From: a virus | Strand: one strand, 5' to 3' | Virus record (IMG/VR): IMGVR_UViG_3300032235_000437 | Location: 16,447 to 80,446 of that record | DNA: 64,000 bases | In this document: piece by piece, positions 1-64,000 of the stretch | Layout: the number at the start of each line of letters is the position of its first letter | Numbering within the stretch: the stretch's first letter is position 1 | Translations under genes and position numbers: made by a program | Notes under the pieces: generated by a model | Seen by the model: the letters and a program-made list of their open reading frames with translations, nothing else | What the model was told of the DNA's origin: nothing | The model's database searches: none

Positions 1-528
1 TTTATCATCCTGAATGGTGATAAACCTTTTGTTATTGGTAGTGACGGTTCTTATGAATTTGAGTATCCATCAGATTCTAGCTTTGTTTTAGGCACTAGAA
101 ATAAACGCTGGAGAAAACTGTTTATAGATCATTTTAAGCAGCATTATCCACTAAGCTCTACATACTTTCCCACCTTTTGCGCAAACGACGCTCACATATC
201 TAAAATGTCTATATTAGGTATAGGTAATGTGTTTTGCTCTTTTAGCATGACTAATGCTAATGCAGAAGTAGGTGACTTTAATTGTTTTAATGTGTACTCT
301 ACAGTTAGTCATGACTGTGTAGTACAAGATAATAATATAATCAATCCTTATGCCGGTATTATGGGCAGTTGTACCGTAGGAAGCCATAACTTTTTAGGCA
401 CACATTCTACTATAACTCCTAAACTAACTATAGGAAACGATAATACTATAAGCGCAGGCGAGTGCTTATTTGACAACCTAACTGATAGACAGTTTTTTCA
501 ATCCGGCGTAGTATATAATAAACCATGA
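1..528 (+). CDS. NeuD/PglD-like sugar O-/N-acyltransferase, 5' partial
   Basis: The reading frame is open from the first base of the window, so the gene begins upstream; 175 codons are visible. The C-terminal half is a left-handed beta-helix of imperfect hexapeptide repeats (VGDFNCFNVYS, HDCVVQDNNIINPYAGIMG, VGSHNFLGTHS, IGNDNTISAGE), with the SHDC segment at the usual place of the catalytic His in NeuD/PglD acetyltransferases. The preceding 75 residues would be the end of the Rossmann-like sugar-binding half. Such enzymes acetylate amino sugars or sialic-acid-like sugars. It overlaps the next gene by ATGA, suggesting translational coupling in a glycan operon. The family call is from the repeat pattern; the substrate is unknown. 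Confidence 0.75.
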   Translation, partial: FIILNGDKPFVIGSDGSYEFEYPSDSSFVLGTRNKRWRKLFIDHFKQHYPLSSTYFPTFCANDAHISKMSILGIGNVFCSFSMTNANAEVGDFNCFNVYSTVSHDCVVQDNNIINPYAGIMGSCTVGSHNFLGTHSTITPKLTIGNDNTISAGECLFDNLTDRQFFQSGVVYNKP

Positions 529-1232
529 TCATTTATTTCAGAGTTTGCGAAAAGCAACAAACTATATCTAATGTTACAAGATTTCAGCATATAAAGAAAA
601 CAGAGATGATCCGTCGCTGTTGGAAATCTCTTCAAACTAGCGTAACAAAAGAAGATATTATATTCATTATTCACGACGCTGTTAGTGAAGACACTTTAGA
701 GTGGTTAAAAAGCACGGCTAATACAGACAACGTAAACCTAGTAGCTGTAGAGCCACATGAGTGGAGCTACCATCTGCACACAGTAACGCTAATTAATACT
801 TTAGAAGAGCAGTGTGCCAAATATCCAAATGAACTACACTACATACTAGAGGATGATTACCTTCACGTACCAAATGCTTTATCTGTGATTAAAAATACTC
901 TAGGAAACTGGAATCATTTTGCTGTAAGTTACGATTATCCAGATAGGTATACGCTAAACCCAGAACCGTGCATGGTTATACTTGGATATGACAGGCATTG
1001 GCGCACAGTTAATAGTTCGACTATGACTATATTAGCTAAAGGCTCTACTTGGTTAAAATGGGTGCCTGAGTTAAAACAAGCTGCCCCTACTAGTAACGAT
1101 CAAGTCTTTGTAAATATATTTACAAAAGAACCATGCGTAAGCCCGCTACCAGGACTATCTAGTCATATGACAGATTACCACCTAACACCTTTAGTATCCT
1201 GGGATGATATATGGAATAATCAAGATGACTAA
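525..1232 (+). CDS. glycosyltransferase-like protein (GT-A fold)
   Basis: This 235-residue protein has an acidic EDDY motif (E109-D111) after a hydrophobic strand (HYILEDDYL), typical of the metal/nucleotide-sugar binding DXD region of GT-A glycosyltransferases. No membrane segment or signal peptide is seen, so it should be cytoplasmic. It starts on ATGA overlapping the acyltransferase stop and overlaps the epimerase start by 8 nt. Context (acyltransferase, epimerase, further glycosyltransferases) supports a role in building or altering a surface or virion glycan. The donor and acceptor cannot be read from sequence. Confidence 0.6.
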   Translation: MIIYFRVCEKQQTISNVTRFQHIKKTEMIRRCWKSLQTSVTKEDIIFIIHDAVSEDTLEWLKSTANTDNVNLVAVEPHEWSYHLHTVTLINTLEEQCAKYPNELHYILEDDYLHVPNALSVIKNTLGNWNHFAVSYDYPDRYTLNPEPCMVILGYDRHWRTVNSSTMTILAKGSTWLKWVPELKQAAPTSNDQVFVNIFTKEPCVSPLPGLSSHMTDYHLTPLVSWDDIWNNQDD

Positions 1233-2262
1233 TACTGTATTAATTACTGGTAGTGCCGGTCTTATAGGCAGCCACCTAGCTCATAGATTTATTTACATGG
1301 GCTATAAGGTCGTAGGCATTGATAATCTAATAGGCGGATACGAAAGTAATATGCCTAAAGCCAATCCTAACTTCTATTACTTTAAGGTCGATATACTTGA
1401 TAATAAAGCAGTTAAGGAAGTATTTGATCACTATAATCCTGATATAGTAATACACTGTGCTGCCCTTGCTCACGAAGGTTTAAGCGTTTTCTCTCCTAAA
1501 ACTATAGTAGAGAATATATATGCAGGTACTGTTTCTGTAGCAAGCGCTGCTATCGCTACAGGTACTAAGTTATTTATAAATACTAGCTCAATGGCTAGAT
1601 ATGGTAATGCTCCTGCACCTTTCAAAGAAGATACTATACCTAATCCTATCGATCCTTATGGTATGGCTAAATTACATGCAGAGCAACAGCTGAACCTACT
1701 TAGTGAAATTCATGGTATGAAGGTCTTTCATGTCGTACCGCATAATGTTTGTGGCCCGCACCAGTGTTATTCAGACCCTTTTAGAAATGTAATGAGTATA
1801 TTTGCTAACAGAATACTGCATGAAAAACCTGTTTATATTTATGGTGACGGTGAACAACAACGTAGCTTTTCTCACGTAGACGATTGTGTAAGAGCTTATG
1901 TAACCTTAGTAGAAAATCACGATAGTGTAGATAATACGAGCGTATTTAATATAGGACCGGACGACGGCTCGGAAATATCTATAAAAGAACTAGCACAGGT
2001 AGTATCTAAGTATTTTAATGCACAAGCAGACATAATAAACATACCTAGCAGACCTCGCGAAGTACAAAACGCTTGGGTTAGTACTGAAAAAGCTAGACAA
2101 CAACTAAACTATGTTACTTATAATACTACAGAAGACACTGTAAGAGATACTGTACTATGGATTAAGAATAGTGCTCGTAGAGATTTTAACTATCATCTAG
2201 ATTTAGAAATTATAAATGAGTCTACTCCTAAGACGTGGACAGATAAACTATTTAATAAGTAA
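1225..2262 (+). CDS. NAD-dependent nucleotide-sugar epimerase/dehydratase (extended SDR)
   Basis: This is an extended short-chain dehydrogenase of 345 residues. The NAD-binding GSAGLIG motif is at residues 9-15, the catalytic pair is Y145-x3-K149 (PYGMAK), and a Ser (TSSM, about 121-122) completes the triad. Residues such as HCAALAHEG and NIGPDDGSEISI match UDP-glucose 4-epimerase/WcaG-type proteins. I start at 1225 because it puts MTNTVLITG directly at the Rossmann strand; an in-frame ATG at 1204 would add seven unneeded residues. It probably epimerises or dehydrates a nucleotide sugar for the flanking glycosyltransferases. Confidence 0.88.
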   Translation: MTNTVLITGSAGLIGSHLAHRFIYMGYKVVGIDNLIGGYESNMPKANPNFYYFKVDILDNKAVKEVFDHYNPDIVIHCAALAHEGLSVFSPKTIVENIYAGTVSVASAAIATGTKLFINTSSMARYGNAPAPFKEDTIPNPIDPYGMAKLHAEQQLNLLSEIHGMKVFHVVPHNVCGPHQCYSDPFRNVMSIFANRILHEKPVYIYGDGEQQRSFSHVDDCVRAYVTLVENHDSVDNTSVFNIGPDDGSEISIKELAQVVSKYFNAQADIINIPSRPREVQNAWVSTEKARQQLNYVTYNTTEDTVRDTVLWIKNSARRDFNYHLDLEIINESTPKTWTDKLFNK

Positions 2263-2267
2263 GTGCA

Positions 2268-3008
2268 ATGGTAAAAATAATTACTCCATATGTAAATGAA
2301 TCAGAAATCCAAAAACATAAGCAAATGTTCTGGGAGTATGATATATACTATGAACGCGATGAGGCTGGTATCGGCTCAGACCTAATGTTTGAACGTATGT
2401 GGAATAAGTTTCCTGATGAGGATATTTTTATTCTACACGCAGACATGACTGAGTACAGCGATGGCTGGCTAGAAGAAGTTTTAGCTTATGTAAATAAGTA
2501 TCCAGAAGCAGGTATGTTTGGTTGCCTATTACTATACCCTGCAAAAGACAGCTCAGATAAATACTATGTTCAGTCTGCGGGTGGTAGATTTGTAAATGAG
2601 CAGCCAGATCACTATGGTAGTGGTTTAATACTAGAAAACGGTTCTAAGTTTAAACAAGAACTTGAAACTGATGTTGGACAGTACAATAACGTAAGAGAAG
2701 TAGCTTGGACTACTTTTGGTGGTTGTTATCTAAGAAGAAGCTTTATTAATGCTGTTGGTGGTTTTTCACCAGACTATGAGTGGACTTATAATAGAGACGT
2801 AGATTTTTGCTTAAAAGCAAGAGAACAAGGTGAAAAAATCTATCAAATACCTGTTAGACTATTTCACCACGAATCTAGAGATAATAAATTAATAAAAGCC
2901 TACAACCCTAGCAAACTTCAGATGGAACTAAGAAATTTGCTTAGACTTAAAACCAAGTGGGCAAATACTGACTTCTATAAAACTCTGGACAAAATAATTG
3001 ACAACTAG
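2268..3008 (+). CDS. glycosyltransferase family 2-like protein
   Basis: The 246-residue protein has a GT-A layout: an N-terminal nucleotide-binding region, HADM (H57-M60) in the DXD position, a later GGF-SPDYEWTYNRDVDFCLKAREQG segment like the acceptor/catalytic ED loop of GT2 enzymes, and HHES near the end, a motif common in rhamnosyl-type GT2 proteins. It follows the epimerase by 5 nt. Likely transfers a sugar onto a surface or virion glycan; substrate not predictable. Confidence 0.75.
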   Translation: MVKIITPYVNESEIQKHKQMFWEYDIYYERDEAGIGSDLMFERMWNKFPDEDIFILHADMTEYSDGWLEEVLAYVNKYPEAGMFGCLLLYPAKDSSDKYYVQSAGGRFVNEQPDHYGSGLILENGSKFKQELETDVGQYNNVREVAWTTFGGCYLRRSFINAVGGFSPDYEWTYNRDVDFCLKAREQGEKIYQIPVRLFHHESRDNKLIKAYNPSKLQMELRNLLRLKTKWANTDFYKTLDKIIDN

Positions 3009-3243
3009 TAAAATATATATTACTAAACAACGATTAGAACAATTGATAGCTCAAACAATGACAGAGCATGATCAGTATCCTAAACCGATATTCTCAATTC
3101 TAGTAGCATTACTTACTATTATAATATTAGCTACTGCAGCAGTGCTAGTAGTACTAGTATTAATAGCAGCATTACTATATTTACTTGTTAGTTGGATTGA
3201 TGTTATAATCGGTAAACATATAATTAAAAGGATTTTTAAATGA
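2998..3243 (+). CDS. small membrane protein
   Basis: An 81-residue frame with a long hydrophobic stretch (IFSILVALLTII through ALLYLLVSWI), enough for one or two membrane passes, and basic ends. It would start at TTG 2998, overlapping the previous stop by 11 nt; an in-frame ATG at 3058 gives a 61-residue version that keeps the hydrophobic part. It ends on ATGA overlap with the methyltransferase. No family recognised. In this cluster it could anchor a glycosyltransferase complex at the inner membrane; that is only a guess from position. Confidence 0.5.
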   Translation: MTTSKIYITKQRLEQLIAQTMTEHDQYPKPIFSILVALLTIIILATAAVLVVLVLIAALLYLLVSWIDVIIGKHIIKRIFK

Positions 3244-3962
3244 CCACAAAACTAACAGAAGCATTTATATCTGCAGCTCTAGAGCTAGCAGATAATGGCT
3301 TATCTAAAATCAGTGAAAGAGAGCGTGAGCTATTTGGATTAAGCTCTACAAGACTTCGTTCACTACTTAACAACTTATGTTCTAAAGAAAATACAAATTA
3401 TCTAGAGCTTGGTGTATATAAAGGCGCTACTATAATCAGCGCATTATATGGTAATCCTACGCTAAAAGCCGTTGGAGTAGACAACTATAAGTATGATGAG
3501 CGCGAGCCTAAGAAATGGGCAGCTGAAGGAACAATCTGGGAAAATATTAAAAGCCAGCTACACTCTAACATATCTCGATATCAAGACCCAGATATGGAAG
3601 TAAACGTAAATAATCTAACAATTATTGAGAATAACTTTCAAGACGTAGACTGGACTAAGCAAAGCAAGTTCGATTTATGTTTCTTTGACATTTCACCTGC
3701 TAAAGAAGCCGACTACGAAGCGTTTTTCACTAAAGTAATACCAGCTATGAAAACAGAGTCAGTATTAGTTTTTAGTAACTATTCTAATGATCAAAATGCT
3801 AATGATCTACAAAAAGCATTAGAAAAGTATAAGTCGCTATTTGAAGTTCAATGGAAAAAGCAAAGAATTTCTAGCGGACTAAGCGATGCTACTCAGTATT
3901 TCTCAGGTATTCTAATTGTAGGAATTAAGCGTAATCTATCAAAAACAACAGAGAGTAAGTAA
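3240..3962 (+). CDS. class I SAM-dependent methyltransferase-like protein
   Basis: This 240-residue protein carries YLELGVYKGATI (about residues 57-68), the glycine-rich motif I of the Rossmann methyltransferases, followed by GVDNY as the acidic end of strand 2 and DLCFFDISP near motif IV. The pattern resembles the Methyltransf_24-type enzymes common in sugar-modification loci. It starts on an ATGA overlap with the small membrane protein. Likely methylates a glycan or nucleotide sugar. DNA methylation is unlikely because no DPPY/NPPY motif is present. Confidence 0.65.
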   Translation: MTTKLTEAFISAALELADNGLSKISERERELFGLSSTRLRSLLNNLCSKENTNYLELGVYKGATIISALYGNPTLKAVGVDNYKYDEREPKKWAAEGTIWENIKSQLHSNISRYQDPDMEVNVNNLTIIENNFQDVDWTKQSKFDLCFFDISPAKEADYEAFFTKVIPAMKTESVLVFSNYSNDQNANDLQKALEKYKSLFEVQWKKQRISSGLSDATQYFSGILIVGIKRNLSKTTESK

Positions 3963-3964
3963 TA

Positions 3965-4795
3965 ATGATTAAAAAAAGCGTAATTAGCTTAATTAGTTAT
4001 GACGCAGCTTATCTGCCTAAAAGTATAGAAAAATACTATGATTATGTAGACGAAATCGTACTAGGTTTAGATAAAGACAGACTTTCGTGGAGTGGTAATA
4101 AGTTCTCTTTTGATGAAGGTAAACTTTGGGCTGACCTTGGAAAGATTGATGGCGATAATAAGATTTCTATTATCGAAGAAGATTTTCACAAGTCATCTGT
4201 AGCGATAGAAAACGATAACTACGAAAGAAACTTTCTAAAAAATCATTGTACTAATGAATGGATTGTTAGTATTGATGCAGACGAAATGTTTTTGAATGCT
4301 AAACAATTCTTTTATGACTATTGTCCTATTGTAGAAGCCTATCGTAAAACCAGAGATATTTGTTTTAACTGGGCACTACCATATAAACTAATTGATGATA
4401 CTCTATTGGTTATAGTTAACGAAGATAATTCTCCTTTCTTATCTGAAAATCAAGGCTTCATGACGCATGTGAATAATACTTTTACTTATGCAAGATGGAG
4501 TAATATCAGTGCTCACGGACCTAACAGGCTAATGTCTCCAGCAATCATGTTGCATTGGAGTATTTGTAGAAACAAAGACGATCTATATAAGAAAATTACT
4601 AATATCGGACACTCTGATATAGTAAAAACAGATCCTTTCTATAATATCTGGAATCAAGTAACTCTAGATAATTATCACACAATGAGAAACTTTAAAACAT
4701 CAGGGCTAGGAGCAATTCAGTGGCCTAAGCTACATGCTATTAAACTAGCAGATGTAGAAAACTTTTATCTACAAGGACTAGGACAAGTATACTAA
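3965..4795 (+). CDS. glycosyltransferase-like protein (GT2/GT-A)
   Basis: The 276-residue protein contains NEWIVSIDADEMFL with D104-A-D106-E107, a clear DXD-type motif of GT-A glycosyltransferases, and a late HWSICRNKDDLYKKI segment seen in GT2-like enzymes acting on cell-surface glycans. It starts 2 nt after the methyltransferase stop and its TAA overlaps the ATG of the next glycosyltransferase (TAATG), so the genes look translationally coupled. Specificity unknown. Confidence 0.7.
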   Translation: MIKKSVISLISYDAAYLPKSIEKYYDYVDEIVLGLDKDRLSWSGNKFSFDEGKLWADLGKIDGDNKISIIEEDFHKSSVAIENDNYERNFLKNHCTNEWIVSIDADEMFLNAKQFFYDYCPIVEAYRKTRDICFNWALPYKLIDDTLLVIVNEDNSPFLSENQGFMTHVNNTFTYARWSNISAHGPNRLMSPAIMLHWSICRNKDDLYKKITNIGHSDIVKTDPFYNIWNQVTLDNYHTMRNFKTSGLGAIQWPKLHAIKLADVENFYLQGLGQVY

Positions 4796-5961
4796 TGAAA
4801 TTAGAATTTTTAGGAAAATTTTACGATAACCACTCTTTGAGTATTGTTAATCGTAATATAGTATTAGAGCTTTATAAAAAGAATATTAAGGTAAAAATAA
4901 TTGCTTTAGATTCTTATGATCCTGCTAATAATGTAGATAAGTCTCAAGTAAAGATACTTAAAGAGTTAGAAGCTATAGAACAGGCTGAAGCAGATATTCA
5001 GGTTAGACATAGCTACCCACCTGTATGGAAATGGCCAGTAAGCGCAGATACTAAGGTAGTGTATATTCAACCGTGGGAGTTTTCAAAAGCGCCTTTTGAG
5101 TGGCAGTATAAGTTTGAACAGTTTGCAGATGCGTTAATAGTACCTAGTAACTTTTGTAAACAAGTATTTGAGATGGGCGGTCTTAATCCAGATAACTTAT
5201 TTGTAGTTCCTAATGGGTATAATGAGTCTACTTTTAATACTGAAGAAGCAGAAGTTGATGTTGCTAAGTTTGGTATTGATAAAACAAAATTCAACTTTGT
5301 TTATGTAGGCAATGCTCAATGGAGAAAAGGTCTAGACTTACTACTTAATGCTTGGTCAAACATATTTGCTAAAGCAGATAACGCGCGATTGATCATTAAA
5401 GATAGTCCTGCTATCTACGGCGATACTAACATATTGAATGAAATCGTTAAGATGCAGTACAAAACACAATGTGCAGATGTAGTATATCTTGATCAGAATT
5501 TAAGTGAAAAAGATATGGCTGCTATCTATAAAGCTAGTAAGGTAATTGTACATCCTTATAGAGCCGAAGGTTTTGGTATGCACGTACAAGAAGCAATTGC
5601 TTGCGGTTGTTTCCCTATTGTATCTGGCAACGGACCTACAGACGATTTTATTCCTGACAATACAGGTATAAAACTACAAGTACATAAAAAACCAATTAAT
5701 ATACAAGATCCTTCTATATTTGCTCTTAAGCCAGGTGATGCTGCTACTCTTATGAGTACTCATACTTTTGCTAACGAGCCTTCTATAGAACATCTTAAAA
5801 AAGCAATGAGTGTCGTATATCATTCACATGATAAAGAAGCTATTCTTAGTAAAACAAAAAACAATAATAATCTAAATACTTGGGAGTCTGTCGCTACTTA
5901 CTATGTTAACGCCCTAACTAAAGTAGCAAGCAGACAAGCTAGACCACAAAGATACTTATAA
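4795..5961 (+). CDS. glycosyltransferase family 4 (GT-B)
   Basis: At 388 residues this has the length of a GT-B retaining glycosyltransferase. The C-terminal half carries the family 4 signature: VYVGNAQWRKGLDLLLNAW, then YRAEGFGMHVQEAIACGCFPIV, matching E-x7-E (EGFGMHVQE) plus the EAIACG loop that binds the nucleotide-sugar donor. The N-terminal half includes DALIVPSNFCKQVFEMGG, typical of the acceptor domain. It is the last gene of the left glycan cluster, and its stop abuts the PC4-like gene. Confidence 0.88.
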   Translation: MKLEFLGKFYDNHSLSIVNRNIVLELYKKNIKVKIIALDSYDPANNVDKSQVKILKELEAIEQAEADIQVRHSYPPVWKWPVSADTKVVYIQPWEFSKAPFEWQYKFEQFADALIVPSNFCKQVFEMGGLNPDNLFVVPNGYNESTFNTEEAEVDVAKFGIDKTKFNFVYVGNAQWRKGLDLLLNAWSNIFAKADNARLIIKDSPAIYGDTNILNEIVKMQYKTQCADVVYLDQNLSEKDMAAIYKASKVIVHPYRAEGFGMHVQEAIACGCFPIVSGNGPTDDFIPDNTGIKLQVHKKPINIQDPSIFALKPGDAATLMSTHTFANEPSIEHLKKAMSVVYHSHDKEAILSKTKNNNNLNTWESVATYYVNALTKVASRQARPQRYL

Positions 5962-6231
5962 ATGAGTTCTAACTATGACTTTGGTACTGCGTTCCATAAA
6001 AATAATGGAAACGCAGTAAAAGTTACTATAAATGAGTTCAGAGACATACTATACTTACACATAAGAGAGTATGCTATGGATGGAGATACTGGGCAGTGGT
6101 ATCCAACAAAAACGGGATTTTCGTTTCAAGCAGATGAGGTAGGTTCTTTAATACCTCTTCTGATTGAGGCAGAAGCTGTAGTAGCACAAAATTATATATA
6201 TTCTACACAGCTAGAATTAGAACTGGAGTAA
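5962..6231 (+). CDS. PC4/Sub1-like single-stranded nucleic-acid-binding protein
   Basis: The 89-residue protein fits the transcriptional coactivator p15 (PC4) domain: VKVTINEFRDILYLHIREYAM, then GQWYPTKTGFSFQADEVGSLIPLL, i.e. the curved beta-sheet with the conserved IREY and K-x-G-hydrophobic-S/x segments, followed by a helix. PC4-like proteins bind ssDNA or melted promoter DNA as dimers and occur in phages (for example the T5 group) as recombination or transcription factors. It starts directly after the GT4 stop and is followed within 3 nt by a small HTH protein. Role in replication, recombination or late transcription is inference. Confidence 0.7.
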   Translation: MSSNYDFGTAFHKNNGNAVKVTINEFRDILYLHIREYAMDGDTGQWYPTKTGFSFQADEVGSLIPLLIEAEAVVAQNYIYSTQLELELE

Positions 6232-6233
6232 CA

Positions 6234-6554
6234 ATGAGTATTAAAACGTGGAGTAATGACCAAGAAGAAGAATTGATTAGATTATATACTAAGGAAGAAA
6301 TTAAAGACGTACATGAACTAGCTACGCATTTCTCTAAAGGTTATAGAAGTGTAATCAGTAAGTTGGTGCAACTCAAGGTTTACGAAAAACCGCAATTAGA
6401 CGAAGACAATAAGACACAAACTGTAAAAACTATGTTAAGAGACTTAGAAGATATGTTAGACATAGAAATCGACGGAACTAATTTAAATAAGAAAGAAAAC
6501 TTAGTTAAGTTAGTTGACGCATTAAAAATCAAACTAAATAATATAGCAGCATGA
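6234..6554 (+). CDS. small HTH-type DNA-binding protein with C-terminal helix
   Basis: The first half (WSNDQEEELIRLY, VHELATHFSKGYRSVISKLVQLKVY) is a three-helix, SANT/Myb-like or HTH unit in which a hydrophobic core plus R-S-V-I-S-K-L gives the recognition helix. This same pattern recurs four times in the 230-residue protein at 9079 (for example PRRSVTAKLRKLGY). The second half is a charged helix. The stop overlaps the next ATG (ATGA). It is likely a regulator or accessory of the multi-repeat protein; target unknown. Confidence 0.55.
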   Translation: MSIKTWSNDQEEELIRLYTKEEIKDVHELATHFSKGYRSVISKLVQLKVYEKPQLDEDNKTQTVKTMLRDLEDMLDIEIDGTNLNKKENLVKLVDALKIKLNNIAA

Positions 6555-7117
6555 ATCAACAATCACATCACGACTTTATAACTGAATCATACGCAAAACT
6601 AAGCAAAAAACCTAAACTACTAGTAATAGGTCATGCTAGACACGGCAAGGATACTCTGTGCGAGATTTTAAGAGATAAATACGGTTTCAGCTTCGAGAGC
6701 AGCAGTAAATTCTGCTCCAAGCACTTTATCTTTAATAAGTTAAAAGATAAATACGGATACAGCTCAGAAGAAGAATGCTATGCTGATAGGCACAACCACA
6801 GAGCTGAGTGGTATAATGAAATATGTGCTTATAACGTACCAGACGCAGGAAAATTGGGCTGGGAGATATTTCAAGAACATGATATTTATTGTGGTCTAAG
6901 AAATAGAAAAGAATTTCATGCAATGAGAAATCAACTAATATTTGACTTCGCTATTTGGGTAGATAGATCAGAACATTTACCTTTAGAATCGTCAGATAGC
7001 ATGAGCCTACAAGAATGGATGGCTGATTTTACTGTAGACAATAATGGATCACTTGAAGACTTAGAGTTTAATCTAGCACAGCTTATGAATACTCTAGGAA
7101 AATGCACCGCTTGGTAA
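6551..7117 (+). CDS. deoxynucleoside monophosphate kinase-like P-loop protein
   Basis: The 188-residue protein has a P-loop GHARHGKDT (residues 27-35), the form seen in phage dNMP kinases of the T4 gp1 type, followed by SFESSSKF and DRHNHRAEWYNEI, positions matching the nucleotide-binding regions of that family. Further on, FAIWVDRSEHLPLE fits the strand before the lid. It would phosphorylate dNMPs to dNDPs for phage DNA synthesis, in line with the RNR, dUTPase and ThyX encoded downstream. It ends before a 77-nt promoter region. Confidence 0.75.
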   Translation: MNQQSHHDFITESYAKLSKKPKLLVIGHARHGKDTLCEILRDKYGFSFESSSKFCSKHFIFNKLKDKYGYSSEEECYADRHNHRAEWYNEICAYNVPDAGKLGWEIFQEHDIYCGLRNRKEFHAMRNQLIFDFAIWVDRSEHLPLESSDSMSLQEWMADFTVDNNGSLEDLEFNLAQLMNTLGKCTAW

Positions 7118-7138
7118 GTGTTAAAGCAACTTTTAGCT

Positions 7139-7166
7139 TTGTTATAGCTTATCTCTGTGTTATATT
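7139..7166 (+). promoter_or_regulatory. candidate promoter for the ligase gene
   Basis: TTGTTA (7139-7144) and TATATT (7161-7166) are separated by 16 nt in the only non-coding gap between the dNMP kinase and ligase genes. The ligase ATG follows 28 nt later after an AGGA ribosome-binding site. It is the weakest member of the promoter set in this window because it lacks the C at position 4 of the -35 box. Confidence 0.4.
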
Positions 7167-7194
7167 TAATCTAAGCTAATTAGGAACAGCGATA

Positions 7195-8931
7195 ATGAAT
7201 TACGAAGAACTAAAAAATCTAGTGAAACATCACTGTGTATTATACTATGATTACTCTGCGCCTGAAATCTCAGACGCGGAGTTTGATAAGCTATATGACG
7301 ATCTAGAAGCTGTAGAAAAAGCCCAAGGATGGGTAGCATATGATTCTCCTACAGTAAAAGTAGGCGGAGTAGCTGGTAAGGTAGAACATCCTTATAAGCT
7401 ATACTCCCTACGTAAAGTATATGATATTGAAGAAGTAGATGATTTCTTTGATGTAAAAACTCCTAAAATTGACGGTGCCAATCTTACTCTTGTATACAAG
7501 CGTGGAAGGCTAGTTCTTGCTCTCACTAGAGGTAACGGTGAGTATGGTGATAACGTAGCCCATTTGGCTGCCGGTATTACTAACATCACTAAAACTATTA
7601 CTACAGACTATGATCTAGTAGTTATTAACGGTGAGTGTGTAACAGATAATACTGTAGAGAACTTTCGCAACTATGTAAGCGGTGCTCTTGGTCTAAAATC
7701 ACTAGAAGAATTTAAATCTAGAGATATTAAGTTTATTGCTCACGATATGCTTGGTGTTAATATGAATTACACTAATCGTATTGCAGTACTACAAAATATG
7801 GGTTTTACCACAGTACTAGATAAAAATATTGATAGATATCCTACAGACGGCGTAGTATATAGAATCAATGACTATAAACGGTCAATGCAGCTAGGCTATA
7901 CATCAAAATACCCCAAGTTTGCAGTAGCTCTAAAACCTCGCGGGGTAAATACTGTTACTACTACTTTGCAAGCTGTAGAGTGGGCAATCGGTCGTACTGG
8001 TACTGTAAACCCGACTGGTGTAATCACGCCAGTTACTATTGATGATGCTGTAATCTCAAGGGTAACTCTACATAACCTAGGTATTATCGAAGACCATAAT
8101 CTTGGAATTGGTGATACTATTGAAATCGAAAGAGCTGGCGGGGTAATCCCAAAGTTTATTCGAGTTGTAGAACATGCAGCACATGGTATTAAAATTGATA
8201 AGTCACATGCAGAAAAAGCTGTAAATACTCTTACTTACCGTGACGGTCCAAGGCTGCTAGTAAAAGATAAGTCACAAGCAAACAATGTTAAAGCACTAGA
8301 GTATTTTATCAAAACTCTAGAAATTAAAGGTCTAGGGCCAGCTAATATTGAAAAGATGGGTCTAACACACCCAAGTGAGCTATTTGAGGCCAATGATTGG
8401 TCAATCCTAGGAGTTAACGGTTCTAAGATTGAGAGTGAGCTTGAGAGAGCCAAAACTAAGCCGTATGAGCTAGTATTAGCTGCTCTAGGTATTCCAGGAG
8501 TAGGTAAATCAGTAGCTAAACTGATTGTAACAGCCATCCCAAAGTTTGAGCATCTAGAAGAAGTTCAATATAAAGATATTAGAGGAATCGGTCCAGCTAC
8601 TATTACATCTATTGTAGAGTGGTTGGAAGATAACAAAGAGTGGGTAGAACAGCTTCCACTTCAGCTTGAGCAAAATGTTCAAGTAACTGCTGTACTAAAG
8701 CAAAGTAAGAAAGTTTGTGTAACTGGTAAGCTTGATATGACCAGAACACAGATTACTGAGACTTTGGAAAAACACGGATTTACTGTTGCAAGTTCCGTAA
8801 CTAAAGACTGTTATGCCTTAATTTCTGCTGGAGATACTAGCTCGTCTAAGTATGTAAAAGCTAGAGAAATGGGCATATTGATCATAGACTACTGGGCAAG
8901 CAAAAAAGATGTATTGAGCGGTAATTTTTAA
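7195..8931 (+). CDS. ligA: NAD+-dependent DNA ligase
   Basis: All core LigA domains are present in 578 residues. The Ia NAD-capturing region (YYDYSAPEISDAEFDKLYDDLE, about 17-38) is followed by the nucleotidyltransferase domain with K91-I-D-G as adenylation site, then GVVYRIND-type motif IIIa (TDGVVYRIND), the OB fold, a helix-hairpin-helix domain (IKGLGPANI, IPGVGKSVAKL, IRGIGPATI) and a C-terminal BRCT domain (VCVTGKLDMTRTQI). The four zinc-finger cysteines normally between OB and HhH are missing: the segment HAEKAVNTLTYRDG has none. It seals nicks during phage replication and repair. Start at the first ATG after AGGA. Confidence 0.95.
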   Translation: MNYEELKNLVKHHCVLYYDYSAPEISDAEFDKLYDDLEAVEKAQGWVAYDSPTVKVGGVAGKVEHPYKLYSLRKVYDIEEVDDFFDVKTPKIDGANLTLVYKRGRLVLALTRGNGEYGDNVAHLAAGITNITKTITTDYDLVVINGECVTDNTVENFRNYVSGALGLKSLEEFKSRDIKFIAHDMLGVNMNYTNRIAVLQNMGFTTVLDKNIDRYPTDGVVYRINDYKRSMQLGYTSKYPKFAVALKPRGVNTVTTTLQAVEWAIGRTGTVNPTGVITPVTIDDAVISRVTLHNLGIIEDHNLGIGDTIEIERAGGVIPKFIRVVEHAAHGIKIDKSHAEKAVNTLTYRDGPRLLVKDKSQANNVKALEYFIKTLEIKGLGPANIEKMGLTHPSELFEANDWSILGVNGSKIESELERAKTKPYELVLAALGIPGVGKSVAKLIVTAIPKFEHLEEVQYKDIRGIGPATITSIVEWLEDNKEWVEQLPLQLEQNVQVTAVLKQSKKVCVTGKLDMTRTQITETLEKHGFTVASSVTKDCYALISAGDTSSSKYVKAREMGILIIDYWASKKDVLSGNF

Positions 8932-8975
8932 AAGATTTAAAAGCCACCAACAAACCAAAATACGTCAAATTCTAG

Positions 8976-9004
8976 TTGCCTGTGATTAAAGTTTTATTTA
9001 TATT
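8976..9004 (+). promoter_or_regulatory. strong candidate promoter for the multi-HTH gene
   Basis: TTGCCT (8976-8981), a 17-nt spacer and TATATT (8999-9004). The only downstream gene before a terminator is the 230-residue HTH protein, so this drives a single-gene unit. The -35 box TTGC is shared with candidates at 10155, 27075, 20031 (-) and 30800 (-). Confidence 0.65.
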
Positions 9005-9014
9005 ATAAACATAG

Positions 9015-9034
9015 ACAAGAGAGAGTTCTCTTGT
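9015..9034 (+). promoter_or_regulatory. 5'-end stem-loop of the HTH-gene leader
   Basis: ACAAGAGA (9015-9022), loop GAGT, TCTCTTGT (9027-9034): a perfect 8-bp stem beginning within a few nt of the start site predicted from the promoter at 8976-9004. Stem-loops at the extreme 5' end protect mRNAs from RNase E-type decay. It could also act as an autoregulatory operator. Function is inference from position. Confidence 0.5.
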
Positions 9035-9078
9035 AAATCTAAATTAAACAACCCCCTGAGCGAAAGGATCATTAATAC

Positions 9079-9771
9079 ATGTCAAAATTTGAATACACCG
9101 AAGAAATGGTTGCTCGTATGCACGACGTTGCAAAGAGCGAAATCACTGAAGAATCCATTGAAGCACTTATGACTGAGTTCGACTTCCCACGTCGTTCCGT
9201 AACTGCCAAGCTACGTAAGCTAGGCTATGACGTTCCAAAGAAGCCCGGCGCTGCGCCAATCTTCTCTGCTGACGAGACTTCAGCTCTAGGTGAGTACCTA
9301 AACGACAACTCCGGCGAGTTTACTGCCGAAGAGATCGCTGCACATTTCTCTGATGCTTGGGGCCGTGAAGTCACTGCTCGCCAAATCAATGGTAAGGCTC
9401 TATCAATGGAGCTAACTGGAAGCATCAAGCCTGCTGAAAAGAAAGCTGCTCCACGCACTTACTCTGACGCAGAAGAGGGAACCATTGCTGATCTAGTAGA
9501 AGCTGGTAAGTTCCTAGAAGATATTGCAGAGGCTGTTGGCCGTCCTGTAAACTCCATTCGTGGTAAGCTTCTTTCAATGGGCCTAAAGGCTCCTCAGCGT
9601 GACAAGAAGGCTACTAAGTCTGACCCATACGAGGGTATCGAAGACATGCTAGACAAGTCAGTTGAAGAAATTGCAACTGCTTTCGACAAGACAGCTCGCG
9701 GTGTTAAAACTGTGCTAACTCGTCGTGGTCTAAGCTGTGCCGACTACACTCCAAAGGCTGCTGCTGAGTAA
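9079..9771 (+). CDS. four-repeat HTH DNA-binding protein, probably highly expressed
   Basis: The 230-residue protein contains four tandem, diverged three-helix units: residues about 5-52 (YTEEMVARMH...RRSVTAKLRKLGYDV), 62-112 (FSADETSAL...TARQINGKALSM), 126-172 (YSDAEEGTIADL...VNSIRGKLLSMGL) and 183-222 (YEGIEDML...ARGVKTVLTRRGL). Each ends in the same R/K-x2-V-x2-K/L-L-x2-x-G recognition-helix pattern, also seen once in the protein at 6234. A good promoter, a 5' stem-loop, an AAGGA site and a strong terminator isolate it as its own unit. The codons and base mix are more GC-rich than its neighbours, all signs of high expression. It may be a phage transcription factor or nucleoid-type protein. 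Confidence 0.65.
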   Translation: MSKFEYTEEMVARMHDVAKSEITEESIEALMTEFDFPRRSVTAKLRKLGYDVPKKPGAAPIFSADETSALGEYLNDNSGEFTAEEIAAHFSDAWGREVTARQINGKALSMELTGSIKPAEKKAAPRTYSDAEEGTIADLVEAGKFLEDIAEAVGRPVNSIRGKLLSMGLKAPQRDKKATKSDPYEGIEDMLDKSVEEIATAFDKTARGVKTVLTRRGLSCADYTPKAAAE

Positions 9772-9796
9772 TTAGCAGTTAGCATAGACTAACTCG

Positions 9797-9824
9797 AAGG
9801 ACGGTGGCAACACCGTCCTTTTTT
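9797..9824 (+). terminator. rho-independent terminator after the multi-HTH gene
   Basis: AAGGACGGTG, loop GCAA, CACCGTCCTT, followed by TTTT: a 10-bp perfect stem closed by a GCAA tetraloop and a T tract. It lies 25 nt after the HTH-gene stop and just before the next start, closing a single-gene transcript. Confidence 0.9.
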
Positions 9825-9837
9825 ATTGGGGATTTTT

Positions 9838-10146
9838 ATGAAAAATTATTTCGTATTACAAGAATTATCAGATGAATCATTAGAAGCTGTATTAAGTCTT
9901 TCACCGGCTCAAAAGGCTGGTTATTTTGAGGCTATGGTTAAAACTTTTTATCCTCGTATACCAGAAAACACGGAAGAATTTGAAGAAATGGTAGCTACTT
10001 ATCTTAGCAGCTTTTGTGTAGAGAAGATTTACAGATCAAATAGGTTTTTTAATGAAAAATTTACTCCAGTGTATACAGGAACAGGAATCATAAGAAATAT
10101 TATCTCAGACTTATACTATTCGGACGACGAGCTGATAACTCATTAA
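9838..10146 (+). CDS. small acidic protein of unknown function
   Basis: A 102-residue acidic protein starting at ATG 9838, 8 nt after a GGGGA site; an upstream in-frame TTG at 9826 would overlap the terminator region and is less likely. No recognised domain. It contains several short helices (LEAVLSLSPAQKAGYFEAMVKTFY, TEEFEEMVATYLSSF). It sits between a terminator and the promoter at 10155, so it must rely on read-through or an unseen promoter. Confidence 0.6.
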   Translation: MKNYFVLQELSDESLEAVLSLSPAQKAGYFEAMVKTFYPRIPENTEEFEEMVATYLSSFCVEKIYRSNRFFNEKFTPVYTGTGIIRNIISDLYYSDDELITH

Positions 10147-10154
10147 TATTTGAG

Positions 10155-10183
10155 TTGCATGGTTACTGTTTACTTGTTATAAT
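10155..10183 (+). promoter_or_regulatory. strong candidate promoter for the helicase-primase-polymerase operon
   Basis: TTGCAT (10155-10160), exactly 17 nt, then consensus TATAAT (10178-10183). The first ATG of the operon follows 22 nt later behind AGAGGT. It is the best match to a sigma-70 -10 box in the window and shares the TTGC -35 with the other phage promoters. Confidence 0.75.
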
Positions 10184-10205
10184 AAATAAACACTAGAGGT
10201 AAATT

Positions 10206-10979
10206 ATGGCTAAGGCACCAACAACCGAGATTCCAGAGGCAAAGATCAGAAACGCTATCTGGTATTTAAAAGCAGGAAAAACTAAGAAGTTTGTTTGTGA
10301 GTTCTTAGGTATTGCTTATAATACCAAAAAACTAGATTCGCTAATTGAAGAGTTTCATAAGCGTTTAGAACGAGAAGCTGAACTTAAAAAAGCTGCTAAA
10401 GTAAAAGTATTCACACAAAAAGAAAAAGAAGGTATTGCTAAACAGTACCTAGCCGGTGAAGCACAATCTGTATTAGCTAAGCAGTATTTCATTTCTCCGC
10501 AAAGAATTAAGAATATTCTTATGGAAATGAATACTCCTATTAGAGGTAGGGGTAAAAACTCAGAAGCTAAAGTAGATCACATTGTTCAAGACCTAGAAAT
10601 AAAATTTAAAGCTGGAGATAAAGTATTTCTAGCTAAGTATAACTGCTTTGCTATTGTTCATCAAGTATATGATGAGGAGTATCTTGAATACTTAGAAAAT
10701 GGCAGACAGCGTTATGTTGAGTTATACCCTTTTAAGCCCGATAAACGTGGCATGGCCGGTAGATATAGTGAGCCGCAAGAAGGTGTTCACTATGAAATTT
10801 ATTGGGTACTAGAAGATGGTACTGAGTTTAAACTATCCGCTATGAAATCAGTGCGGAATCGAATTATACAACAAATCGAAGAAACTGGTAGAGAGTACTA
10901 TACGGTATGGAGAGACGATGGCGATAATTGTTTTCTTTATGCAATGAGAGACGAACTTTACCCAGTTAAGGCAGGATAA
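10206..10979 (+). CDS. HTH-containing replication-operon protein of unknown function
   Basis: The 257-residue protein opens the replication operon and ends on TAATG overlap with the helicase gene. Residues about 70-115 (FTQKEKEGIAKQYLAGEAQSVLAKQYFISPQRIKNIL) form a helix-turn-helix of the kind found in resolvases and phage regulators. The C-terminal 120 residues (KFKAGDKVFLAKYNCFAIVHQV and on) look like a small beta-rich domain. Position directly before a DnaB-type helicase would suit a helicase loader or origin-binding protein, but no sequence signature proves this. Confidence 0.55.
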   Translation: MAKAPTTEIPEAKIRNAIWYLKAGKTKKFVCEFLGIAYNTKKLDSLIEEFHKRLEREAELKKAAKVKVFTQKEKEGIAKQYLAGEAQSVLAKQYFISPQRIKNILMEMNTPIRGRGKNSEAKVDHIVQDLEIKFKAGDKVFLAKYNCFAIVHQVYDEEYLEYLENGRQRYVELYPFKPDKRGMAGRYSEPQEGVHYEIYWVLEDGTEFKLSAMKSVRNRIIQQIEETGREYYTVWRDDGDNCFLYAMRDELYPVKAG

Positions 10980-12370
10980 TGGCAGTAGACTTACAAAAAC
11001 TAGCTCTGCGTAGATTAATAGATACGCAGAGTAATGATCTATATTCACGACTATTAAACCAATATTTTACAGGAATTAACGCTACTTTATACGACAAGAT
11101 AAAACTGTTCTATAAAGCTAATGTTAGACTTCCTTCTACAGACGAAATTTTAGCGATCCGAAAAGATGCAGCGCTACAAGACTACCTAGAGAATCAAATT
11201 TACGCTGAAGATAACTCTTGTGAAGGTCTTCAAGACGAGTTCTTGATCGCTCAGTTACAAGATTACTATATCCGTGAAGAGACTATCTCATTCATGGATA
11301 AAATGATTGATAACCTAGACAGCTTAGAAAAAGTAGAAATTGTAGATAAACTACAAAACCACTTGCTTCATCTTAATAAAGCCATCCCACATGATGATGA
11401 ACTATACGACGTAGCAGAGCTTGACTTCTTCCCTAACGAAGAAGATTTTAAAATCTATCCATCAGGTCTATCACATGAATTTGATAGTATCAACGGCGGC
11501 TTCGCTACTCAAGAGCTAGTTCTTCTTGGTGGTCGTCGTGGTTCTGGTAAGTCTATTATCTCACTAAACCTAGCATTAAACCGTTTTCTTCAAGGAAATA
11601 CGGTATCATTTTTTACTATTGAAATGCGGTATAAAGAAGTTTATGACCGCGTACAATCGATCATTTCTGGAGTACCTTTCCTAGATATTTTCAGAAATCA
11701 ACTAACTGATATCCAAAAACTTCAGATGGCTAGAGCTAAGTTTGATGTATTCTATGAGAAATCAGATACGGTAACAAATCTATTAGGCGATCTTGAGAGA
11801 GAACGTGACTTTAAAAAGTTTGAGCAGCGTGTAAAAGCTGAAAAGCCTAAGCTGAAAGAGCACAGACTGTTTATGATCGACGATGAAGGCTTAACTCTGA
11901 ATCGTATTGATCACTATAACAACATGTTTGCTAGTAAGTATCCTAACTATAATATGAGTGTAGTAGACTACATCAATATTATTAAGCATGAAGATCAGAA
12001 AGACTGGAAGACACAGATTACTATTGCAGATAGTCTAAAATCCCAATCTAGAAAATATGATCTAACTATGATTTCACCTTATCAGATCGACGCTAGCGGT
12101 GAAGCTCGTTTTGCTAAAGGTATCCTAGATAGTGCTGACAGAAGCTTTAACTTCTTTCCTCCGCCAGAGAATGAAGACAGAAGCTTGAATAATAAAGTCA
12201 CAATTCATACTACTAAGATGCGTAACGGTAAACATATGAGTTTTGACGTACTAATGGATTGGGCTTGTGTAAAAATCAATCCAAACGTATCGGAAGTGAT
12301 TAATGAAAAACCACACGGTGTTGCAAAGTTTGGATCAGACAACGAAGCTCAAGGACCTAGAGATATATAA
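10979..12370 (+). CDS. DnaB/gp41-type replicative DNA helicase
   Basis: The 463-residue protein has a RecA-type C-terminal half with Walker A GGRRGSGKS (residues about 184-192), FFTIEM after the H1a-like strand, and VDYINIIK as Walker B/H2, in the DnaB order. The N-terminal 150 residues are helical, as in the DnaB collar (NTD). It would unwind DNA ahead of the phage polymerase as a hexamer. The gene is coupled at both ends (TAATG) to the upstream HTH gene and the primase, a helicase-primase pair as in T4 gp41/gp61 or DnaB/DnaG. Confidence 0.88.
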   Translation: MAVDLQKLALRRLIDTQSNDLYSRLLNQYFTGINATLYDKIKLFYKANVRLPSTDEILAIRKDAALQDYLENQIYAEDNSCEGLQDEFLIAQLQDYYIREETISFMDKMIDNLDSLEKVEIVDKLQNHLLHLNKAIPHDDELYDVAELDFFPNEEDFKIYPSGLSHEFDSINGGFATQELVLLGGRRGSGKSIISLNLALNRFLQGNTVSFFTIEMRYKEVYDRVQSIISGVPFLDIFRNQLTDIQKLQMARAKFDVFYEKSDTVTNLLGDLERERDFKKFEQRVKAEKPKLKEHRLFMIDDEGLTLNRIDHYNNMFASKYPNYNMSVVDYINIIKHEDQKDWKTQITIADSLKSQSRKYDLTMISPYQIDASGEARFAKGILDSADRSFNFFPPPENEDRSLNNKVTIHTTKMRNGKHMSFDVLMDWACVKINPNVSEVINEKPHGVAKFGSDNEAQGPRDI

Positions 12371-13227
12371 TGGACTTAGTAGAACTATTAGATAAACGAG
12401 GTATACCGTATAAAAAAACTAATAATCCTTATGAGATTTTAGTTACTTGTACGAGTGGGCAGCACCAAGATAACAACGCTAGCTTGTCTTACAATCTAGA
12501 AAAGCATATATTTAACTGCTGGAGTTGTGGATTTAGAGGTGGTGCCACTAAATTCTTACAATCTATAGGCGAAATGGCTGTTATTGATTTTGACAGCAAG
12601 CAGCCTTATAAGATTAAGAAACTAAAAGAAAAACTCAGAGCAAAGATTGAGATTGACGATATTAAGCTGCCAGATGATAGAAAGCTATATCTAGAAGAGT
12701 TTAGAGGTATTGACGCTAATATCTATAGAGAGTTTAAAGCTTTCACTACTAATCAGATGGACTTAACAGATTATCTATGTATTCCAGTATTTCAACACGG
12801 TAAACTAAAGTTTATCGAAGGCAGGCTTTTACGTGATCTAGAAAACCAACCAAAGTACTACAGACGCCCAGCAAAAGCTGTGGTGTCTGATGTGCTATTT
12901 CCTCTAGATAAGATTAAGAATACTAACTATGTAATTCTAGTAGAAGGTATTTTTGATGCTATTAACATGTGGAAAATCGGCTATAATAACACGTTATGTG
13001 TGTTTGGCACCACCAATTTTAGTAAAAAGAAGCTAGACCTATTAGATAATATGGGTATCACTAGAGTAGATATTATGATGGATTCTGATGCTCCTGGTGT
13101 GAAGGCAGCAGAGAAAATAGCTGAAATGTTGGATTCTCGTAATATTTATGCTAGAATTATAACATTACCAAAAGGCGTTGACCCTGGCGAGTTAACTAAA
13201 GAACAAGCAGAGAGGCTATTAAAGTGA
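12370..13227 (+). CDS. DnaG-type DNA primase (zinc finger plus Toprim)
   Basis: In 285 residues it has a CHC2-like zinc finger near the N-terminus (C-T-S-G-x-H, then CWSCGFRGG) and a Toprim domain near the C-terminus (VILVEGIFDAINMW, with E as catalytic acid, then IMMDSDAPGVKAAEKIAEML with the DxD). It is short compared with bacterial DnaG because the helicase-binding domain is missing. It makes RNA primers for lagging-strand synthesis. It starts on TAATG with the helicase gene and overlaps the polymerase start by GTGA. Confidence 0.9.
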   Translation: MDLVELLDKRGIPYKKTNNPYEILVTCTSGQHQDNNASLSYNLEKHIFNCWSCGFRGGATKFLQSIGEMAVIDFDSKQPYKIKKLKEKLRAKIEIDDIKLPDDRKLYLEEFRGIDANIYREFKAFTTNQMDLTDYLCIPVFQHGKLKFIEGRLLRDLENQPKYYRRPAKAVVSDVLFPLDKIKNTNYVILVEGIFDAINMWKIGYNNTLCVFGTTNFSKKKLDLLDNMGITRVDIMMDSDAPGVKAAEKIAEMLDSRNIYARIITLPKGVDPGELTKEQAERLLK

Positions 13228-15503
13228 CAGAAGTATGTTTTGTGTTCGCAAGTACTGCGGAAAAAGAAGCAAAAAAGACTATTGATAAGTATCTTAAAAA
13301 TGTTGATTATGATGTAAAATACTTATCTTCCCAACCTAAAGATAAAATTCTTAAAAAAGATGTAGACCTAGATTTAGCTGAGCTATCTGGGTATAAAATC
13401 ACATGCCCGATCGGTGCAGACGCACTAAAGTATGTTGCAGGCATGACAGGTATTCAAAAGTATAACGGTGTTTTTGTAGAGAAGAAATATCTTCCTATTA
13501 TGCATCCTAATATTATTTTGATCAAACCTCAGATCGAAGATGACATTAAAAAAGCTTTTAATCAAATCCCAAAGCTACTATCTGGTGAAAATCTAGGAGT
13601 AGAGATTGAAAAAGACTATTGCTTTGTAGAAACAGAGCAACAGTTTCAGAACTATAAGCATCAATTCGAAGAAGCTCCAGTTATTGTAGCCGATATTGAG
13701 ACTACTAGCGTATCGCCTTTTACTGGTATTATTCTAGGTGTTGCGCTATCTACCAGACCACATCAGGGTATTTATGTTTCTGCTGAGATTGTTCAGAAGC
13801 ATAAAAATTGGTTCCATAATCTATTTAAAAGTAAAAAAGTGATCTTCCATAACGCAAAGTTCGATATGGGGTTCATGGCGCATGAGTATGGCTTTGAGTT
13901 CCCAGACTTTGAAGATACTATGTTGCTTCATTATTGCCTAGAAGAATCTGTTGGTACTCACGGTCTAAAACCTCTAGCTATGCGCTTTACTGATCTTGGT
14001 GACTATGAACGTGATCTTGATGAGTATAAGAAGACATGGGCTAGAAAAAACAAAGTTAAGCTTGAAGACTTTAACTACGGGATGTTGCCGAGCGACATTC
14101 TGGCTCCTTACGCATGTAAAGATGCCGACGCCACATTCCAGCTATTCAGCAAGTTTATGCCGCTTGTTGACAAAAGCCCTGAGTTTACTAAGCTGTACCG
14201 TAATATTCTTATTCCAGCTACTTATGCGCTGCGTAAGTTGGAGAAGAATGGCGGTCCTGTGAATAGAGCGCAGGTCGAATGGCTAGCTGAGCAGTACGAA
14301 ATCGATGTGGAAGAGTGTCTTGCTGAGATTGCTAACTCAGAAGCTGTAGCTCGTTTTGAACGTATTCACGGTAAAATCTTTAACCCTAACTCAACTGCGC
14401 AGTTGAGAGAGCTATTCTTTAATATTCTAAATATTAAACCTACTAAGAAGACAGAGACTGGTGCTTGGTCTGTTGACAAAGAAGTTCTCAAAGAAATTAA
14501 CCATCCGCTAGCAGAAGCTATTCTAGACCTTCGTGAGAAGTCTAAGATGGCTGGTACTTATATCTCTAATATTCGTAGAGGTATTGACTATGATGATAGG
14601 CTTCGTAGTGGTTTCAATATTCATGGTACTACTTCTGGGCGCTTGTCGTCTAGTGGTACTCTTAACTATCAGAATATTCCTAGAGATAATAAAGATATTA
14701 AAAAGCTATTCCGCGCTCGTCCTGGCTATAAGATTGTCCAGTGCGACCTTGGTACCGCAGAAGTTTATTATGCTGCTGTACTTAGCGCAGACAAGTTCTT
14801 ACAACAAGCGTTTATTGATAAGCTTGACTTCCACTCCTATGTAGCTAAACAGATGTTTAACCTGCCCTGCGAAGTGCATGAAGTTAAGAAGCTGTACCCT
14901 AACGAGCGTCAGTACGCTAAAGCTATTACTTTCGGTATCATGTATCAAGCTGGTCCCGCTAAAATTGCTGAAACTGTTAATAAAGATGCTAAAGCTGGTG
15001 AAGAGATTAGTGTTACACAAGCTAAGCAATTCATTAATAAGTACTTTAACGAAGCTAAAGCACTAAAACGCTTTATTGACGCTTCTAACACACAGATTGA
15101 AAACTATGCGTATATCTACGCGTTTTTCGGTCGTAAGCGCAGACTACCAGAAGCCAAAGCTCCAAGCCCTGGCGTTGCTAAACATGCCATTCGGTCTGGT
15201 GTTAACTTCCTTGTTCAGTCAGTAGCTTCTGATATTAACGTTCTAGGTCTTATCGACTTAATTACGTGGGTAGAATCTAGCGGTTATGACGACGTTATTA
15301 AGCCGTTCACAGTTGTTCATGACTCTATCGTATCAGAAGTTCGTGAAGATCTTGTCCCTCTATATATTGAAAATGCGCGTAGATGCATTCAAACAGATAG
15401 AGGTCTATCTATCCCTAACTGCCCTATCAAAGTAGACTTCGAGGTTGGAGATAGCTGGGGTGAGCTAGAAGATGAAAAAAAGTATCTCGAAAAAATTTCT
15501 TAA
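13224..15503 (+). CDS. family A DNA polymerase with 3'-5' exonuclease
   Basis: The 759-residue protein starts with GTG in a GTGA overlap. The proofreading domain begins at D157-I-E-T-T, with HNAKFDMGFM as Exo II and YACKDADATFQLF as Exo III. Polymerase motifs follow: A at D508 (CDLGTAEVYYAA), B RQYAKAITFGIMY with Phe570 at the E. coli Phe762 position, and C VVHDSIVSEV (H699-D700). No 5'-3' exonuclease domain is fused; a separate flap exonuclease lies at 27130. Motif A is unusual: LGTAEVYY replaces the common YSQIELR. It is the likely replicative polymerase. Confidence 0.95.
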   Translation: MTEVCFVFASTAEKEAKKTIDKYLKNVDYDVKYLSSQPKDKILKKDVDLDLAELSGYKITCPIGADALKYVAGMTGIQKYNGVFVEKKYLPIMHPNIILIKPQIEDDIKKAFNQIPKLLSGENLGVEIEKDYCFVETEQQFQNYKHQFEEAPVIVADIETTSVSPFTGIILGVALSTRPHQGIYVSAEIVQKHKNWFHNLFKSKKVIFHNAKFDMGFMAHEYGFEFPDFEDTMLLHYCLEESVGTHGLKPLAMRFTDLGDYERDLDEYKKTWARKNKVKLEDFNYGMLPSDILAPYACKDADATFQLFSKFMPLVDKSPEFTKLYRNILIPATYALRKLEKNGGPVNRAQVEWLAEQYEIDVEECLAEIANSEAVARFERIHGKIFNPNSTAQLRELFFNILNIKPTKKTETGAWSVDKEVLKEINHPLAEAILDLREKSKMAGTYISNIRRGIDYDDRLRSGFNIHGTTSGRLSSSGTLNYQNIPRDNKDIKKLFRARPGYKIVQCDLGTAEVYYAAVLSADKFLQQAFIDKLDFHSYVAKQMFNLPCEVHEVKKLYPNERQYAKAITFGIMYQAGPAKIAETVNKDAKAGEEISVTQAKQFINKYFNEAKALKRFIDASNTQIENYAYIYAFFGRKRRLPEAKAPSPGVAKHAIRSGVNFLVQSVASDINVLGLIDLITWVESSGYDDVIKPFTVVHDSIVSEVREDLVPLYIENARRCIQTDRGLSIPNCPIKVDFEVGDSWGELEDEKKYLEKIS

Positions 15504-15981
15504 TATAGCTTACCCTATATTTACCACTACTACTAAGCCTTATGCTATAGAATACTCTATAGATAAGATTTATTTCTTAAAGTCTCCAGATAGTAATAAA
15601 GAGCTAATTGATGATAAAAACTATCCTGGAGACTATTTTGCTAGGCTATTACAGATAAATAACAGGTTCAAATTCGACCATACTTGTAAAAACCTACAAG
15701 ACTTAATAATGAGTAAAGCTAAATGGGGTATGGACAGTCGAGCCATACCCCATGATTTTTCTAAGTTAGTAGCTGTACCAGCAGAGAAACGTAAAGTAGT
15801 AAAAATTGACAATAGTTTAATTTGGGTAAGAAATATTTCTTACCCATTTGAAATTTCGACTACAGAAAGTTTTAGTAACTCAGACGAAATTTATGCTACA
15901 ATTATTCATGTTAACGGAGAATGGTTTATTAAAGATTTTTCACATGATAATGTTTTGAGTAGACCATACATTTATGTATGA
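15472..15981 (+). CDS. hypothetical protein overlapping the polymerase gene
   Basis: This 169-residue protein overlaps the polymerase 3' end by 32 nt and the helicase start by ATGA. It is basic at the N-terminus and has no motif I recognise. Predicted mixed alpha/beta: a central WGMDSRAIPHDFSKLV helix and a C-terminal sheet (YATIIHVNGEWFIKDFS). Conserved-looking position between polymerase and UvsW-like helicase suggests a replication accessory role, not shown by sequence. Confidence 0.6.
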   Translation: MKKSISKKFLNIAYPIFTTTTKPYAIEYSIDKIYFLKSPDSNKELIDDKNYPGDYFARLLQINNRFKFDHTCKNLQDLIMSKAKWGMDSRAIPHDFSKLVAVPAEKRKVVKIDNSLIWVRNISYPFEISTTESFSNSDEIYATIIHVNGEWFIKDFSHDNVLSRPYIYV

Positions 15982-17264
15982 ATAAAGTAAAAGTAAATAA
16001 TATAACAATAGCAGACAAGATATACATTGATAAAGAAGGTTTAGATGGATCATCTGACCTACTAGCTATGTATACTTATAATAACGGTGACGAATTTCTT
16101 TCGACTATAGAAGAGACTGAAGAGCATTTTATAGTGCCTTCTAACTCTTACCATAAATTAGAGTGGAACTCCTTAGTTGATAATAGAAATTTCTCTCACT
16201 TAGATTATAAACTAGAGTTTAAAGGTTTACTACGTAGTGAGCAGCAAGAAGCTGTAAATAAGTTTTTTATAGGCGAAAGAGCTAGAAGCGGATTACTACA
16301 GGCGAAGCCAGGCTGGGGTAAGACATTCGCAGCCTGTAATTTAATTGCTAGAAACAATAGTAAAACGCTTATACTAGTACACACAGTATTACTATTTGAA
16401 CAATGGCTAGACGAGATTGCTCAGCAGCTACCTAATATAACCGTAGGAAAAATAGGTGATGGTTTCTTTTCGATTAGTGATGTTACTGTAGCTATTTATA
16501 AAACCGCTTATAATAACATTAATCAATTAAGAGAAGAGTTTAGTACGCTAATTGTAGACGAAGCTCATAAGTGTCCTGCAGATATGTTCTCAACTGTAGT
16601 TAATAATATTAATGCCAAGGTTAAGATAGCAATTACTGCAACTCCTAGAAGAAAAGATGGTAAACACGTTTATCTAGAAGATTTCTTTTCAACCTTCAAA
16701 GTTGTAGCGGAAGACTTAAGAGACTTAGCAATACCGTCAGTAACAGTAGTACCTACTGACTTTAAATTTGCTATTACAGACCCTAAACGTGATTGGTCGC
16801 GTGCAGTAAATAAACTATGTGCTGATACAGATTACCAAGATTTAATAGCAAATAAAGCTATTAGCTATATAAAACAAGGTAGATGTCCCCTAATAATAGG
16901 AGATAGAGTACAGATGTTAAAAGACCTGCAAAAGAAGATACCTGATAGTATTTGCGTAATTGGTGAATCAGATAAGGCTATACGAGAAGATGCCTTAGAA
17001 AATCTAGGTAAAACTTATAAGGCAATCCTAACAACTAAGCTGTTCGATGAAGGTATTAGTTGTCATAGGCTAGATACCCTATTTTTTACTTGCCCGAGTA
17101 ACAATCCAGTACAATGGGAACAAAGAATAGGTAGAATAGAAAGATTACATCCAGAAAAGCAGTTTCCTCTAGTAGTTGATTTTTGGCTATCTGGAAAAGT
17201 TGTAGCTAGACAACAAAAAGCTAGACTATTATGGTATACAAGTCGTGGCTACCACATTCTTTAA
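15978..17264 (+). CDS. UvsW-like superfamily 2 DNA helicase
   Basis: In 428 residues the SF2 motifs appear in order: the Q-motif-like LRSEQQEAVNKF, motif I QAKPGWGKT (residues 108-116), Ia LVHTVLLFEQW, motif II VDEAH (193-197), motif III ITATPRRKDG, and in the second RecA domain LTTKLFDEGISC and QRIGRIERLH (motif VI). This matches the T4 UvsW/phage ATP-dependent helicases that remodel replication forks and R-loops. It overlaps neighbours at both ends. Confidence 0.9.
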   Translation: MNKVKVNNITIADKIYIDKEGLDGSSDLLAMYTYNNGDEFLSTIEETEEHFIVPSNSYHKLEWNSLVDNRNFSHLDYKLEFKGLLRSEQQEAVNKFFIGERARSGLLQAKPGWGKTFAACNLIARNNSKTLILVHTVLLFEQWLDEIAQQLPNITVGKIGDGFFSISDVTVAIYKTAYNNINQLREEFSTLIVDEAHKCPADMFSTVVNNINAKVKIAITATPRRKDGKHVYLEDFFSTFKVVAEDLRDLAIPSVTVVPTDFKFAITDPKRDWSRAVNKLCADTDYQDLIANKAISYIKQGRCPLIIGDRVQMLKDLQKKIPDSICVIGESDKAIREDALENLGKTYKAILTTKLFDEGISCHRLDTLFFTCPSNNPVQWEQRIGRIERLHPEKQFPLVVDFWLSGKVVARQQKARLLWYTSRGYHIL

Positions 17265-17676
17265 TTGGTCTGAAATATGGCTATTAAGCAAAAGAGATCT
17301 ATCCTCAATAATTTGTTTGACCTATGCTCAATCAAAAGAATATAATGAGATATCAGCTAGAACAATGATGGCTAGATTAAAACTAGACCATATACCGCCA
17401 GAGTTATTTCATCATAAGATATTCACACAATATAGACATACATTAGTATGTAATTATAAAACTAAAGATCCTCAGAATTACTTTAATAATTCGTCATTTC
17501 TTTATACGCATACAACAGCTAAGCATAAAGCAGTTTATATCAAAGCTTTAGGCTTACGAAAGTTTACTTCTGATAAGAACTATATTCCGTTAAGATATTT
17601 TCCTAATGTGACCTATAATCCTTTTTTAGAGATAAACGATGATAAGATATACTTTCCACTAGAGTCCTCGATCTGA
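17245..17676 (+). CDS. hypothetical protein after the UvsW-like helicase
   Basis: A 143-residue frame that begins with GTG 17245 inside the helicase end (20-nt overlap). An aromatic, basic protein with no recognised domain; the C-terminus (NDDKIYFPLES) loosely recalls the segment IDKIYFLKSPDS in the hypothetical gene at 15472, so the two could share a small fold. It is followed by a 45-nt gap with a strong AAGGAG site for the SSB gene. Confidence 0.5.
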   Translation: MATTFFNWSEIWLLSKRDLSSIICLTYAQSKEYNEISARTMMARLKLDHIPPELFHHKIFTQYRHTLVCNYKTKDPQNYFNNSSFLYTHTTAKHKAVYIKALGLRKFTSDKNYIPLRYFPNVTYNPFLEINDDKIYFPLESSI

Positions 17677-17721
17677 GGAAATACACCACTAAGAACAAAG
17701 TTCATTTAAGGAGAAAACAAC

Positions 17722-18378
17722 ATGGTAGCTTGGGAAAAAGCCAAAGGCAAACAAACCACAGGAAATCAAAACAAAAGAGATATTGAGCGTGTTACGCTAG
17801 GACAAGGTGATACAAAGCTACGTTTAGTAGGCGATGTGATGCCAAGATACTGCTACTGGGTAGTAACAAAAGACGGTAAGAAAATGCCTGTAGAGTGCCT
17901 ACAGTTTGATAGAGAAACTGAAAGCTTTAACTCTAACACAAAAGACCCATTTAAAGAACTTGACGCAGACGTATATGCTGAGAAACCACAGTTTGCTTAT
18001 GTATGTAACGTAATTGATCGTAAAGACAATAAAGTCAAGCTTCTTGATCTACGCTCTACTATTTACGCACAAGTCGTAGACTACGCAACAAACCCTGAGT
18101 ATGGATCGCCTGCTGACGCCGAAAACGGCTATGATCTAACTATTAAAAAAGAAAAAACTGGCCCACTACCACAAAACGTGAAGTACACAGTTATTCCTGC
18201 TCGTAGCAGCAAAGCACTATCAGACGAAGAGCGTTCACTTGAGCTTTACGATCTTTCTAAGATTTTTAAGCGTCAAACTTATGACGAACAAAAGCAGTGG
18301 CTTCTAGACAACACTACTCTATTTGCTGGAGACGCTAGCAATGAGTTTAAACCTGAAGGGGTTGATGACCTAGCATGA
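17722..18378 (+). CDS. gp32-like single-stranded DNA-binding protein
   Basis: The 218-residue protein resembles T4 gp32-type SSBs in layout: a short basic N-terminus for cooperative binding (KAKGKQTTGNQNKRDIERV), an OB-fold core (LRLVGDVMPRYCYWVV, FAYVCNVIDRKDNKVKLLDLRSTIYAQVVDY, YDLTIKKEKTG) and an acidic C-terminal tail (FKPEGVDDLA) like those that recruit replication partners. A strong AAGGAG ribosome-binding site and smoother codon use suggest high expression. It protects ssDNA and organises the helicase, primase and polymerase encoded upstream. Confidence 0.75.
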   Translation: MVAWEKAKGKQTTGNQNKRDIERVTLGQGDTKLRLVGDVMPRYCYWVVTKDGKKMPVECLQFDRETESFNSNTKDPFKELDADVYAEKPQFAYVCNVIDRKDNKVKLLDLRSTIYAQVVDYATNPEYGSPADAENGYDLTIKKEKTGPLPQNVKYTVIPARSSKALSDEERSLELYDLSKIFKRQTYDEQKQWLLDNTTLFAGDASNEFKPEGVDDLA

Positions 18379-19196
18379 AAAAGTCTTTATCTGACCTAGC
18401 CGGTAAACCTGTAGACACTCCGTCTACGGAAGAGGCTCCTAAGACAAAGAGTTTTGGTGCTTTTAAACAGATTAACGGTACTCAAGCTGTAATTGACTTA
18501 GATGTACTTAGAAAATACAATATCTTTTTTGCCACACCTTGCTACGGCGGAATGCTAACTGATCAATTCTTTCTCAGTATGTTCAGAGTATCCCAAGTAC
18601 TTATGCAACACGGTATTAACTTTAGGATTACGACTCTACGTAACGAAAGTCTAATCTCAAGAGCCAGAAACATTCTTACTGCTATGTTTTTGGATAGTGA
18701 CTGCACTCACTTAATGTTTATTGACTCTGATATTGAATTTCAACCAGAAGATATTCTAAGAGCACTAGCTTACGATAAACCAGTTATTGCTGGTGCTTAT
18801 CCTAAAAAAGCACTGCCTATTCAGTATGCAATCAACTTTAAGTTTTCTAATCCTGAAACGCGCCAGATCAGAGTAGAGAACGGCGCTGTAGAAGTACTTG
18901 ATGCGTCTACAGGTTTCTTTATGATTCAAAGGCAAACTATTGAGAAGATGATTGCTGCTCACCCAGAGCTACATTATCGTAATGATTCAAATATTGATCC
19001 AAAACTCAATAAGTACTGCTATGCTCTTTTTGATACTATGATCGACCCAGATGACAATCGTTATCTATCAGAAGACTATACTTTCTGTAGACGTTGGCAA
19101 AAGATGGGCGGAGAAATTTGGCTAGATCCTAATACCAAGCTAAATCACGTCGGTAGTTACACCTTTGAGGGTGACGTCTCTAAGATTATAGGTTAA
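18375..19196 (+). CDS. glycosyltransferase-like protein within the replication module
   Basis: The 273-residue protein has a low-complexity 40-residue leader, then a GT-A core: IFFATPCYGGML, SLISRARNILTAMFL, and HLMFIDSDIEF with the D-S-D motif at about residues 117-119, and EDYTFCRRW near the end as the catalytic acidic loop. It is coupled by ATGA to the SSB gene and followed by a methyltransferase, away from the glycan clusters. A role in glycosylating phage DNA or a replication-linked target is possible; surface-sugar transfer is equally possible. Confidence 0.7.
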   Translation: MKKSLSDLAGKPVDTPSTEEAPKTKSFGAFKQINGTQAVIDLDVLRKYNIFFATPCYGGMLTDQFFLSMFRVSQVLMQHGINFRITTLRNESLISRARNILTAMFLDSDCTHLMFIDSDIEFQPEDILRALAYDKPVIAGAYPKKALPIQYAINFKFSNPETRQIRVENGAVEVLDASTGFFMIQRQTIEKMIAAHPELHYRNDSNIDPKLNKYCYALFDTMIDPDDNRYLSEDYTFCRRWQKMGGEIWLDPNTKLNHVGSYTFEGDVSKIIG

Positions 19197-19200
19197 GACG

Positions 19201-19899
19201 TTGTATAGATTCGCAGAAGAACTAGACCATAAGAATTTTAAAGACAAAAATCGAGTAGACTCTATTGATACCTACTGGGATGATGATTATGACCTAGCTG
19301 ACCCAGGTGGCTGGGAACATAGACATAATCACGAGGCTAATATTATAGCTGAGGTTATAGCGCAGTTAGGTATTAAAAAAGTACTAGAACTAGGCTCAGG
19401 CCCAGGAAACTTAGCTACTAAAATTATTGATAAGACTGGGGTAGATTATACACTAGTTGATGGTGACAGCGCATTGCGTGCTCATGCCAAGAGAAACAAT
19501 AAAGGTAAGTTGTTAGTAATCGATCTATTTGATTCTTTTGACACAACCAATCTTGATAGTGATTATGATCTTGTAGTAGCTAATGATTTCCTAGAACATA
19601 TCAGAAATCCTAGCTTGATACTAGAAAAAGTAAGAAATGATCTGACTACAGATACTTCTTGGTTCTTTCTATCGTCACCTAACTGGAGAATGAAACATCA
19701 GTTTTACTATCCTGGACTATTTGATTATGACAATCTTGTAAAATTCATGATACAAGAAGGCTATAAGCTACATTTTGTATTTGATTCCTGGGCAAACCAC
19801 GTACCAGTACGAGTTCCAAGATTAAATAGTGAATCTTCTTTACCAGAAGGCCATCTATTTGACTGGAACCACTATCTGCTCTTTAAAAAAGAAGTCTAA
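19201..19899 (+). CDS. class I SAM-dependent methyltransferase
   Basis: The 232-residue protein starts at TTG 19201, four nt after the glycosyltransferase stop; the next in-frame Met lies beyond the SAM-binding motif, so TTG is the only sensible start. Motif I is VLELGSGPGN (about residues 61-70), VDGD ends strand 2, and VVANDFLEHIRNP matches motif IV/V of Methyltransf_11/12/23 enzymes acting on small molecules or sugars. There is no DPPY-type DNA methylase motif. It may act with the adjacent glycosyltransferase. Confidence 0.75.
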   Translation: MYRFAEELDHKNFKDKNRVDSIDTYWDDDYDLADPGGWEHRHNHEANIIAEVIAQLGIKKVLELGSGPGNLATKIIDKTGVDYTLVDGDSALRAHAKRNNKGKLLVIDLFDSFDTTNLDSDYDLVVANDFLEHIRNPSLILEKVRNDLTTDTSWFFLSSPNWRMKHQFYYPGLFDYDNLVKFMIQEGYKLHFVFDSWANHVPVRVPRLNSESSLPEGHLFDWNHYLLFKKEV

Positions 19900-19901
19900 G
19901 T

Positions 19902-19996
19902 AAAAAATAAGGCGGGGAGCAATCCCCGCCTTTGAAACTCCGTTTCGGTGGTACAAAATAATAGGCACAAGTATCCCACCAAACGATGTGTAACTC
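19902..19996 (-). ncRNA. candidate antisense-strand small RNA
   Basis: On the minus strand a phage-type promoter (20003-20031) is followed, about 65 nt beyond its predicted start site near 19996, by a strong intrinsic terminator (stem GGCGGGGA/TCCCCGCC plus TTATTTTTT, ending near 19902). The transcript of roughly 95 nt has no start codon with a usable frame. It can form GAAAC-GGA-GTTTC (19934-19946), a hairpin exposing GGA in a triloop, or alternatively pair GGTGG (19980-19976) with CCACC (19951-19947). Exposed GGA loops are the target type of CsrA/RsmA proteins. Existence is inferred from signals only. Confidence 0.45.
19909..19933. terminator. bidirectional intrinsic terminator (methyltransferase / small RNA)
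   Basis: AAGGCGGGGA, loop GCAA, TCCCCGCCTT: 10-bp stem directly after the methyltransferase stop. On the + strand only TTTG follows, a weak tract. On the - strand it is followed by TTATTTTTT, a strong tract, which suggests it mainly ends a minus-strand transcript. Confidence 0.75.
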
Positions 19997-20004
19997 CGTT
20001 ACAC
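19988..20004. repeat. palindrome over the predicted small-RNA start site
   Basis: GTGTAAC-TCC-GTTACAC: 7-bp arms around TCC. It covers the end of the -10 box and the predicted +1 of the minus-strand promoter. Its centre AACTCCGTT recurs exactly at 19936-19944. As DNA it could be an operator; the paired arms are also hairpin-capable. Confidence 0.5.
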
Positions 20005-20031
20005 TATAAACGTGCTAATAACGCTACGCAA
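20003..20031 (-). promoter_or_regulatory. minus-strand promoter of the candidate small RNA
   Basis: Read on the minus strand: TTGCGT (20031-20026), 17 nt, TATAGT (20008-20003). It fits the TTGCNN-N17-TATNNT pattern of the window's other promoters. No minus-strand protein gene lies downstream, only the hairpins and terminator to 19902. Confidence 0.55.
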
Positions 20032-20055
20032 GCTATACGCATCCTGCGTAGCGTT
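20020..20055. repeat. inverted repeat over the -35 box of the minus-strand promoter
   Basis: AACGCTACGCA (20020-20030) and TGCGTAGCGTT (20045-20055) are perfect 11-bp inverted arms; a nested TACGCA-TCC-TGCGTA hairpin sits at 20036-20050. The left arm contains most of the -35 box, so this could be an operator controlling the small RNA and perhaps the divergent sbcD-like gene. The rest of the gap to 20151 holds an A/T-rich TATAAT at 20117-20122 without a good -35 box. Confidence 0.5.
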
Positions 20056-20151
20056 GTTCAATAGCTGTGAAATATTGTGCGAGCTGTATTCGATCACGTA
20101 TTACAACTTGTGAATATATAATAGCATACTTTTAGAAAAGAGTCCAAGTCT

Positions 20152-21114
20152 ATGATTAGAATTTTAAGTTCAGCTGACTGGCATGTTAATTTACACCGAA
20201 AAAAGATACCAGCTCATTGGCAGATGAGACGTTTTCAGATGCTTTTTGAGCGACTGCTAGAGTTGGAAGATCGGTGTGATGTACATGTTATTGCAGGCGA
20301 CCTATTCGATAAAGAACCAGATCCAGATGAGATCTGCTTAGTTCTTTCATATTTAAACTCTGTGCAAAAGCCAACACTAGTTATTCCAGGAAACCATGAA
20401 GCTACTTCAAAAGGCCGTACATTCTGGGAACACTTTAAGTTGGAGAATACAATTAAAAATCCACTAGTACACATCTTTACAGAAAATTCTCGATTTGAAG
20501 TGTTAGGACAAGGATTTTGTTTATTTCCATATGGCTCTGTACAGACTAATAATCTTCCGCACTATGTAGAAGATGATATACTTGTAACTCATATTCGTGG
20601 TGAAGTGCCTCCGCATATTACTGCTGAGTATGATTTTGAAAAGCTGCGTCCTTGGAAACTTGTGTTGTTAGGTGATCTACACTTTAGACATAAGTACAAA
20701 GACTATCCAGTTTACTACCCTGGTTCGCCGCTTAACACAACTTTTGATCGCGATGATAAGCGTGAATATGGAGTTGATATTATTACGATGCGCAGCATTG
20801 ACGACTATGCTGTTAACTTTGTTGATTTGAAGCTACCAAAGCTAATTCGTCGCACAGTATCAGTCAATCAGCAGATGGTTCAAGACATCTACCATCACGT
20901 TATCTATGAAGTAACCGGATCAATTGATGAACTAGCACTAGTTAAAAAGACTGATATGCTAGATAAAAAGATGGTAGAAAAGCCTACAACAGATGCTACT
21001 CTTGATTTAAAAGACAAGAGTTTGTATGAAGAACTTGAAATATATCTACAGTATATTAAGGTTTCTGACGCAGAATCAGTGTTAACCGCGTTTAAACAGT
21101 TAGGAATACAATGA
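20152..21114 (+). CDS. SbcD/Mre11-type nuclease subunit (T4 gp47-like)
   Basis: The 320-residue metallophosphoesterase has the five Mre11/SbcD motifs: D9-W-H11, AGDLFD (48-53), PGNHE (79-83), VTHIRG and LGDLHFRH. The C-terminus (residues about 230-320) is the capping/partner-binding region. With the adjacent SbcC-like ATPase it forms the nuclease that processes DNA ends for recombination-dependent replication. ATGA overlaps the sbcC start. It is preceded by a 252-nt non-coding gap. Confidence 0.92.
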   Translation: MIRILSSADWHVNLHRKKIPAHWQMRRFQMLFERLLELEDRCDVHVIAGDLFDKEPDPDEICLVLSYLNSVQKPTLVIPGNHEATSKGRTFWEHFKLENTIKNPLVHIFTENSRFEVLGQGFCLFPYGSVQTNNLPHYVEDDILVTHIRGEVPPHITAEYDFEKLRPWKLVLLGDLHFRHKYKDYPVYYPGSPLNTTFDRDDKREYGVDIITMRSIDDYAVNFVDLKLPKLIRRTVSVNQQMVQDIYHHVIYEVTGSIDELALVKKTDMLDKKMVEKPTTDATLDLKDKSLYEELEIYLQYIKVSDAESVLTAFKQLGIQ

Positions 21115-22940
21115 CAGAAATAGTATTAAAGCAACTTAGCTTTTCAAACATGTTTTCTTATGGAAGCGATAATAGTATTGATCTAAATCGTAACCGCATT
21201 ACACAACTAACTGCTGTTAACGGATCTGGTAAGTCGTCTATTGCACTAATCCTACAAGAACTGCTGTATAGCAAGAATGTTAAAGGCATTAAAAAAGGCG
21301 ACATTATAAATCGCTATATCAAAGACAAAAACTGGAATGGCGCAATAAGCTTTACAGTAGATGATGTAGACTATGATCTATCAGTTAAACGATCTGGAGC
21401 GTCAACAAAGGTAGAACTGCGTCAAAACGGCGTTGATATTTCAGAACACAAAGTAGTTGATACATATAAAAAGATACAAGAAATTCTTGGTCTAGATTTT
21501 GAAATATTTTCACAGATCACGTATCAATCATCTGTTGATTTGCTAGATTTTCTAAAAGCTACAGATACAAACCGTAAAAAGTTCTTAATCAATCTGTTCA
21601 ATTTAGAAAAATACATTACAATTGGTGAGCGCATTAAAGCACGCAGCAGTGAAACTGAAAAAGAACAGATTAAACTGCAAGGCGAGCTAAAGTCCATTGA
21701 AGACTTTTTAAATAATACTAGTATTCCCGAACTTATGCACTTTAAAGCTGAGATTCAAGTAGATACTAGCACAGATGTTCGTGTAGCCGAGATTGATAAC
21801 GAGCTACTAAACATTAATGCTACTTGTAAGCGTATTGACAAGAACAATATGTACATTAGTGAGCGTGATTCTCTTACTTTTGATCTATCAATGCGCTATC
21901 CAGAGCCGTTTGCCTATGCAAATGAGTATCAAGCTCTAAAATTTGATCTTACTAGCCTTAATAACGACATTCAGCGTATGCAAAAAGAGTGTGATGGCGT
22001 AAAGATCAACGATTCTTGCCCTGCTTGCGGACAAACAATCGATAATTCTCATTTAGTACGCATTCAACGAGAACTTCAAGACAAAATACAGACAGCTAAG
22101 CAAGCTTACACCGAAGGACTTGCAAAAGCTAAGCGTTGGAGTGAAGAATTAACCGAAGCTAACACAGCACATAAGGCTTTTAGCATCAATAAAACAGCTA
22201 TTCAGCGTTTTGAAGAGTTAAGTCAGCTAATTGACAACGATTTACCTCGTAAATACCCTGATCATGCAGCTTTAACGCGTGAACGCAGCCAACTACAGCA
22301 GCAAATAGACGAGCGTAACAGGCTTGTTAGAGAAGTAACAGACCATAATAAGCGTGTAAGTGCTCATAATGCTAAAGTAGAGGCACTTAAAGAGCAAAAA
22401 TCAGATTTTATAATTAGACAAGACAGATTAAAAACAGATATACTTAATAAGTCGTCAGAAGCAAATGCGTTAAATGTCTTGAAAAAAGCCTTTAGCACTT
22501 CTGGAATTGTAGCTTTTAAGTTAGAGAGCCTAACTAAAGAGCTAGAAACGACAATTAATTATTATCTATCTGTACTAAGCGATGGTCAATTTCAAGTAGA
22601 GTTCTCACTAGACAAAGAGAAGCTTAATATCAATGTTATTAACAATGGTATAAGCGCTCCTATTGAAACAATGTCTGGTGGCGAATTTAGCAGAATTCAA
22701 ACTTCAATACTATTAGCAATTCGTAGTCTGCTCTCCAAATTAGGCGGAAGCAGTATAAACTTGTTGTTTCTAGATGAAATTACCGGAGTTCTGGATGATG
22801 AAGGAAAAGAAAAGCTTGTGGAGGTTCTTCAGCGTGAAGATAATCTAAATGTGTTTCTAATCTCTCATGATTTCACACACCCACTAATAGACAAAGTATC
22901 TATACAAAAAATTGATAATATTAGCTCTATACAAGGCTGA
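21111..22940 (+). CDS. SbcC/Rad50-type ATPase (T4 gp46-like)
   Basis: The 609-residue SMC-like protein has Walker A NGSGKSS (37-43), two long coiled-coil arms flanking a zinc hook C303-P-A-C306-G, the ABC signature MSGGEFSRIQ, and Walker B LLFLDEITGVLDDEG near the end with an SHDF H-loop. Length matches phage gp46 rather than the longer bacterial SbcC. It clamps and opens DNA ends for the SbcD-like nuclease, a pair typical of T4- and T5-like phages. Confidence 0.93.
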   Translation: MTEIVLKQLSFSNMFSYGSDNSIDLNRNRITQLTAVNGSGKSSIALILQELLYSKNVKGIKKGDIINRYIKDKNWNGAISFTVDDVDYDLSVKRSGASTKVELRQNGVDISEHKVVDTYKKIQEILGLDFEIFSQITYQSSVDLLDFLKATDTNRKKFLINLFNLEKYITIGERIKARSSETEKEQIKLQGELKSIEDFLNNTSIPELMHFKAEIQVDTSTDVRVAEIDNELLNINATCKRIDKNNMYISERDSLTFDLSMRYPEPFAYANEYQALKFDLTSLNNDIQRMQKECDGVKINDSCPACGQTIDNSHLVRIQRELQDKIQTAKQAYTEGLAKAKRWSEELTEANTAHKAFSINKTAIQRFEELSQLIDNDLPRKYPDHAALTRERSQLQQQIDERNRLVREVTDHNKRVSAHNAKVEALKEQKSDFIIRQDRLKTDILNKSSEANALNVLKKAFSTSGIVAFKLESLTKELETTINYYLSVLSDGQFQVEFSLDKEKLNINVINNGISAPIETMSGGEFSRIQTSILLAIRSLLSKLGGSSINLLFLDEITGVLDDEGKEKLVEVLQREDNLNVFLISHDFTHPLIDKVSIQKIDNISSIQG

Positions 22941-22979
22941 GGCACTAGGTAGAGATTTTTATGCGTAAGGAGAAACAAA

Positions 22980-25103
22980 ATGCTAACAATTGGTAAACAT
23001 CCAATTCTATTTCAATTCAAAAAAGACTTTAAAGAACGTCTACTAAATACCCCAGTAAATTGGGGATATGGCGGTTTATCCGCTTTCACATATTACCGCA
23101 CTTATTCACGTAAGAAGCCAAACGGTAAACTAGAAACTTGGCAAGAGTGTGTTGTACGAGTTATTGAGGGCATGTTCTCAATTCTTAAAACACATGCTAT
23201 TACATCAGAGCATACTTGGAATGAAAAGCGTGCTCATAAGCTAGCTGAAGAAGCTGCAGAACGTCTACTAGCATTCAAATGGACACCACCAGGTCGCGGA
23301 CTATGGATGATGGGCACACCATTCGTATACGAAAAAGGCGGAGCCTGTCTAAATAACTGCGGTTTCGTATCTACAGAAAACATTGATGCAGAAATGTCAA
23401 AGCCTTTTGCGTTTCTAATGGATATGAGCATGGTTGGTGTTGGTATCGGATTTGATACTAAAGGAGCTGGTAAAGTAGCTGCATACGTGCCAGAAGGTGA
23501 TCCAGAAGTAATCACAGTAGAAGACAGTCGTGAAGGCTGGGTTGAGTTAATTTCTTGTTTAATTGATTCTTATCTAGAAGAAGGTTCTACACCAGTCGAA
23601 CCAGACACAAGCCTAGTACGTGCTTATGGAGAGCCTATTCACGGGTTTGGTGGCGTAGCTTCTGGCCCAGAACCATTAGTACAAGGCTTCTACGGTATTA
23701 AAGATATTCTAGAAAAGCGTGCGCTAAGCGAAAATCCACTACTAACTTCTGTAGACATTACTGATATTATGAATATTATCGGTAAGATTGTAGTTGCTGG
23801 TAACGTTCGCCGTACAGCAGAAATTGCTTTCGGCGAGCCAGAAGACGAAGAATTTGCTAATATGAAGAACTGGGAACAGTTCGGAGTAGAAACAGGTTCG
23901 CTAGCACCACACGAACTAGAGCTAGTTAACACAGATGACTATAATGAGTACAATAACAACTGGGATTCACGAGCCGCTATTGCTCGCAAGTATACTACAG
24001 AAGATTGGGCTTATAAGTTTGGCGGATGGCGCTGGGCTTCTAACAACTCTATATTTGCTCGTGTAGGTATGGATTACACAGAAGTAGCTAAGAAAGTTGC
24101 TTCTAATGGTGAGCCTGGATTTGCTTGGTTAGAAACTATGCAAGCTTATGGTCGTATGAAAGACCCAGCTGATCACAAAGATCACCGCGTTCGTGGTGGA
24201 AATCCTTGCTTAGAGCAATCACTAGAGCCATATGAACTATGCTGCCTAGTTGAATCTTTCCCCGCAAAGCATGACGACTACTGGGATTATCAGCGCACAC
24301 TAAAATTTGCTTATCTATATGCAAAAACTGTTACCCTAGTACCAACTCACTGGAAAGAAACTAATGACGTTATTAAGCGTAACCGTCGTATTGGTACTTC
24401 TCAGAGCGGCATTCAAGAAGCTATGCTTAAGTTTGGTCGTAAAAAGTATCTAGAACAGTTCTGTGATCAAGCATATAACTATGTTAACTACCTAGATAAG
24501 AAGTATAGTGAATGGTTAGGTGTACCACTGTCTATCAAGAAGACAAGCGTTAAGCCTAGCGGTACTGTATCACTAGTAGCAGGTGCGCTTCCGGGTATTC
24601 ACTATGCTAAGGCTGAAAGCTACTATCGTTTAATTCGTGTAGCAAATACTTCTAATCTACTACCTATTCTACGTGCTGCTAACTATCGTATTGAAGACTC
24701 TATTACAGACCCTCTCAAGACTAGTGTAGTTTATTTCCCAGTCACACACGCAGAAGGTACTATTAGTGACAAAGATGTATCTATCTGGGAACAATTTGCT
24801 AATGCTGTAGACCTACAACATTACTGGGCAGATAACCAAGTATCTATCACTATCTCATTCCAACCACATGAGAAAGATCAGATTGCTCGTGCTCTTAGCT
24901 GTTTTGACAATAAGTTAAAAGGTGTAAGCTTGCTTCCTCTATCTGATCATGGCTATGCTCAAGCACCATATACTCAGGCTCCTAGAGAAGAAGTATTAGC
25001 TTATGCAGAGCAGCTACTACCGCTTGACTTTAGTAGCTTAACTCATGAAGGCGAAAATGCAGACGCTAATAAATTCTGTGATGGTGATGCTTGCTTGATC
25101 TAA
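22980..25103 (+). CDS. adenosylcobalamin-dependent (class II) ribonucleotide reductase
   Basis: The 707-residue protein matches the monomeric RTPR-type enzymes in length and motifs: VNWGYGGLSAFTYYRTYSR, PPGRGLWMMGTPFV, GGACLNNCGF (redox Cys), GNPCLEQSLEPYELCCLVE (thiyl-radical Cys loop, normally NPCxE...E.C), RRIGTSQSGIQ, KPSGTVSLVAGALPGIHY and a C-terminal CDGDACLI cysteine pair for re-reduction. It makes dNTPs (or dNDPs) without iron or oxygen but needs host vitamin B12. AAGGAG precedes the ATG. The neighbouring glutaredoxin may supply electrons. No intein is seen. Confidence 0.93.
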   Translation: MLTIGKHPILFQFKKDFKERLLNTPVNWGYGGLSAFTYYRTYSRKKPNGKLETWQECVVRVIEGMFSILKTHAITSEHTWNEKRAHKLAEEAAERLLAFKWTPPGRGLWMMGTPFVYEKGGACLNNCGFVSTENIDAEMSKPFAFLMDMSMVGVGIGFDTKGAGKVAAYVPEGDPEVITVEDSREGWVELISCLIDSYLEEGSTPVEPDTSLVRAYGEPIHGFGGVASGPEPLVQGFYGIKDILEKRALSENPLLTSVDITDIMNIIGKIVVAGNVRRTAEIAFGEPEDEEFANMKNWEQFGVETGSLAPHELELVNTDDYNEYNNNWDSRAAIARKYTTEDWAYKFGGWRWASNNSIFARVGMDYTEVAKKVASNGEPGFAWLETMQAYGRMKDPADHKDHRVRGGNPCLEQSLEPYELCCLVESFPAKHDDYWDYQRTLKFAYLYAKTVTLVPTHWKETNDVIKRNRRIGTSQSGIQEAMLKFGRKKYLEQFCDQAYNYVNYLDKKYSEWLGVPLSIKKTSVKPSGTVSLVAGALPGIHYAKAESYYRLIRVANTSNLLPILRAANYRIEDSITDPLKTSVVYFPVTHAEGTISDKDVSIWEQFANAVDLQHYWADNQVSITISFQPHEKDQIARALSCFDNKLKGVSLLPLSDHGYAQAPYTQAPREEVLAYAEQLLPLDFSSLTHEGENADANKFCDGDACLI

Positions 25104-25663
25104 GCAGCCCATGTATTAAACTGTGCAGGCTCCATAATGGAGTCTGCATAGGCTGTAGACGAACTCAAGATGAAATCAGAGAGTGGTACTATGGCGACAG
25201 TAATATTAGACAAAGAATACTAGATAGGATAAATATGAAAGTTAAATTTGTAAAAGATCACGAAAACGCGCAGCTACCAACATATGGTACAGCAGGTGCT
25301 GCTGGAGCAGATATATACAGCGTACATGAGTATGCTATTGCGCCAGGGGGTCACGCATTAGTAGATACAGGATTAAAATGCAATATTCCTGAAGGTTTTG
25401 AACTGCAAGTACGACCACGTTCAGGATTGGCATTAAAGAATAAAATCACAGTACTTAATAGTCCAGGTACTATTGATAGTGATTATACTGGTAAACTAGG
25501 AGTGATTTTAATGAACCACTCAGATACGATTTTTACTGTAAAGCCTGGCGACAGAATTGCACAAATAGTAGTAGCTCCTGTTGTACAAGCTAAGTTTGAA
25601 TGGGCAGAAGAGACAAAAGACACAGAACGAGGTTCTGGCGGTTTCGGTTCTACAGGAGTTTGA
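25091..25663 (+). CDS. DUF1289 domain fused to dUTPase
   Basis: The continuous 190-residue frame begins at TTG 25091 inside the RNR end. Residues 1-47 form a Cys4 DUF1289 module (SPCIKLCRLHNGVCIGCRR, then DEIREW); residues 49-190 are a trimeric dUTPase with all five motifs (AGADIYS, PRSGLA, GTIDSDYTGKLG, GDRIAQIVV, RGSGGFGSTG). An internal ATG at 25235 would make dUTPase alone. dUTPase removes dUTP and yields dUMP for ThyX. DUF1289 is usually a separate small protein of unknown role, so the fusion is uncommon. The dUTPase call is firm; the extent of the N-terminus is less sure. Confidence 0.9.
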   Translation: MLDLSSPCIKLCRLHNGVCIGCRRTQDEIREWYYGDSNIRQRILDRINMKVKFVKDHENAQLPTYGTAGAAGADIYSVHEYAIAPGGHALVDTGLKCNIPEGFELQVRPRSGLALKNKITVLNSPGTIDSDYTGKLGVILMNHSDTIFTVKPGDRIAQIVVAPVVQAKFEWAEETKDTERGSGGFGSTGV

Positions 25664-25664
25664 T

Positions 25665-25892
25665 ATGAAAGCTATTGTATGGTCAACCGCTACTTGCAGC
25701 TTTTGTAAACAAGCAAAAACACTACTAGATAAACATAATATTCCTTATGAAGAACGCATGATTGGCTCTGAATGGACCAAAGAGCAACTTCTAGAAGAAG
25801 TACCCCACGCACGTACAGTTCCTCAAATTTTTATTGATGAAATTTACGTGGGAGGTTATACTGAATTAGTGAGTCACTTAAGCGGCTCATAA
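25665..25892 (+). CDS. glutaredoxin
   Basis: 75 residues from ATG 25665, behind the GGAG in ACAGGAGTTTGAT. The CSFC active site (residues 11-14), TVPQIFID (cis-Pro loop) and GGYTEL complete a glutaredoxin fold. It follows the dUTPase stop by 1 nt. It probably reduces the class II RNR C-terminal cysteines using host glutathione. A longer frame from 25581 exists but overlaps the dUTPase and adds no glutaredoxin sequence. Confidence 0.93.
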   Translation: MKAIVWSTATCSFCKQAKTLLDKHNIPYEERMIGSEWTKEQLLEEVPHARTVPQIFIDEIYVGGYTELVSHLSGS

Positions 25893-25904
25893 AAAGGAAT
25901 ATTA

Positions 25905-26630
25905 ATGACTAGAAATACAGCTAAACAAAAATCACGCGTAGTCACAGAGCAAGGTGCTCGTAAGATAAGAATTGATGACTTAGCTAGCTTAACTCCTCTA
26001 ACAGAGAAGCAGGCTGAGACAGTAGTTGCTTATAATAAAGATAAGAATCTCTTATTACACGGTATTGCTGGAACAGGTAAGACATTCTTGGCTACTAGCT
26101 TAGCACTAGAAGAAGTGTTAGATCCGTCTAATGATTATAAAGCTTTATATTTTGTACGGTCTATCGTACCTACAAGAGATATTGGCTTTTTAAAAGGCGA
26201 CGATAAAGAAAAGATAGCTGTATATGAGGCTCCCTACAAAGCTATTTGTGGGGAGCTTTTTAATAAAACAGATTCCTATGATACTCTAAAGAATCAAGGA
26301 GCAGTTAGTTTTATAAGTACATCTTTTATTAGAGGCTTGACACTTAATGACTGTATTATAATTGTAGACGAATTTGAGAACTTATCTTTTCACGAGTTAG
26401 ATAGTATTATTACAAGAATGGGTAATAACAGTAAGATTATTTTCTGTGGAGATTACACACAAAGTGATTTAACTAAGACTAATGAGAAGAATGGTTGTCT
26501 AGACTTCATGAAAATCTTAAAAAGCATGAATGACTTTACTTTTATTGAGTTTGGTATTGAGGATATTGTCCGAGGAAAGACTGTTAAAAATTATATTATT
26601 AACAAGTATAAGTTAGGACTACACATATAA
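25905..26630 (+). CDS. phoH: PhoH-like ATPase
   Basis: The 241-residue protein has Walker A GIAGTGKT (53-60), LYFVRSIVPTRDIGFLKGD, EAPYKAI, the ISTSFIRGLTLND strand and Walker B IIIVDEFENL, followed by ITRMGNNSKIIFCGDYTQSD: the full PhoH core. PhoH is very common in marine phages; its role is unsettled (RNA metabolism or phosphate stress). TAATG links it to the nuclease gene. Confidence 0.93.
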   Translation: MTRNTAKQKSRVVTEQGARKIRIDDLASLTPLTEKQAETVVAYNKDKNLLLHGIAGTGKTFLATSLALEEVLDPSNDYKALYFVRSIVPTRDIGFLKGDDKEKIAVYEAPYKAICGELFNKTDSYDTLKNQGAVSFISTSFIRGLTLNDCIIIVDEFENLSFHELDSIITRMGNNSKIIFCGDYTQSDLTKTNEKNGCLDFMKILKSMNDFTFIEFGIEDIVRGKTVKNYIINKYKLGLHI

Positions 26631-27085
26631 TGGTAAATAGAAGTAAAATTAAAGGGTCAGCCTATGAAGCAAAGATAAAAGACATACTCAATGCTACTTT
26701 CCCTAATATTCAGTTTGAGCGTGTGCCTCTAAGCGGCGCGATTGAATATTTAAAAGGCGACATATGGACACCTCACGATACGGCAGCTTGGCCGTGGTGT
26801 ATAGAAGCAAAACACTATGCAGAGCTTGAGTGGAACAATCTACTAACATCGAAAACTACTGATATACTAAATTTCTGGAAGCAAACGCTAAGAGAAGCAG
26901 AAGTAATGAAGAAGAAGCCGTTACTTATATTTCGCTGGAACCGCTCAAAAGATTTTGTAGCTTTTAGTGACGATATAGTAATAGAATCTTTTATAGAAGT
27001 AAAATCGTTTGGATATAGCTTTAAGATAGCTTTGCTAGACGATTGGCTAAAAGCCGTGAAAAGTCAAACTAGTCTTGCTAAGTAG
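26630..27085 (+). CDS. PD-(D/E)xK nuclease, probable Holliday-junction resolvase
   Basis: The 151-residue protein has the small nuclease pattern E13 in helix 1 (KGSAYEAKI), D44 (KGDIW) and E59-A-K61 (CIEAKHY), the PD-(D/E)xK core of Hjc-like/VRR-type resolvases carried by many phages. RVPLSGA before the acidic residue matches archaeal/phage Hjc proteins. It would resolve branched replication intermediates before packaging, in line with the SbcCD pair. Exact substrate is inferred. Confidence 0.75.
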   Translation: MVNRSKIKGSAYEAKIKDILNATFPNIQFERVPLSGAIEYLKGDIWTPHDTAAWPWCIEAKHYAELEWNNLLTSKTTDILNFWKQTLREAEVMKKKPLLIFRWNRSKDFVAFSDDIVIESFIEVKSFGYSFKIALLDDWLKAVKSQTSLAK

Positions 27086-27103
27086 TTATATTATTGTTAT
27101 TAT
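27075..27103 (+). promoter_or_regulatory. candidate promoter for the 5'-3' exonuclease gene
   Basis: TTGCTA (27075-27080), 17 nt, TATTAT (27098-27103); AAGGA and the ATG at 27130 follow. The -35 box overlaps the last codons of the resolvase gene. It shares TTGC and the 17-nt spacer with the window's other promoters. Confidence 0.6.
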
Positions 27104-27129
27104 GAATAATGTAATAAGGAATATAACAA

Positions 27130-27972
27130 ATGACAAAATCATGGAATGATTTAGAAGACGTAAAGTCTTTCGACTATGAAGAATTTAATAATCTACTAAT
27201 CCTAGACGCTAACAACGTATCTTATCGCTTTCTACAGCGTAATAACTACAACTCGTATACAGAAGAGTTTAGGCGTACAGTACAATCACTAGCTAAGTCA
27301 TACAAAGCAAAGCGTACTATTGTGTGTTTTGACTTCGGTAAGTCTTACTATCGTATGAACTTGCTTGGTGATTATAAAGGTACTCGTAAAAAGCCGGAAG
27401 AACCAGAAGAAATCAAACGCTATGAAGAGTTCTTTGATGTGCTTAATAAGCTACCAGAAGAACTAGATGAAGAAGTATTAAAGTTTCGTGGTATTGAAGC
27501 AGACGATTTACTTACTTATCTAACTCAACAAGTATCTCCTCGTTATGAGCATACTTGGATTGTTTCTTCCGACAAAGACTTAATTCAACTACTAGATACT
27601 AACATCTCTATTTTTAATATCTTTTCTCGTAAAGAAGTAACTATTAATACGCTACAAGAAGATACAAGTCTAACTCCTAGCGAGTTTATGATGTCACGTA
27701 TTATTGAAGGCGATAAAAGCGACAATATTATTGGCATTGAAGGTATCGGTCCTAAGCGCGCGCAAGCATTGGCTAAAGAATACAAAACTCTAGACAATTT
27801 GCTAAAAGCGCTACCAATCAAAGGTAAGTCTCAGTATATCTCTAATCTAAATGCTGGACGTGAAAGACTAATTCTAAACGAAAAACTAATTAACCTAAAA
27901 CGTTACTATCAAGATGCTATTTCTGCTGGTAAAGAAGGCGATAACCCGCTCGACATACTTAGCGAACTATAA
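27130..27972 (+). CDS. 5'-3' exonuclease / flap endonuclease
   Basis: The 280-residue protein is a T5 D15/T4 RNase H-type nuclease: LLILDANNVSYRF (first metal Asp), IVCFDFGKSYYRMNLLGDYKGTRKKP (arch region), GIEADDLLTYL and VSSDKDLIQLL with the acidic cluster, then GDKSDNIIGIEGIGPKRAQAL, the helix-3-turn DNA-binding motif. It removes RNA primers and flaps, supplying the activity missing from the family A polymerase at 13224. Own promoter and terminator. Confidence 0.95.
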   Translation: MTKSWNDLEDVKSFDYEEFNNLLILDANNVSYRFLQRNNYNSYTEEFRRTVQSLAKSYKAKRTIVCFDFGKSYYRMNLLGDYKGTRKKPEEPEEIKRYEEFFDVLNKLPEELDEEVLKFRGIEADDLLTYLTQQVSPRYEHTWIVSSDKDLIQLLDTNISIFNIFSRKEVTINTLQEDTSLTPSEFMMSRIIEGDKSDNIIGIEGIGPKRAQALAKEYKTLDNLLKALPIKGKSQYISNLNAGRERLILNEKLINLKRYYQDAISAGKEGDNPLDILSEL

Positions 27973-27973
27973 G

Positions 27974-28005
27974 AAAAAGGCGTCAGTAGTTCTGACGCCT
28001 TTTTT
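27974..28005 (+). terminator. rho-independent terminator after the exonuclease gene
   Basis: AAAAAGGCGTCAG, loop TAGTT, CTGACGCCTTTTTT. It is an 8-bp GC-rich stem extended by A-T pairs with T tract on the + strand; the A run makes it potentially bidirectional. Confidence 0.9.
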
Positions 28006-28164
28006 ATAAAAATAATTTTAAATAGTGTTTCTATGTAGCTTCAACATTCTAAGTTGTAAAACTATATATAAATCAATATCGTCCAGTACTTAAATTATGC
28101 TGTGCTTGGATACGTAAACGCTTTCCAGAATCTATTTTTTGGAAAATTTTTTAAGAAAGAAACT

Positions 28165-28842
28165 ATGACAAAAACATATAACGAAATTATGAACGTACGG
28201 CTTATTGGCTATACTCAGCCTGTAGAAGACCTAGAAGAAGATATTAATGATGTACAAGAATTAATTGCCTTCTGCGCTAAAGTATCTAATCCACAACTAC
28301 AAGATGATTTTTCTCGTTCAGAGCGACTATTAAACTATCTTATTAAGCATAAGCACTGGAGTCCTTTTGAAATGGCAAGTGCTACTATGGAAGTTAGCAC
28401 AACTCGTGATATTGCTCGTCAATTCTTACGTCACCGTAGCTTTAGCTTTCAAGAGTTTTCTCAGCGCTATGCTAACCCAGCAGAAATGGGTGACATGTTT
28501 GTGCTACGTGAAGCACGGCTACAAGATTTAAAAAATCGGCAAAATTCTATTGAAATTCATGATGAAGCTCTACAAGCTGCGTGGAATGCTAAGCAGCTTA
28601 AAGCAATTGAAGCAGCGCGTAAAGCATATAACTGGGCTATCAAAAAAGGTATCGCAAAAGAACAGGCTCGCGTAGTCCTACCAGAAGGTAATACGATATC
28701 TAAACTATATGTACAAGGAACTATTCGTTCTTGGATTCATTACATCGAACTTCGTTCGGCAAATGGAACCCAACGAGAGCATATGGCTCTAGCTGTAGCT
28801 TGTGCAGAAGCGATCACAAAAATATTCCCTATGATTACATAA
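28165..28842 (+). CDS. thyX: flavin-dependent thymidylate synthase
   Basis: ThyX is identified by the RHR-x7-S motif (R89-H-R91...S99 in FLRHRSFSFQEFSQRY), HKHWSPFEMA and the C-terminal RSWIHYIELRSANGTQREHM. I start at ATG 28165, which has AAGAAAG upstream; the same frame runs up to a GTG at 28102 without extra family sequence. It makes dTMP from dUMP using FAD and methylene-folate, taking the dUTPase product. The gap from 28006 is A/T-rich; TTCAAC-N17-TATATA (about 28039-28067) is a weak promoter candidate. Confidence 0.95.
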   Translation: MTKTYNEIMNVRLIGYTQPVEDLEEDINDVQELIAFCAKVSNPQLQDDFSRSERLLNYLIKHKHWSPFEMASATMEVSTTRDIARQFLRHRSFSFQEFSQRYANPAEMGDMFVLREARLQDLKNRQNSIEIHDEALQAAWNAKQLKAIEAARKAYNWAIKKGIAKEQARVVLPEGNTISKLYVQGTIRSWIHYIELRSANGTQREHMALAVACAEAITKIFPMIT

Positions 28843-28843
28843 C

Positions 28844-28870
28844 AAAAAAGGGAGCCTAAGCTCCCTTTTT
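28844..28870. terminator. bidirectional terminator at the point of convergence
   Basis: AAAAAAGGGAGC, loop CTAA, GCTCCCTTTTT. With an A run on one side and a T run on the other it can stop both the thyX transcript (+) and the small virion-gene transcript (-). It overlaps the stop codon of the Lys-rich microprotein gene. Confidence 0.9.
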
Positions 28871-28957
28871 CTTCTTTGGTTTTTTGACAGAAGGCGGTTT
28901 TTTAGCCGCCTTCTTTTTTATCTTCATGCTCTGAGTAAAAGGCTCAGCAGCTATCAT
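28856..28957 (-). CDS. lysine-rich microprotein (33 aa)
   Basis: A 33-codon frame on the minus strand, missed by usual length cut-offs. Its ATG overlaps the stop of the preceding gene as ATGA, the coupling used throughout this phage. Twelve of 33 residues are Lys and only one is acidic; the tail reads KPPSVKKPKKKKGA. Such tails bind nucleic acid or other acidic partners. It ends inside the bidirectional terminator. Coding status is inferred from coupling and composition; no family recognised. Confidence 0.55.
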   Translation of the reverse strand: MIAAEPFTQSMKIKKKAAKKPPSVKKPKKKKGA

Positions 28958-29151
28958 GGTTTTTCAGTACGAACACGCTGTAAAAGAGGGTTTTTCACTT
29001 CTTTTACGACTAGCTTATCACCTTCACGGTAGTATGTTTTAGTAGCAGCATCGACTTTTGGGTCATATGCTTCACGCATACCGTAACGGTTGTCACCAAT
29101 CTTTATTGTTGTACCGTTGCGGGTATCAGCACCAGAAAGTGACTTTGCCAT
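28954..29151 (-). CDS. small protein in the virion-gene cluster, unknown
   Basis: 65 residues, basic and polar (KIGDNRYGMREAYDPKVDAATKTYYREGDKLVVKEV), with no recognised family. It starts 1 nt after the stop of the 111-residue gene and overlaps the Lys-rich microprotein by ATGA. The beta-rich middle and position at the end of the late region suggest a minor virion or assembly protein; unproven. Confidence 0.55.
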   Translation of the reverse strand: MAKSLSGADTRNGTTIKIGDNRYGMREAYDPKVDAATKTYYREGDKLVVKEVKNPLLQRVRTEKP

Positions 29152-29152
29152 C

Positions 29153-29488
29153 TTACTTCATGTCCTTAATAACACGTCCGCCCATACCACGAGTTACGTC
29201 TTCGCTTGCAACAGATACTGCTCCGTTTGTAGCACCGCGATTACCCGCTTTAGTAAATGAACGGCTATGACTTACGTCACCCATCATTACTGCCCCTTGG
29301 TTAATATAGCCGTCAGCACCTTTTAGCACTTGATTTGGGCTTGCCTTACCTGCAGGACGAGAATCTTTGGAACCTTCAAAGGATGTACGTTGTGTTCCAC
29401 CCATTGGAGTAGTAGGAGCTGTTTTAGCATTTTTGACAAGTTTAAGATCTTCTGTGATCCCAGTGACTTCTTTTTTAATCATTGCCAT
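29153..29488 (-). CDS. small glycine-rich protein, possible virion component
   Basis: 111 residues, rich in Gly, Ser, Thr and Lys, largely disordered (TPMGGTQRTSFEGSKDSRPAGKASPNQ). An AAGGAG site precedes ATG 29488. No family recognised. It follows the beta-helix protein and precedes two further tiny genes, in a cluster behind the promoter at 30800. Likely a minor structural or scaffold-type protein. Confidence 0.55.
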   Translation of the reverse strand: MAMIKKEVTGITEDLKLVKNAKTAPTTPMGGTQRTSFEGSKDSRPAGKASPNQVLKGADGYINQGAVMMGDVSHSRSFTKAGNRGATNGAVSVASEDVTRGMGGRVIKDMK

Positions 29489-29508
29489 TTTATAAAGTCT
29501 CCTTAAAA

Positions 29509-30144
29509 TTAAGAAATTAGAGCTAGTACAGTCTCTATAGTATTGCCAGTATTTGAACCGGCAGAAGTAGAAGCACGTACAGTTACAACTGGGATACCAG
29601 CTCCACCGCCAGGTGCGAAGTAAGCGTTAGCTCCAGCATTCATAGCACTCCAGTTTACGCCTACGTTAGCATTTGCTACGATAGCTTGGTCAACTGCAGA
29701 TGCGTCACAATAAGTCAGCTCAACCTGACGAGTTGTTGTTGCAAAAGCTAGAGTTGCTTGATGACGAACAGCATGTTCAGCATTAGCAAAAGTACAGTTT
29801 CTAAAATGTAGTGGTGTAGATGCCCCGCCTAGTTTAGTAACGCAGGAAGAATTAGAGATAGTTACAGCGTTAGCACCTCTAAATGTAATATTTTCAAATG
29901 AGAGAGTTCCAGTTGATGTATTAGCAACAGTCATGTCACCGTTAACAACAATCTCTGCGCGATCTCCAACTCCTACTAGGGCTACGTTATTCCACACAAC
30001 GTTTGTTGGTGCTGTATACGTACCAGGAAATAAGAGAATTGTGTTATCACCCTGTGCTAGAACGTCGTTTGAAATTGCTGTTAGAGAAGGAAAGTTTGCT
30101 GAACCATCTGAACCAACTCGGTAAGTATTCTTACTAGTAGTCAT
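29509..30144 (-). CDS. right-handed beta-helix (pectate-lyase-like) protein
   Basis: The 211-residue protein begins YRVGSDGSANFPSL, the usual opening of phage and pectin-esterase-like beta-helices, then ILLFPGTYTAP and repeating ladder strands (NVALVGVGDRAEIVVN, LSFENITFRGANAVTISN, LHFRNCTFANAEHAVRHQ, VELTYCDASAVDQAIVANA). A strong AAAAGGAG site suggests good expression. Likely a capsid-decoration, fibre or spike protein binding or cutting polysaccharide; no catalytic residues can be assigned. The Asn-Cys ladder positions resemble passive structural helices. Confidence 0.6.
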   Translation of the reverse strand: MTTSKNTYRVGSDGSANFPSLTAISNDVLAQGDNTILLFPGTYTAPTNVVWNNVALVGVGDRAEIVVNGDMTVANTSTGTLSFENITFRGANAVTISNSSCVTKLGGASTPLHFRNCTFANAEHAVRHQATLAFATTTRQVELTYCDASAVDQAIVANANVGVNWSAMNAGANAYFAPGGGAGIPVVTVRASTSAGSNTGNTIETVLALIS

Positions 30145-30186
30145 TAGTGTCTCCTTTTTTATTAATCAATTAATGATTTAACTTAG

Positions 30187-30215
30187 TTTGACAAAATTTA
30201 GTACGATTGTCAAAA
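30187..30215. repeat. inverted repeat in the gap before the beta-helix gene
   Basis: TTTGACA (30187-30193) and TGTCAAA (30209-30215) are 7-bp inverted arms 15 nt apart. They look like paired -35 boxes but no matching -10 box is present on either strand. Possibly an operator or a weak mRNA stem-loop between the DUF6496-like gene and the beta-helix gene. Confidence 0.35.
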
Positions 30216-30217
30216 AA

Positions 30218-30421
30218 TTATTTTTTGGTTTTATTCTTAGGTACGCCAGCCGTACTTAGAGCTATTGCTACTGCTTGACGACGTTGTGCTTCTTTGGCGC
30301 TTATACCTAATTTTTTAGACAGAGTTTTGACACCCTTGCTGCGAGTTTTACCTGGCTTATTCATAAGCTCAGATATATTCGCAGATATAGTTTTCTCAGA
30401 GGAACCGCGCTTAAGAGGCAT
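30218..30421 (-). CDS. small basic protein, DUF6496-like
   Basis: 67 residues: MPLKRGSSEKTISANISELM at the start and QRRQAVAIALSTAGVPK near the end match a family of small phage and bacterial proteins (PLKKGxSxxTISxNIxEL...QAVAIALxxAG). The middle adds a basic insertion (SKGVKTLSKKLGISAKEA). Function of the family is not known; it is common beside phage structural genes. It overlaps the upstream gene by 11 nt. Confidence 0.65.
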   Translation of the reverse strand: MPLKRGSSEKTISANISELMNKPGKTRSKGVKTLSKKLGISAKEAQRRQAVAIALSTAGVPKNKTKK

Positions 30422-30746
30422 CTCGCATCATCCTTGCTGATGGCGGTAACATATCATCCTCAACTTCAACTTCTTCAGGAGAAGCGGCGCCATTAGTATC
30501 TACTTCTTCACTATCTTCAGTCTCTGTTTCAGACTCATGCTCTTCGTCTTCTTCAAAACCTTGATAAACAGCGTAGTCACGTAGTGAGTTGATATATGCA
30601 TAGCAAATAGCTAGTTTGTTAGTCCACCAAGTAGGTAGTTCTCTTTCAGTCTCTGGTAAGCTTGTTAGTATAGTTTCTGCATCTTCTACTATAGATCTAC
30701 ATAGTGATAGAGATGAGACAACATCTTTATGTCCTGACTTTTTCAT
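30411..30746 (-). CDS. small acidic helical protein, virion-associated type
   Basis: 111 residues with a helical N-terminal half (LCRSIVEDAETIL, ELPTWWTNKLAICYAYINSLRDY) and a very acidic, probably disordered tail (EEDEEHESETETEDSEEVD). The LPxWxxxKLxxAxxYIxxxxDY pattern recurs in small proteins of unknown role encoded near aquatic phage structural genes. It is the first gene behind the promoter at 30772-30800, with an AAAGGAG site. Confidence 0.6.
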   Translation of the reverse strand: MKKSGHKDVVSSLSLCRSIVEDAETILTSLPETERELPTWWTNKLAICYAYINSLRDYAVYQGFEEDEEHESETETEDSEEVDTNGAASPEEVEVEDDMLPPSARMMRDAS

Positions 30747-30771
30747 GAAATCTCCTTTATTGTGTATACTC

Positions 30772-30800
30772 AGTATAATAAAAAATATTTATATAGGCAA
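30772..30800 (-). promoter_or_regulatory. minus-strand promoter for the small virion-gene unit
   Basis: Read on the minus strand: TTGCCT (30800-30795), 17 nt of A/T, TATACT (30777-30772). AAAGGAG and the ATG at 30746 follow. It gives genes 30746 to 28856 their own transcript, separate from the sugar cassette upstream. Confidence 0.7.
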
Positions 30801-30814
30801 ATACTCTTTTAAAA

Positions 30815-31252
30815 TTAAGTATATTGATAAGCTATAAAAAATCTGCTAGTACCGTTATTTATATTTGTACTTATTACAGGTGCTTTATAGATAGGTAGAT
30901 GACCTAAAAATGTTATAGCAGGATGATCAAATAGGCATCTTAGATATATTATACCGCCAGGCTTAATAACTCTCAGTACTTCACTTACTTGAGTTTTACA
31001 GATGTCTTTATCATCTGAAAAAACACCAAAACATAGTACTTTATCAAAAGTATTATCGTCAAAAGGTAGATTACTTATATCAGAATTAATATCAGCATAG
31101 GTAGATTCTAAATCAACGCCAATTATATCAGAGTTAATAATTTTATATAGGTTCTCACCACAACCAGCGTCTAGTATTTTGCCAGACAACAGTTCAGGAA
31201 TTAGTAGTCTACCAGTTTCAGGGTATCTATTTAATCTTCTAAGTATATCCAT
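30815..31252 (-). CDS. Methyltransf_11-like SAM methyltransferase, short
   Basis: 145 residues with SAM motif I KILDAGCGENLY, GVDLES after strand 2, SNLPFDDNTFDKVLCFGVF (motif IV region of type 11 enzymes) and LRVIKPGGIIYLRCL. It is short for the family (usually 200 or more), lacking most of the substrate cap, though the C-terminus LGHLPIYKAPVIS looks like a remnant. Last gene of the overlapping sugar cassette; overlaps kdsB-like gene by 14 nt. Likely methylates a sugar or lipid head group. Confidence 0.75.
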   Translation of the reverse strand: MDILRRLNRYPETGRLLIPELLSGKILDAGCGENLYKIINSDIIGVDLESTYADINSDISNLPFDDNTFDKVLCFGVFSDDKDICKTQVSEVLRVIKPGGIIYLRCLFDHPAITFLGHLPIYKAPVISTNINNGTSRFFIAYQYT

Positions 31253-31955
31253 TATTAAACCACTCTAAAACCTTTATGTAATCATCTTGAACATCTACAG
31301 AGATACTGTCTGATATTTCTTGATATGTGCCTATGTTTATACCTGCTACTAAAGCTCGCAGTAGCTCTACACCTTCTACTAACTCTAAGGTAGTAACTGT
31401 ATGCGTATAAAACCGTCTAAGTGCTGACCTAGTAAAGCTAATTATACATAGTTGTTTTTTTAAAGGTATACTACCTCTAAAATTACTGGGACAGCTGCTT
31501 CGTGTTAGATAAAGAAGCCTATTTAGTTCTTCTACTACTTTTACTCTGTTTATATCGTCATACTCAAGTAATTGATACGGCATAACAATATCTGTATTCA
31601 ACAGTTTAGTATTATATATGAGTCTGGTTATTACTGCAGGATCAAGCATAGGCTCATCGCCTTGAATATCTACAATGATGCAGTCTTCTGGTAAGTTTAG
31701 TGATTCAGCAGCTTCTGCTATTCTATCAGTACCGTTTAAATGGCTTCCAGTCTTAACAGTAGATATACCGTAGTTGGTACATACTTCTATTATTCTATCA
31801 GAATCAGTACAAACATATACGGCATCTAACTCTGCACACTTTAAAGCTTGTTGCGCCACTTTTACTATCATAGGTACTTCGCCTATTGGTAGTAGCAACT
31901 TTTCTTTTAGCCTAGTGCTTTCAAGTCTTGCCGGTATTAAGCCATAGATCTGCAT
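31239..31955 (-). CDS. kdsB: CMP-Kdo synthetase-like cytidylyltransferase (KdsB family)
   Basis: 238 residues, the usual KdsB length. It has IPARLESTRLKEKLL (nucleotide loop, normally IPARxxSTRLPxKxL), VCTDSDRI, TGSHLNGTDRIAEAAE, and VDIQGDEPMLDP with the metal-binding Asp. The final SISVDVQDDYIKVLEW also fits (normally VDTPEDL). KdsB joins CTP to Kdo or 8-amino-Kdo to make the activated sugar for lipopolysaccharide or capsule. It overlaps its neighbours at both ends. The KpsS-like transferase in the same cluster could use its product. Confidence 0.88.
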   Translation of the reverse strand: MQIYGLIPARLESTRLKEKLLLPIGEVPMIVKVAQQALKCAELDAVYVCTDSDRIIEVCTNYGISTVKTGSHLNGTDRIAEAAESLNLPEDCIIVDIQGDEPMLDPAVITRLIYNTKLLNTDIVMPYQLLEYDDINRVKVVEELNRLLYLTRSSCPSNFRGSIPLKKQLCIISFTRSALRRFYTHTVTTLELVEGVELLRALVAGINIGTYQEISDSISVDVQDDYIKVLEWFNNGYT

Positions 31956-32739
31956 ATTGTTTTCCCATTAGATTACCTTTTACACTACAGTTTTTGCAAG
32001 AGCTATTAACAGCTCTATTGCCGCGAATTAGCTCTATACGAGTATTAGTAAATTCTTCACCTATCCACACATCACTTATATCATTTATAAGTATATTACC
32101 GAATATTTTTGATTTTTTCCAGTCATTACTACATAGCAGTACATCACCAGTAGTATCTATTACAACTCTATATGATGGAAAATAACAAGGATTTGCTACA
32201 CTTTGTTCCCATAACAATCCGCCTCTATTGTTAAAACCATACTGCTCAAAGTTATCTTCTCCGTTATCGTAATGATCACGTACATGAATGTTAGTAGAAG
32301 CTAGTTTTTGAATTTCTGGATTATTATCATAATCATTAACAATTAACCTAGTTAAGCCAGCAGTAAATAGCTGAGAAGTAGTAAATTTTTTAGATAATAT
32401 AGAGTCACCATTAGTAATTAACTCAACATCAAATACTGATAGTATTTTTATGATTTCTAATATCTTAGGGTGTAGTGTAGGCTCACTGAACCCGCTTAAT
32501 ATGATATAACCCTTAAAAGAGTGACTAACTAATTGTGAAACTAATGTTTGTATAGTATCTATGCTAATATGTTTATTTACATTAGGATATAGACTAGCAC
32601 TATGTCTTGGACAAAAACTACAAGTTCTGTTGCATAATTCTGTAAGATTTATATCTACGGCAGCTAATCCTGGAAGCTTATCATTTCTAATATTACCTAA
32701 AGTTTTTGTTCTAAAGGCTAAGTGTTGTTCTAAGTTCAT
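31921..32739 (-). CDS. radical SAM/SPASM-type enzyme
   Basis: 272 residues. The 4Fe-4S radical SAM motif is C-x3-C-x2-C (LCNRTCSFCPRH) near residues 36-43, followed by LSGFSEPTLHP (GGE-like SAM contact) and ELITNGD. The C-terminal part holds further Cys (NPCYFPSYRVVID, LLCSNDW, CKNCSVKG), as in SPASM/twitch domains binding extra clusters. Related enzymes modify peptides, sugars or cofactors. It overlaps both neighbours (ATGA-type at 32736-32739). Substrate unknown; cassette context suggests a sugar or an amino-acid-derived group. Confidence 0.85.
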   Translation of the reverse strand: MNLEQHLAFRTKTLGNIRNDKLPGLAAVDINLTELCNRTCSFCPRHSASLYPNVNKHISIDTIQTLVSQLVSHSFKGYIILSGFSEPTLHPKILEIIKILSVFDVELITNGDSILSKKFTTSQLFTAGLTRLIVNDYDNNPEIQKLASTNIHVRDHYDNGEDNFEQYGFNNRGGLLWEQSVANPCYFPSYRVVIDTTGDVLLCSNDWKKSKIFGNILINDISDVWIGEEFTNTRIELIRGNRAVNSSCKNCSVKGNLMGKQYADLWLNTGKT

Positions 32740-33608
32740 AATAACTCTTTATTAATTAACGCCATTCTGTAAGTATTATCTACTTTTCTATAACCAAACT
32801 TATCAGTTAGTTTATTGCTTTGTTTAAAAAGCACAAAGTTACCGACGCTTGGTTCAGTGTTATAGTTAGATTCTAAGTACATCTTAGTCTTAAGCATACG
32901 TCTTACTACTGCTGGAGTATCACCAATAAGCTCGCTAACTAGAGTAGGAGCTAAAGAATTGCATACAAAGTTAGATCTATATTCTTGTAGCTTAGCAGTT
33001 ATAGCTACGGAAGCAAAGCAGAATCCAACGCGTAACCCAGCTAGTCCTAAGCTTTTACTAAGTGTTTTAACAATTATAACGTTATCAGGTATGTTGTGAA
33101 GCATAGAGTGCTGAGGATAAAAATCTGCGTAAGATTCATCAATTATACATAACTTATAGCGTTTACTTATTTCAGTTAATTCTAAGCTATAACCATATAG
33201 ACCGCTAGGATTAGCTATATACAGCACTTCATTCGTATCGTTATGTAAACAATCTACAGAGACTGTCCTATACTTCTTTGAATATAGCGTAGCGTATATC
33301 TCCATCATTTCAAAAGTAGGAGTTACTATGCTGATATGCTTAAAAGATAGCGCCTTAAATATGCGCTCTAGTATCTCTGTGGCACCGTACCCTACAGTAG
33401 TACAGCTAATAGGCTTATTATAGTAGTCGCATATAGCTGTGTATAGCGTAAAAGTGTCTGGATAGCTGCTAATGTTAACTGTACTGGCTAATTGCTTAGC
33501 TTTATCTACTATGTACATATCGTAATGAACATTTTTTGCTAAATCTATAGCAGCATTATTCTGCGGAGCTAAGCCTGGACGTGATACTTGTATTTCTAAG
33601 TTTATCAT
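32736..33608 (-). CDS. PLP-dependent aminotransferase, HisC-like
   Basis: 290 residues of fold-type I class I/II aminotransferase related to HisC/CobD: GYGATEILERIFKAL (cofactor phosphate loop), PTFEMMEIYA, YIANPSGLYGYSL, CIIDESYADF (Asp binding the PLP nitrogen and Tyr), and VKTLSKSLGLAGLRVGF with the Schiff-base Lys. It is 50-70 residues shorter than usual HisC, mainly at the C-terminal small domain. It overlaps the sulfotransferase gene by 53 nt. A role in making an amino sugar or amino-acid decoration is inference. Confidence 0.82.
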   Translation of the reverse strand: MINLEIQVSRPGLAPQNNAAIDLAKNVHYDMYIVDKAKQLASTVNISSYPDTFTLYTAICDYYNKPISCTTVGYGATEILERIFKALSFKHISIVTPTFEMMEIYATLYSKKYRTVSVDCLHNDTNEVLYIANPSGLYGYSLELTEISKRYKLCIIDESYADFYPQHSMLHNIPDNVIIVKTLSKSLGLAGLRVGFCFASVAITAKLQEYRSNFVCNSLAPTLVSELIGDTPAVVRRMLKTKMYLESNYNTEPSVGNFVLFKQSNKLTDKFGYRKVDNTYRMALINKELL

Positions 33609-34215
33609 ATAGTATTATATCTCGTTCGTAATAAGAATTTACAAGCTGTTTAGTGCTAGCCGTATAAAAATAATCTATTAAATCTTTTGTAGCTGCGTTA
33701 GAAGAGCTATTTACACACTCTAAGCTACCAAGTGTCTTGTTGAAGTACTTAATGTATAGAACTTGCAACTCTTCAAACAGTGAATCGTATAAAAGCAACG
33801 TAGTGCTAGGTGCTATAAAATCTGATTGTAACAAATTCTGCCATCTATGGTCGTTAATAGTACCTCCACCTTCATATACTAAGTTACTAAATGTGCTAAC
33901 AGATAACTTATGTAACCCTTGCCTGCATCTATATAAGTATAAACTTAATAACCGCTCAACAGGGTTTCTTATCACACAAAAACTATTACAATATTCAGGC
34001 ACAAACCCTAAATTAACTGCTTCGCTCATAGTTATATGAGCTAAACTAGGGTCTGTGCTGCAATTACGTGTCAAAAAATTGTTTTTATATGTAGTATAGG
34101 TTATAACATCTGAATCTGTAGTTAAATCAGACTCAAGTAAGATTTTAGAGACTGCCGTACTAGCGTTTTTAGGTATTTTTATGAATGCTAGATTATAGCT
34201 ACTTAAGTATATCAT
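33556..34215 (-). CDS. sulfotransferase-family protein
   Basis: 219 residues. FIKIPKNASTAVSKIL matches the 5'-phosphosulfate loop (PKxAST/GT) and CVIRNPVERLLSLYLYRC matches the 3'-phosphate-binding RxPxxRxxSxY motif of PAPS-dependent sulfotransferases (Sulfotransfer_2 type). Such enzymes sulfate sugars. It would need host PAPS. It overlaps both neighbours, by 4 and 53 nt. Sulfotransferases are rare in phages outside aquatic ones. Confidence 0.82.
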   Translation of the reverse strand: MIYLSSYNLAFIKIPKNASTAVSKILLESDLTTDSDVITYTTYKNNFLTRNCSTDPSLAHITMSEAVNLGFVPEYCNSFCVIRNPVERLLSLYLYRCRQGLHKLSVSTFSNLVYEGGGTINDHRWQNLLQSDFIAPSTTLLLYDSLFEELQVLYIKYFNKTLGSLECVNSSSNAATKDLIDYFYTASTKQLVNSYYERDIILYDKLRNTSITSRLSSAE

Positions 34216-34775
34216 TCTGGTACGTAGTTAGTCCCATTTGGGTGACGAGTTAGCCAATGATTAACTGTAATCCTATAACTTCCAGTACTTTCAAAGCTGT
34301 GCCAAGTGATGCCATCTATAGGAGCAAAGATTACAGTTCTATTTTCGCGCCAATCTGTAGTTTTAACATACGTTTTATCGCAATCGTACAGCAGTGTGCC
34401 TTTTGAACTACTTGGAGCTATGTATGTAACCGCAGATAACACCTTCCAAGGAGCCTCATCATGCAGTTTATACGAAAAATTACCTAAACATATACTAATA
34501 TCGTAAAAGCTATATAACGAACTATACTTTCTATGGTTAGGGAACAGTTTAAGCAAGCGTTCGTCTATGTTTGCAGATTCTGCAAAAGCGGCTGTAGCTG
34601 GAAATCTACTTTTAAAATCAGGTTCTTGACTTCTTATAATAGTATGATGTGTCAAGTTAGAGATATTGGCAGATACATACCTAGTTAGCTCTAGCTTACA
34701 AGCATTATATAGTGTAGCATGAAAATAATCATCTAATTCTAAATGAGGCCAAGGATTAGTTTGTAAAGTATTCAT
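34212..34775 (-). CDS. 2OG-Fe(II) oxygenase-like protein
   Basis: 187 residues. The start NPWPHLELDDYF is typical of phage prolyl-hydroxylase-like oxygenases. KLHDEAPWKVLSAVTYIAP contains the H-x-D/E iron motif (HDE), and VIFAPIDGITWHSFESTGSYRITVNHWL contains the distal His and the Arg that binds 2-oxoglutarate. These enzymes hydroxylate proteins, sugars or nucleobases. Overlaps both neighbours. Target unknown. Confidence 0.78.
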   Translation of the reverse strand: MNTLQTNPWPHLELDDYFHATLYNACKLELTRYVSANISNLTHHTIIRSQEPDFKSRFPATAAFAESANIDERLLKLFPNHRKYSSLYSFYDISICLGNFSYKLHDEAPWKVLSAVTYIAPSSSKGTLLYDCDKTYVKTTDWRENRTVIFAPIDGITWHSFESTGSYRITVNHWLTRHPNGTNYVPE

Positions 34776-35694
34776 CTATTGTACAGTTTCTATTAAAATA
34801 TTTATCAAAACGAGTGTATAAAATATCGTCAAAAGCAGTAGCCACATCTATAATAGCAGTATTATAAAACCAAGATAGATATTGATATATGTCTTGTTGC
34901 GGTAACTTACGGAATATTACAGAATCTAGATCAGTTACGCTATTACAAAGGTTAGCTATTAAACCATAAGAATAGTCTATGTCATTTCTAAAATAGCTAA
35001 CAGGCTTATCTTTAAGCAGCGCGTATAACCCAACGCCAGATTCAATAGATACTAGAGCGCTACAATGGTCTACTAGAGTATTTGTGTTAGCATCAACGCA
35101 CAATTCGCTATACTTAGACTTATTAGGAATCTTATCCCATTCCTCAAACGGATCAGAACAATCTGTGGGAAAAGGGTGTGCTTTAAATATAACTCTATGT
35201 TTATTACGCTCAGCCCAAGTATTCATATAAGCAACTAGATACTGTTCAGTTCTCATCTCATTTAAAACAACTAATACATAAGGCGTTTCAGGAACATAGC
35301 TATTAGCACTAAGTGCATACTTACTCCAGGATACACTATGTAAATAATCAATAGTACTGTAGTTGGTGTTATGAGTTAGCCAGTATGGTTTAATATCAAA
35401 GTGTCGTACCAATCGTTCTTCGGGAACCAGCTTAAAAAAACAAAATACTGGAGTTCCTTCGCCGTAACTTAAATAACGACCAACTCCAGTATTATAGTAA
35501 TATACTAACTGCCCCGTAAAACTAGCAGACATGTTTTGTACGCTAGACATAAAACATTTTATATGTTTAGCATTAATCCACTTTTCACGCTGATTATTAC
35601 GCTGAATACACCAATCATAGTGATTGACTGTGCGAGTTAAATCCAAAGGCAAAGCGATATCCTTCTGACCAAACGGTATGCCATAAAGGCGCAT
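34756..35694 (-). CDS. capsule-polysaccharide glycosyltransferase-like (KpsS/KpsC type)
   Basis: 312 residues. VIFKAHPFPTD and DHCSALVSIESGVGLYALLKDKPVSYF are the two nucleotide-binding signatures of the Capsule_synth family (KpHP, then StVglEALlhgKPV), which transfer Kdo from CMP-Kdo onto a lipid. That fits the CMP-Kdo synthetase-like gene 3 kb downstream. The start at 35694 overlaps the previous gene by 80 nt, the longest overlap in the window; no better internal start exists before residue 49. Confidence 0.68.
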   Translation of the reverse strand: MRLYGIPFGQKDIALPLDLTRTVNHYDWCIQRNNQREKWINAKHIKCFMSSVQNMSASFTGQLVYYYNTGVGRYLSYGEGTPVFCFFKLVPEERLVRHFDIKPYWLTHNTNYSTIDYLHSVSWSKYALSANSYVPETPYVLVVLNEMRTEQYLVAYMNTWAERNKHRVIFKAHPFPTDCSDPFEEWDKIPNKSKYSELCVDANTNTLVDHCSALVSIESGVGLYALLKDKPVSYFRNDIDYSYGLIANLCNSVTDLDSVIFRKLPQQDIYQYLSWFYNTAIIDVATAFDDILYTRFDKYFNRNCTIDEYFTN

Positions 35695-36127
35695 TTTTAT
35701 CTATTTTAAAAGTTCTAGCTGTCCAACCAATGTCATCTTCGTCGTTATAAACTAGCCCATTTTCTACACTTCTATATCTAAATATGCTACGCTTCTTAGA
35801 GTATATATAGTATGTTCTCATACCTTCTAGATTAGAGTTAGTGTGCCAAGGCATACTAGAATTAGGGGCGTAACAAATAGCATTTGTGCAAGTGTGCGCG
35901 CCTAACAAAGCAGTAGCTTCGGTTAACCGGCTATCATCAAGAGAACATAAATGAACTATGTTAGCAGTAGATTTATGAGGAACGTCTGCTGAAGGTAGTG
36001 CAGTAGCTATAAAATCGTGATATTTAACATTACCAACATGCGGTAATGTACTACCTTGTACGTAATCAGAGATTATAGTCTGTAGTATCTCAGTAACTGA
36101 TAAATTAACTGTTATTTTCATTTTCAA
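35615..36127 (-). CDS. 2OG-Fe(II) oxygenase/cupin-like protein
   Basis: 170 residues. The core reads CYAPNSSMPWHTNSNLEGMRTYYIYS, then GWTARTFKIDKNAPLWHTVWSEGYRFAFGF: a His-containing double-stranded beta-helix pattern with a distal H and an Arg, as in a group of phage 2OG-Fe(II) proteins. The usual H-x-D/E is H-T-N here, so iron binding may be altered. First gene of the eight-gene cassette; overlaps the fibre-associated gene by 23 nt. Confidence 0.55.
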   Translation of the reverse strand: MKMKITVNLSVTEILQTIISDYVQGSTLPHVGNVKYHDFIATALPSADVPHKSTANIVHLCSLDDSRLTEATALLGAHTCTNAICYAPNSSMPWHTNSNLEGMRTYYIYSKKRSIFRYRSVENGLVYNDEDDIGWTARTFKIDKNAPLWHTVWSEGYRFAFGFNSHSQSL

Positions 36128-36341
36128 TAGCTGCTAATATTGCATCAATTTCTTCTAGTGTTAAAGTTGGAGTAGGTGTAATAGTAGGAGTGTTATCTAT
36201 AAACGCTCCTTTCTCATATTTATCACCCACACTAACTGAACTATCAGCTAGCACGTAAGTGCTGTCAGGCGGAACGAAACTATTTGTGGCTATAATAACG
36301 TTAACTACTACGTTGTTTTTGATAATTGCATATGTTTTCAT
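36105..36341 (-). CDS. small fibre-associated or assembly protein
   Basis: 78 residues starting MKTYAIIKNNVVVNVIIA, the typical opening of small phage proteins encoded next to tail fibres (a beta hairpin reading 'AIIxNNVVVNVI'), then a proline/threonine linker and a short acidic helix (LEEIDAILAAIENE). It starts 1 nt after the Gly-rich fibre gene. Probably a tail-fibre assembly helper or tiny fibre subunit. Confidence 0.5.
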   Translation of the reverse strand: MKTYAIIKNNVVVNVIIATNSFVPPDSTYVLADSSVSVGDKYEKGAFIDNTPTITPTPTLTLEEIDAILAAIENENNS

Positions 36342-36342
36342 A

Positions 36343-37164
36343 TTAATAAAATACTACAACTGCTCCAGGTCTACCAGGACCTGCAGGACTACCACCAAAA
36401 GGAGAAGATGTGCCAGGTGTACCACCAGCACCAGCAGATACACTATCCGTTATGTTATATAAAGTCGCACCAGGGTAGCCATTACTAGGACTGTTAGAAA
36501 AAGTAACAGTTTGTAAAACAGGAGTTACTGTATCTAGTACTCCGTACGCATTTGCGTCTACAAAATCTATAACAGATGAGTAAAGAGTTGATTGCCCGTT
36601 TAAAAAATTTCCAGTACTGCTAGTACCTGGATTGCCCGGAGCGCCAGCACCAGCACCCTGAAAAGTAGGAGCGGCAGAGCCATTAGTACCGCCGGTAGCT
36701 ACAATACCAAAAAAAGAGCTAGTACCAGTAACACCGCCAACTACAGCAGGCATACTATTACCAGAAACTAAGGGTATAAAGCTAGAGCCAGCACCTCCAC
36801 GACCTCCAGCACCTCCCGCATTTGAATACGGAGTATCACCACCTATTGAGAATCCAGAGCCTCCTGAACCTCCACCACCTATAACAACAACTAGACCCTT
36901 AGTAACACCTGGAGGCACAGTCCAAGAACTAGTTGCGTTAATAAGCGCAAAATTAGTATATACATTATCGCCTTTTGTCAATCGAAAATTAGGATCTGTT
37001 GAGATGAATATACCGCTATCGCCATCAAAAGTAAGACCGGCTTTTATAGTAAGTAGTGAGCTAGCATCTGTAAGTTGATTAGGTAGTAGCCCTGAAGCTT
37101 GTGAGCGTGACAGGGTGTTACCGTCATTCATTTGTATACCGCTAGGATTTACACTTATAGGCAT
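36343..37164 (-). CDS. tail fibre protein with C-terminal glycine-rich domain
   Basis: 273 residues. The first 85 residues form a typical phage fibre start (ISVNPSGIQMNDGNTLSRSQASGLLP, LTIKAGLTFDGDSGIFISTD). Residues about 90-273 are a glycine-rich domain beginning SWTVPPGVTKGLVVVIGGGGSGG and ending GRPGAVVVFY. The same domain, with the same start and end motifs, forms the C-terminus of the gpI-like protein at 46483. Such Gly-rich domains form polyglycine-II-like tips that bind host receptors in some phages. Overlaps its neighbour by 1 nt. Confidence 0.72.
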   Translation of the reverse strand: MPISVNPSGIQMNDGNTLSRSQASGLLPNQLTDASSLLTIKAGLTFDGDSGIFISTDPNFRLTKGDNVYTNFALINATSSWTVPPGVTKGLVVVIGGGGSGGSGFSIGGDTPYSNAGGAGGRGGAGSSFIPLVSGNSMPAVVGGVTGTSSFFGIVATGGTNGSAAPTFQGAGAGAPGNPGTSSTGNFLNGQSTLYSSVIDFVDANAYGVLDTVTPVLQTVTFSNSPSNGYPGATLYNITDSVSAGAGGTPGTSSPFGGSPAGPGRPGAVVVFY

Positions 37165-37523
37165 CAGAAATCCTCTGGGTTTAATCCTGCTGGCTTAACC
37201 AGTTTAAGTGCTTCTGGTGTTGCAGCAGCTTCAATACCAGGGTGAGCTGGCGCATCACGTAGTGCTTGCTTTTGTGCAACAATAGTTGCAGTATCTGCAC
37301 CTGTTTCTAGTGCTTTCATAAATTCCGCATCTAGAGCTTGTAGTTGTGGAGTTCGCGCGCGACGAATGCGCTCACGCCATAGGTTTCTAGCAGTTGGCAT
37401 GTGTACTGATATAACACCAGCTTCACTATCTGCAGCCCATGCATCTCTGAATAGTCGTTCTTCTGGTAGTACGTATAGAGAGGAATCATATAGACTACCA
37501 CCAATTTTAATTAATACTGACAT
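37164..37523 (-). CDS. tail-assembly-type protein with ALRDAPAHP motif
   Basis: 119 residues. LPEERLFRDAWAADSEAGVISVHMPTARNLWRERIRRAR and KQALRDAPAHPGIEAAATPEALKLV match small proteins widespread in phages beside fibre genes. They are often annotated as tail-assembly chaperone or fibre-associated proteins of unknown function. AAGGAAT precedes the ATG. Base composition is richer in GC than the surrounding fibre genes. Confidence 0.55.
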   Translation of the reverse strand: MSVLIKIGGSLYDSSLYVLPEERLFRDAWAADSEAGVISVHMPTARNLWRERIRRARTPQLQALDAEFMKALETGADTATIVAQKQALRDAPAHPGIEAAATPEALKLVKPAGLNPEDF

Positions 37524-37533
37524 TATTATTCCT

Positions 37534-37911
37534 TTATCTCATTAACAATACGCATACATCTGCAGGATCTGCAGTGCTTTTACCTGTATTTGCATATATA
37601 GTATTTATACGTAAAAATGTGCTAGTTTTCCAGTTGGTTATAAGAACAGCGTTAGGACCTCCTACCCAAGCATGTTGGTTTACGTTGTCATAACCAGCAC
37701 TACCGCTATAAGTATAATTTATATCACCTATAGCTGTGCTAAAAGTAAGTGTTTGATCCCCAATAGCATTATCTGTTACTGAAGAAGTAAATCCACCATT
37801 AGCTCGTATAGTAGGAACTGTTGTTAGCGGTGTATAGTTTATATAAGCACGTAACACATATAATCCTATACCAGCAGTAGTCTGTAAATTATCAACTTTT
37901 AACGTACTCAT
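37534..37911 (-). CDS. small fibre module, MSTLxVDNL family (copy 4)
   Basis: 125 residues from ATG 37911, which overlaps the previous stop as ATGA; the frame's first Met (37938) is inside that gene and not needed. It begins MSTLKVDNLQTT and contains FTSSVTDNAIGDQTLTFSTAIGDINY, the phage fibre pattern 'sxxVsdxgxGdytvtFttamp'. Three sister genes lie at 38276, 38664 and 39038. Likely trimeric fibre or receptor-binding subunits. Confidence 0.6.
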   Translation of the reverse strand: MSTLKVDNLQTTAGIGLYVLRAYINYTPLTTVPTIRANGGFTSSVTDNAIGDQTLTFSTAIGDINYTYSGSAGYDNVNQHAWVGGPNAVLITNWKTSTFLRINTIYANTGKSTADPADVCVLLMR

Positions 37912-38279
37912 GCGCTCATTCTCCAAGCATTTCGCCATTCACGTGTCTCAGGGAATTGCCGTCTTTTACAAATTTTAAACCGTGGTTTATTAGCTGTTTT
38001 ATCGCCCCAAACGTGTTGAGGAATATCTTTTATAATCAAATACATAATAGCTTCTTCTTCTGTGAGCGGAGGCAACTTAGGAGTATTATATATAATATCA
38101 TAACGCTCATCTTCGCTTATCTCTTCTCGCAATTTAAAATGAGCACCTATCGGTAATAATTCACCGCCCTGCATAGCTTGATACATCCATTCTGGCGCAG
38201 GTATTAATACCTTAGCTGGTGCATCTGGTTCTAGAGGGTCTTCAAATAATACTACATACTCTGTTTCAAATCTTTTCAT
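37908..38279 (-). CDS. unknown protein among fibre genes
   Basis: 123 residues with FEDPLEPDAPAKVLIPAPEWMYQAM, LTEEEAIMYLIIKDIPQHVWG and a basic end (ICKRRQFPETREWRNAWRM). The C-terminal EWRNAWRM loosely resembles RLFRDAWAAD in the protein at 37164, a motif of fibre-assembly type proteins. Overlaps the preceding fibre module by 4 nt. No firm family; assembly role inferred. Confidence 0.5.
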   Translation of the reverse strand: MKRFETEYVVLFEDPLEPDAPAKVLIPAPEWMYQAMQGGELLPIGAHFKLREEISEDERYDIIYNTPKLPPLTEEEAIMYLIIKDIPQHVWGDKTANKPRFKICKRRQFPETREWRNAWRMSA

Positions 38280-38662
38280 CTTAAATACCTATTATACGAT
38301 CCCATAACTCCAACATATAGTGGGTCTACATAAGCTGTTGTGTATGCTGCGAGTGTTACGCCAGATCCCACCCCAACAGCTCCTGGGTAGGCTACGTTAG
38401 CTAGCGAAGCGTTATTATCTCTTGCTATACACGAGCTACAAGCAATTTGCGTATTACTATTACTTAGGGTTTGCAAATCTACTAATACTCTATATCTACC
38501 TACAGAAATATCTATAATACTAGAAGTTGAGTATGAGTTCGCTATTACTGGAGTACCAGTTGATGCGTTAAAAGCACACCAAAGTTTATTTCCTTTGACT
38601 AAACCTTCAGTAAGGAAACTATTACTTTGAAAAATTAGATTAGAAACTAATAGCGTGCTCAT
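38276..38662 (-). CDS. small fibre module, MSTLxVDNL family (copy 3)
   Basis: 128 residues from ATG 38662, 1 nt after the previous stop; a longer frame from 38752 would overlap that gene by 89 nt and lose the family start. It begins MSTLLVSNLIFQ and carries KLWCAFNASTGTPVIANSY and SSIIDISVGRYRVLVDL, the common phage 'kAWvnFng...i.dSxNvssitDxgxGxYtvxf' pattern. One of four sister genes. Confidence 0.6.
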   Translation of the reverse strand: MSTLLVSNLIFQSNSFLTEGLVKGNKLWCAFNASTGTPVIANSYSTSSIIDISVGRYRVLVDLQTLSNSNTQIACSSCIARDNNASLANVAYPGAVGVGSGVTLAAYTTAYVDPLYVGVMGSYNRYLR

Positions 38663-38663
38663 A

Positions 38664-39038
38664 TCAATAACCGTTACAAGAAATAATTCCTGCCGCCCAT
38701 CCTGATGTGTAATAACTGGTTCTATACGCTGAGCCAGTATAAAAAGCTCCATTATACCCGAACCCAGTAACTGTATAATCAGTTGACGTAGCGCATAGAA
38801 CAGGCCTACTGTTCAGAGTTGTACTCAGCACTTTATCTGGATAAAACTCAGCTATACCTACTTGTATATCCACAACGCTAGATAAACCAAATGAGTAACG
38901 AACTTGTGCTGGGTATGGAGAAGGGCCATACAGCGTATCATACACAACAACAGTTTTGGCATTACCTGTATAAAGGTCCGCCATAGATCTAGACTGTGTT
39001 GGTGTGCTTAATGTGTCTACACGTAAAGAAGAAGTCAT
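38664..39038 (-). CDS. small fibre module, MSTLxVDNL family (copy 2)
   Basis: 124 residues beginning MTSSLRVDTLSTPTQ, with KTVVVYDTLYG and FGLSSVVDIQVGIAEFYPDKVLS as the shared core; the C-terminus (GFGYNGAFYTGSAYRTSYYTSGWAAG) is rich in Tyr and Gly. TAATG overlap with the upstream copy. Divergent copy of the same module as 38276, 37534 and 39038. Confidence 0.55.
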   Translation of the reverse strand: MTSSLRVDTLSTPTQSRSMADLYTGNAKTVVVYDTLYGPSPYPAQVRYSFGLSSVVDIQVGIAEFYPDKVLSTTLNSRPVLCATSTDYTVTGFGYNGAFYTGSAYRTSYYTSGWAAGIISCNGY

Positions 39039-39403
39039 TAAAATACAAACCCCGACACGTACTGAGGAGTTAACTCCGCAGCTACGCCTATTCTTATAGC
39101 TGGACCAGTACTTTCATATATAGCAGTAGTAAGATTAAAAGAGGTGCCAATAGTATTTTGTACATGGCTTGTTCCAGCAAATCTAGCACCATTAGAGCCT
39201 GGAAGTGTTACTGACAGCAAAGAACGATATAAGCCTGTACCTATATCTTGAGTTGAAGAAATGTTAAAAGTATTATTGTTGCTAGGCACACCACTAATTA
39301 CAGCTATAGTAACCCATGCCTTAGCAGACCCTGTAATTGGGTCTTCCGCTAAACACATTTCTGTATCTGAATAACCAATACGGTCAACGTTAACAGTACT
39401 CAT
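39038..39403 (-). CDS. small fibre module, MSTLxVDNL family (copy 1)
   Basis: 121 residues from ATG 39403 (ATGA overlap), beginning MSTVNVDRIGYS; the frame extends four codons up to 39415 without need. Core: SAKAWVTIAVISG, NTFNISSTQDIGTGLYRSLLSVTL, close to the common phage structural motif. First of four tandem-like sister genes behind the main fibre genes. Confidence 0.6.
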   Translation of the reverse strand: MSTVNVDRIGYSDTEMCLAEDPITGSAKAWVTIAVISGVPSNNNTFNISSTQDIGTGLYRSLLSVTLPGSNGARFAGTSHVQNTIGTSFNLTTAIYESTGPAIRIGVAAELTPQYVSGFVF

Positions 39404-39627
39404 AGGATTGTCCAAGTCTCCCCAGAACCTATTGTTACTGTAATACCGTTATCTATAGTTATAGGACCTATGCTCATTGCATTATAGCCGTTAGGTACGG
39501 TATAACTTACCTGCACGTTACCCTTATTTAACCAAAAAGGTAGCGTAGAATCTTGCTGAACAAAACCTAAATTGTTTGCGTTCCTAGAGTCATCTATAAG
39601 ACTTGTTCCGTTAAGTAAAAATGCCAT
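39400..39627 (-). CDS. small structural protein, fibre region
   Basis: 75 residues. The C-terminus GPITIDNGITVTIGSGETWTIL is the beta-strand ending seen in many marine phage proteins (ITIADGVTVTVxxGxxWxI), often attached to fibres. GGAGTAA precedes ATG 39627. Likely a trimerisation or cap module of a fibre. Confidence 0.55.
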   Translation of the reverse strand: MAFLLNGTSLIDDSRNANNLGFVQQDSTLPFWLNKGNVQVSYTVPNGYNAMSIGPITIDNGITVTIGSGETWTIL

Positions 39628-39629
39628 AG

Positions 39630-40814
39630 TTACTCCTTATTAAATATCAGTCTAAACTGTTCTTTAAGTTTTGTCAACAAAGATTTATTTTTGTCTTTTT
39701 TAAGCGCCTCAACTTCTGAGTTTAGTTCTTTTAGCGCTTCAATTAATAGTCCTACTATGTTACCGTAGGATACAGTTTTGTACTCACCTTCTGTAACAAC
39801 TTCAGGTAGTATAGACTCAATTTCTTGTGCGATTACGCCAATCGACCTGCTTCCGTGAATATCAAAATAGGTTCCGCGCAGTGCTAACACTTTACTTAGT
39901 GCGTTATCAACAGTATGTACGTTACTTTTTACTCTAATATCTGATAGAGAGTTAAAGTCAGTGGCTGTAACTCTACCGCTTGAGGGGTTAAAGTATAGCT
40001 TAGTAGAAGATATAGCTGAGTTACTTACGTCGCCTGAAGTTACATCTGTGAAAGTAATATAACGTGTAGCGTTAGTAGCAGTATCGTCTGTTATATTAGT
40101 AGTACCTAAGCGAGCCCAAGCAGCACCGGTATAGACCTCTGGGGTAGCATTGGTTGTATTATATCTAAACATACCCGCGGCAGGAGCACTAGGACGTTGA
40201 ACTGTAGTACCTAAAGGTAATCTAATCGCTGCGTTACTAGCAAAAATAGCATTACCAGTTACGTGAAATTCTGCTAACGGGCTAGGAGTGTTGATACCGA
40301 CGTTAGCAGTAGCTAATAGTGTAACGGCAGTTACACTTTGCCCAGAGAATGCAACGTTATTTAATGTACCTACGCTGTAGCCTTGTGGAGCACCTACGTC
40401 AATGAAAGAACCAATAGCGTCAGTATTACTATTTCTAAAGTATAGTCGTCCAGTATCTATAGTTCCTACTAGCTCACCTACTTCATAAGTTGTTCTATTA
40501 GCTGTAAGAGCAGCTAAGTTATTTTCTACACGATTACCAATACCAACTCTAGTAAAGTTACCGCCCACTGGTGAGCTTTTCTTGTTTACAGAGTCTGCAA
40601 TGTATAGTGCTCCTGTTGTAGCACTTCGGAACAGAGTTCCGTTAGGTGTAGCTAAGCCAGCACCAGCTACAGTAAAATTAACTGTAGCGGGCGCTGCTGC
40701 GGAATAAAAACTACTTAAAATAGAACGAAAACTATCATTTTGTTGTAATCTAGCAGTGTTTAAAGAAGTACCTGCTGTTGGTTCTGTATAAGTATTAGAG
40801 TTAGTTAAAGACAT
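39630..40814 (-). CDS. tail fibre with C-terminal S74 intramolecular chaperone
   Basis: 394 residues. The long N-terminal part is a beta-rich fibre shaft (AAPATVNFTVAGAGLATPNGTLFRS, PLAEFHVTGNAIFASNAAIRLP). The last 110 residues are a Peptidase_S74 chaperone: LSDIRVKSNVHTVDNALSKVLALRGTYFDIHG, SIGVIAQEIESILPEVV, YGNIVGLLIEALKEL, followed by a helical bundle. S74 domains assist trimer folding and then cleave themselves off at the conserved Ser of SD-x-R. Probably the main receptor-binding or side fibre. Confidence 0.9.
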   Translation of the reverse strand: MSLTNSNTYTEPTAGTSLNTARLQQNDSFRSILSSFYSAAAPATVNFTVAGAGLATPNGTLFRSATTGALYIADSVNKKSSPVGGNFTRVGIGNRVENNLAALTANRTTYEVGELVGTIDTGRLYFRNSNTDAIGSFIDVGAPQGYSVGTLNNVAFSGQSVTAVTLLATANVGINTPSPLAEFHVTGNAIFASNAAIRLPLGTTVQRPSAPAAGMFRYNTTNATPEVYTGAAWARLGTTNITDDTATNATRYITFTDVTSGDVSNSAISSTKLYFNPSSGRVTATDFNSLSDIRVKSNVHTVDNALSKVLALRGTYFDIHGSRSIGVIAQEIESILPEVVTEGEYKTVSYGNIVGLLIEALKELNSEVEALKKDKNKSLLTKLKEQFRLIFNKE

Positions 40815-40816
40815 TA

Positions 40817-43800
40817 TTATACCCCGATAGCTGTGATCATTATATTAGCTGTACTATTTGCTTGATATAGCCCAGTACCATCACTAGCGATAAGTTTAAA
40901 AGATATAGATTGATTTGATGCAGCAGTTGTTACAACAACTGATGGGTTAGCCTCAGCATCTATTTGGTTTAGTACAGCATAGCTTATAGCAGGTCTGCTT
41001 AAGAATTTTGCCGAACTTATATCAATAGTTTTAGGAGAAGCATCATATACTACAGTTGATGTAAATACTGTTTGTTCTTTATCTATACTATACCTAAATC
41101 TATCTAAAGTAAAGTCATATTCATCAGGTCTACTGTTGTTTACGATATATTTTATTTGGAAGTATCTAAAGGTTTTAGTTCCAACTTCGTAAGGAATCCA
41201 ACCATCACCTGAAGCACTAAACGCAGACACGTTAACGTTACCGTTAGCGTAGTATGGATTTTCTATAGTTGTTCTAATATAAGTTTGAGCAGTAACTGAT
41301 CCTAGAGTTCCAACATAGGTAGCAGTTCCTGGGTCGTTATACTGTAGTAAATCTACTAGCGTATAAGCGTCATTACCAGAAGTTACGTTTGCAAAAGTGT
41401 TTCCTCCAGTAGGAATACCGTTTGCATGATAGCTAGCTCCAAGCGCAATAGCATTAGCATTTATTAATCCTGCTATTAGCGCATATGAATTAAGATTTGC
41501 TGTATCACCATTGAATTGGCCATGGTTCCATATAGCCCAAACGTTACCGCTAGTGCTACCAGTCATCCAAGTACGATTATTAGCATCATAACGTGGTGAT
41601 ACTACGCTTGCATTTGAAAAACCTAGTACTCGACCTATACCGCCAAAACTAGTGTCAATTAGAACATTTGCAGCACTAGAAACATCTGTAACACCAGGTA
41701 AATAACGTTCATGTTGGTCATTATAGGTGCTCTGTATTTCCTGAGTAGCTTCGGTGTCGATATTTATCTGACCAGTAACAGCTTGACCAAAGTCACGAAT
41801 TTGTGTAATATATTCAGCACTCTCAGTAGCTAATAGGTTAGTAGGAGAACCTGCAACAGTACTCCAACCACTACTAGAACCGTTAGCATTATCTACTCTA
41901 CTGGTATAAGAATAGGCTATACCACTAGTATTAGAGTTTGCTCTAGACGGGAAGTTAAACTCAGTGGAGTTGTTATTAGGCAGTCCGTCAATAAAAATTT
42001 CAGAAGGGTTATCTTCGTTATAAGCAGCCACAGTTGTAGAACGTTGTGCACGAGTTGTAGTAATAACAGCACCAACAACACTGTCACTTAAGTTACCGCT
42101 AGTATCTTTTGTTCTAGCTAGGTAAGTGTAAGTACCATAGTTGTCAATTGGTACAGACTTACGAGCAGACGGTACAGATACGGTAACTAGCGGGCTAGCA
42201 ACTGTGAAGTTTTCTAGCGTAGCTGCCACTTCGCCAGGGAATCTATTGATGATAACTTCTTTTAAGTCTAAGTCTACCAGATCTCCAGAAGATCTAGCAT
42301 AGTTCCAGAAGAAGGTAATAACTTCGTTTTGTTGTCCACCAGTAAAACCTGTAATATTTTGAGGCTTAGCTGTTTTACCTACAATACTTTTCTCTGCTAC
42401 AGCGGTAACACCTCTTATGCTCTTGTTGAGCGGTGTAACTCTAATAGTTATAGCATTATCTTCTGACACCTGACCACGGTTTACGTTGTTGATAGTAAAT
42501 CTAATTTTACCATCAGCATCTACACCAGTAGCAGGAACTTTAACAGTATTGAACGCAGTTAGAGGAATACCGCCGTCATCACTACCTACGCTATCTACAG
42601 TAGATAGTTTGTAAGATATTTCATAATCTGTAACTTCTTGGCCAACGATATGATCAAAAGTACAAGTAATTCTAGTACTTACACCACCTGTTTGCTCACG
42701 ATACAGAGATTCCTGTATTTGCAGATTCTGTACTTTTTGTATAGGTAGCTGCTCAACTAATACACTCTTAGTAACATAAGGACTAAAACGTCCTAGCGTA
42801 TTTTTATTTCTAGCTTTGACAGTGGTTACGCCAAGAGGTAGCTCTGGTAGTTTTAGGTCATCTGTTAAGAAAGCCTTTTCAAAACTAGAGGATAGCTCTA
42901 ATGAATATACACCGCTATTAGCTAGTGAGAATATACCAGGATAAGCCTCGGTAGAATATACTAGCGTAAAAGTATTATCTTCTACATCAGTTACTGTTCC
43001 TACAGGATTTTGAGTTATGTTAATAAACTCAAAACCAGATAGATCTAGCTGAGGAGCGCTATCTAGCGTGATAATAAATATAGAATTACTAGTTAACGCT
43101 ACGTTATACCCAGCTGACGAAGTGTCATAAGTTGAGTTTACTACAGTAAAGGTATTGCCGTAGTTAACTTCAAGTCTATCACCTATTTCAATAGTTGGTA
43201 CAGTATACACATATGATTGTGCTCTAAAAGTAGTCTCACTAGGATTTTTTGTGTATACTACGTTAGAGGCTAGCGCAGAAGTTTTATTTAAGTTAACTGT
43301 GTATAGACCGTTACTCTTTTGAATGCCGTCTACAAAGAATTTAACGTCATTTACAGAGCGAACTTTGTTCGGTAACTCAACAGTAGTGACTGTATCAGAT
43401 AAATTACCTTCTACAACTTGATCTATTTCTGTACCTTTTACATAAACACTATTATTTGCATAGTAGTTTTTAGCTAGTACCTGATTTAAGCTTACGTAGA
43501 ACGGTGGTGTAGGTAGCGCAGAGCTAAGAGTGGTAAGCCCTGCGGCAGTATCTTGTATTACAACTGTATCTGTGGATAGATTATAAGAAGTTATATCTCT
43601 AGTCATAGAGGTAATATCAGACTGATAGCCTACAAAGTTTATTATGCCTTGTACATTTGCTTTTTCTCTAATAGGTATATTTATTTGATCAATACCTTTA
43701 AGATTAGGTACTGTTACACCGTCATTTACTTCTAGAACGTGTTGATTAAAGTTTCTATCTACGCATAGTTTTAATCCCTCAAGAGTTAGAGTTATGGACC

Positions 43801-46471
43801 CAGGCGCAGTTACAACAGTATTACATAGCAGCTGTATATCACCAGCAGGAGTTGTGAATCCATTTTTACCTGATACTATACAGCTTAGAGTGTTATTAGC
43901 TATATTAGTAGTATCTGTTACGCCTAGAGTAAGTGGATTTTGTACGTAAACATTTGCAATAGGCACAATATTGTCTGGTCTAGCAACATAATACTCTGTT
44001 TCAAATTTTTGACCATAGCCTAGAGATTCAGTTCTATTATTTAATATACCGTCATATACCACGCTACCATCTGCGGTAGTTCTAGAAGTTACTGCAAAAG
44101 TAAACACAGGAGAAGGTGGAGAGCTAAACGGGCTTGTGATATCTACATAAGCTGTAGGCTCATAATTAATAAAGGTATCAGAATCTATATAAACATTAGA
44201 TATATACTCAATACCAGATACTATAACGTCAACTTCATTAGAGTCGCGTTTAACTCCAGTAACTTTAAATAGCTTACCAGACTTATTAGTATAGTAGTTG
44301 TTAGGATTTTCAAACTCGCCAATAGTCCACAGATCATTTGTACGAGGTACAATATTTTCAGTGAAACCGCTAGTTAGATTTTCTATACGTCTAGTTAAAG
44401 GATTAAATCTACTAGTTACTTGTACAGTAGCTAAGTCAAAACCAGTAGAAACATCATCACTTGACCCTAAGCTAAACACAGAGTTGCTTAAGATATATAA
44501 ATCCATCTTATCACTATCTATTTTGATAATACGAAGAGCTAGAGGGTATGTATTAGCTGTAAATACAGAGTTAGATAAGCTAGGAACGGTATAGTGCTCT
44601 AAAAATACATTGGTGTTAGTGCTAGAGGTAAGAGCAGAGTTAGCACTAATTCTACCACCATATCCGTATGCAATACCTGTTCCGTTTGTAGCAATAGAAA
44701 TAACATCGCCAGGAGCTAGAGTCAGTGCTTCTGTACTAGTAGTAAAGGTAATATTTCTACGAAGGTATCTAGAGGCGGCAATTTGATATTGCCCAAGTCT
44801 AATAGCTTGGCTTCTTCTAGTCACACCCGTTAAATCTAGAGAAGCAATATTTTCAATTGTTTGTACTTCTCTACCGTCGTTAGCCTCAGCTAAATCTAGT
44901 CTGACAACTTCACGCTTATAATGGTTTGTAGGTTCTACGTAAGTAATATCTACACCTGTATAGATTTCGCTCTCTCTTATACCGGATATTTGAAAAGAAC
45001 CTTGTTTAATATTTGTTTCGTTGAACAACATAACAGGGAATTCTTCTGGCATATCTACAGCTAGGCTTATCTTACCGCCAGAATACACTAACATACTGCG
45101 GAAGGTAGCAGTAATTTTATTTAGAATATCCATAGTTTTTTCTTGATCAGAAATAGTAACATCAGTGATAAAACGACGTTCTACCACTTTACTACCTTTA
45201 GGCAGTCCTATTTGATTTTCTCTAATGGCTGTATACAGAGTTCTTGGTTTATATCTAAAAGATCCATCAGCTACTGCGCTAACACCGATAAATTTACCAG
45301 TTTCAGAATCACAGGCATCACAGTACTGTGCTATCTGGTAAAAACGATATTTATCAATATTTTCTTCAGGAATACCTAACCCGTAGGTTTTATTAGTTAA
45401 TATATCGTATACTATCCATACAGGATTTTGAGTCCAAGAATACACAAAGGTGCCATCCCAGCTACCTGTGTAGATTTCTGGATTAGTTGCGTATAGAATT
45501 GTGCTAGTACCTGGTCTTTGCAGTCTATAACCATAGCTTGTATAGTCTGAGTTAGATACTTCTAGTTCTCTCCAGTCTATTTCTCCTGAAGCTAGAATAG
45601 GTTGATTATAGTTAGAAGGTACTTTAACTAGCAACCCTTTTACTAAACTCGTAAAATTAGGAACACCACCAGTATGCTCATCAGTAGCTTTTAGAGCATA
45701 ACCAATTAAAGCAGTTCTTGGGTATGCTTGTCTAACATACTTTATCTCATCCCAGCCAATTATCTTGATATTATCTCTAAATCTAGGAGTATCATTATCG
45801 TCACTAGTTTTTTCAATAGTAAACTTATAGCCATCTACAGATCTAGATTCAAGAGGTATTTCAGCTTTTTCACTAAACTTATATCCAGTATCTGTTTTTT
45901 CACTAACAGTCTTATCTATAATAGATATTATAGTAGTACCTATTCTGTCATATATAGTTATTCTGTAACTTACAGAGGCTGGGTATACGTTGCCTTTAGT
46001 ATCAGCAGAGTATAGCTCTTCTATCAAAAAGTTAAATCTTATAGCATCCCAGTCACTAGCACTAGTTTCTTGCAAAGTAACTTTAGAGCTAGGAATACCG
46101 TCTAAGTTACCTTTTTTTAAGGCAACCTGAGACGCAAAGATCTGAGGTGTTACAATTTCGTCACCAAAAATAGGTAATGGGTCTTGTGTAGGAGTACCTG
46201 TAGCTGTGATTGTTAAAAACTTATCAGTATTTTCTAGACCGTTAGAATCTAAGTTGATTAAGTCGTCTATAGCACTATCTTGAATTTGAATATCTTGAGG
46301 ACCGTTAGGGTTAATACGGTATATAGGTCCTTCACCTAAAGCATTAGTTAGATATAAAATATCAGTAGAAAATAGAGAATTAGGGCGAATTACTCCGCCT
46401 CCCTTACCGCCGCCTCCAGCCCCTTTAATTACAGGTACTTGCTGACTATTGAATCGTACAAATTTTTTCAT
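40817..46471 (-). CDS. tip attachment protein J-like (central tail fibre)
   Basis: At 1884 residues this is the largest gene. The N-terminal half matches lambda gpJ-type tip proteins (IKGAGGGGKGGGVIRPNSLFS, DRIGTTIISIIDK, TFRSMLVYSGGKISLAVDMPEEFP, then the baseplate hub fold). Fibronectin III-like domains follow (VTTVKARNKNTLGRFSPYV, VQNLQIQESLYREQ, FTGGQQNEVITFFWNYA). The final 450 residues form beta-rich receptor-side modules (TAQTYIRTTIENPYYANGNVNV). It sits directly after the gpI-like gene, as in lambda. Expected at the tail tip, for host contact and DNA-ejection control. Confidence 0.9.
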   Translation of the reverse strand: MKKFVRFNSQQVPVIKGAGGGGKGGGVIRPNSLFSTDILYLTNALGEGPIYRINPNGPQDIQIQDSAIDDLINLDSNGLENTDKFLTITATGTPTQDPLPIFGDEIVTPQIFASQVALKKGNLDGIPSSKVTLQETSASDWDAIRFNFLIEELYSADTKGNVYPASVSYRITIYDRIGTTIISIIDKTVSEKTDTGYKFSEKAEIPLESRSVDGYKFTIEKTSDDNDTPRFRDNIKIIGWDEIKYVRQAYPRTALIGYALKATDEHTGGVPNFTSLVKGLLVKVPSNYNQPILASGEIDWRELEVSNSDYTSYGYRLQRPGTSTILYATNPEIYTGSWDGTFVYSWTQNPVWIVYDILTNKTYGLGIPEENIDKYRFYQIAQYCDACDSETGKFIGVSAVADGSFRYKPRTLYTAIRENQIGLPKGSKVVERRFITDVTISDQEKTMDILNKITATFRSMLVYSGGKISLAVDMPEEFPVMLFNETNIKQGSFQISGIRESEIYTGVDITYVEPTNHYKREVVRLDLAEANDGREVQTIENIASLDLTGVTRRSQAIRLGQYQIAASRYLRRNITFTTSTEALTLAPGDVISIATNGTGIAYGYGGRISANSALTSSTNTNVFLEHYTVPSLSNSVFTANTYPLALRIIKIDSDKMDLYILSNSVFSLGSSDDVSTGFDLATVQVTSRFNPLTRRIENLTSGFTENIVPRTNDLWTIGEFENPNNYYTNKSGKLFKVTGVKRDSNEVDVIVSGIEYISNVYIDSDTFINYEPTAYVDITSPFSSPPSPVFTFAVTSRTTADGSVVYDGILNNRTESLGYGQKFETEYYVARPDNIVPIANVYVQNPLTLGVTDTTNIANNTLSCIVSGKNGFTTPAGDIQLLCNTVVTAPGSITLTLEGLKLCVDRNFNQHVLEVNDGVTVPNLKGIDQINIPIREKANVQGIINFVGYQSDITSMTRDITSYNLSTDTVVIQDTAAGLTTLSSALPTPPFYVSLNQVLAKNYYANNSVYVKGTEIDQVVEGNLSDTVTTVELPNKVRSVNDVKFFVDGIQKSNGLYTVNLNKTSALASNVVYTKNPSETTFRAQSYVYTVPTIEIGDRLEVNYGNTFTVVNSTYDTSSAGYNVALTSNSIFIITLDSAPQLDLSGFEFINITQNPVGTVTDVEDNTFTLVYSTEAYPGIFSLANSGVYSLELSSSFEKAFLTDDLKLPELPLGVTTVKARNKNTLGRFSPYVTKSVLVEQLPIQKVQNLQIQESLYREQTGGVSTRITCTFDHIVGQEVTDYEISYKLSTVDSVGSDDGGIPLTAFNTVKVPATGVDADGKIRFTINNVNRGQVSEDNAITIRVTPLNKSIRGVTAVAEKSIVGKTAKPQNITGFTGGQQNEVITFFWNYARSSGDLVDLDLKEVIINRFPGEVAATLENFTVASPLVTVSVPSARKSVPIDNYGTYTYLARTKDTSGNLSDSVVGAVITTTRAQRSTTVAAYNEDNPSEIFIDGLPNNNSTEFNFPSRANSNTSGIAYSYTSRVDNANGSSSGWSTVAGSPTNLLATESAEYITQIRDFGQAVTGQINIDTEATQEIQSTYNDQHERYLPGVTDVSSAANVLIDTSFGGIGRVLGFSNASVVSPRYDANNRTWMTGSTSGNVWAIWNHGQFNGDTANLNSYALIAGLINANAIALGASYHANGIPTGGNTFANVTSGNDAYTLVDLLQYNDPGTATYVGTLGSVTAQTYIRTTIENPYYANGNVNVSAFSASGDGWIPYEVGTKTFRYFQIKYIVNNSRPDEYDFTLDRFRYSIDKEQTVFTSTVVYDASPKTIDISSAKFLSRPAISYAVLNQIDAEANPSVVVTTAASNQSISFKLIASDGTGLYQANSTANIMITAIGV

Positions 46472-46482
46472 ATTTTCTAACC

Positions 46483-47913
46483 TTAATAAATTACAATAAC
46501 TGCGCCAGTAGTACCCGACAAGCTGCTTGGAGATCCGCCACCGCCTGGTCTATTGACTCCAGTAGCTGTCCATGTAGCTGTGACACGGTTATACTGTTGC
46601 TCACCCATAGTAACGATTTGTTGTCTAAGACTACTATAAGCAGATCCTATAAATTTATGTCGTAGGGCTAAGAGTTTAGTTGACCATTCAGGCGTAGATA
46701 CGTTGCCTGCATATACAACTGAGTTAGGCTGATTGGAAGAACCTGTGCCCGCAGTACCGGCAATACCATTTCTAGCTGGACTGAATCCCCCACCTGAGCT
46801 GGCACTAGTACCGTTAGAGCCTCCTGTAGCTCTGACTGGGAAAGAACCAAGAATTGGTGTACCGAAAGCAGAAGTTCTAGCAGCTAGTAAACCGTTCGTA
46901 CCAACAACAACAGGCATGACCTGGCCAGGAGTTACTGATATTTGTGCTATAACTAAACCACCAGCACCTCCAGCACCGCCAGCATAAGTCTGTCCCGTGC
47001 CTGGATTGGTTGCACTAGCGCCGCTAGCACCACCACCACCAGCAGCAATAACTGTTAGAGACGTTACTCCGGCAGGCACTGTAAAGTTACCAGAAGCACT
47101 GAAAATTTGTAAGCCAGTAGCTGTGTCGCCGTTATAACCAGCCAAGAACAGCGCACGCTCTAGCTCTTGGTCTGCCGCGGCAGTAGCGGCGGTATCAAGT
47201 ACCTCGCCATATACGTTTAAGTTCTGAGTTTTTCCATGACCTACGCTTAGTACATAACCACTTATTAGCTGTCCCGCAATTCGCATCATACCATAGTTAA
47301 GAGGTACAGGAGTGCCAGACGCAGTACTGTTAGTTAGTGAGCCAAACATGTCATTTTGTCTAGTATTTTCTTCACTAGGCTTATTAGCAAAAAGTGACGA
47401 TAATAGAGCAAGACCAATATTGACTACTAAATTCTGTAAAAACCCACCCATACCGCCTAGCGTACTTGCAATAGTACCGCCGAGACCTCCAGCACCAGCA
47501 ACGGTAGCACCGATAGGTGCTGCAGCGCCTGCAGCAGCCGCACCAGCAGCCATAGGAATAAATATAAACATAGCTACTGCTAGTGCAGCTAGAATACCGC
47601 CACGCTTACCACCGCCGCCTACTACTGCAGGGACTATATGTATTACATCACCGTCACGAGCGTGTTTAAACTTTAGATCGTTAGGATTAATAACTTTTAA
47701 GTTTTTGTCTAGAAACACAAAGCTTTCTTCTATCTTCTGTGCTCTTTGAATACGTAAATAGTTAATAAAACGCTTATGCATAGAGTTAAGATAAAATAGT
47801 ATATCATGATAAGTCTTAAAATCAGCTACATATTCTTTTGCTGAAAAGTACTTATTAAATGATGAATGAGGCTTAATGGTTACTAACAAGATGAGATTCC
47901 TCAAATTTTTCAA
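46483..47913 (-). CDS. gpI-like tail assembly protein with fused glycine-rich domain
   Basis: 476 residues. The first 270 residues resemble lambda gpI: a ubiquitin-like start (NKYFSAKEYVADFKTYHDILFYL, DGDVIHIVPAVVGGGGKRGG), an Ala/Gly hydrophobic stretch (GILAALAVAMFIFIPMAAGAAAAGA), and GTPVPLNYGMMRIAGQLISGYV as in tip-assembly proteins. From about residue 275 (IFSASGNFTVPAGVTSLTVIAAGGGG) to the end (GTTGAVIVIY) it carries a Gly-rich domain shared with the fibre at 36343. The fusion is unusual. Overlaps the JAB gene by 41 nt. Confidence 0.78.
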   Translation of the reverse strand: MKNLRNLILLVTIKPHSSFNKYFSAKEYVADFKTYHDILFYLNSMHKRFINYLRIQRAQKIEESFVFLDKNLKVINPNDLKFKHARDGDVIHIVPAVVGGGGKRGGILAALAVAMFIFIPMAAGAAAAGAAAPIGATVAGAGGLGGTIASTLGGMGGFLQNLVVNIGLALLSSLFANKPSEENTRQNDMFGSLTNSTASGTPVPLNYGMMRIAGQLISGYVLSVGHGKTQNLNVYGEVLDTAATAAADQELERALFLAGYNGDTATGLQIFSASGNFTVPAGVTSLTVIAAGGGGASGASATNPGTGQTYAGGAGGAGGLVIAQISVTPGQVMPVVVGTNGLLAARTSAFGTPILGSFPVRATGGSNGTSASSGGGFSPARNGIAGTAGTGSSNQPNSVVYAGNVSTPEWSTKLLALRHKFIGSAYSSLRQQIVTMGEQQYNRVTATWTATGVNRPGGGGSPSSLSGTTGAVIVIY

Positions 47914-48247
47914 ATTTTAGTGCGTCTACATTACTATCATACCAGTAAATGTAAAACTTATTATTAAATCCTACTAAGAATTTATAATTAGAAAAAGCAG
48001 CACTAGCTTTATCTTCAGAGCTAGGAATTGGATTATCTGATCCAGGGTGTGAATGAAAAATACCCCATATATTACCGTCATGTCTTACTAAATCAGCTGG
48101 ATCTAAAAAGAATGTGACCTTTGGCTTATCACTTATATTCTTACACGGAATATAGTTAAAGTCGTTGGTTATAATTCCTACACACTCTTTAGGGTATTCG
48201 TGTAGAGAATGCTTATTCATATCAGCTAATAATTTTACGTAGTCCAT
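47873..48247 (-). CDS. JAB/MPN (Mov34) metallopeptidase, tail-tip type
   Basis: 124 residues. ECVGIITNDFNYIPCKNIS is the family start, and GIFHSHPGSDNPIPSSED is the JAMM zinc site (H-x-H, then S-x2-D). In lambda this domain forms the N-terminal half of gpK; here it is a separate gene encoded after two NlpC/P60 genes. It may process a tail protein during assembly. Overlaps the upstream gene by 13 nt. Confidence 0.88.
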   Translation of the reverse strand: MDYVKLLADMNKHSLHEYPKECVGIITNDFNYIPCKNISDKPKVTFFLDPADLVRHDGNIWGIFHSHPGSDNPIPSSEDKASAAFSNYKFLVGFNNKFYIYWYDSNVDALKFEKFEESHLVSNH

Positions 48248-48657
48248 CTATATAATCCGGTAGTATATTGTTTGTAGTAGCTGCCATAAGGGCTAACCCA
48301 GCTAGGTCTATCAATCATAGTGTGTATGACTTTATTATTTTCTAAATACATAGCACAATGATTAGTAATATTGGTAGATCCTATACTCATTAGTATAAAG
48401 TCAAACTTTTTAGGCTCTGATACACGTTTCCAGCTAGAGTCTGCAAGAGCAGATTTTTCAAAGATTGGATCACTTGTTTTATTGTACCAATCGTCATCTA
48501 CTATATTGCAGCGATCAAAAGATAGATAGGGAATTTCTATACCAGTCTCTTCATTATAAATATAGCGGCACAGATTAAAACAATCCATGCCGCTTTTAGG
48601 ATCATTTCCTAAATGTTTATAAGGAATATTTAAATACTTATCATACCATTTTGTCAT
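48235..48657 (-). CDS. NlpC/P60-like peptidase, second copy
   Basis: 140 residues. YKHLGNDPKSGMDCFNLCRYIY holds the catalytic Cys in the NlpC/P60 context (GxDCxxLxxxxY), and NHCAMYLENNKVIHT gives the His. It overlaps the first NlpC/P60-like gene by 17 nt. With the JAB protein it equals a split lambda gpK. Expected role: local cleavage of peptidoglycan peptide bonds at the tail tip during entry. Confidence 0.8.
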   Translation of the reverse strand: MTKWYDKYLNIPYKHLGNDPKSGMDCFNLCRYIYNEETGIEIPYLSFDRCNIVDDDWYNKTSDPIFEKSALADSSWKRVSEPKKFDFILMSIGSTNITNHCAMYLENNKVIHTMIDRPSWVSPYGSYYKQYTTGLYRWTT

Positions 48658-49030
48658 GACGATATATCGCGTGTAAATGTTCCATCCAGTAATCGGATAG
48701 GCTATCTACTCGTGAAGTATTCCCCTCTTCTACGTGCAGCATTTTATTCGGTTTAATATATAATCCGAAGTGAATCAATAAGTTTGATTTCTTTGACTTG
48801 AAACTAATTAAATCATAATTCTTAGCATCCGTCAATGAAACTTTTTTACCATATTTAGATGCCCACTCGTCTAAGAATTCTACAGTATATTTTTTCATCC
48901 ATAATCTGGAATGAGGGTATGCAGGTAAATTGAAACTACAATCTAATTCATTTTCATAAAACTGTTGTACAAGAGTTACACAGTCATAGCTACCATAGCA
49001 ATGTTTAATACCTAGATAAGAAGTTATCAT
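48641..49030 (-). CDS. NlpC/P60-like peptidase, first copy
   Basis: 129 residues. YGSYDCVTLVQQFYENEL gives the Cys motif, LIHFGLYIKPNKMLHVEEG the His strand, and a WMKKY-containing loop precedes it. It is more compact than the second copy and diverged from it. It overlaps the gpL-like gene by 4 nt (ATGA). Tail-tip peptidoglycan hydrolase is the likely role; one of the two copies may be assembly-only. Confidence 0.78.
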   Translation of the reverse strand: MITSYLGIKHCYGSYDCVTLVQQFYENELDCSFNLPAYPHSRLWMKKYTVEFLDEWASKYGKKVSLTDAKNYDLISFKSKKSNLLIHFGLYIKPNKMLHVEEGNTSRVDSLSDYWMEHLHAIYRHDKMV

Positions 49031-51276
49031 GCTCGAGGTACTGTACGCCCTACACCCGGGAATCCTCCGAAGTGTACTTGGTTATTACGAACTGTACAAG
49101 CAGCTAAAGACTTTGCGCAAACGTCAGCACCCGCTTTGTTAGCTAAAGCTACAGGGCTATAATTTATTAGTTCTGAAATAGTTGGTTGGGTGCCTGAGAT
49201 TATATCAACTCTAGGATCATAGAATTGCTGATTAGTAGTAGGGTCAGTAGAGTCAAATAAGTAAGCTCTGTGTTGCGCCTTAGTATTTAGAGCTTGCCAT
49301 ACAAAGTCTATATTATTGCTTACCTTAACGCCTTTAGTATTATATACTGCACTATCTACGTGTGCTGCGCCAGTACCACTACCTACAGGCCATACATGTC
49401 CTACAAATAAGAACCAATCATTAGCAGTATAAGCCCAATTGGCACCATGAAAATATGGATTTGTGTTAACAGCACCAGAGCTTCTAATTAACACACCTAT
49501 ATTTGAACTAGAAGCGTCATAACCTCGAGGTCCTAAGTATGCTGCACCATTACCTATATTTTTACGACGCATCCATACTGAAAATCTATAAGTTTTAGTA
49601 TTGTCTATATCAAATAAAGTTGTATTCCAGCCGCCATCTGCACCAGTAGTTATATCCTGATCACTAACATCCCATACTGTACCTAGATCACCATAAGGTG
49701 TAGAGTCGATTAGCCTAGAGTTGCCGTCACCATTTAGGGTGTAAATAGCAGTTGACCCTGTAGTACCCGGTATCCAGGTAGACATGTTTATAAGTGATGG
49801 TGCTTTTGTGCTAGCAGACAGATTATCAAGACCAATAGGATTAGTATTTGAAGCTAAGTTAGTACCAGGAATGGCTAATCCGCCAGGGCCTGGATACTGG
49901 CATTCTGGTCCTTTGTAAACCCATTGACAAGTATTTTTATAGAATTTACGTTTAGGCACTATAACTTTAAAGTATTGCAACCAAGATACAAGCGCAAAAG
50001 AAGCTACATGATCAGATAAACTTTCGAGTTGATCAATTTTAAAACGATCTTCAATATAGCTTTCACTATCTGCTTCTTCGTTTACAATGTATAGGGGATC
50101 TCCAGGAATTGTACTAGAGTTGATCTCATTAGATACATATATAACGTGATCTTCTGAGATATGCTGGATAGTAGCTTCTTCCGATCCTTTACTAGACTTT
50201 ACGTTATCACCGATTCTATACGGCAGTGAGTTTCTAACTGTTATTACATTACTAGTTATATCTGTAATTAAGCTGTACTCAGGCCAGAAGTCTAGGAAGT
50301 TAGCAAATGTAGTCTTAATATTAACAATTCCACCTAATAGATCCCGCGAATCTTCTTTGTATGCTTCCCAAGTGCCGTTTACTGCTTTTGTTTGTTCATA
50401 AGTAAAGCTAGCATTATTCATACCATATAGGTTAACAATATCACCACTATAAGCTAAACCGTTAGCACGAGCACGAGTTAGCGTATCAAAGCATTCAGCA
50501 CTAATAGCAGCAGCTTGAGGAAGTGTTAAGCTTACTGTGCGAGGGTCAAGACCGTGTACTAGCTCACCATTTACGTGTGCTACTACGGAGTTGGACGTGT
50601 TATTACCAGATAAGAACGGATCTTCTACTAGTCTAGAGATCATGTTATCTACGTTAAACATAGTAAGTGTTAATTCGTTCACTCTACCATCAGAAGCTTG
50701 TTCTACACCACTAATTGATACGGGGTAAGGCGAAAATGTTGTACCGCCATAACTTACATTATAGCTAATATCATCGGCTAGATCACCTACTATCTCCGCA
50801 AAACGAATAGGAAAATATGGCGACCACGCGCGGCCTTCACCGGTTTCACCAGGATTTCCTGCTTCATTAGGTGGATACCAATCACCAGGATAATATACAG
50901 AATATAGTCGAACAATAGGATTTTGTGTAAAAGCATTCTTTTCAGCTATAAAAGTACTAGGCTGAATATTAGTTATGCTAGTTACAGCTGTAACTACATT
51001 ACCGCTCATTACATTTGCTTGGAAAGGTAGATAAGAAGCATCGTTAATAGCACCATTAGCTGTTCCGCTAATAGTAATAACCTTTGAATATATATTTTCT
51101 GCACCAATAAATTCATTAATAGTATTAGACAGCTTAACTTTTAGTAAATTGTTAGATCTATCAACTCCAGCAATTATACCAACTGCAGCAGAAGTATTAC
51201 CTATAACTACGTTACCTGTTTGAAATGGTAGAGCATTAGCTACTGTTAGCACAACATCATATGTACGAGAAGTCAC
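49027..51276 (-). CDS. gpL-like minor tail protein with inserted carbohydrate-binding-like domain
   Basis: 749 residues, about three times lambda gpL. The N-terminal 440 residues are tail-tip type. The gpL cluster motif is present as two Cys pairs with lambda-like spacing, C450-x8-C459 and C720-x6-C727, but they are split by about 260 residues. That insert (SLINMSTWIPGTTGSTAIYTLNGDG, KTYRFSVWMRRKNIG) reads as a jelly-roll carbohydrate-binding-type domain. Lambda gpL binds an Fe-S cluster through four such cysteines. Placement after the gpM-like gene and before the gpK-like genes confirms the assignment. Confidence 0.8.
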   Translation of the reverse strand: MTSRTYDVVLTVANALPFQTGNVVIGNTSAAVGIIAGVDRSNNLLKVKLSNTINEFIGAENIYSKVITISGTANGAINDASYLPFQANVMSGNVVTAVTSITNIQPSTFIAEKNAFTQNPIVRLYSVYYPGDWYPPNEAGNPGETGEGRAWSPYFPIRFAEIVGDLADDISYNVSYGGTTFSPYPVSISGVEQASDGRVNELTLTMFNVDNMISRLVEDPFLSGNNTSNSVVAHVNGELVHGLDPRTVSLTLPQAAAISAECFDTLTRARANGLAYSGDIVNLYGMNNASFTYEQTKAVNGTWEAYKEDSRDLLGGIVNIKTTFANFLDFWPEYSLITDITSNVITVRNSLPYRIGDNVKSSKGSEEATIQHISEDHVIYVSNEINSSTIPGDPLYIVNEEADSESYIEDRFKIDQLESLSDHVASFALVSWLQYFKVIVPKRKFYKNTCQWVYKGPECQYPGPGGLAIPGTNLASNTNPIGLDNLSASTKAPSLINMSTWIPGTTGSTAIYTLNGDGNSRLIDSTPYGDLGTVWDVSDQDITTGADGGWNTTLFDIDNTKTYRFSVWMRRKNIGNGAAYLGPRGYDASSSNIGVLIRSSGAVNTNPYFHGANWAYTANDWFLFVGHVWPVGSGTGAAHVDSAVYNTKGVKVSNNIDFVWQALNTKAQHRAYLFDSTDPTTNQQFYDPRVDIISGTQPTISELINYSPVALANKAGADVCAKSLAACTVRNNQVHFGGFPGVGRTVPRA

Positions 51277-51289
51277 TTGTTATCCTTTA

Positions 51290-51706
51290 TTAATCAAAAG
51301 ATTCTTTTACGTCAAAAGAAACTGTATAGTAGTTTTGTAGAGCATTAGCTCCGGTAGAAAGTACGTGATCAATTTTAAGCGAACCCTCGAATCGAACACG
51401 CACTGTTCCAGATTCATTTATATGTGCTAGATCAAGATTAAACGATGAAAAGCTACCGCTACGTTCACGATAAAAACGCTCAATAGCTGTTTTTTCTAAG
51501 CCTGTCACGTTAGTATATTTTAAGCTAAACATACGCTTACCGCGTCTAGAGCGAAGCCTACGCTTTTCATAACCGCTCTCACTTTCAAAAATGATCGTAT
51601 TAAACTCTTGGCTAGACGTAAATCCGCTATCAGGCTTTACGTCTGCCATAGAAGTAAAAGTGTCAGTAGTAAAAAGACCTACTGCATCGTTAGGATATAT
51701 AGCCAT
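51290..51706 (-). CDS. gpM-like minor tail protein
   Basis: 138 residues. FNTIIFESESGYEKRRLRSRRGKRMFSLKYTNVTGLEKTAIERFYRERSGSFSSFNL is typical of tail-tip connector proteins of the lambda gpM/DUF2460-like type. It lies between the tape measure and the gpL-like gene, as in lambda. It joins the tail tube to the tip complex. TAATG-type 1-nt overlap with the tape measure stop. Confidence 0.78.
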   Translation of the reverse strand: MAIYPNDAVGLFTTDTFTSMADVKPDSGFTSSQEFNTIIFESESGYEKRRLRSRRGKRMFSLKYTNVTGLEKTAIERFYRERSGSFSSFNLDLAHINESGTVRVRFEGSLKIDHVLSTGANALQNYYTVSFDVKESFD

Positions 51707-54700
51707 TATAGACCTCCACGACCTCGTAGTGTTCTACGAATAGGCCCGTTATTTGCAATGTCGCGCATAACAATATCAACAACATACTTTTCACCATCAA
51801 AACGTGGAGCACTTGCATCAGCTTGCTTAGGTGATCCTTCATTTGTTACGTTTACGAATACGTTACCATTTCCGCCAGCACCACCAGTTGCATTCATGGC
51901 TTGAAGAGCTGGCATGCCTATCTTTTCTGCAGACTGCTTGCGAATGACAAATTCGCCAGGCTCAAGCATAGCAGGTATTCTATCGCGATTTAGGGACGCA
52001 GAGACTGCGGCACCGCCCTGTGCAAGATGTACTAATCCGCCTTGTGAGAAGCCTATTAAGCTGCTAAAGAAACCGCCGATTCCTTTAAACAGACCAGATA
52101 GTATACCGCCCTCACCCATTAAGCTTTTAAACAGATTAGATACAAAACCGTTCTGCCCAAAGATATTAGTGAATAGTGAAGTGATTTGATCAAAGAATCC
52201 ACCTAGTACGCCTTCAGTACTACTTGTTAGGCTATCAGCAGCTGCTTTACCGCCTTTACTATCTTTAATAGATTCAGGTGTTCCTGGTACGGCATCTGGT
52301 ACTATTCCAAACATATCTGCAGGACCGCTTACAACACTAACGAGTAACGCTCCATTCTTAACCTGTGCGTTCTCAATACCGGTACGCATATTTTCAACAC
52401 CTAACATACTAAATAAGTTGTCAGTCAAAAATCCTGATAGTGGGTCTGCAACAGTAGTTTTAAAGAAGTCTTGTTGAATAGACTTAAATAGGTTGCTCAT
52501 TATATCGCCAATATTACCCTCGCCGTAGAAGATAAGATTATTTAGCCCCATAATAGCGTTTTCAATATTACCTTTAATGGAATTAAATAGTGCTTGTAGT
52601 TTTTCTTCGATATAGTTAAGTTTTTTATCAGCCTCACTACCAGCATCTGCAGCATCTTTCAGACGTTTTTCTGCTTCTTCTTGTGATATACCTTTTTCTT
52701 GTGCTAACAGAGTAGCTCTACGAACTAAATCATCTGCCTTAGCTCTATAGTTTGCATCTAATAACTCTTGTTCTTTAGCACTAGCATCTTCTGCTGCTTT
52801 TAAAGAACTAGCACGTAGAGTCTCAGCAGTAGCATTTGCTTGAGCTAATGCTACGTTAGATTTATTTACAGCTACATCTATAGCATCTATTTCCTCTATA
52901 AGTACTTCTGTACCCATAGGACCTATAGCTACTGCTTTAGTACCAGAAATCTGTTGCTCTTGAAAAGCAAAACGTTGTATATTAGTTCCTATGCCTAATA
53001 AATCAGCTACAGGACCAAAAGCTGACGCAAGTGTTTGTGCTGCTGCGTACGCAGCATCAACTATAGCTCTGCCAGCTCCGTTTCCGCCTTCTATTATAGC
53101 TTTATTCATCTCTCCAGAGATAGCGCTATAAGTCTCTGCAGCGGTTACTAATAACCCATATTCAGCATCTATTTTAGCTTTTGTTTGGTCTGCTTCTAGG
53201 TTTATTTTATCTATAGTAGCTTGCTGTTGTTGTCTAATCAGCTCAGATTCTTTTAAATAACGCTCAGCGCCTGCTACTAGCTCAGCATCTAAAGCTTGCT
53301 TACGTAGACCTAAAATATCTTGTTCTATTTTATTAATTTGCTCTGCACCAGCTACTGGTTCGATTTTTTTATTTTCGACTTGCAGTTCTATTAGCTTAAT
53401 TTGGTTTTCTCTAAAGGCTTGTTCGAACTCAAAAGCAGCTTGTTCACCCTGAGCTTTGATATCCATCATATCAATTTCAAATTTTATTGCATCTAGATTG
53501 CTTTGAGTAGCTAGGTCTGTAATCTGCTGTTGTAAGTCCGCAGTCATATTATTTAAGTTAGTTGTTACAGATTCAGCAGTACTTAACAGTTGATCTGCTA
53601 ACTGTCTAGTAATATTAGTACGTACGTTAAGTAGAGTATTATATTGCTCAGCTAGCGTTAGGTCTTCTTGATTTAGACTAACTACTCCGCCTAGTAAGTT
53701 TTTTATCTCTTGGTTGTACTCAGTCTGTTTAGCAAAGCTTTCTGTAGTCATATTAGAATATAATAAGATTAAAGATTCTGCATCAGCCCTACCCTTAACC
53801 GCATTTTTTACATTAGCCTCTTGTTGCGCTAATTTATTTACGCTAGCCACGCTATTATTTATCATAGCATTTACTTCTCTATACTGAGCAAGTTGTCTAT
53901 TTTTCTCGCCTATAATATAGTTTCCAGCAGCATCTAAATCACCTATTTTAGGGGCAGGCTCATTTACTAAATCACCAAAAGTTTTTTTGATTTTATCTAA
54001 AACTTTTAGCTGTTCTTCATAAGGTCTAGTTACAGCTCTCACTGCCTCTAAGCGCTGACCCTCTAGAGTTATGTTTTCTTGTAGTTTTGTTTGTTGTTGT
54101 GTAAGAGCAGCTATGCTATTATCTATCTCAGTTAAGTCTAGCTCTGGTGCTAATCTCAATAACTCTGCTCTATCAGCTTTTAACTTTGCTAGCTGCGCCT
54201 CTACTGTAGCAGCTTCTGTTACAGAACGCTTATACGCAGATACTACAGCGCCCTCAGTTTGAGCAAGTGTTTCAAGATTTAGCGTATTTGATACCACACC
54301 AGAATATAGTGTAGATAACGCACTCTCAAATTGTAGAGTAGATATTTGAGCTGTATACAAGCTAGAAGCAAAATCAGTAAAGCTATTTTTCAGATTATTT
54401 ATACTGCTCTCAGCTTTTGTAGAAGTTATAATTTCTAGTTCTGCAATAGTAGCCTCTAAAGCATCTTTACGGCTACTGATCTCACTTATTACTGCTTGTT
54501 GAAATGGCTTCGCTCTATTTAGTTTTATGGAATCAAGCTTAGATTCCGCAGCCGCTAGTTCAACGTTTATATCTGCTAATTGAATTCTGCTAGCCGCTAG
54601 CTGGTCAGTTAGCTGTTTCATACTTGGCGGAGGAGGTATTTCAGTAATAGCTCCATAAGTAGAAGACATAGCTTCAGCACTTTGCATAAACGGATCTATT

Positions 54701-57174
54701 TCCATAGTAGGGAACTTTGCCTCACGTACTGATGCTAGCACAGCATCAATAGAGTCTATAACTTTTAATACCTCGGCCTGATCAATAACAGTAAGTGTTA
54801 TAGGTATATCTAATTTTAATGTAGGATCTAGACTAATCGTGGAATCATCTACAGTTATACCAAACTTATCCTTAAGCTGGGCCAAGTCTATTCCCAGTCT
54901 CTCTGCAATTTGTTGAGTTTGTTGAATATTATTTAAATTATTAGTAAGCTCTACAGCTAAAGCTTGCTGTATTTCATAATATTTTCTACCCTCAAAAGAT
55001 AGGTTTTTTGCAGCTCCAGCTTGTTCTTCTATCTTTTGAAGTGCTATTTCTAACTGAGCACCCTGCTCTCCGCCAAAAATACCAGCACCGTACTGTTCTT
55101 GTAGATTTTGTTTAATATCTGGAGTAAGTACAGCATCTGCTTTCAAAAATTTACTTATACCAAAGCCTATAGCAGAACCTACTAATAAACCAACTCCAGC
55201 GCCTACAGGACCTAGGACTGCCCCAGCAGTAGCACCGAATTTTGCGCCTACAGCAGCACCAGCAGCAACACCTACTGCTGCACCTAAACTTTTACCTAGT
55301 AATGCTCCAGTACCAGTACCAACAACATTATCACTAAGTTGTTCGCCAAAGGTTTTACTACCGCTTTGTGCGGCTTCTGTAAGCGCAGCAGTTACTTCTT
55401 TAATTAAATTTTCTTTTGTCTTAACAACATCAATTTCAACACCAAGAAATTTGGTGCTGAATCTAAATTCTTCTATGTTCTTAAGTGCTGGATCTACTGA
55501 TTCTAGTTTTTGCAGAGCCTCACCAGAAATAGATAATAAACCTTTTTCTATACTTTGACTAGCTTTAGAACTAAAAAAGGTTTTAATCAGATTACCAAAT
55601 TTAGCTAATACAGCGTTGTATTCATCTTGCTTACCTATAGCAGAAGCAATAGTAGAGCCTAATAAAGATATTATAGAGATAGCTGATAAAGCACTGCCCG
55701 CAAAACCTACTAAGTTTGCAGCTGAGGTTGCTACGCTTGATCCTAGACTTATAAACCCTGTAACAGCTGTTGATGCTAATTTAGCTAAACCAGAAGTTGC
55801 GCCTGCTGCTGAGGTTTGTAGAGTCTTTAAAGACGTAGTTGTTTGTTTTATTCTAGTATCTGTTGTTTCTAAAGCTTTAGTTTGCTTTACTATGGCATCG
55901 GTGTTTCGAGCAATCTCTATCATAGTAGACTTATACTGAGCGCTTGCAGCGTCAAGACCAGCAGTATTTTGCTTAAGTCTTTGGTTTTCGCTATCTAAGT
56001 CGCGTAAACGCGCTTCCTCAGAAGCTCTAATACTTTTAAGCTTAGCTTCTCGCTCAGATAATAATTTTATGCCTTGTTGTATTTCTGAACCAGTAAGTGT
56101 TCTAGTCTTAGCAGCCTCTTTTAAAGCTTTTAACTGGGCTTGGGATTCGCCACCAACACCTTTTTGTAAATTAATCCCAGCTATGTCTTGTTGAGCAGCT
56201 TCTCTTGCTTTTTTAGCAGCAGCACTATATCTTAAGAAAAAGTTTTCTACTGTAGCGCCTCTACGTACAGCAGTATCAGCAAACTCATCTAGTTTTCCTT
56301 TAAGTACTGTAATACCTTTAGCAGCCACTAGACCTGCCACAGTGCCTACTGCAGCAAATGCACCTGCTAAGTTATTTGTTAGGTATGAGGCTAGCGGAGC
56401 AAGTGTCTGAGCAATGAACCCACCTATCTGTGTAGCTATATCAAGAATTTTAACGCCAAAAGCTTCTATCTGCTCCGCAGTAGTTGGTAACGTAGTGTTA
56501 ATAGAAGCAAACTTGCGTTCTCCTTCAGTAATAACAGCGTTAACAAAAGCTTGTCTGCGCTCAAATTCAGTTAGAGCAAGTCTGCTTTTACCTAGTTGTT
56601 CAGCATACGCAGCAGTTGCTGGTTCAATTTTAGTAAAGATACCAAGTTCGTCTAATAGTTCTGTTTCTAATTTAGAAGAACCACGAACTACACGAGTGAA
56701 AGAATCAGATAAATCACGGCCTAGTGCGCGAGAAGCTTTAAGAGCTACACCAGCAAGACCTTCAATTTGCTCAGTGTTGAATCCGGCGCTAAGAGAGAGG
56801 TTAATTTGCTGAGCTGTTTCAGCAATAGTAAGCTGTCCTTTAGTTATATCTCTAACACTAGTTAGCAGATCACTTGCATTCTGCCCAAAAGTATTAGCTA
56901 AAGCTCCTAAGCCCTCAAGGGTCTGTAGAGCACGAGCACTACGAGCAAGAGCATCAAATGACGCTTGTAAAGCAAATACTGTAGCAGCAGCACCAGCATA
57001 AGCGCCTACTAACCCGCCAAGACCGCTAGCCTGCGCAGCAAACTGCCTTCCACTACCTGCACTACTCTGACCTAGTCTTGTAGTAGCACGAGTAAGGTTA
57101 TCTACCTCTTTAGCAGCTTTATCAGCACCTTCAGTTTTAAAGTTAGTATTTATTATATTGGTTATACTAGCCAC
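51706..57174 (-). CDS. tail tape measure protein
   Basis: 1822 residues. Long helical regions run through it, with an N-terminal LTRATTRLGQSSAGSGRQFAAQASGLGG and hydrophobic stretches (AASLVGFAGSALSAISIISLLG; LGKSLGAAVGVAAGAAVGAKFGATAGAVLGPVG) likely to insert in membrane. The C-terminal part has FSQGGLVHLAQGGAAVSASLNRDRIPAMLEPGEFVIRKQSAEKIG, the classic phage tape-measure ending. Length predicts a tail of roughly 250 nm using about 1.5 angstrom per residue. It follows the frameshifted chaperone genes directly. No peptidoglycan hydrolase domain is seen. Confidence 0.95.
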   Translation of the reverse strand: MASITNIINTNFKTEGADKAAKEVDNLTRATTRLGQSSAGSGRQFAAQASGLGGLVGAYAGAAATVFALQASFDALARSARALQTLEGLGALANTFGQNASDLLTSVRDITKGQLTIAETAQQINLSLSAGFNTEQIEGLAGVALKASRALGRDLSDSFTRVVRGSSKLETELLDELGIFTKIEPATAAYAEQLGKSRLALTEFERRQAFVNAVITEGERKFASINTTLPTTAEQIEAFGVKILDIATQIGGFIAQTLAPLASYLTNNLAGAFAAVGTVAGLVAAKGITVLKGKLDEFADTAVRRGATVENFFLRYSAAAKKAREAAQQDIAGINLQKGVGGESQAQLKALKEAAKTRTLTGSEIQQGIKLLSEREAKLKSIRASEEARLRDLDSENQRLKQNTAGLDAASAQYKSTMIEIARNTDAIVKQTKALETTDTRIKQTTTSLKTLQTSAAGATSGLAKLASTAVTGFISLGSSVATSAANLVGFAGSALSAISIISLLGSTIASAIGKQDEYNAVLAKFGNLIKTFFSSKASQSIEKGLLSISGEALQKLESVDPALKNIEEFRFSTKFLGVEIDVVKTKENLIKEVTAALTEAAQSGSKTFGEQLSDNVVGTGTGALLGKSLGAAVGVAAGAAVGAKFGATAGAVLGPVGAGVGLLVGSAIGFGISKFLKADAVLTPDIKQNLQEQYGAGIFGGEQGAQLEIALQKIEEQAGAAKNLSFEGRKYYEIQQALAVELTNNLNNIQQTQQIAERLGIDLAQLKDKFGITVDDSTISLDPTLKLDIPITLTVIDQAEVLKVIDSIDAVLASVREAKFPTMEIDPFMQSAEAMSSTYGAITEIPPPPSMKQLTDQLAASRIQLADINVELAAAESKLDSIKLNRAKPFQQAVISEISSRKDALEATIAELEIITSTKAESSINNLKNSFTDFASSLYTAQISTLQFESALSTLYSGVVSNTLNLETLAQTEGAVVSAYKRSVTEAATVEAQLAKLKADRAELLRLAPELDLTEIDNSIAALTQQQTKLQENITLEGQRLEAVRAVTRPYEEQLKVLDKIKKTFGDLVNEPAPKIGDLDAAGNYIIGEKNRQLAQYREVNAMINNSVASVNKLAQQEANVKNAVKGRADAESLILLYSNMTTESFAKQTEYNQEIKNLLGGVVSLNQEDLTLAEQYNTLLNVRTNITRQLADQLLSTAESVTTNLNNMTADLQQQITDLATQSNLDAIKFEIDMMDIKAQGEQAAFEFEQAFRENQIKLIELQVENKKIEPVAGAEQINKIEQDILGLRKQALDAELVAGAERYLKESELIRQQQQATIDKINLEADQTKAKIDAEYGLLVTAAETYSAISGEMNKAIIEGGNGAGRAIVDAAYAAAQTLASAFGPVADLLGIGTNIQRFAFQEQQISGTKAVAIGPMGTEVLIEEIDAIDVAVNKSNVALAQANATAETLRASSLKAAEDASAKEQELLDANYRAKADDLVRRATLLAQEKGISQEEAEKRLKDAADAGSEADKKLNYIEEKLQALFNSIKGNIENAIMGLNNLIFYGEGNIGDIMSNLFKSIQQDFFKTTVADPLSGFLTDNLFSMLGVENMRTGIENAQVKNGALLVSVVSGPADMFGIVPDAVPGTPESIKDSKGGKAAADSLTSSTEGVLGGFFDQITSLFTNIFGQNGFVSNLFKSLMGEGGILSGLFKGIGGFFSSLIGFSQGGLVHLAQGGAAVSASLNRDRIPAMLEPGEFVIRKQSAEKIGMPALQAMNATGGAGGNGNVFVNVTNEGSPKQADASAPRFDGEKYVVDIVMRDIANNGPIRRTLRGRGGL

Positions 57175-57480
57175 TTATTTTGCTCTCTTTGCTTTAGCTA
57201 AGCCTTCTTGCTCTTTTTGTTTTTGTCTGTAGTATTTGCCTAGTTCATCTTCGGCAACTTTTAATAGTTCGAATACCTCGCGCCTATCATCTATTTCATA
57301 TATATCCATTATAGCAGCTAATCCGCTATAATCTTTTCCCATCCAAGTACCGCTCATACCCTCCCACTTATCGGGTAGCACATTGAGTAGTATTAGAGCA
57401 TACTGAGCACTAGTATCTAGCGACGAAGCATCTATAGGCATCTCTTCTTCTGAAGGTTCCCAGCCCATTTGCTCACACAT
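57175..57480 (-). CDS. tail assembly chaperone T domain (expressed by -1 frameshift, GT fusion)
   Basis: 101 residues as shown, but its frame is open upstream through 57543 where it meets a -1 slippery site in the G gene. No ribosome-binding site precedes the ATG. The product is therefore most likely a G-T fusion of about 265 residues (143 from G, 21 from the junction, 101 here). The T part (CEQMGWEPSEEE, QYALILLNVLPDKWEGMSGTWMGKDYSGLAAIMDIYEI) binds tape measure and tail tube in lambda. It ends 1 nt before the tape measure ATG. Confidence 0.85.
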   Translation of the reverse strand: MCEQMGWEPSEEEMPIDASSLDTSAQYALILLNVLPDKWEGMSGTWMGKDYSGLAAIMDIYEIDDRREVFELLKVAEDELGKYYRQKQKEQEGLAKAKRAK

Positions 57481-57504
57481 AGCTAGATATTGCTCGGTAG
57501 TAAC

Positions 57505-57549
57505 ACCTCCGCCATTTAATGTTTGGCGGAGGTAGTCTGTTAGTTTTTT
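57505..57549 (-). other. programmed -1 ribosomal frameshift signal (slippery site plus hairpin)
   Basis: On the minus strand: slippery heptamer A AAA AAC (57549-57543), in frame GTA AAA AAC TAA with the stop directly after it; 9-nt spacer; hairpin ACCTCCGCC / GGCGGAGGT (57533-57505) with a perfect 9-bp stem and 11-nt loop. After slipping back one base the next codon is CTA and the frame runs into the T domain. Same architecture as lambda G/GT, with an E. coli-type A AAA AAC heptamer. Confidence 0.92.
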
Positions 57550-57971
57550 ACAGTTTCTTCCTTTTTCTTAAGTGAGAACTGCTCAAAGTCATTTAGCGTA
57601 TCAGTAACAAACTGATCGAAGACTGGTGAATTTTTTAGTAGGTCAATAGCATCTTCTTCGCTAAAGTCTACAGCTTCTTCTGGGTTCATACCAGAAATGT
57701 CAACTGGAAGTAGCGAAGGTAGGTGTTTGATTTTAAGACCTGTCCAACCAGCAATTGCGCGCTCAGCGTAGTTCTCTAAGAACTTAGCGGTATCAACTTC
57801 TTCTTCGCGTTGGCGAGTGCGCTTGTTGAACTTATAGGTTAGACTAGCGTTGCGAATTTTTAATAGGTCTTCGCGTGACACAAAGCGTAGGTTAATTTTA
57901 AACCCAGCAATATCTGGGAATTCTACCCAGGTAGAAGTGTCTTTAACCATCATAGATTTTAGTTTACTCAT
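57540..57971 (-). CDS. tail assembly chaperone G
   Basis: 143 residues. FPDIAGFKINLRFVSREDLLKIRNASL, AERAIAGWTGLKIKHLPSLLPVDI and FSEEDAIDLLKNSPVFDQFVTDTLNDFEQF match siphovirus tail assembly chaperones. These coat the tape measure before tube polymerisation. It ends with KKKEETVKN over the slippery heptamer, and the stop follows at once. Its leader contains the structured element at 57993-58060. Confidence 0.85.
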   Translation of the reverse strand: MSKLKSMMVKDTSTWVEFPDIAGFKINLRFVSREDLLKIRNASLTYKFNKRTRQREEEVDTAKFLENYAERAIAGWTGLKIKHLPSLLPVDISGMNPEEAVDFSEEDAIDLLKNSPVFDQFVTDTLNDFEQFSLKKKEETVKN

Positions 57972-57992
57972 TAGATCCCTCTATATAAAAGT

Positions 57993-58060
57993 GAGCGTCC
58001 ATCGGGGAATCTGCTGAGCAAGGTGAGGGGAAACCTTGTTTCGCAAGCCGACAGACGCTC
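57993..58060 (-). ncRNA. structured RNA element between tail-tube and chaperone genes
   Basis: On the minus strand GAGCGTC (58060-58054) pairs with GACGCTC (57999-57993); the stem extends six more pairs (TGTCGG with CCGATG) including two G-U pairs that hold only in minus-strand RNA. Inside are alternative hairpins (CTTG-CGAAA-CAAG, or CAAGGT with ACCTTG). Then ACTTTTAT follows, a weak T tract. It may be a partial terminator/attenuator that lowers chaperone expression relative to the tail tube, or an RNA processing site. The rest of the 57972-58106 gap shows only an A/T-rich stretch. Confidence 0.55.
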
Positions 58061-58106
58061 TCTGGTGTTAAATTTAGTTATTTCCCCTCAGAAATACTTA
58101 AATGTA

Positions 58107-59381
58107 TTACTTATCAGCAACAATTAGAACTTCACCGCCTTGACCTCTTGAAGCATTTGGTTCTTGAGCCATGAAGTTAACGCTTACCGCAAGTACATCT
58201 TCAACAACTACCTGTGGGAATTCAAATTGAACAGCAGGCATTGAGAATTGTACGAATGGAGCAGTTGTTCCACCGATATTTAGGTTTGCGTTAGAAGTTT
58301 GTGCAGAAGAAGTACGAGAATCTTGTGCAATATTTCTTAAGAACTGGCTAGACTGGCTATCGCCAGCACGTAGATACATAGTAGCAGAGCCTGTTACAGC
58401 GCGAGTACCAGTAAAGTTACCAATTGGTGAGTTTAGTGCAGTTAATTCTTCTGGAGTTAGGTAAGTAATGTTATTGTTATAATCAAATGTTAGTGATGTT
58501 ACTGGGAATGTATAAGTATTGCCTGCAACACCAGCCGCAGAAGCATGCTGGAAGCTGATAGAGCTAAGTCTGTTCTTAATGAAAGAGTTAGTTGCTATAG
58601 CGCCTGCTACGTTCATTTGGTTGTATGGGTGATAAGAAGCAGCAGCACTAAGCGCAAAAGCGTTAGAGTTAGCTACTACTGGAGTTCCACCAGCGTTTAG
58701 TACACCACCGAATACTGATACAGCGTTATTACGAGGTACGCCTGTAAGTTCTCTCATAGTAGTACCGTTACCAGTCCATGTTACTGTAGCGATTTCTTCA
58801 ATACCAGCGTCAACTGTAGCTTGGTTTACAGCAGCGTTAGATACTTGGTAAATAACGTTATCAAGCTTGAAGTATAGGTATTGATCTTCTTGAGCTACAG
58901 CAAAGTTAGAACGGCTGCTGTGTGAACCAGTTCCTGCAGCTACGTTTGTAGTTGCAAGTCTTCCGCCGGTTGCCCATACAGACTGTTCTGCGCTACCAGT
59001 AGATGCGCGAGTATTTGATACAAGCGCCTGCCACATGAACCAGTCAGCAAGAGGTTTAACGTTACCGCTTGGGCTAGTTGCTCCGCCAGTACCGCCAGCA
59101 GTAGCTCCTGTTTCTACGCCTGTAGGACGTAGGTAAACTTGGAAGTTCCACTCAACTGGGTTAATAGCTGTGTTAAAACGCTGTTGAGAGCGATCTGGGC
59201 TTAGACCGCTTTCTAAAGACGTAATGTCTTGTGTTGCTGAGGAAGCACTTACTGCAAAACCAGCTAATACTTCAAGTTTCCAAGTATTAGAAGGTGTCAT
59301 CGCTGTTACTGCTGCACCATTTAGCAGGTCAACAGTAGAAAAGAAAACCTCAGAGTTTCTTTGTAGATTAAGAGATGTCAT
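58107..59381 (-). CDS. major tail tube protein
   Basis: 424 residues. The body is Thr/Ser/Asn/Ala-rich beta structure (FSTVDLLNGAAVTAMTPSNTWKLEVLAGFAVS, SQQRFNTAINPVEWNFQVYLRP). The end FEFPQVVVEDVLAVSVNFMAQEP matches tail-tube proteins of siphoviruses. It sits between the terminator-type gene and the assembly chaperones, the canonical place. AAGGAG precedes ATG 59381. It is longer than lambda gpV (246), probably with an extra surface domain. Confidence 0.85.
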   Translation of the reverse strand: MTSLNLQRNSEVFFSTVDLLNGAAVTAMTPSNTWKLEVLAGFAVSASSATQDITSLESGLSPDRSQQRFNTAINPVEWNFQVYLRPTGVETGATAGGTGGATSPSGNVKPLADWFMWQALVSNTRASTGSAEQSVWATGGRLATTNVAAGTGSHSSRSNFAVAQEDQYLYFKLDNVIYQVSNAAVNQATVDAGIEEIATVTWTGNGTTMRELTGVPRNNAVSVFGGVLNAGGTPVVANSNAFALSAAASYHPYNQMNVAGAIATNSFIKNRLSSISFQHASAAGVAGNTYTFPVTSLTFDYNNNITYLTPEELTALNSPIGNFTGTRAVTGSATMYLRAGDSQSSQFLRNIAQDSRTSSAQTSNANLNIGGTTAPFVQFSMPAVQFEFPQVVVEDVLAVSVNFMAQEPNASRGQGGEVLIVADK

Positions 59382-59393
59382 ATTTTATTCTCC

Positions 59394-59849
59394 TTAATAT
59401 TCTAGTCTATAGACTACTGATAATTCTAACTCTGCTATCCCATAAGGAAATGCCAAACCTTCGTCAGCCGAAATATTTTCTATAGTTATATCTAATATTC
59501 CTTTTTCAGGTTCATCCCCGATGTTATAGATGATATGTTCTATATCATCAACTAGATTGTCTGCTGCAGTTTGAGAATTATCTTCTCCATATACGTATGC
59601 TCTTATGATAACGTTTAATGTAGCTACCGTCAAATTTTCTGATTGAAAATTTCTAATTTCGGTTCCTGCTGATAGGTAAATAGATGGGAAGTCATTTACC
59701 TCATCTAAAAATTTAATTTTGCGATATACGTTATTAAAAACGTTGTGATTATATTGATACGAAGTATCGTAGGTGGAGATACCACCATTGATATTTTTTA
59801 AATTAGTAATTAAGAAATCTATAATCTCTGTACGTCTATTAAAAATCAT
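59394..59849 (-). CDS. tail terminator/completion protein (gpU-like)
   Basis: 151 residues. FDRRTEIIDFLI-like start (MIFNRRTEIIDFLITNLKNI), FPSIYLSAGTEI, TLNVIIRAYVYGED and ENISADEGLAFPYGIAELELSVVYRLEY fit the tail terminator fold, which ends tube polymerisation and joins to the head. It overlaps the neck gene by 4 nt and lies directly before the tail tube gene. Confidence 0.72.
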   Translation of the reverse strand: MIFNRRTEIIDFLITNLKNINGGISTYDTSYQYNHNVFNNVYRKIKFLDEVNDFPSIYLSAGTEIRNFQSENLTVATLNVIIRAYVYGEDNSQTAADNLVDDIEHIIYNIGDEPEKGILDITIENISADEGLAFPYGIAELELSVVYRLEY

Positions 59850-61144
59850 AATGATGTATTACCTCTTACTATATTAAATTTTTGAGCATATAGTGATTGT
59901 GCTACTTCTCTAATAGCCGTCTCTACTTGTAGGTCTGGTCTATAACCATAGTCCTTTAGTGATGCATATAACGGATTATATAAGTACTGAAGAGTTCTAG
60001 TACGATAATTTGCAAATACTCTAACGCTACCTCTAAAACGACCACTGCGCTCTTTTAGCTCTGGAGGTTCTGGTTCGCCTATTCGTAGCATAGTTTGACC
60101 TAGACGCCTTTGCGTAAGTACAGTCCATTGAACACCTGAGATAAAAGCTTGTTTAGAAGATTGTTTTTCCGTGCTAGTAAGGTTAGTAGCTTTTACTATA
60201 AATGTATCAGACGGTCTAACTTTAATACTTTTAGTAATTTCCGCTCCAAAAACTTGACTACCTTTTAATACAGGAAGCATATCTATAGTAAGTGCTCTTG
60301 TTTTTGACGCTATTTTTACTTTTACAACCTCAGAAGTCGTAGTTTCTAAAAATTTTAAATAATCCTTGTCTAAAGCATTAAATATCTGTTTTTGAAATGA
60401 ATCATTTATGGAAATTATTATAGCGTTATCTTCTATAGTGGCTTTAAAATTACCAGCATTAAACTGGCTTAACGGAAATTGTAAACCAATAAGCCTAGTA
60501 CCGCTAGTTTTAGCACCGTTTGCATCTAGAGAATAAACATTGTTAAGTATCATAGTACTAGCTTTAGAATAAAATAGTTGTCTCAAGCGCGGTTCCTTAG
60601 ACATATAATAGTTAAAAACCCTATTAGTAACTGCTTTAGTACTTCTATTTTTAGCTTGTCCGTTTCTTTGGTCTGTAAAAAAAGGATCCAAGTCTACTAT
60701 GTAACCAGTTTTATTAACTCCTAACAATTTTTGTGGTAACTCAGCACCTAGTATATCTTCTTGACCTTCTACTTTGTATATACTTTCTCTCTTAGCAGTA
60801 CCCGTACCTAAAGTAATTTGGCCAATCTTAGTACCTTTATATGCGCCTGCTAAGGCTTTAAATTCTACAGACCGAATATCAGAAGATTCAGTAACTTCTT
60901 GCTTAAATAGCTCTAAAACTGGAGAAGAAGGGCTTAGTATAAAGTCAGTTACCTGACTCTGTCCTAGCTTACCTTGCACTAAGTTCGCTTTTAATAGTCT
61001 AGATGTTTTCTGCTCTAAATATCGCTGTATTCTATCAGCAGCTACTTTATTTTTATTAGCTAGCGCATTAATATAAGATCTGCTCAGCGAGTTAAACTCA
61101 GGTATACCTGTTATGTCTATAGACACTAATCTTATATTAACCAT
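59846..61144 (-). CDS. head-tail joining/neck protein
   Basis: 432 residues. The last 70 residues (SGRFRGSVRVFANYRTRTLQYLYNPLYASLKDYGYRPDLQVETAIREV) match phage head-tail completion proteins encoded between connector and tail terminator. The large middle region is unknown. ATG-TAA 1-nt overlap with the connector gene. Probably a neck or tail-completion component by order (MCP, connector, this, terminator, tube). Confidence 0.6.
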   Translation of the reverse strand: MVNIRLVSIDITGIPEFNSLSRSYINALANKNKVAADRIQRYLEQKTSRLLKANLVQGKLGQSQVTDFILSPSSPVLELFKQEVTESSDIRSVEFKALAGAYKGTKIGQITLGTGTAKRESIYKVEGQEDILGAELPQKLLGVNKTGYIVDLDPFFTDQRNGQAKNRSTKAVTNRVFNYYMSKEPRLRQLFYSKASTMILNNVYSLDANGAKTSGTRLIGLQFPLSQFNAGNFKATIEDNAIIISINDSFQKQIFNALDKDYLKFLETTTSEVVKVKIASKTRALTIDMLPVLKGSQVFGAEITKSIKVRPSDTFIVKATNLTSTEKQSSKQAFISGVQWTVLTQRRLGQTMLRIGEPEPPELKERSGRFRGSVRVFANYRTRTLQYLYNPLYASLKDYGYRPDLQVETAIREVAQSLYAQKFNIVRGNTSL

Positions 61145-62478
61145 TAATCAATAATCCTATAAAGGTCTAGTATACGACGAATATGTGGAGGGAAGTTTCC
61201 TGCTAGCGGAAACTGATCGCCACGCTCGCCCTCAAAGCTGAATCCTTTTTTCTCTTGATCCTGCTTATAAAGTAACTTAACATAATCTATAGTAGCTACT
61301 TGTAAGTCTAGAGGTACTGATCCAGCCTCATAACCAGCGCGGTAAGTTACTTCTACAGCGCTAGGGAAAGGTTGAAAAGCCTGAGGACCAGATAGAGTTA
61401 GAGCTGGATATGATTTTCTAATAGAAGTAAAATTACCAGTAACGCCTAAGCTGCCAGTATCTTTAGTAATCTCGCCTGTATCCCTTGCAAAGTTATATTC
61501 TGCAGCCTTAGAGTGTACATCTTTAAACTGAGTAGAGTTATGTTTTTCATCAAAATGTACAAGCATAGCTGTATCAGTATCTGTGCGGAATCTAAAATTA
61601 GAAGGAGTAAAGCTATTAGTATAACGCTGAACAGTAGATACTCTAATTTCATCCATATAACCTTTAAAGGTGCTGCCTATAGTTATATTATTAGAGAAAG
61701 ATAGAGAATCAACGGTGTAAGCACTATTTGCTATCTGAGTACCGTTATAGAATAAGTATAGTCTTTCTGTCTCGTAGTTTCTAGTAACAGCTACATGTGC
61801 CCAACGTTTCTTATTAAACTGTTGAGCTTCTATGCTAGTGTTTGCTCCGGTAACGGTTGTAGTACTACCTGCGACATTTGTTGTAAAAGCTAATCCATAT
61901 TGATTAGCTAGGCTAAATCTCATGTAGTTAGAGTTGTTAGTAGAGATCTCAAATAATACATTATTTCGTAAAATTGGCTCATCTACTTTTACATACATTT
62001 CTATAGTAAAATCTGACTTATCTAACTGTAGTTGTTCTGGTACAGTTGATGAGTATATATAGCTAGTTTCATCTAGCTCAAGCGCTGATTTACCAAAACG
62101 CTTGACTTTTGTAGTATTTTTAGCATTGCCGCTAGCTGTGAAAGATACGCTCTGGCTGCTAGTATGTACGGGAGCACCTGTCACTGCGGGGTCAGCTAAT
62201 AGAATATTTTCTGTGCCATTAAATTCTGATACTTGGTATACGCTAGATAGCGGTAGTCTGCTTACAAATACAGAAGACACGCCTCCGTCAAAAATCTCAA
62301 CATAGTCATTAGCTAGTACCTCTTGACCTATGTAGTGCTCGATAACGCCGCTAGCATAAGAGATAATATTAGACAGCCTAGCGTCTTGAGTATTACTAGA
62401 AATGCTCAAATAATCTTTAACTTGAGCAAGAGTTATATATGTGTTCTTTCCTAAGTTTTCTTCAAAACTATCTGTCAT
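61144..62478 (-). CDS. gp6-type head-tail connector with inserted LamG/concanavalin-like domain
   Basis: 444 residues, more than four times a usual connector. Residues 1-95 (YITLAQVKDYLSISSNTQDARLSNIISYASGVIEHYIG) and about 340-444 (VEVTYRAGYEAGSVPLDLQVATIDYVKLLYKQDQ) form one gp6/gp15-type connector. Residues about 105-330 are a concanavalin-like (LamG) sandwich: FTIEMYVKVDEP, WAHVAVTRNYETERLYLFYNGTQIANS, IGSTFKGYMDEIRVS, AMLVHFDE. The insert should loop out as a sugar-binding decoration at the neck. Confidence 0.82.
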   Translation of the reverse strand: MTDSFEENLGKNTYITLAQVKDYLSISSNTQDARLSNIISYASGVIEHYIGQEVLANDYVEIFDGGVSSVFVSRLPLSSVYQVSEFNGTENILLADPAVTGAPVHTSSQSVSFTASGNAKNTTKVKRFGKSALELDETSYIYSSTVPEQLQLDKSDFTIEMYVKVDEPILRNNVLFEISTNNSNYMRFSLANQYGLAFTTNVAGSTTTVTGANTSIEAQQFNKKRWAHVAVTRNYETERLYLFYNGTQIANSAYTVDSLSFSNNITIGSTFKGYMDEIRVSTVQRYTNSFTPSNFRFRTDTDTAMLVHFDEKHNSTQFKDVHSKAAEYNFARDTGEITKDTGSLGVTGNFTSIRKSYPALTLSGPQAFQPFPSAVEVTYRAGYEAGSVPLDLQVATIDYVKLLYKQDQEKKGFSFEGERGDQFPLAGNFPPHIRRILDLYRIID

Positions 62479-62502
62479 AATTATCTACTTTCTATTGAAT
62501 AA

Positions 62503-62526
62503 GGGGAGGCGTGTGACCGCCTCCCC
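62503..62526 (-). terminator. partial terminator/attenuator after the capsid gene
   Basis: Minus strand: GGGGAGGC, 8-nt loop, GCCTCCCC, then TTATTC. The 8-bp GC stem is strong but the T tract is interrupted, so read-through into the connector is likely. It would set capsid mRNA above downstream genes. Confidence 0.65.
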
Positions 62527-62555
62527 CGTAGTTAGTTCTAAATTTTCAGTAGCTA

Positions 62556-63926
62556 TTAGCCTGCTGTAACTGTTACAGCGTATGCGTACTTAGAAGAATC
62601 TAGAGCAGCGCTGGAGTTTGTAGTTAGAGCCTTGAAGTCGAAACGAGTGCTCATGTACATAGCAGTTACTTGTTGGCGTGGTTCGTACTCAGATTCGATC
62701 TCAATACCACGACGCTCGGCAATTAGGAAGCCTGGCTTGTAAAGTAGTACACCTAGGTGGTTACCAGTAGAACCTACGTTATCTAGGAATTCAGAGATAG
62801 CGATAGGAATACCGTATACTGCGCCTACGGAACCAGTTAGATAAGTAGCGTTTGGACCAAACTTATCAACTGTACGGAAGTCAGCAGTTGTTACTAGGTT
62901 GTTATATCCTTCGATAGAAGTGATATATACTAGGTCGTTACCTAGCTGTAGACCATACTTACCCATAGCAGTACGTGCTGCTGCGATATCAGATGGGTCT
63001 ACTTTGTCTGTGGAAGAACCAGTTGGTACAGTTAGAGAAGCATCAGCAGTTAGATTAGTGATACCTTCAATAACAGACGCATAACCAGTACCTGCAGTGA
63101 TTGCGTTAGTTGGGGAAGCAGTGAAGCCTGTTAGAGCACCAGTTCCGCGTAGGATTGACTTATCGATAGCGCGAGCTAGACGACGAGTCGCTGCCGCACG
63201 TAGGAAGTCTAGTAGAGGAAGAACTGTATCTTCTTCTTCGTCCTTAGCTAGGTGAGTTGTTGCCATGAACTTGTGTGGAGTAAATTCTACGGCACCAATG
63301 GAGTTTTGGTTGGAAGTTGGGACGTTTGTAGTGTCGCCAATACCAGTTGCATAGCTACCGGAACGGAACATTGCAACATCGCCATCTTTGTCTTCATCAG
63401 CTACTGGAACGCGGAATGTCTTAGCGTCTACTGGTAGACGAGTAAACATTGGAGCAATTACTAGTTGCTGTTCCATTTCAGTGTAGATGTTCTGAGAGAA
63501 GTTTGATAGGAACTGATCGACTGTAGTAACAGCCTTCATACGATTACCAAACTTAGTATCAAATACATCGCGCTTGTTTAGCATTTTTGCTAGAAGGACA
63601 GCGTTAGCCATTTCCTTCTCAGAGAATTGGTGAGAAGTGCGGGAGTTCTCTGCGTATAGCATTTTGCTATTTTGTAGAGCCTTAATCTCATCCTTGTACT
63701 TAGAAATCTGAGATTTTAGCTCAGATACTTCTTCAGTTTGTACAGGAGTATACTCACCGTACTTGTCTTTTGCATCAGCTTCTTTGATTAGAGCTTCACC
63801 AGTTTTTTCAACTAGATCAGCAACTCTAGGCGCTGAGACAGTAGCTGTGGCTACGTCTTTTTTAGCCTCGACCTGCCCAGCTTTTACTGCGCTAATGTCG
63901 ATTGATTCTACGACTTGTTCAGCCAT
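62556..63926 (-). CDS. major capsid protein, HK97 fold
   Basis: 456 residues. The first 110 are a helical delta/scaffold-like domain (ELKSQISKYKDEIKALQNSKMLYAEN) usually cut off in maturation. The HK97 core follows: QQLVIAPMFTRLPVDAKTFRVPVADE, FTPHKFMATTHLAKDEEEDTVLPLLDFLRAAATRRLARAIDKSILRGTG, ARTAMGKYGLQLGNDLVYITS, VYGIPIAISEFL, and a C-terminal VTAMYMSTRFDFKAL. AAAGGAG precedes ATG 63926. Smooth codon use suggests very high expression. The frame stays open upstream to the window edge. Confidence 0.95.
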   Translation of the reverse strand: MAEQVVESIDISAVKAGQVEAKKDVATATVSAPRVADLVEKTGEALIKEADAKDKYGEYTPVQTEEVSELKSQISKYKDEIKALQNSKMLYAENSRTSHQFSEKEMANAVLLAKMLNKRDVFDTKFGNRMKAVTTVDQFLSNFSQNIYTEMEQQLVIAPMFTRLPVDAKTFRVPVADEDKDGDVAMFRSGSYATGIGDTTNVPTSNQNSIGAVEFTPHKFMATTHLAKDEEEDTVLPLLDFLRAAATRRLARAIDKSILRGTGALTGFTASPTNAITAGTGYASVIEGITNLTADASLTVPTGSSTDKVDPSDIAAARTAMGKYGLQLGNDLVYITSIEGYNNLVTTADFRTVDKFGPNATYLTGSVGAVYGIPIAISEFLDNVGSTGNHLGVLLYKPGFLIAERRGIEIESEYEPRQQVTAMYMSTRFDFKALTTNSSAALDSSKYAYAVTVTAG

Positions 63927-64000
63927 TTTGTCGTTCTCCTTTGTTGAATCTTCGTGAAGCTTTTCTGTAAGATTTGTTTCTGAAATCTTGTCTTCACTTA
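63927..64000 (-). other. open frame upstream of the capsid start
   Basis: Twenty-four sense codons in the capsid frame run to the window edge with no stop (acidic, Lys/Glu-rich, scaffold-like content). They may be the end of an upstream gene in the same frame (such as a prohead protease) or an N-terminal extension. The AAAGGAG at the end of this stretch favours internal initiation at 63926. Confidence 0.4.

What the first reader, a model, noticed from the sequence alone, without database searches (positions are those of the whole stretch)
57175..57971. Programmed -1 frameshift joining the tail chaperones G and GT
Seen: heptamer A AAA AAC in the correct phase directly before the G stop codon, 9-nt spacer, then a perfect 9-bp GC-rich hairpin; the -1 frame is open through the T domain, whose own ATG lacks a ribosome-binding site. 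Known: lambda and most long-tailed phages make G and GT this way. Two separate genes would be the wrong annotation.
Basis: partly seen in the sequence, partly recalled or inferred. Interest (0 to 1): 0.7.

Follow-up and report, generated by a model that had tools for sequence, protein, structure and literature searches.

The report
Tail-chaperone frameshift in uncultured T5-like phage
A virus of bacteria makes two versions of a tail-building helper protein by having some ribosomes slip back one letter at a marked spot; this is a known trick and well supported here, but distant relatives such as phage T5 appear to do the same job by slipping forward instead.

Summary
On the minus strand, gene G (57971-57540) ends in A_AAA_AAC directly before its TAA. 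A 9-nt spacer and a very stable hairpin follow, and the -1 frame is open for 122 codons of tail-chaperone T domain up to the tape-measure gene. Heptamer, phase and TAA are identical in all 59 distinct relatives first compared. The hairpin is far stronger than synonymous recoding predicts (mean z -4.2; neighbouring controls +0.6 to -1.3). T's own ATG has no ribosome-binding site. Best explanation: a programmed -1 ribosomal frameshift making G and GT, as in lambda; phage phiCbK has the same heptamer. For this window that is a new member of a known kind.

The wider family is less ordinary. The homologous G/T pair of T5-like phages has T in the +1 frame, with an in-frame UUU_CGN at G's invariant phenylalanine; a published genome note says the T5 chaperone lacks a predicted frameshift signal. 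Another uncultured lineage uses -1 A_AAU_UUU plus a hairpin at that same codon. A tree needs one change of direction and two of signal type. All of this is inferred from sequence; no protein was observed.

The parts
57540..57971 (-). gene G: tail assembly chaperone, 143 aa, 0 frame (range includes stop)
   Evidence: PHROG 313 'Tail assembly chaperone' E 1.5e-15; homologous to the T5 chaperone
57543..57549 (-). slippery heptamer A_AAA_AAC, in phase
   Evidence: identical in 59/59 distinct relatives although AAC is only 26% of other Asn codons in these G genes
57540..57542 (-). G stop codon TAA, directly after the heptamer
   Evidence: conserved 59/59
57534..57542 (-). 9-nt spacer (includes the stop codon)
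57505..57533 (-). stimulatory hairpin: ACCTCCGCC(A) / (T)GGCGGAGGT, 9 bp plus one A-U, 9-nt loop
   Evidence: -20.7 kcal/mol, z -5.9; synonymous-recoding control in 59 relatives, mean z -4.2
57175..57543 (-). T domain in the -1 frame, 122 codons plus stop; GT = complement(join(57543..57971, 57175..57543)), base 57543 read twice, 265 aa
   Evidence: PHROG 3914 'tail assembly chaperone' E 4.1e-15; frame open and conserved from the heptamer on
51706..57174 (-). tape measure protein, 1822 aa; GTG start directly abuts the T stop
   Evidence: PHROG 3779 E 1.4e-31; N-terminal part similar to T5-like tape measure proteins
58107..59381 (-). major tail protein, homologous to T5 tail tube protein pb6
   Evidence: PHROG 3575 E 3.6e-46; PDB 7qg9 chain F, E 4.7e-25

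Best explanation
The region encodes one gene with two products. Most ribosomes read G and stop at the TAA at 57542-57540. A minority pause on A_AAA_AAC against the hairpin 9 nt downstream, slip back one base, and read on through T to make the 265-aa GT fusion. By analogy with lambda, G and GT coat the tape measure protein and the T part recruits the major tail protein. Shown from sequence: the elements, their phase, their conservation, constraint on the hairpin beyond the coding sequence, and family membership. Inferred: that slippage occurs, its efficiency, and the roles of G and GT in assembly.
For: Elements and phase. Hairpin z -5.9. Best-folding of 65 in-phase heptamers in the window. Heptamer plus TAA identical in 59/59 distinct relatives; AAC 59/59 against 26% AAC elsewhere (relatives share descent, so the naive probability is only indicative). 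Hairpin more stable than synonymous recodings in 59/59 (mean z -4.2), with controls elsewhere in G and T from +0.6 to -1.3; in several relatives the 3' arm has moved by 3 nt and the stem still forms. The -1 frame protein is conserved from the heptamer on, before any start codon. No Shine-Dalgarno before the internal ATG in 63/63 against 62/62 for G. Chaperone families and position before the tape measure. PHROG 313 itself spans a G part (positions about 12-141) and a T part (about 170-258). Published precedents: lambda (PMC5009743) and phiCbK AAAAAAC (PMC3556154).
Against: No protein or reporter data. A_AAA_AAC is less shift-prone than A_AAA_AAG in E. coli (PMC5009743), and the host, its tRNAs and the frameshift level are unknown. 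No upstream Shine-Dalgarno-like stimulator is conserved: 36 of 59 lack one.
Confidence: 0.95

Rival explanations
1. G and T are two separate genes, with T started independently at the ATG at 57480.
For: Gene callers would report it so: a 101-aa ORF starts at that ATG.
Against: No Shine-Dalgarno before that ATG in any of 63 relatives; G has one in 62 of 62. The roughly 20 codons between the G stop and the ATG are conserved in the T frame. It gives no reason for an invariant in-phase heptamer and hairpin.
Confidence: 0.02
2. The frame change is made by RNA polymerase slippage on the A6 run rather than by the ribosome.
For: The heptamer holds six consecutive A.
Against: Six A is short for polymerase slippage (general knowledge). 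A conserved hairpin at a fixed distance fits ribosomal stimulation. The sister lineage with T in the same frame has A_AAU_UUU, without a long homopolymer.
Confidence: 0.02
3. The hairpin is a terminator or a switch that hides the GGAGG in its 3' arm, unrelated to frameshifting.
For: The 3' arm holds GGAGGT, a Shine-Dalgarno-like string.
Against: No U-run follows. GGAGG lies about 25 nt from the ATG, too far. The hairpins of the sister -1 lineage have other sequences (AGAGCAAG/CTTGCTCT), and hairpins are absent as a group from the +1 lineages.
Confidence: 0.01

Closest known systems
Caulobacter phage phiCbK gp93/gp94 (PMC3556154; JX100813)
   Same: A_AAA_AAC directly before the G TAA, -1 frame T domain starting L-T, before the tape measure gene; annotated as a programmed frameshift
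   Different: G and T sequences barely related (profile score about 10 bits for G, none for T); GC-rich; no conservation analysis of its hairpin was made here
Phage lambda G/GT
   Same: Gene position, one short and one extended chaperone, -1 frameshift near the end of G (PMC5009743)
   Different: Lambda's heptamer is different (G_GGA_AAG, from general knowledge); no sequence relation was tested
T5-like phages (Demerecviridae) tape-measure chaperone pair, PHROG 313 / 3914
   Same: Homologous G and T proteins (tblastn E down to 7e-17 and 5e-15), same gene position, homologous tail tube protein
   Different: T lies in the +1 frame; in-frame UUU_CGN near the end of G; no conserved hairpin

Membership tests
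phage tail-assembly chaperone G/GT genes expressed by programmed -1 frameshift | tandem G and T ORFs between major tail protein and tape measure gene | tested here: met
phage tail-assembly chaperone G/GT genes expressed by programmed -1 frameshift | G and T belong to tail-chaperone protein families | tested here: met
   PHROG 313 E 1.5e-15 and PHROG 3914 E 4.1e-15
phage tail-assembly chaperone G/GT genes expressed by programmed -1 frameshift | X_XXY_YYZ heptamer in phase inside the overlap, -1 frame open through T | tested here: met
phage tail-assembly chaperone G/GT genes expressed by programmed -1 frameshift | signal conserved in relatives beyond coding need | tested here: met
   heptamer 59/59; hairpin against synonymous recoding
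phage tail-assembly chaperone G/GT genes expressed by programmed -1 frameshift | GT fusion made at low level and needed for tail assembly | not testable with these tools
   needs mass spectrometry, reporters or mutants
dnaX-type site with upstream Shine-Dalgarno-like stimulator | conserved Shine-Dalgarno-like sequence about 10 nt upstream of the heptamer | tested here: not met
   AAGGA is present in the window, but 36 of 59 relatives have no such motif
Demerecviridae-type (T5) chaperone pair | homologous G and T proteins | tested here: met
Demerecviridae-type (T5) chaperone pair | T in the +1 frame with in-frame UUU_CGN at the invariant Phe | tested here: not met
   the window has T in -1 and no such site

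The most novel reading that the evidence does not exclude
One homologous tail-chaperone family has changed the direction and the signal of its programmed frameshift. T5-like phages and an uncultured lineage use +1 at UUU_CGN on G's invariant Phe codon. A sister group uses -1 at A_AAU_UUU on that same codon plus a hairpin. The window's lineage uses -1 at A_AAA_AAC plus a hairpin, moved 11 codons downstream to the stop. This would also supply a frameshift for T5, reported to lack a predicted signal.
Probability: 0.85. Interest if true: 0.65.

Novelty: new member of a known kind. Interest (0 to 1): 0.5.

Why it matters
For this window the result corrects an annotation: one gene with two products, not two genes. 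The comparison matters more. It gives a traceable case in which the need for a low level of a GT fusion was kept while the decoding signal, and the direction of slippage, changed. It also yields a specific, easily tested prediction for phage T5: a +1 shift at UUU_CGU near the end of its tape-measure chaperone. UUU_CGN is known as a +1 motif in plant amalgaviruses and influenza A PA-X (PMC5052127), and UUU_Ynn is described as prone to +1 shifting in bacteria (PMC5009743). I found no held paper tying UUU_CGN to a phage, but subscription papers, including Xu et al. 2004, were not available.

Tried and rejected
Upstream Shine-Dalgarno stimulator as in dnaX: not conserved. Rfam: no match anywhere in the window. 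DNA-level relatives among named phages: none. A family-wide alignment was too diverse for a pattern scan, so clade-wise alignments and a divergent single protein were used instead. PDB search with the G profile gave only one weak match, to an unrelated-looking entry. Two key papers are not held. In the survey the split between T5-like and second uncultured +1 sequences was made by overlap length, which mislabels a few T5-like and Vibrio-like rows as 'C' (for example L177, L203); this does not affect the direction or signal counts. Aeromonas records L012, L166, L169 have a disrupted G and were left out.

Full report
Observation. On the minus strand, gene G runs from 57971 to its TAA at 57542-57540. 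The seven bases before the stop, 57549-57543, are AAAAAAC, read in the G frame as ..A AAA AAC. Nine bases later a stem forms between ACCTCCGCC (57533-57525) and GGCGGAGGT (57513-57505). The predicted fold has 10 pairs, -20.7 kcal/mol, z -5.9. Slipping back one base gives CTA ACA GAC TAC (L-T-D-Y) and an open frame of 122 codons ending at 57175. The tape measure gene starts with GTG at the next base. Among 65 in-phase X_XXY_YYZ heptamers in the window's larger ORFs this is the best-folding one; its -1 ORF is 122 codons, against at most 24 among the other 14 best-folding.

What it is. G matches PHROG 313 and T matches PHROG 3914, both tail assembly chaperones. The genes on either side are a major tail protein and a tape measure protein. 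The major tail protein is homologous to T5 tail tube protein pb6, and the top listed named-phage matches of the polymerase, capsid and tape measure are T5-like phages at low identity. The record is an 80,446-base uncultured virus; no close DNA relative is in the phage collection. The host is unknown.

Conservation. In 59 distinct relatives from viral contigs the ten bases AAAAAACTAA are identical. AAC makes up 26% of other Asn codons in those G genes, and AAA 73% of Lys codons. The rows are related, so the naive product of probabilities is only indicative. The -1 frame protein is conserved straight from the heptamer on.

The hairpin. Recoding the first 15 T codons synonymously and refolding gives a mean z of -4.2, with 59 of 59 below -1. 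Eight neighbouring T windows give +0.6 to -0.4 and eight G windows 0.0 to -1.3. In relatives such as L004, L006, L074 and L108 the 3' arm sits three bases earlier and still pairs. The structure is therefore under selection beyond the protein.

Alternatives. No Shine-Dalgarno sequence precedes the internal T ATG in 63 relatives, while G has one in 62 of 62 scored. Independent start of T, polymerase slippage and a terminator or switch role are all poorly supported (see rivals). I put the -1 ribosomal frameshift at 0.95. What is not shown is the protein itself, its level and its need in assembly.

Known kind. Lambda-type G/GT frameshifting is textbook and widely conserved (PMC5009743). Phage phiCbK is annotated with the same AAAAAAC heptamer (PMC3556154), directly before the G stop as here. 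The window is therefore a new member of a known kind.

The wider family. Homologous G and T proteins occur in about 900 T5-like phage records. In the 15 with an intact G that I read first, T lies in the +1 frame and G has an in-frame TTT CGT or TTT CGA within 30 nt of its stop, inside the stretch where both frames are open. A survey of about 290 loci classed 146 distinct junctions: 63 with -1 A_AAA_AAC (window lineage), 71 with +1 UUU_CGN (T5-like phages and a second uncultured lineage), and 12 with -1 A_AAU_UUU (or UUC). The UUU of the last two types is the same invariant Phe codon of G. In the rows of the second +1 group the Arg codon at the site is CGN in 39 of 39, although AGA is 159 of 177 Arg codons upstream in those genes. 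Downstream hairpins stand out in the two -1 groups (mean z -3.4 and -2.3) and not in the two +1 groups (-0.2 each).

Coding test in T5-like phages. Between the G stop and the annotated T ATG, 13 distinct T5-like sequences differ from T5 by 47 synonymous and 8 non-synonymous codon changes in the T frame, against 10:50 and 2:56 in the other frames. That stretch is thus translated in the T frame, and no ATG, GTG or TTG opens it in T5 (sequence). A frameshift is the simplest explanation; +1 at UUU_CGN is preferred, and -2 at the same place is not excluded by sequence alone. A genome note on a T5-like Klebsiella phage states that, as in T5, no frameshift signal was predicted (PMC6256483).

History. 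A tree of 80 G+T rows with the signal region cut out needs one change of direction and two changes of signal type; the two -1 groups together are one side of a branch with support 100/99, and the window lineage is nested within them. The root is not known, so the order of change is open, although a +1 ancestor with a switch at the shared Phe codon is the reading that looks simplest to me.

Score. The finding as given deserves a low to middling interest because the kind is well known. The family comparison raises it to 0.5.

Noticed in passing
L159:1586-2032 (phage T5) and T5-like loci L009-L014, L160-L170: T5-like phages carry in-frame TTT_CGT/CGA near the end of G with T in the +1 frame, and the 'intergenic' stretch before T's ATG evolves as T-frame coding sequence: a likely unrecognised +1 frameshift.
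   Followed up: yes
L201, L209, L211, L212, L217, L222, L249 and related loci: Uncultured sister lineage with -1 A_AAU_UUU at the invariant Phe codon of G and a hairpin that often contains the G stop codon.
   Followed up: yes
57174-57177: The tape measure start codon directly abuts the T stop (TAA GTG); in 34 of 57 scored relatives a start codon follows the T stop directly. Translation of the tape measure may be coupled to ribosomes that have frameshifted.
   Followed up: partly
61144-62478: Head-tail adaptor protein (connector and head-completion matches at both ends) that appears to carry a laminin-G/lectin-like domain in its middle.
   Followed up: no
30815-36127: Cluster of surface-sugar type genes: cytidylyltransferase, radical SAM/SPASM, aminotransferase, sulfotransferase, capsule-synthesis-like, methyltransferase; further epimerase and glycosyltransferase genes at 1204-5961.
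   Followed up: partly
48235-49030: Two adjacent small ORFs that look like paralogous NlpC/P60-type peptidases (read by eye, not tested).
   Followed up: no
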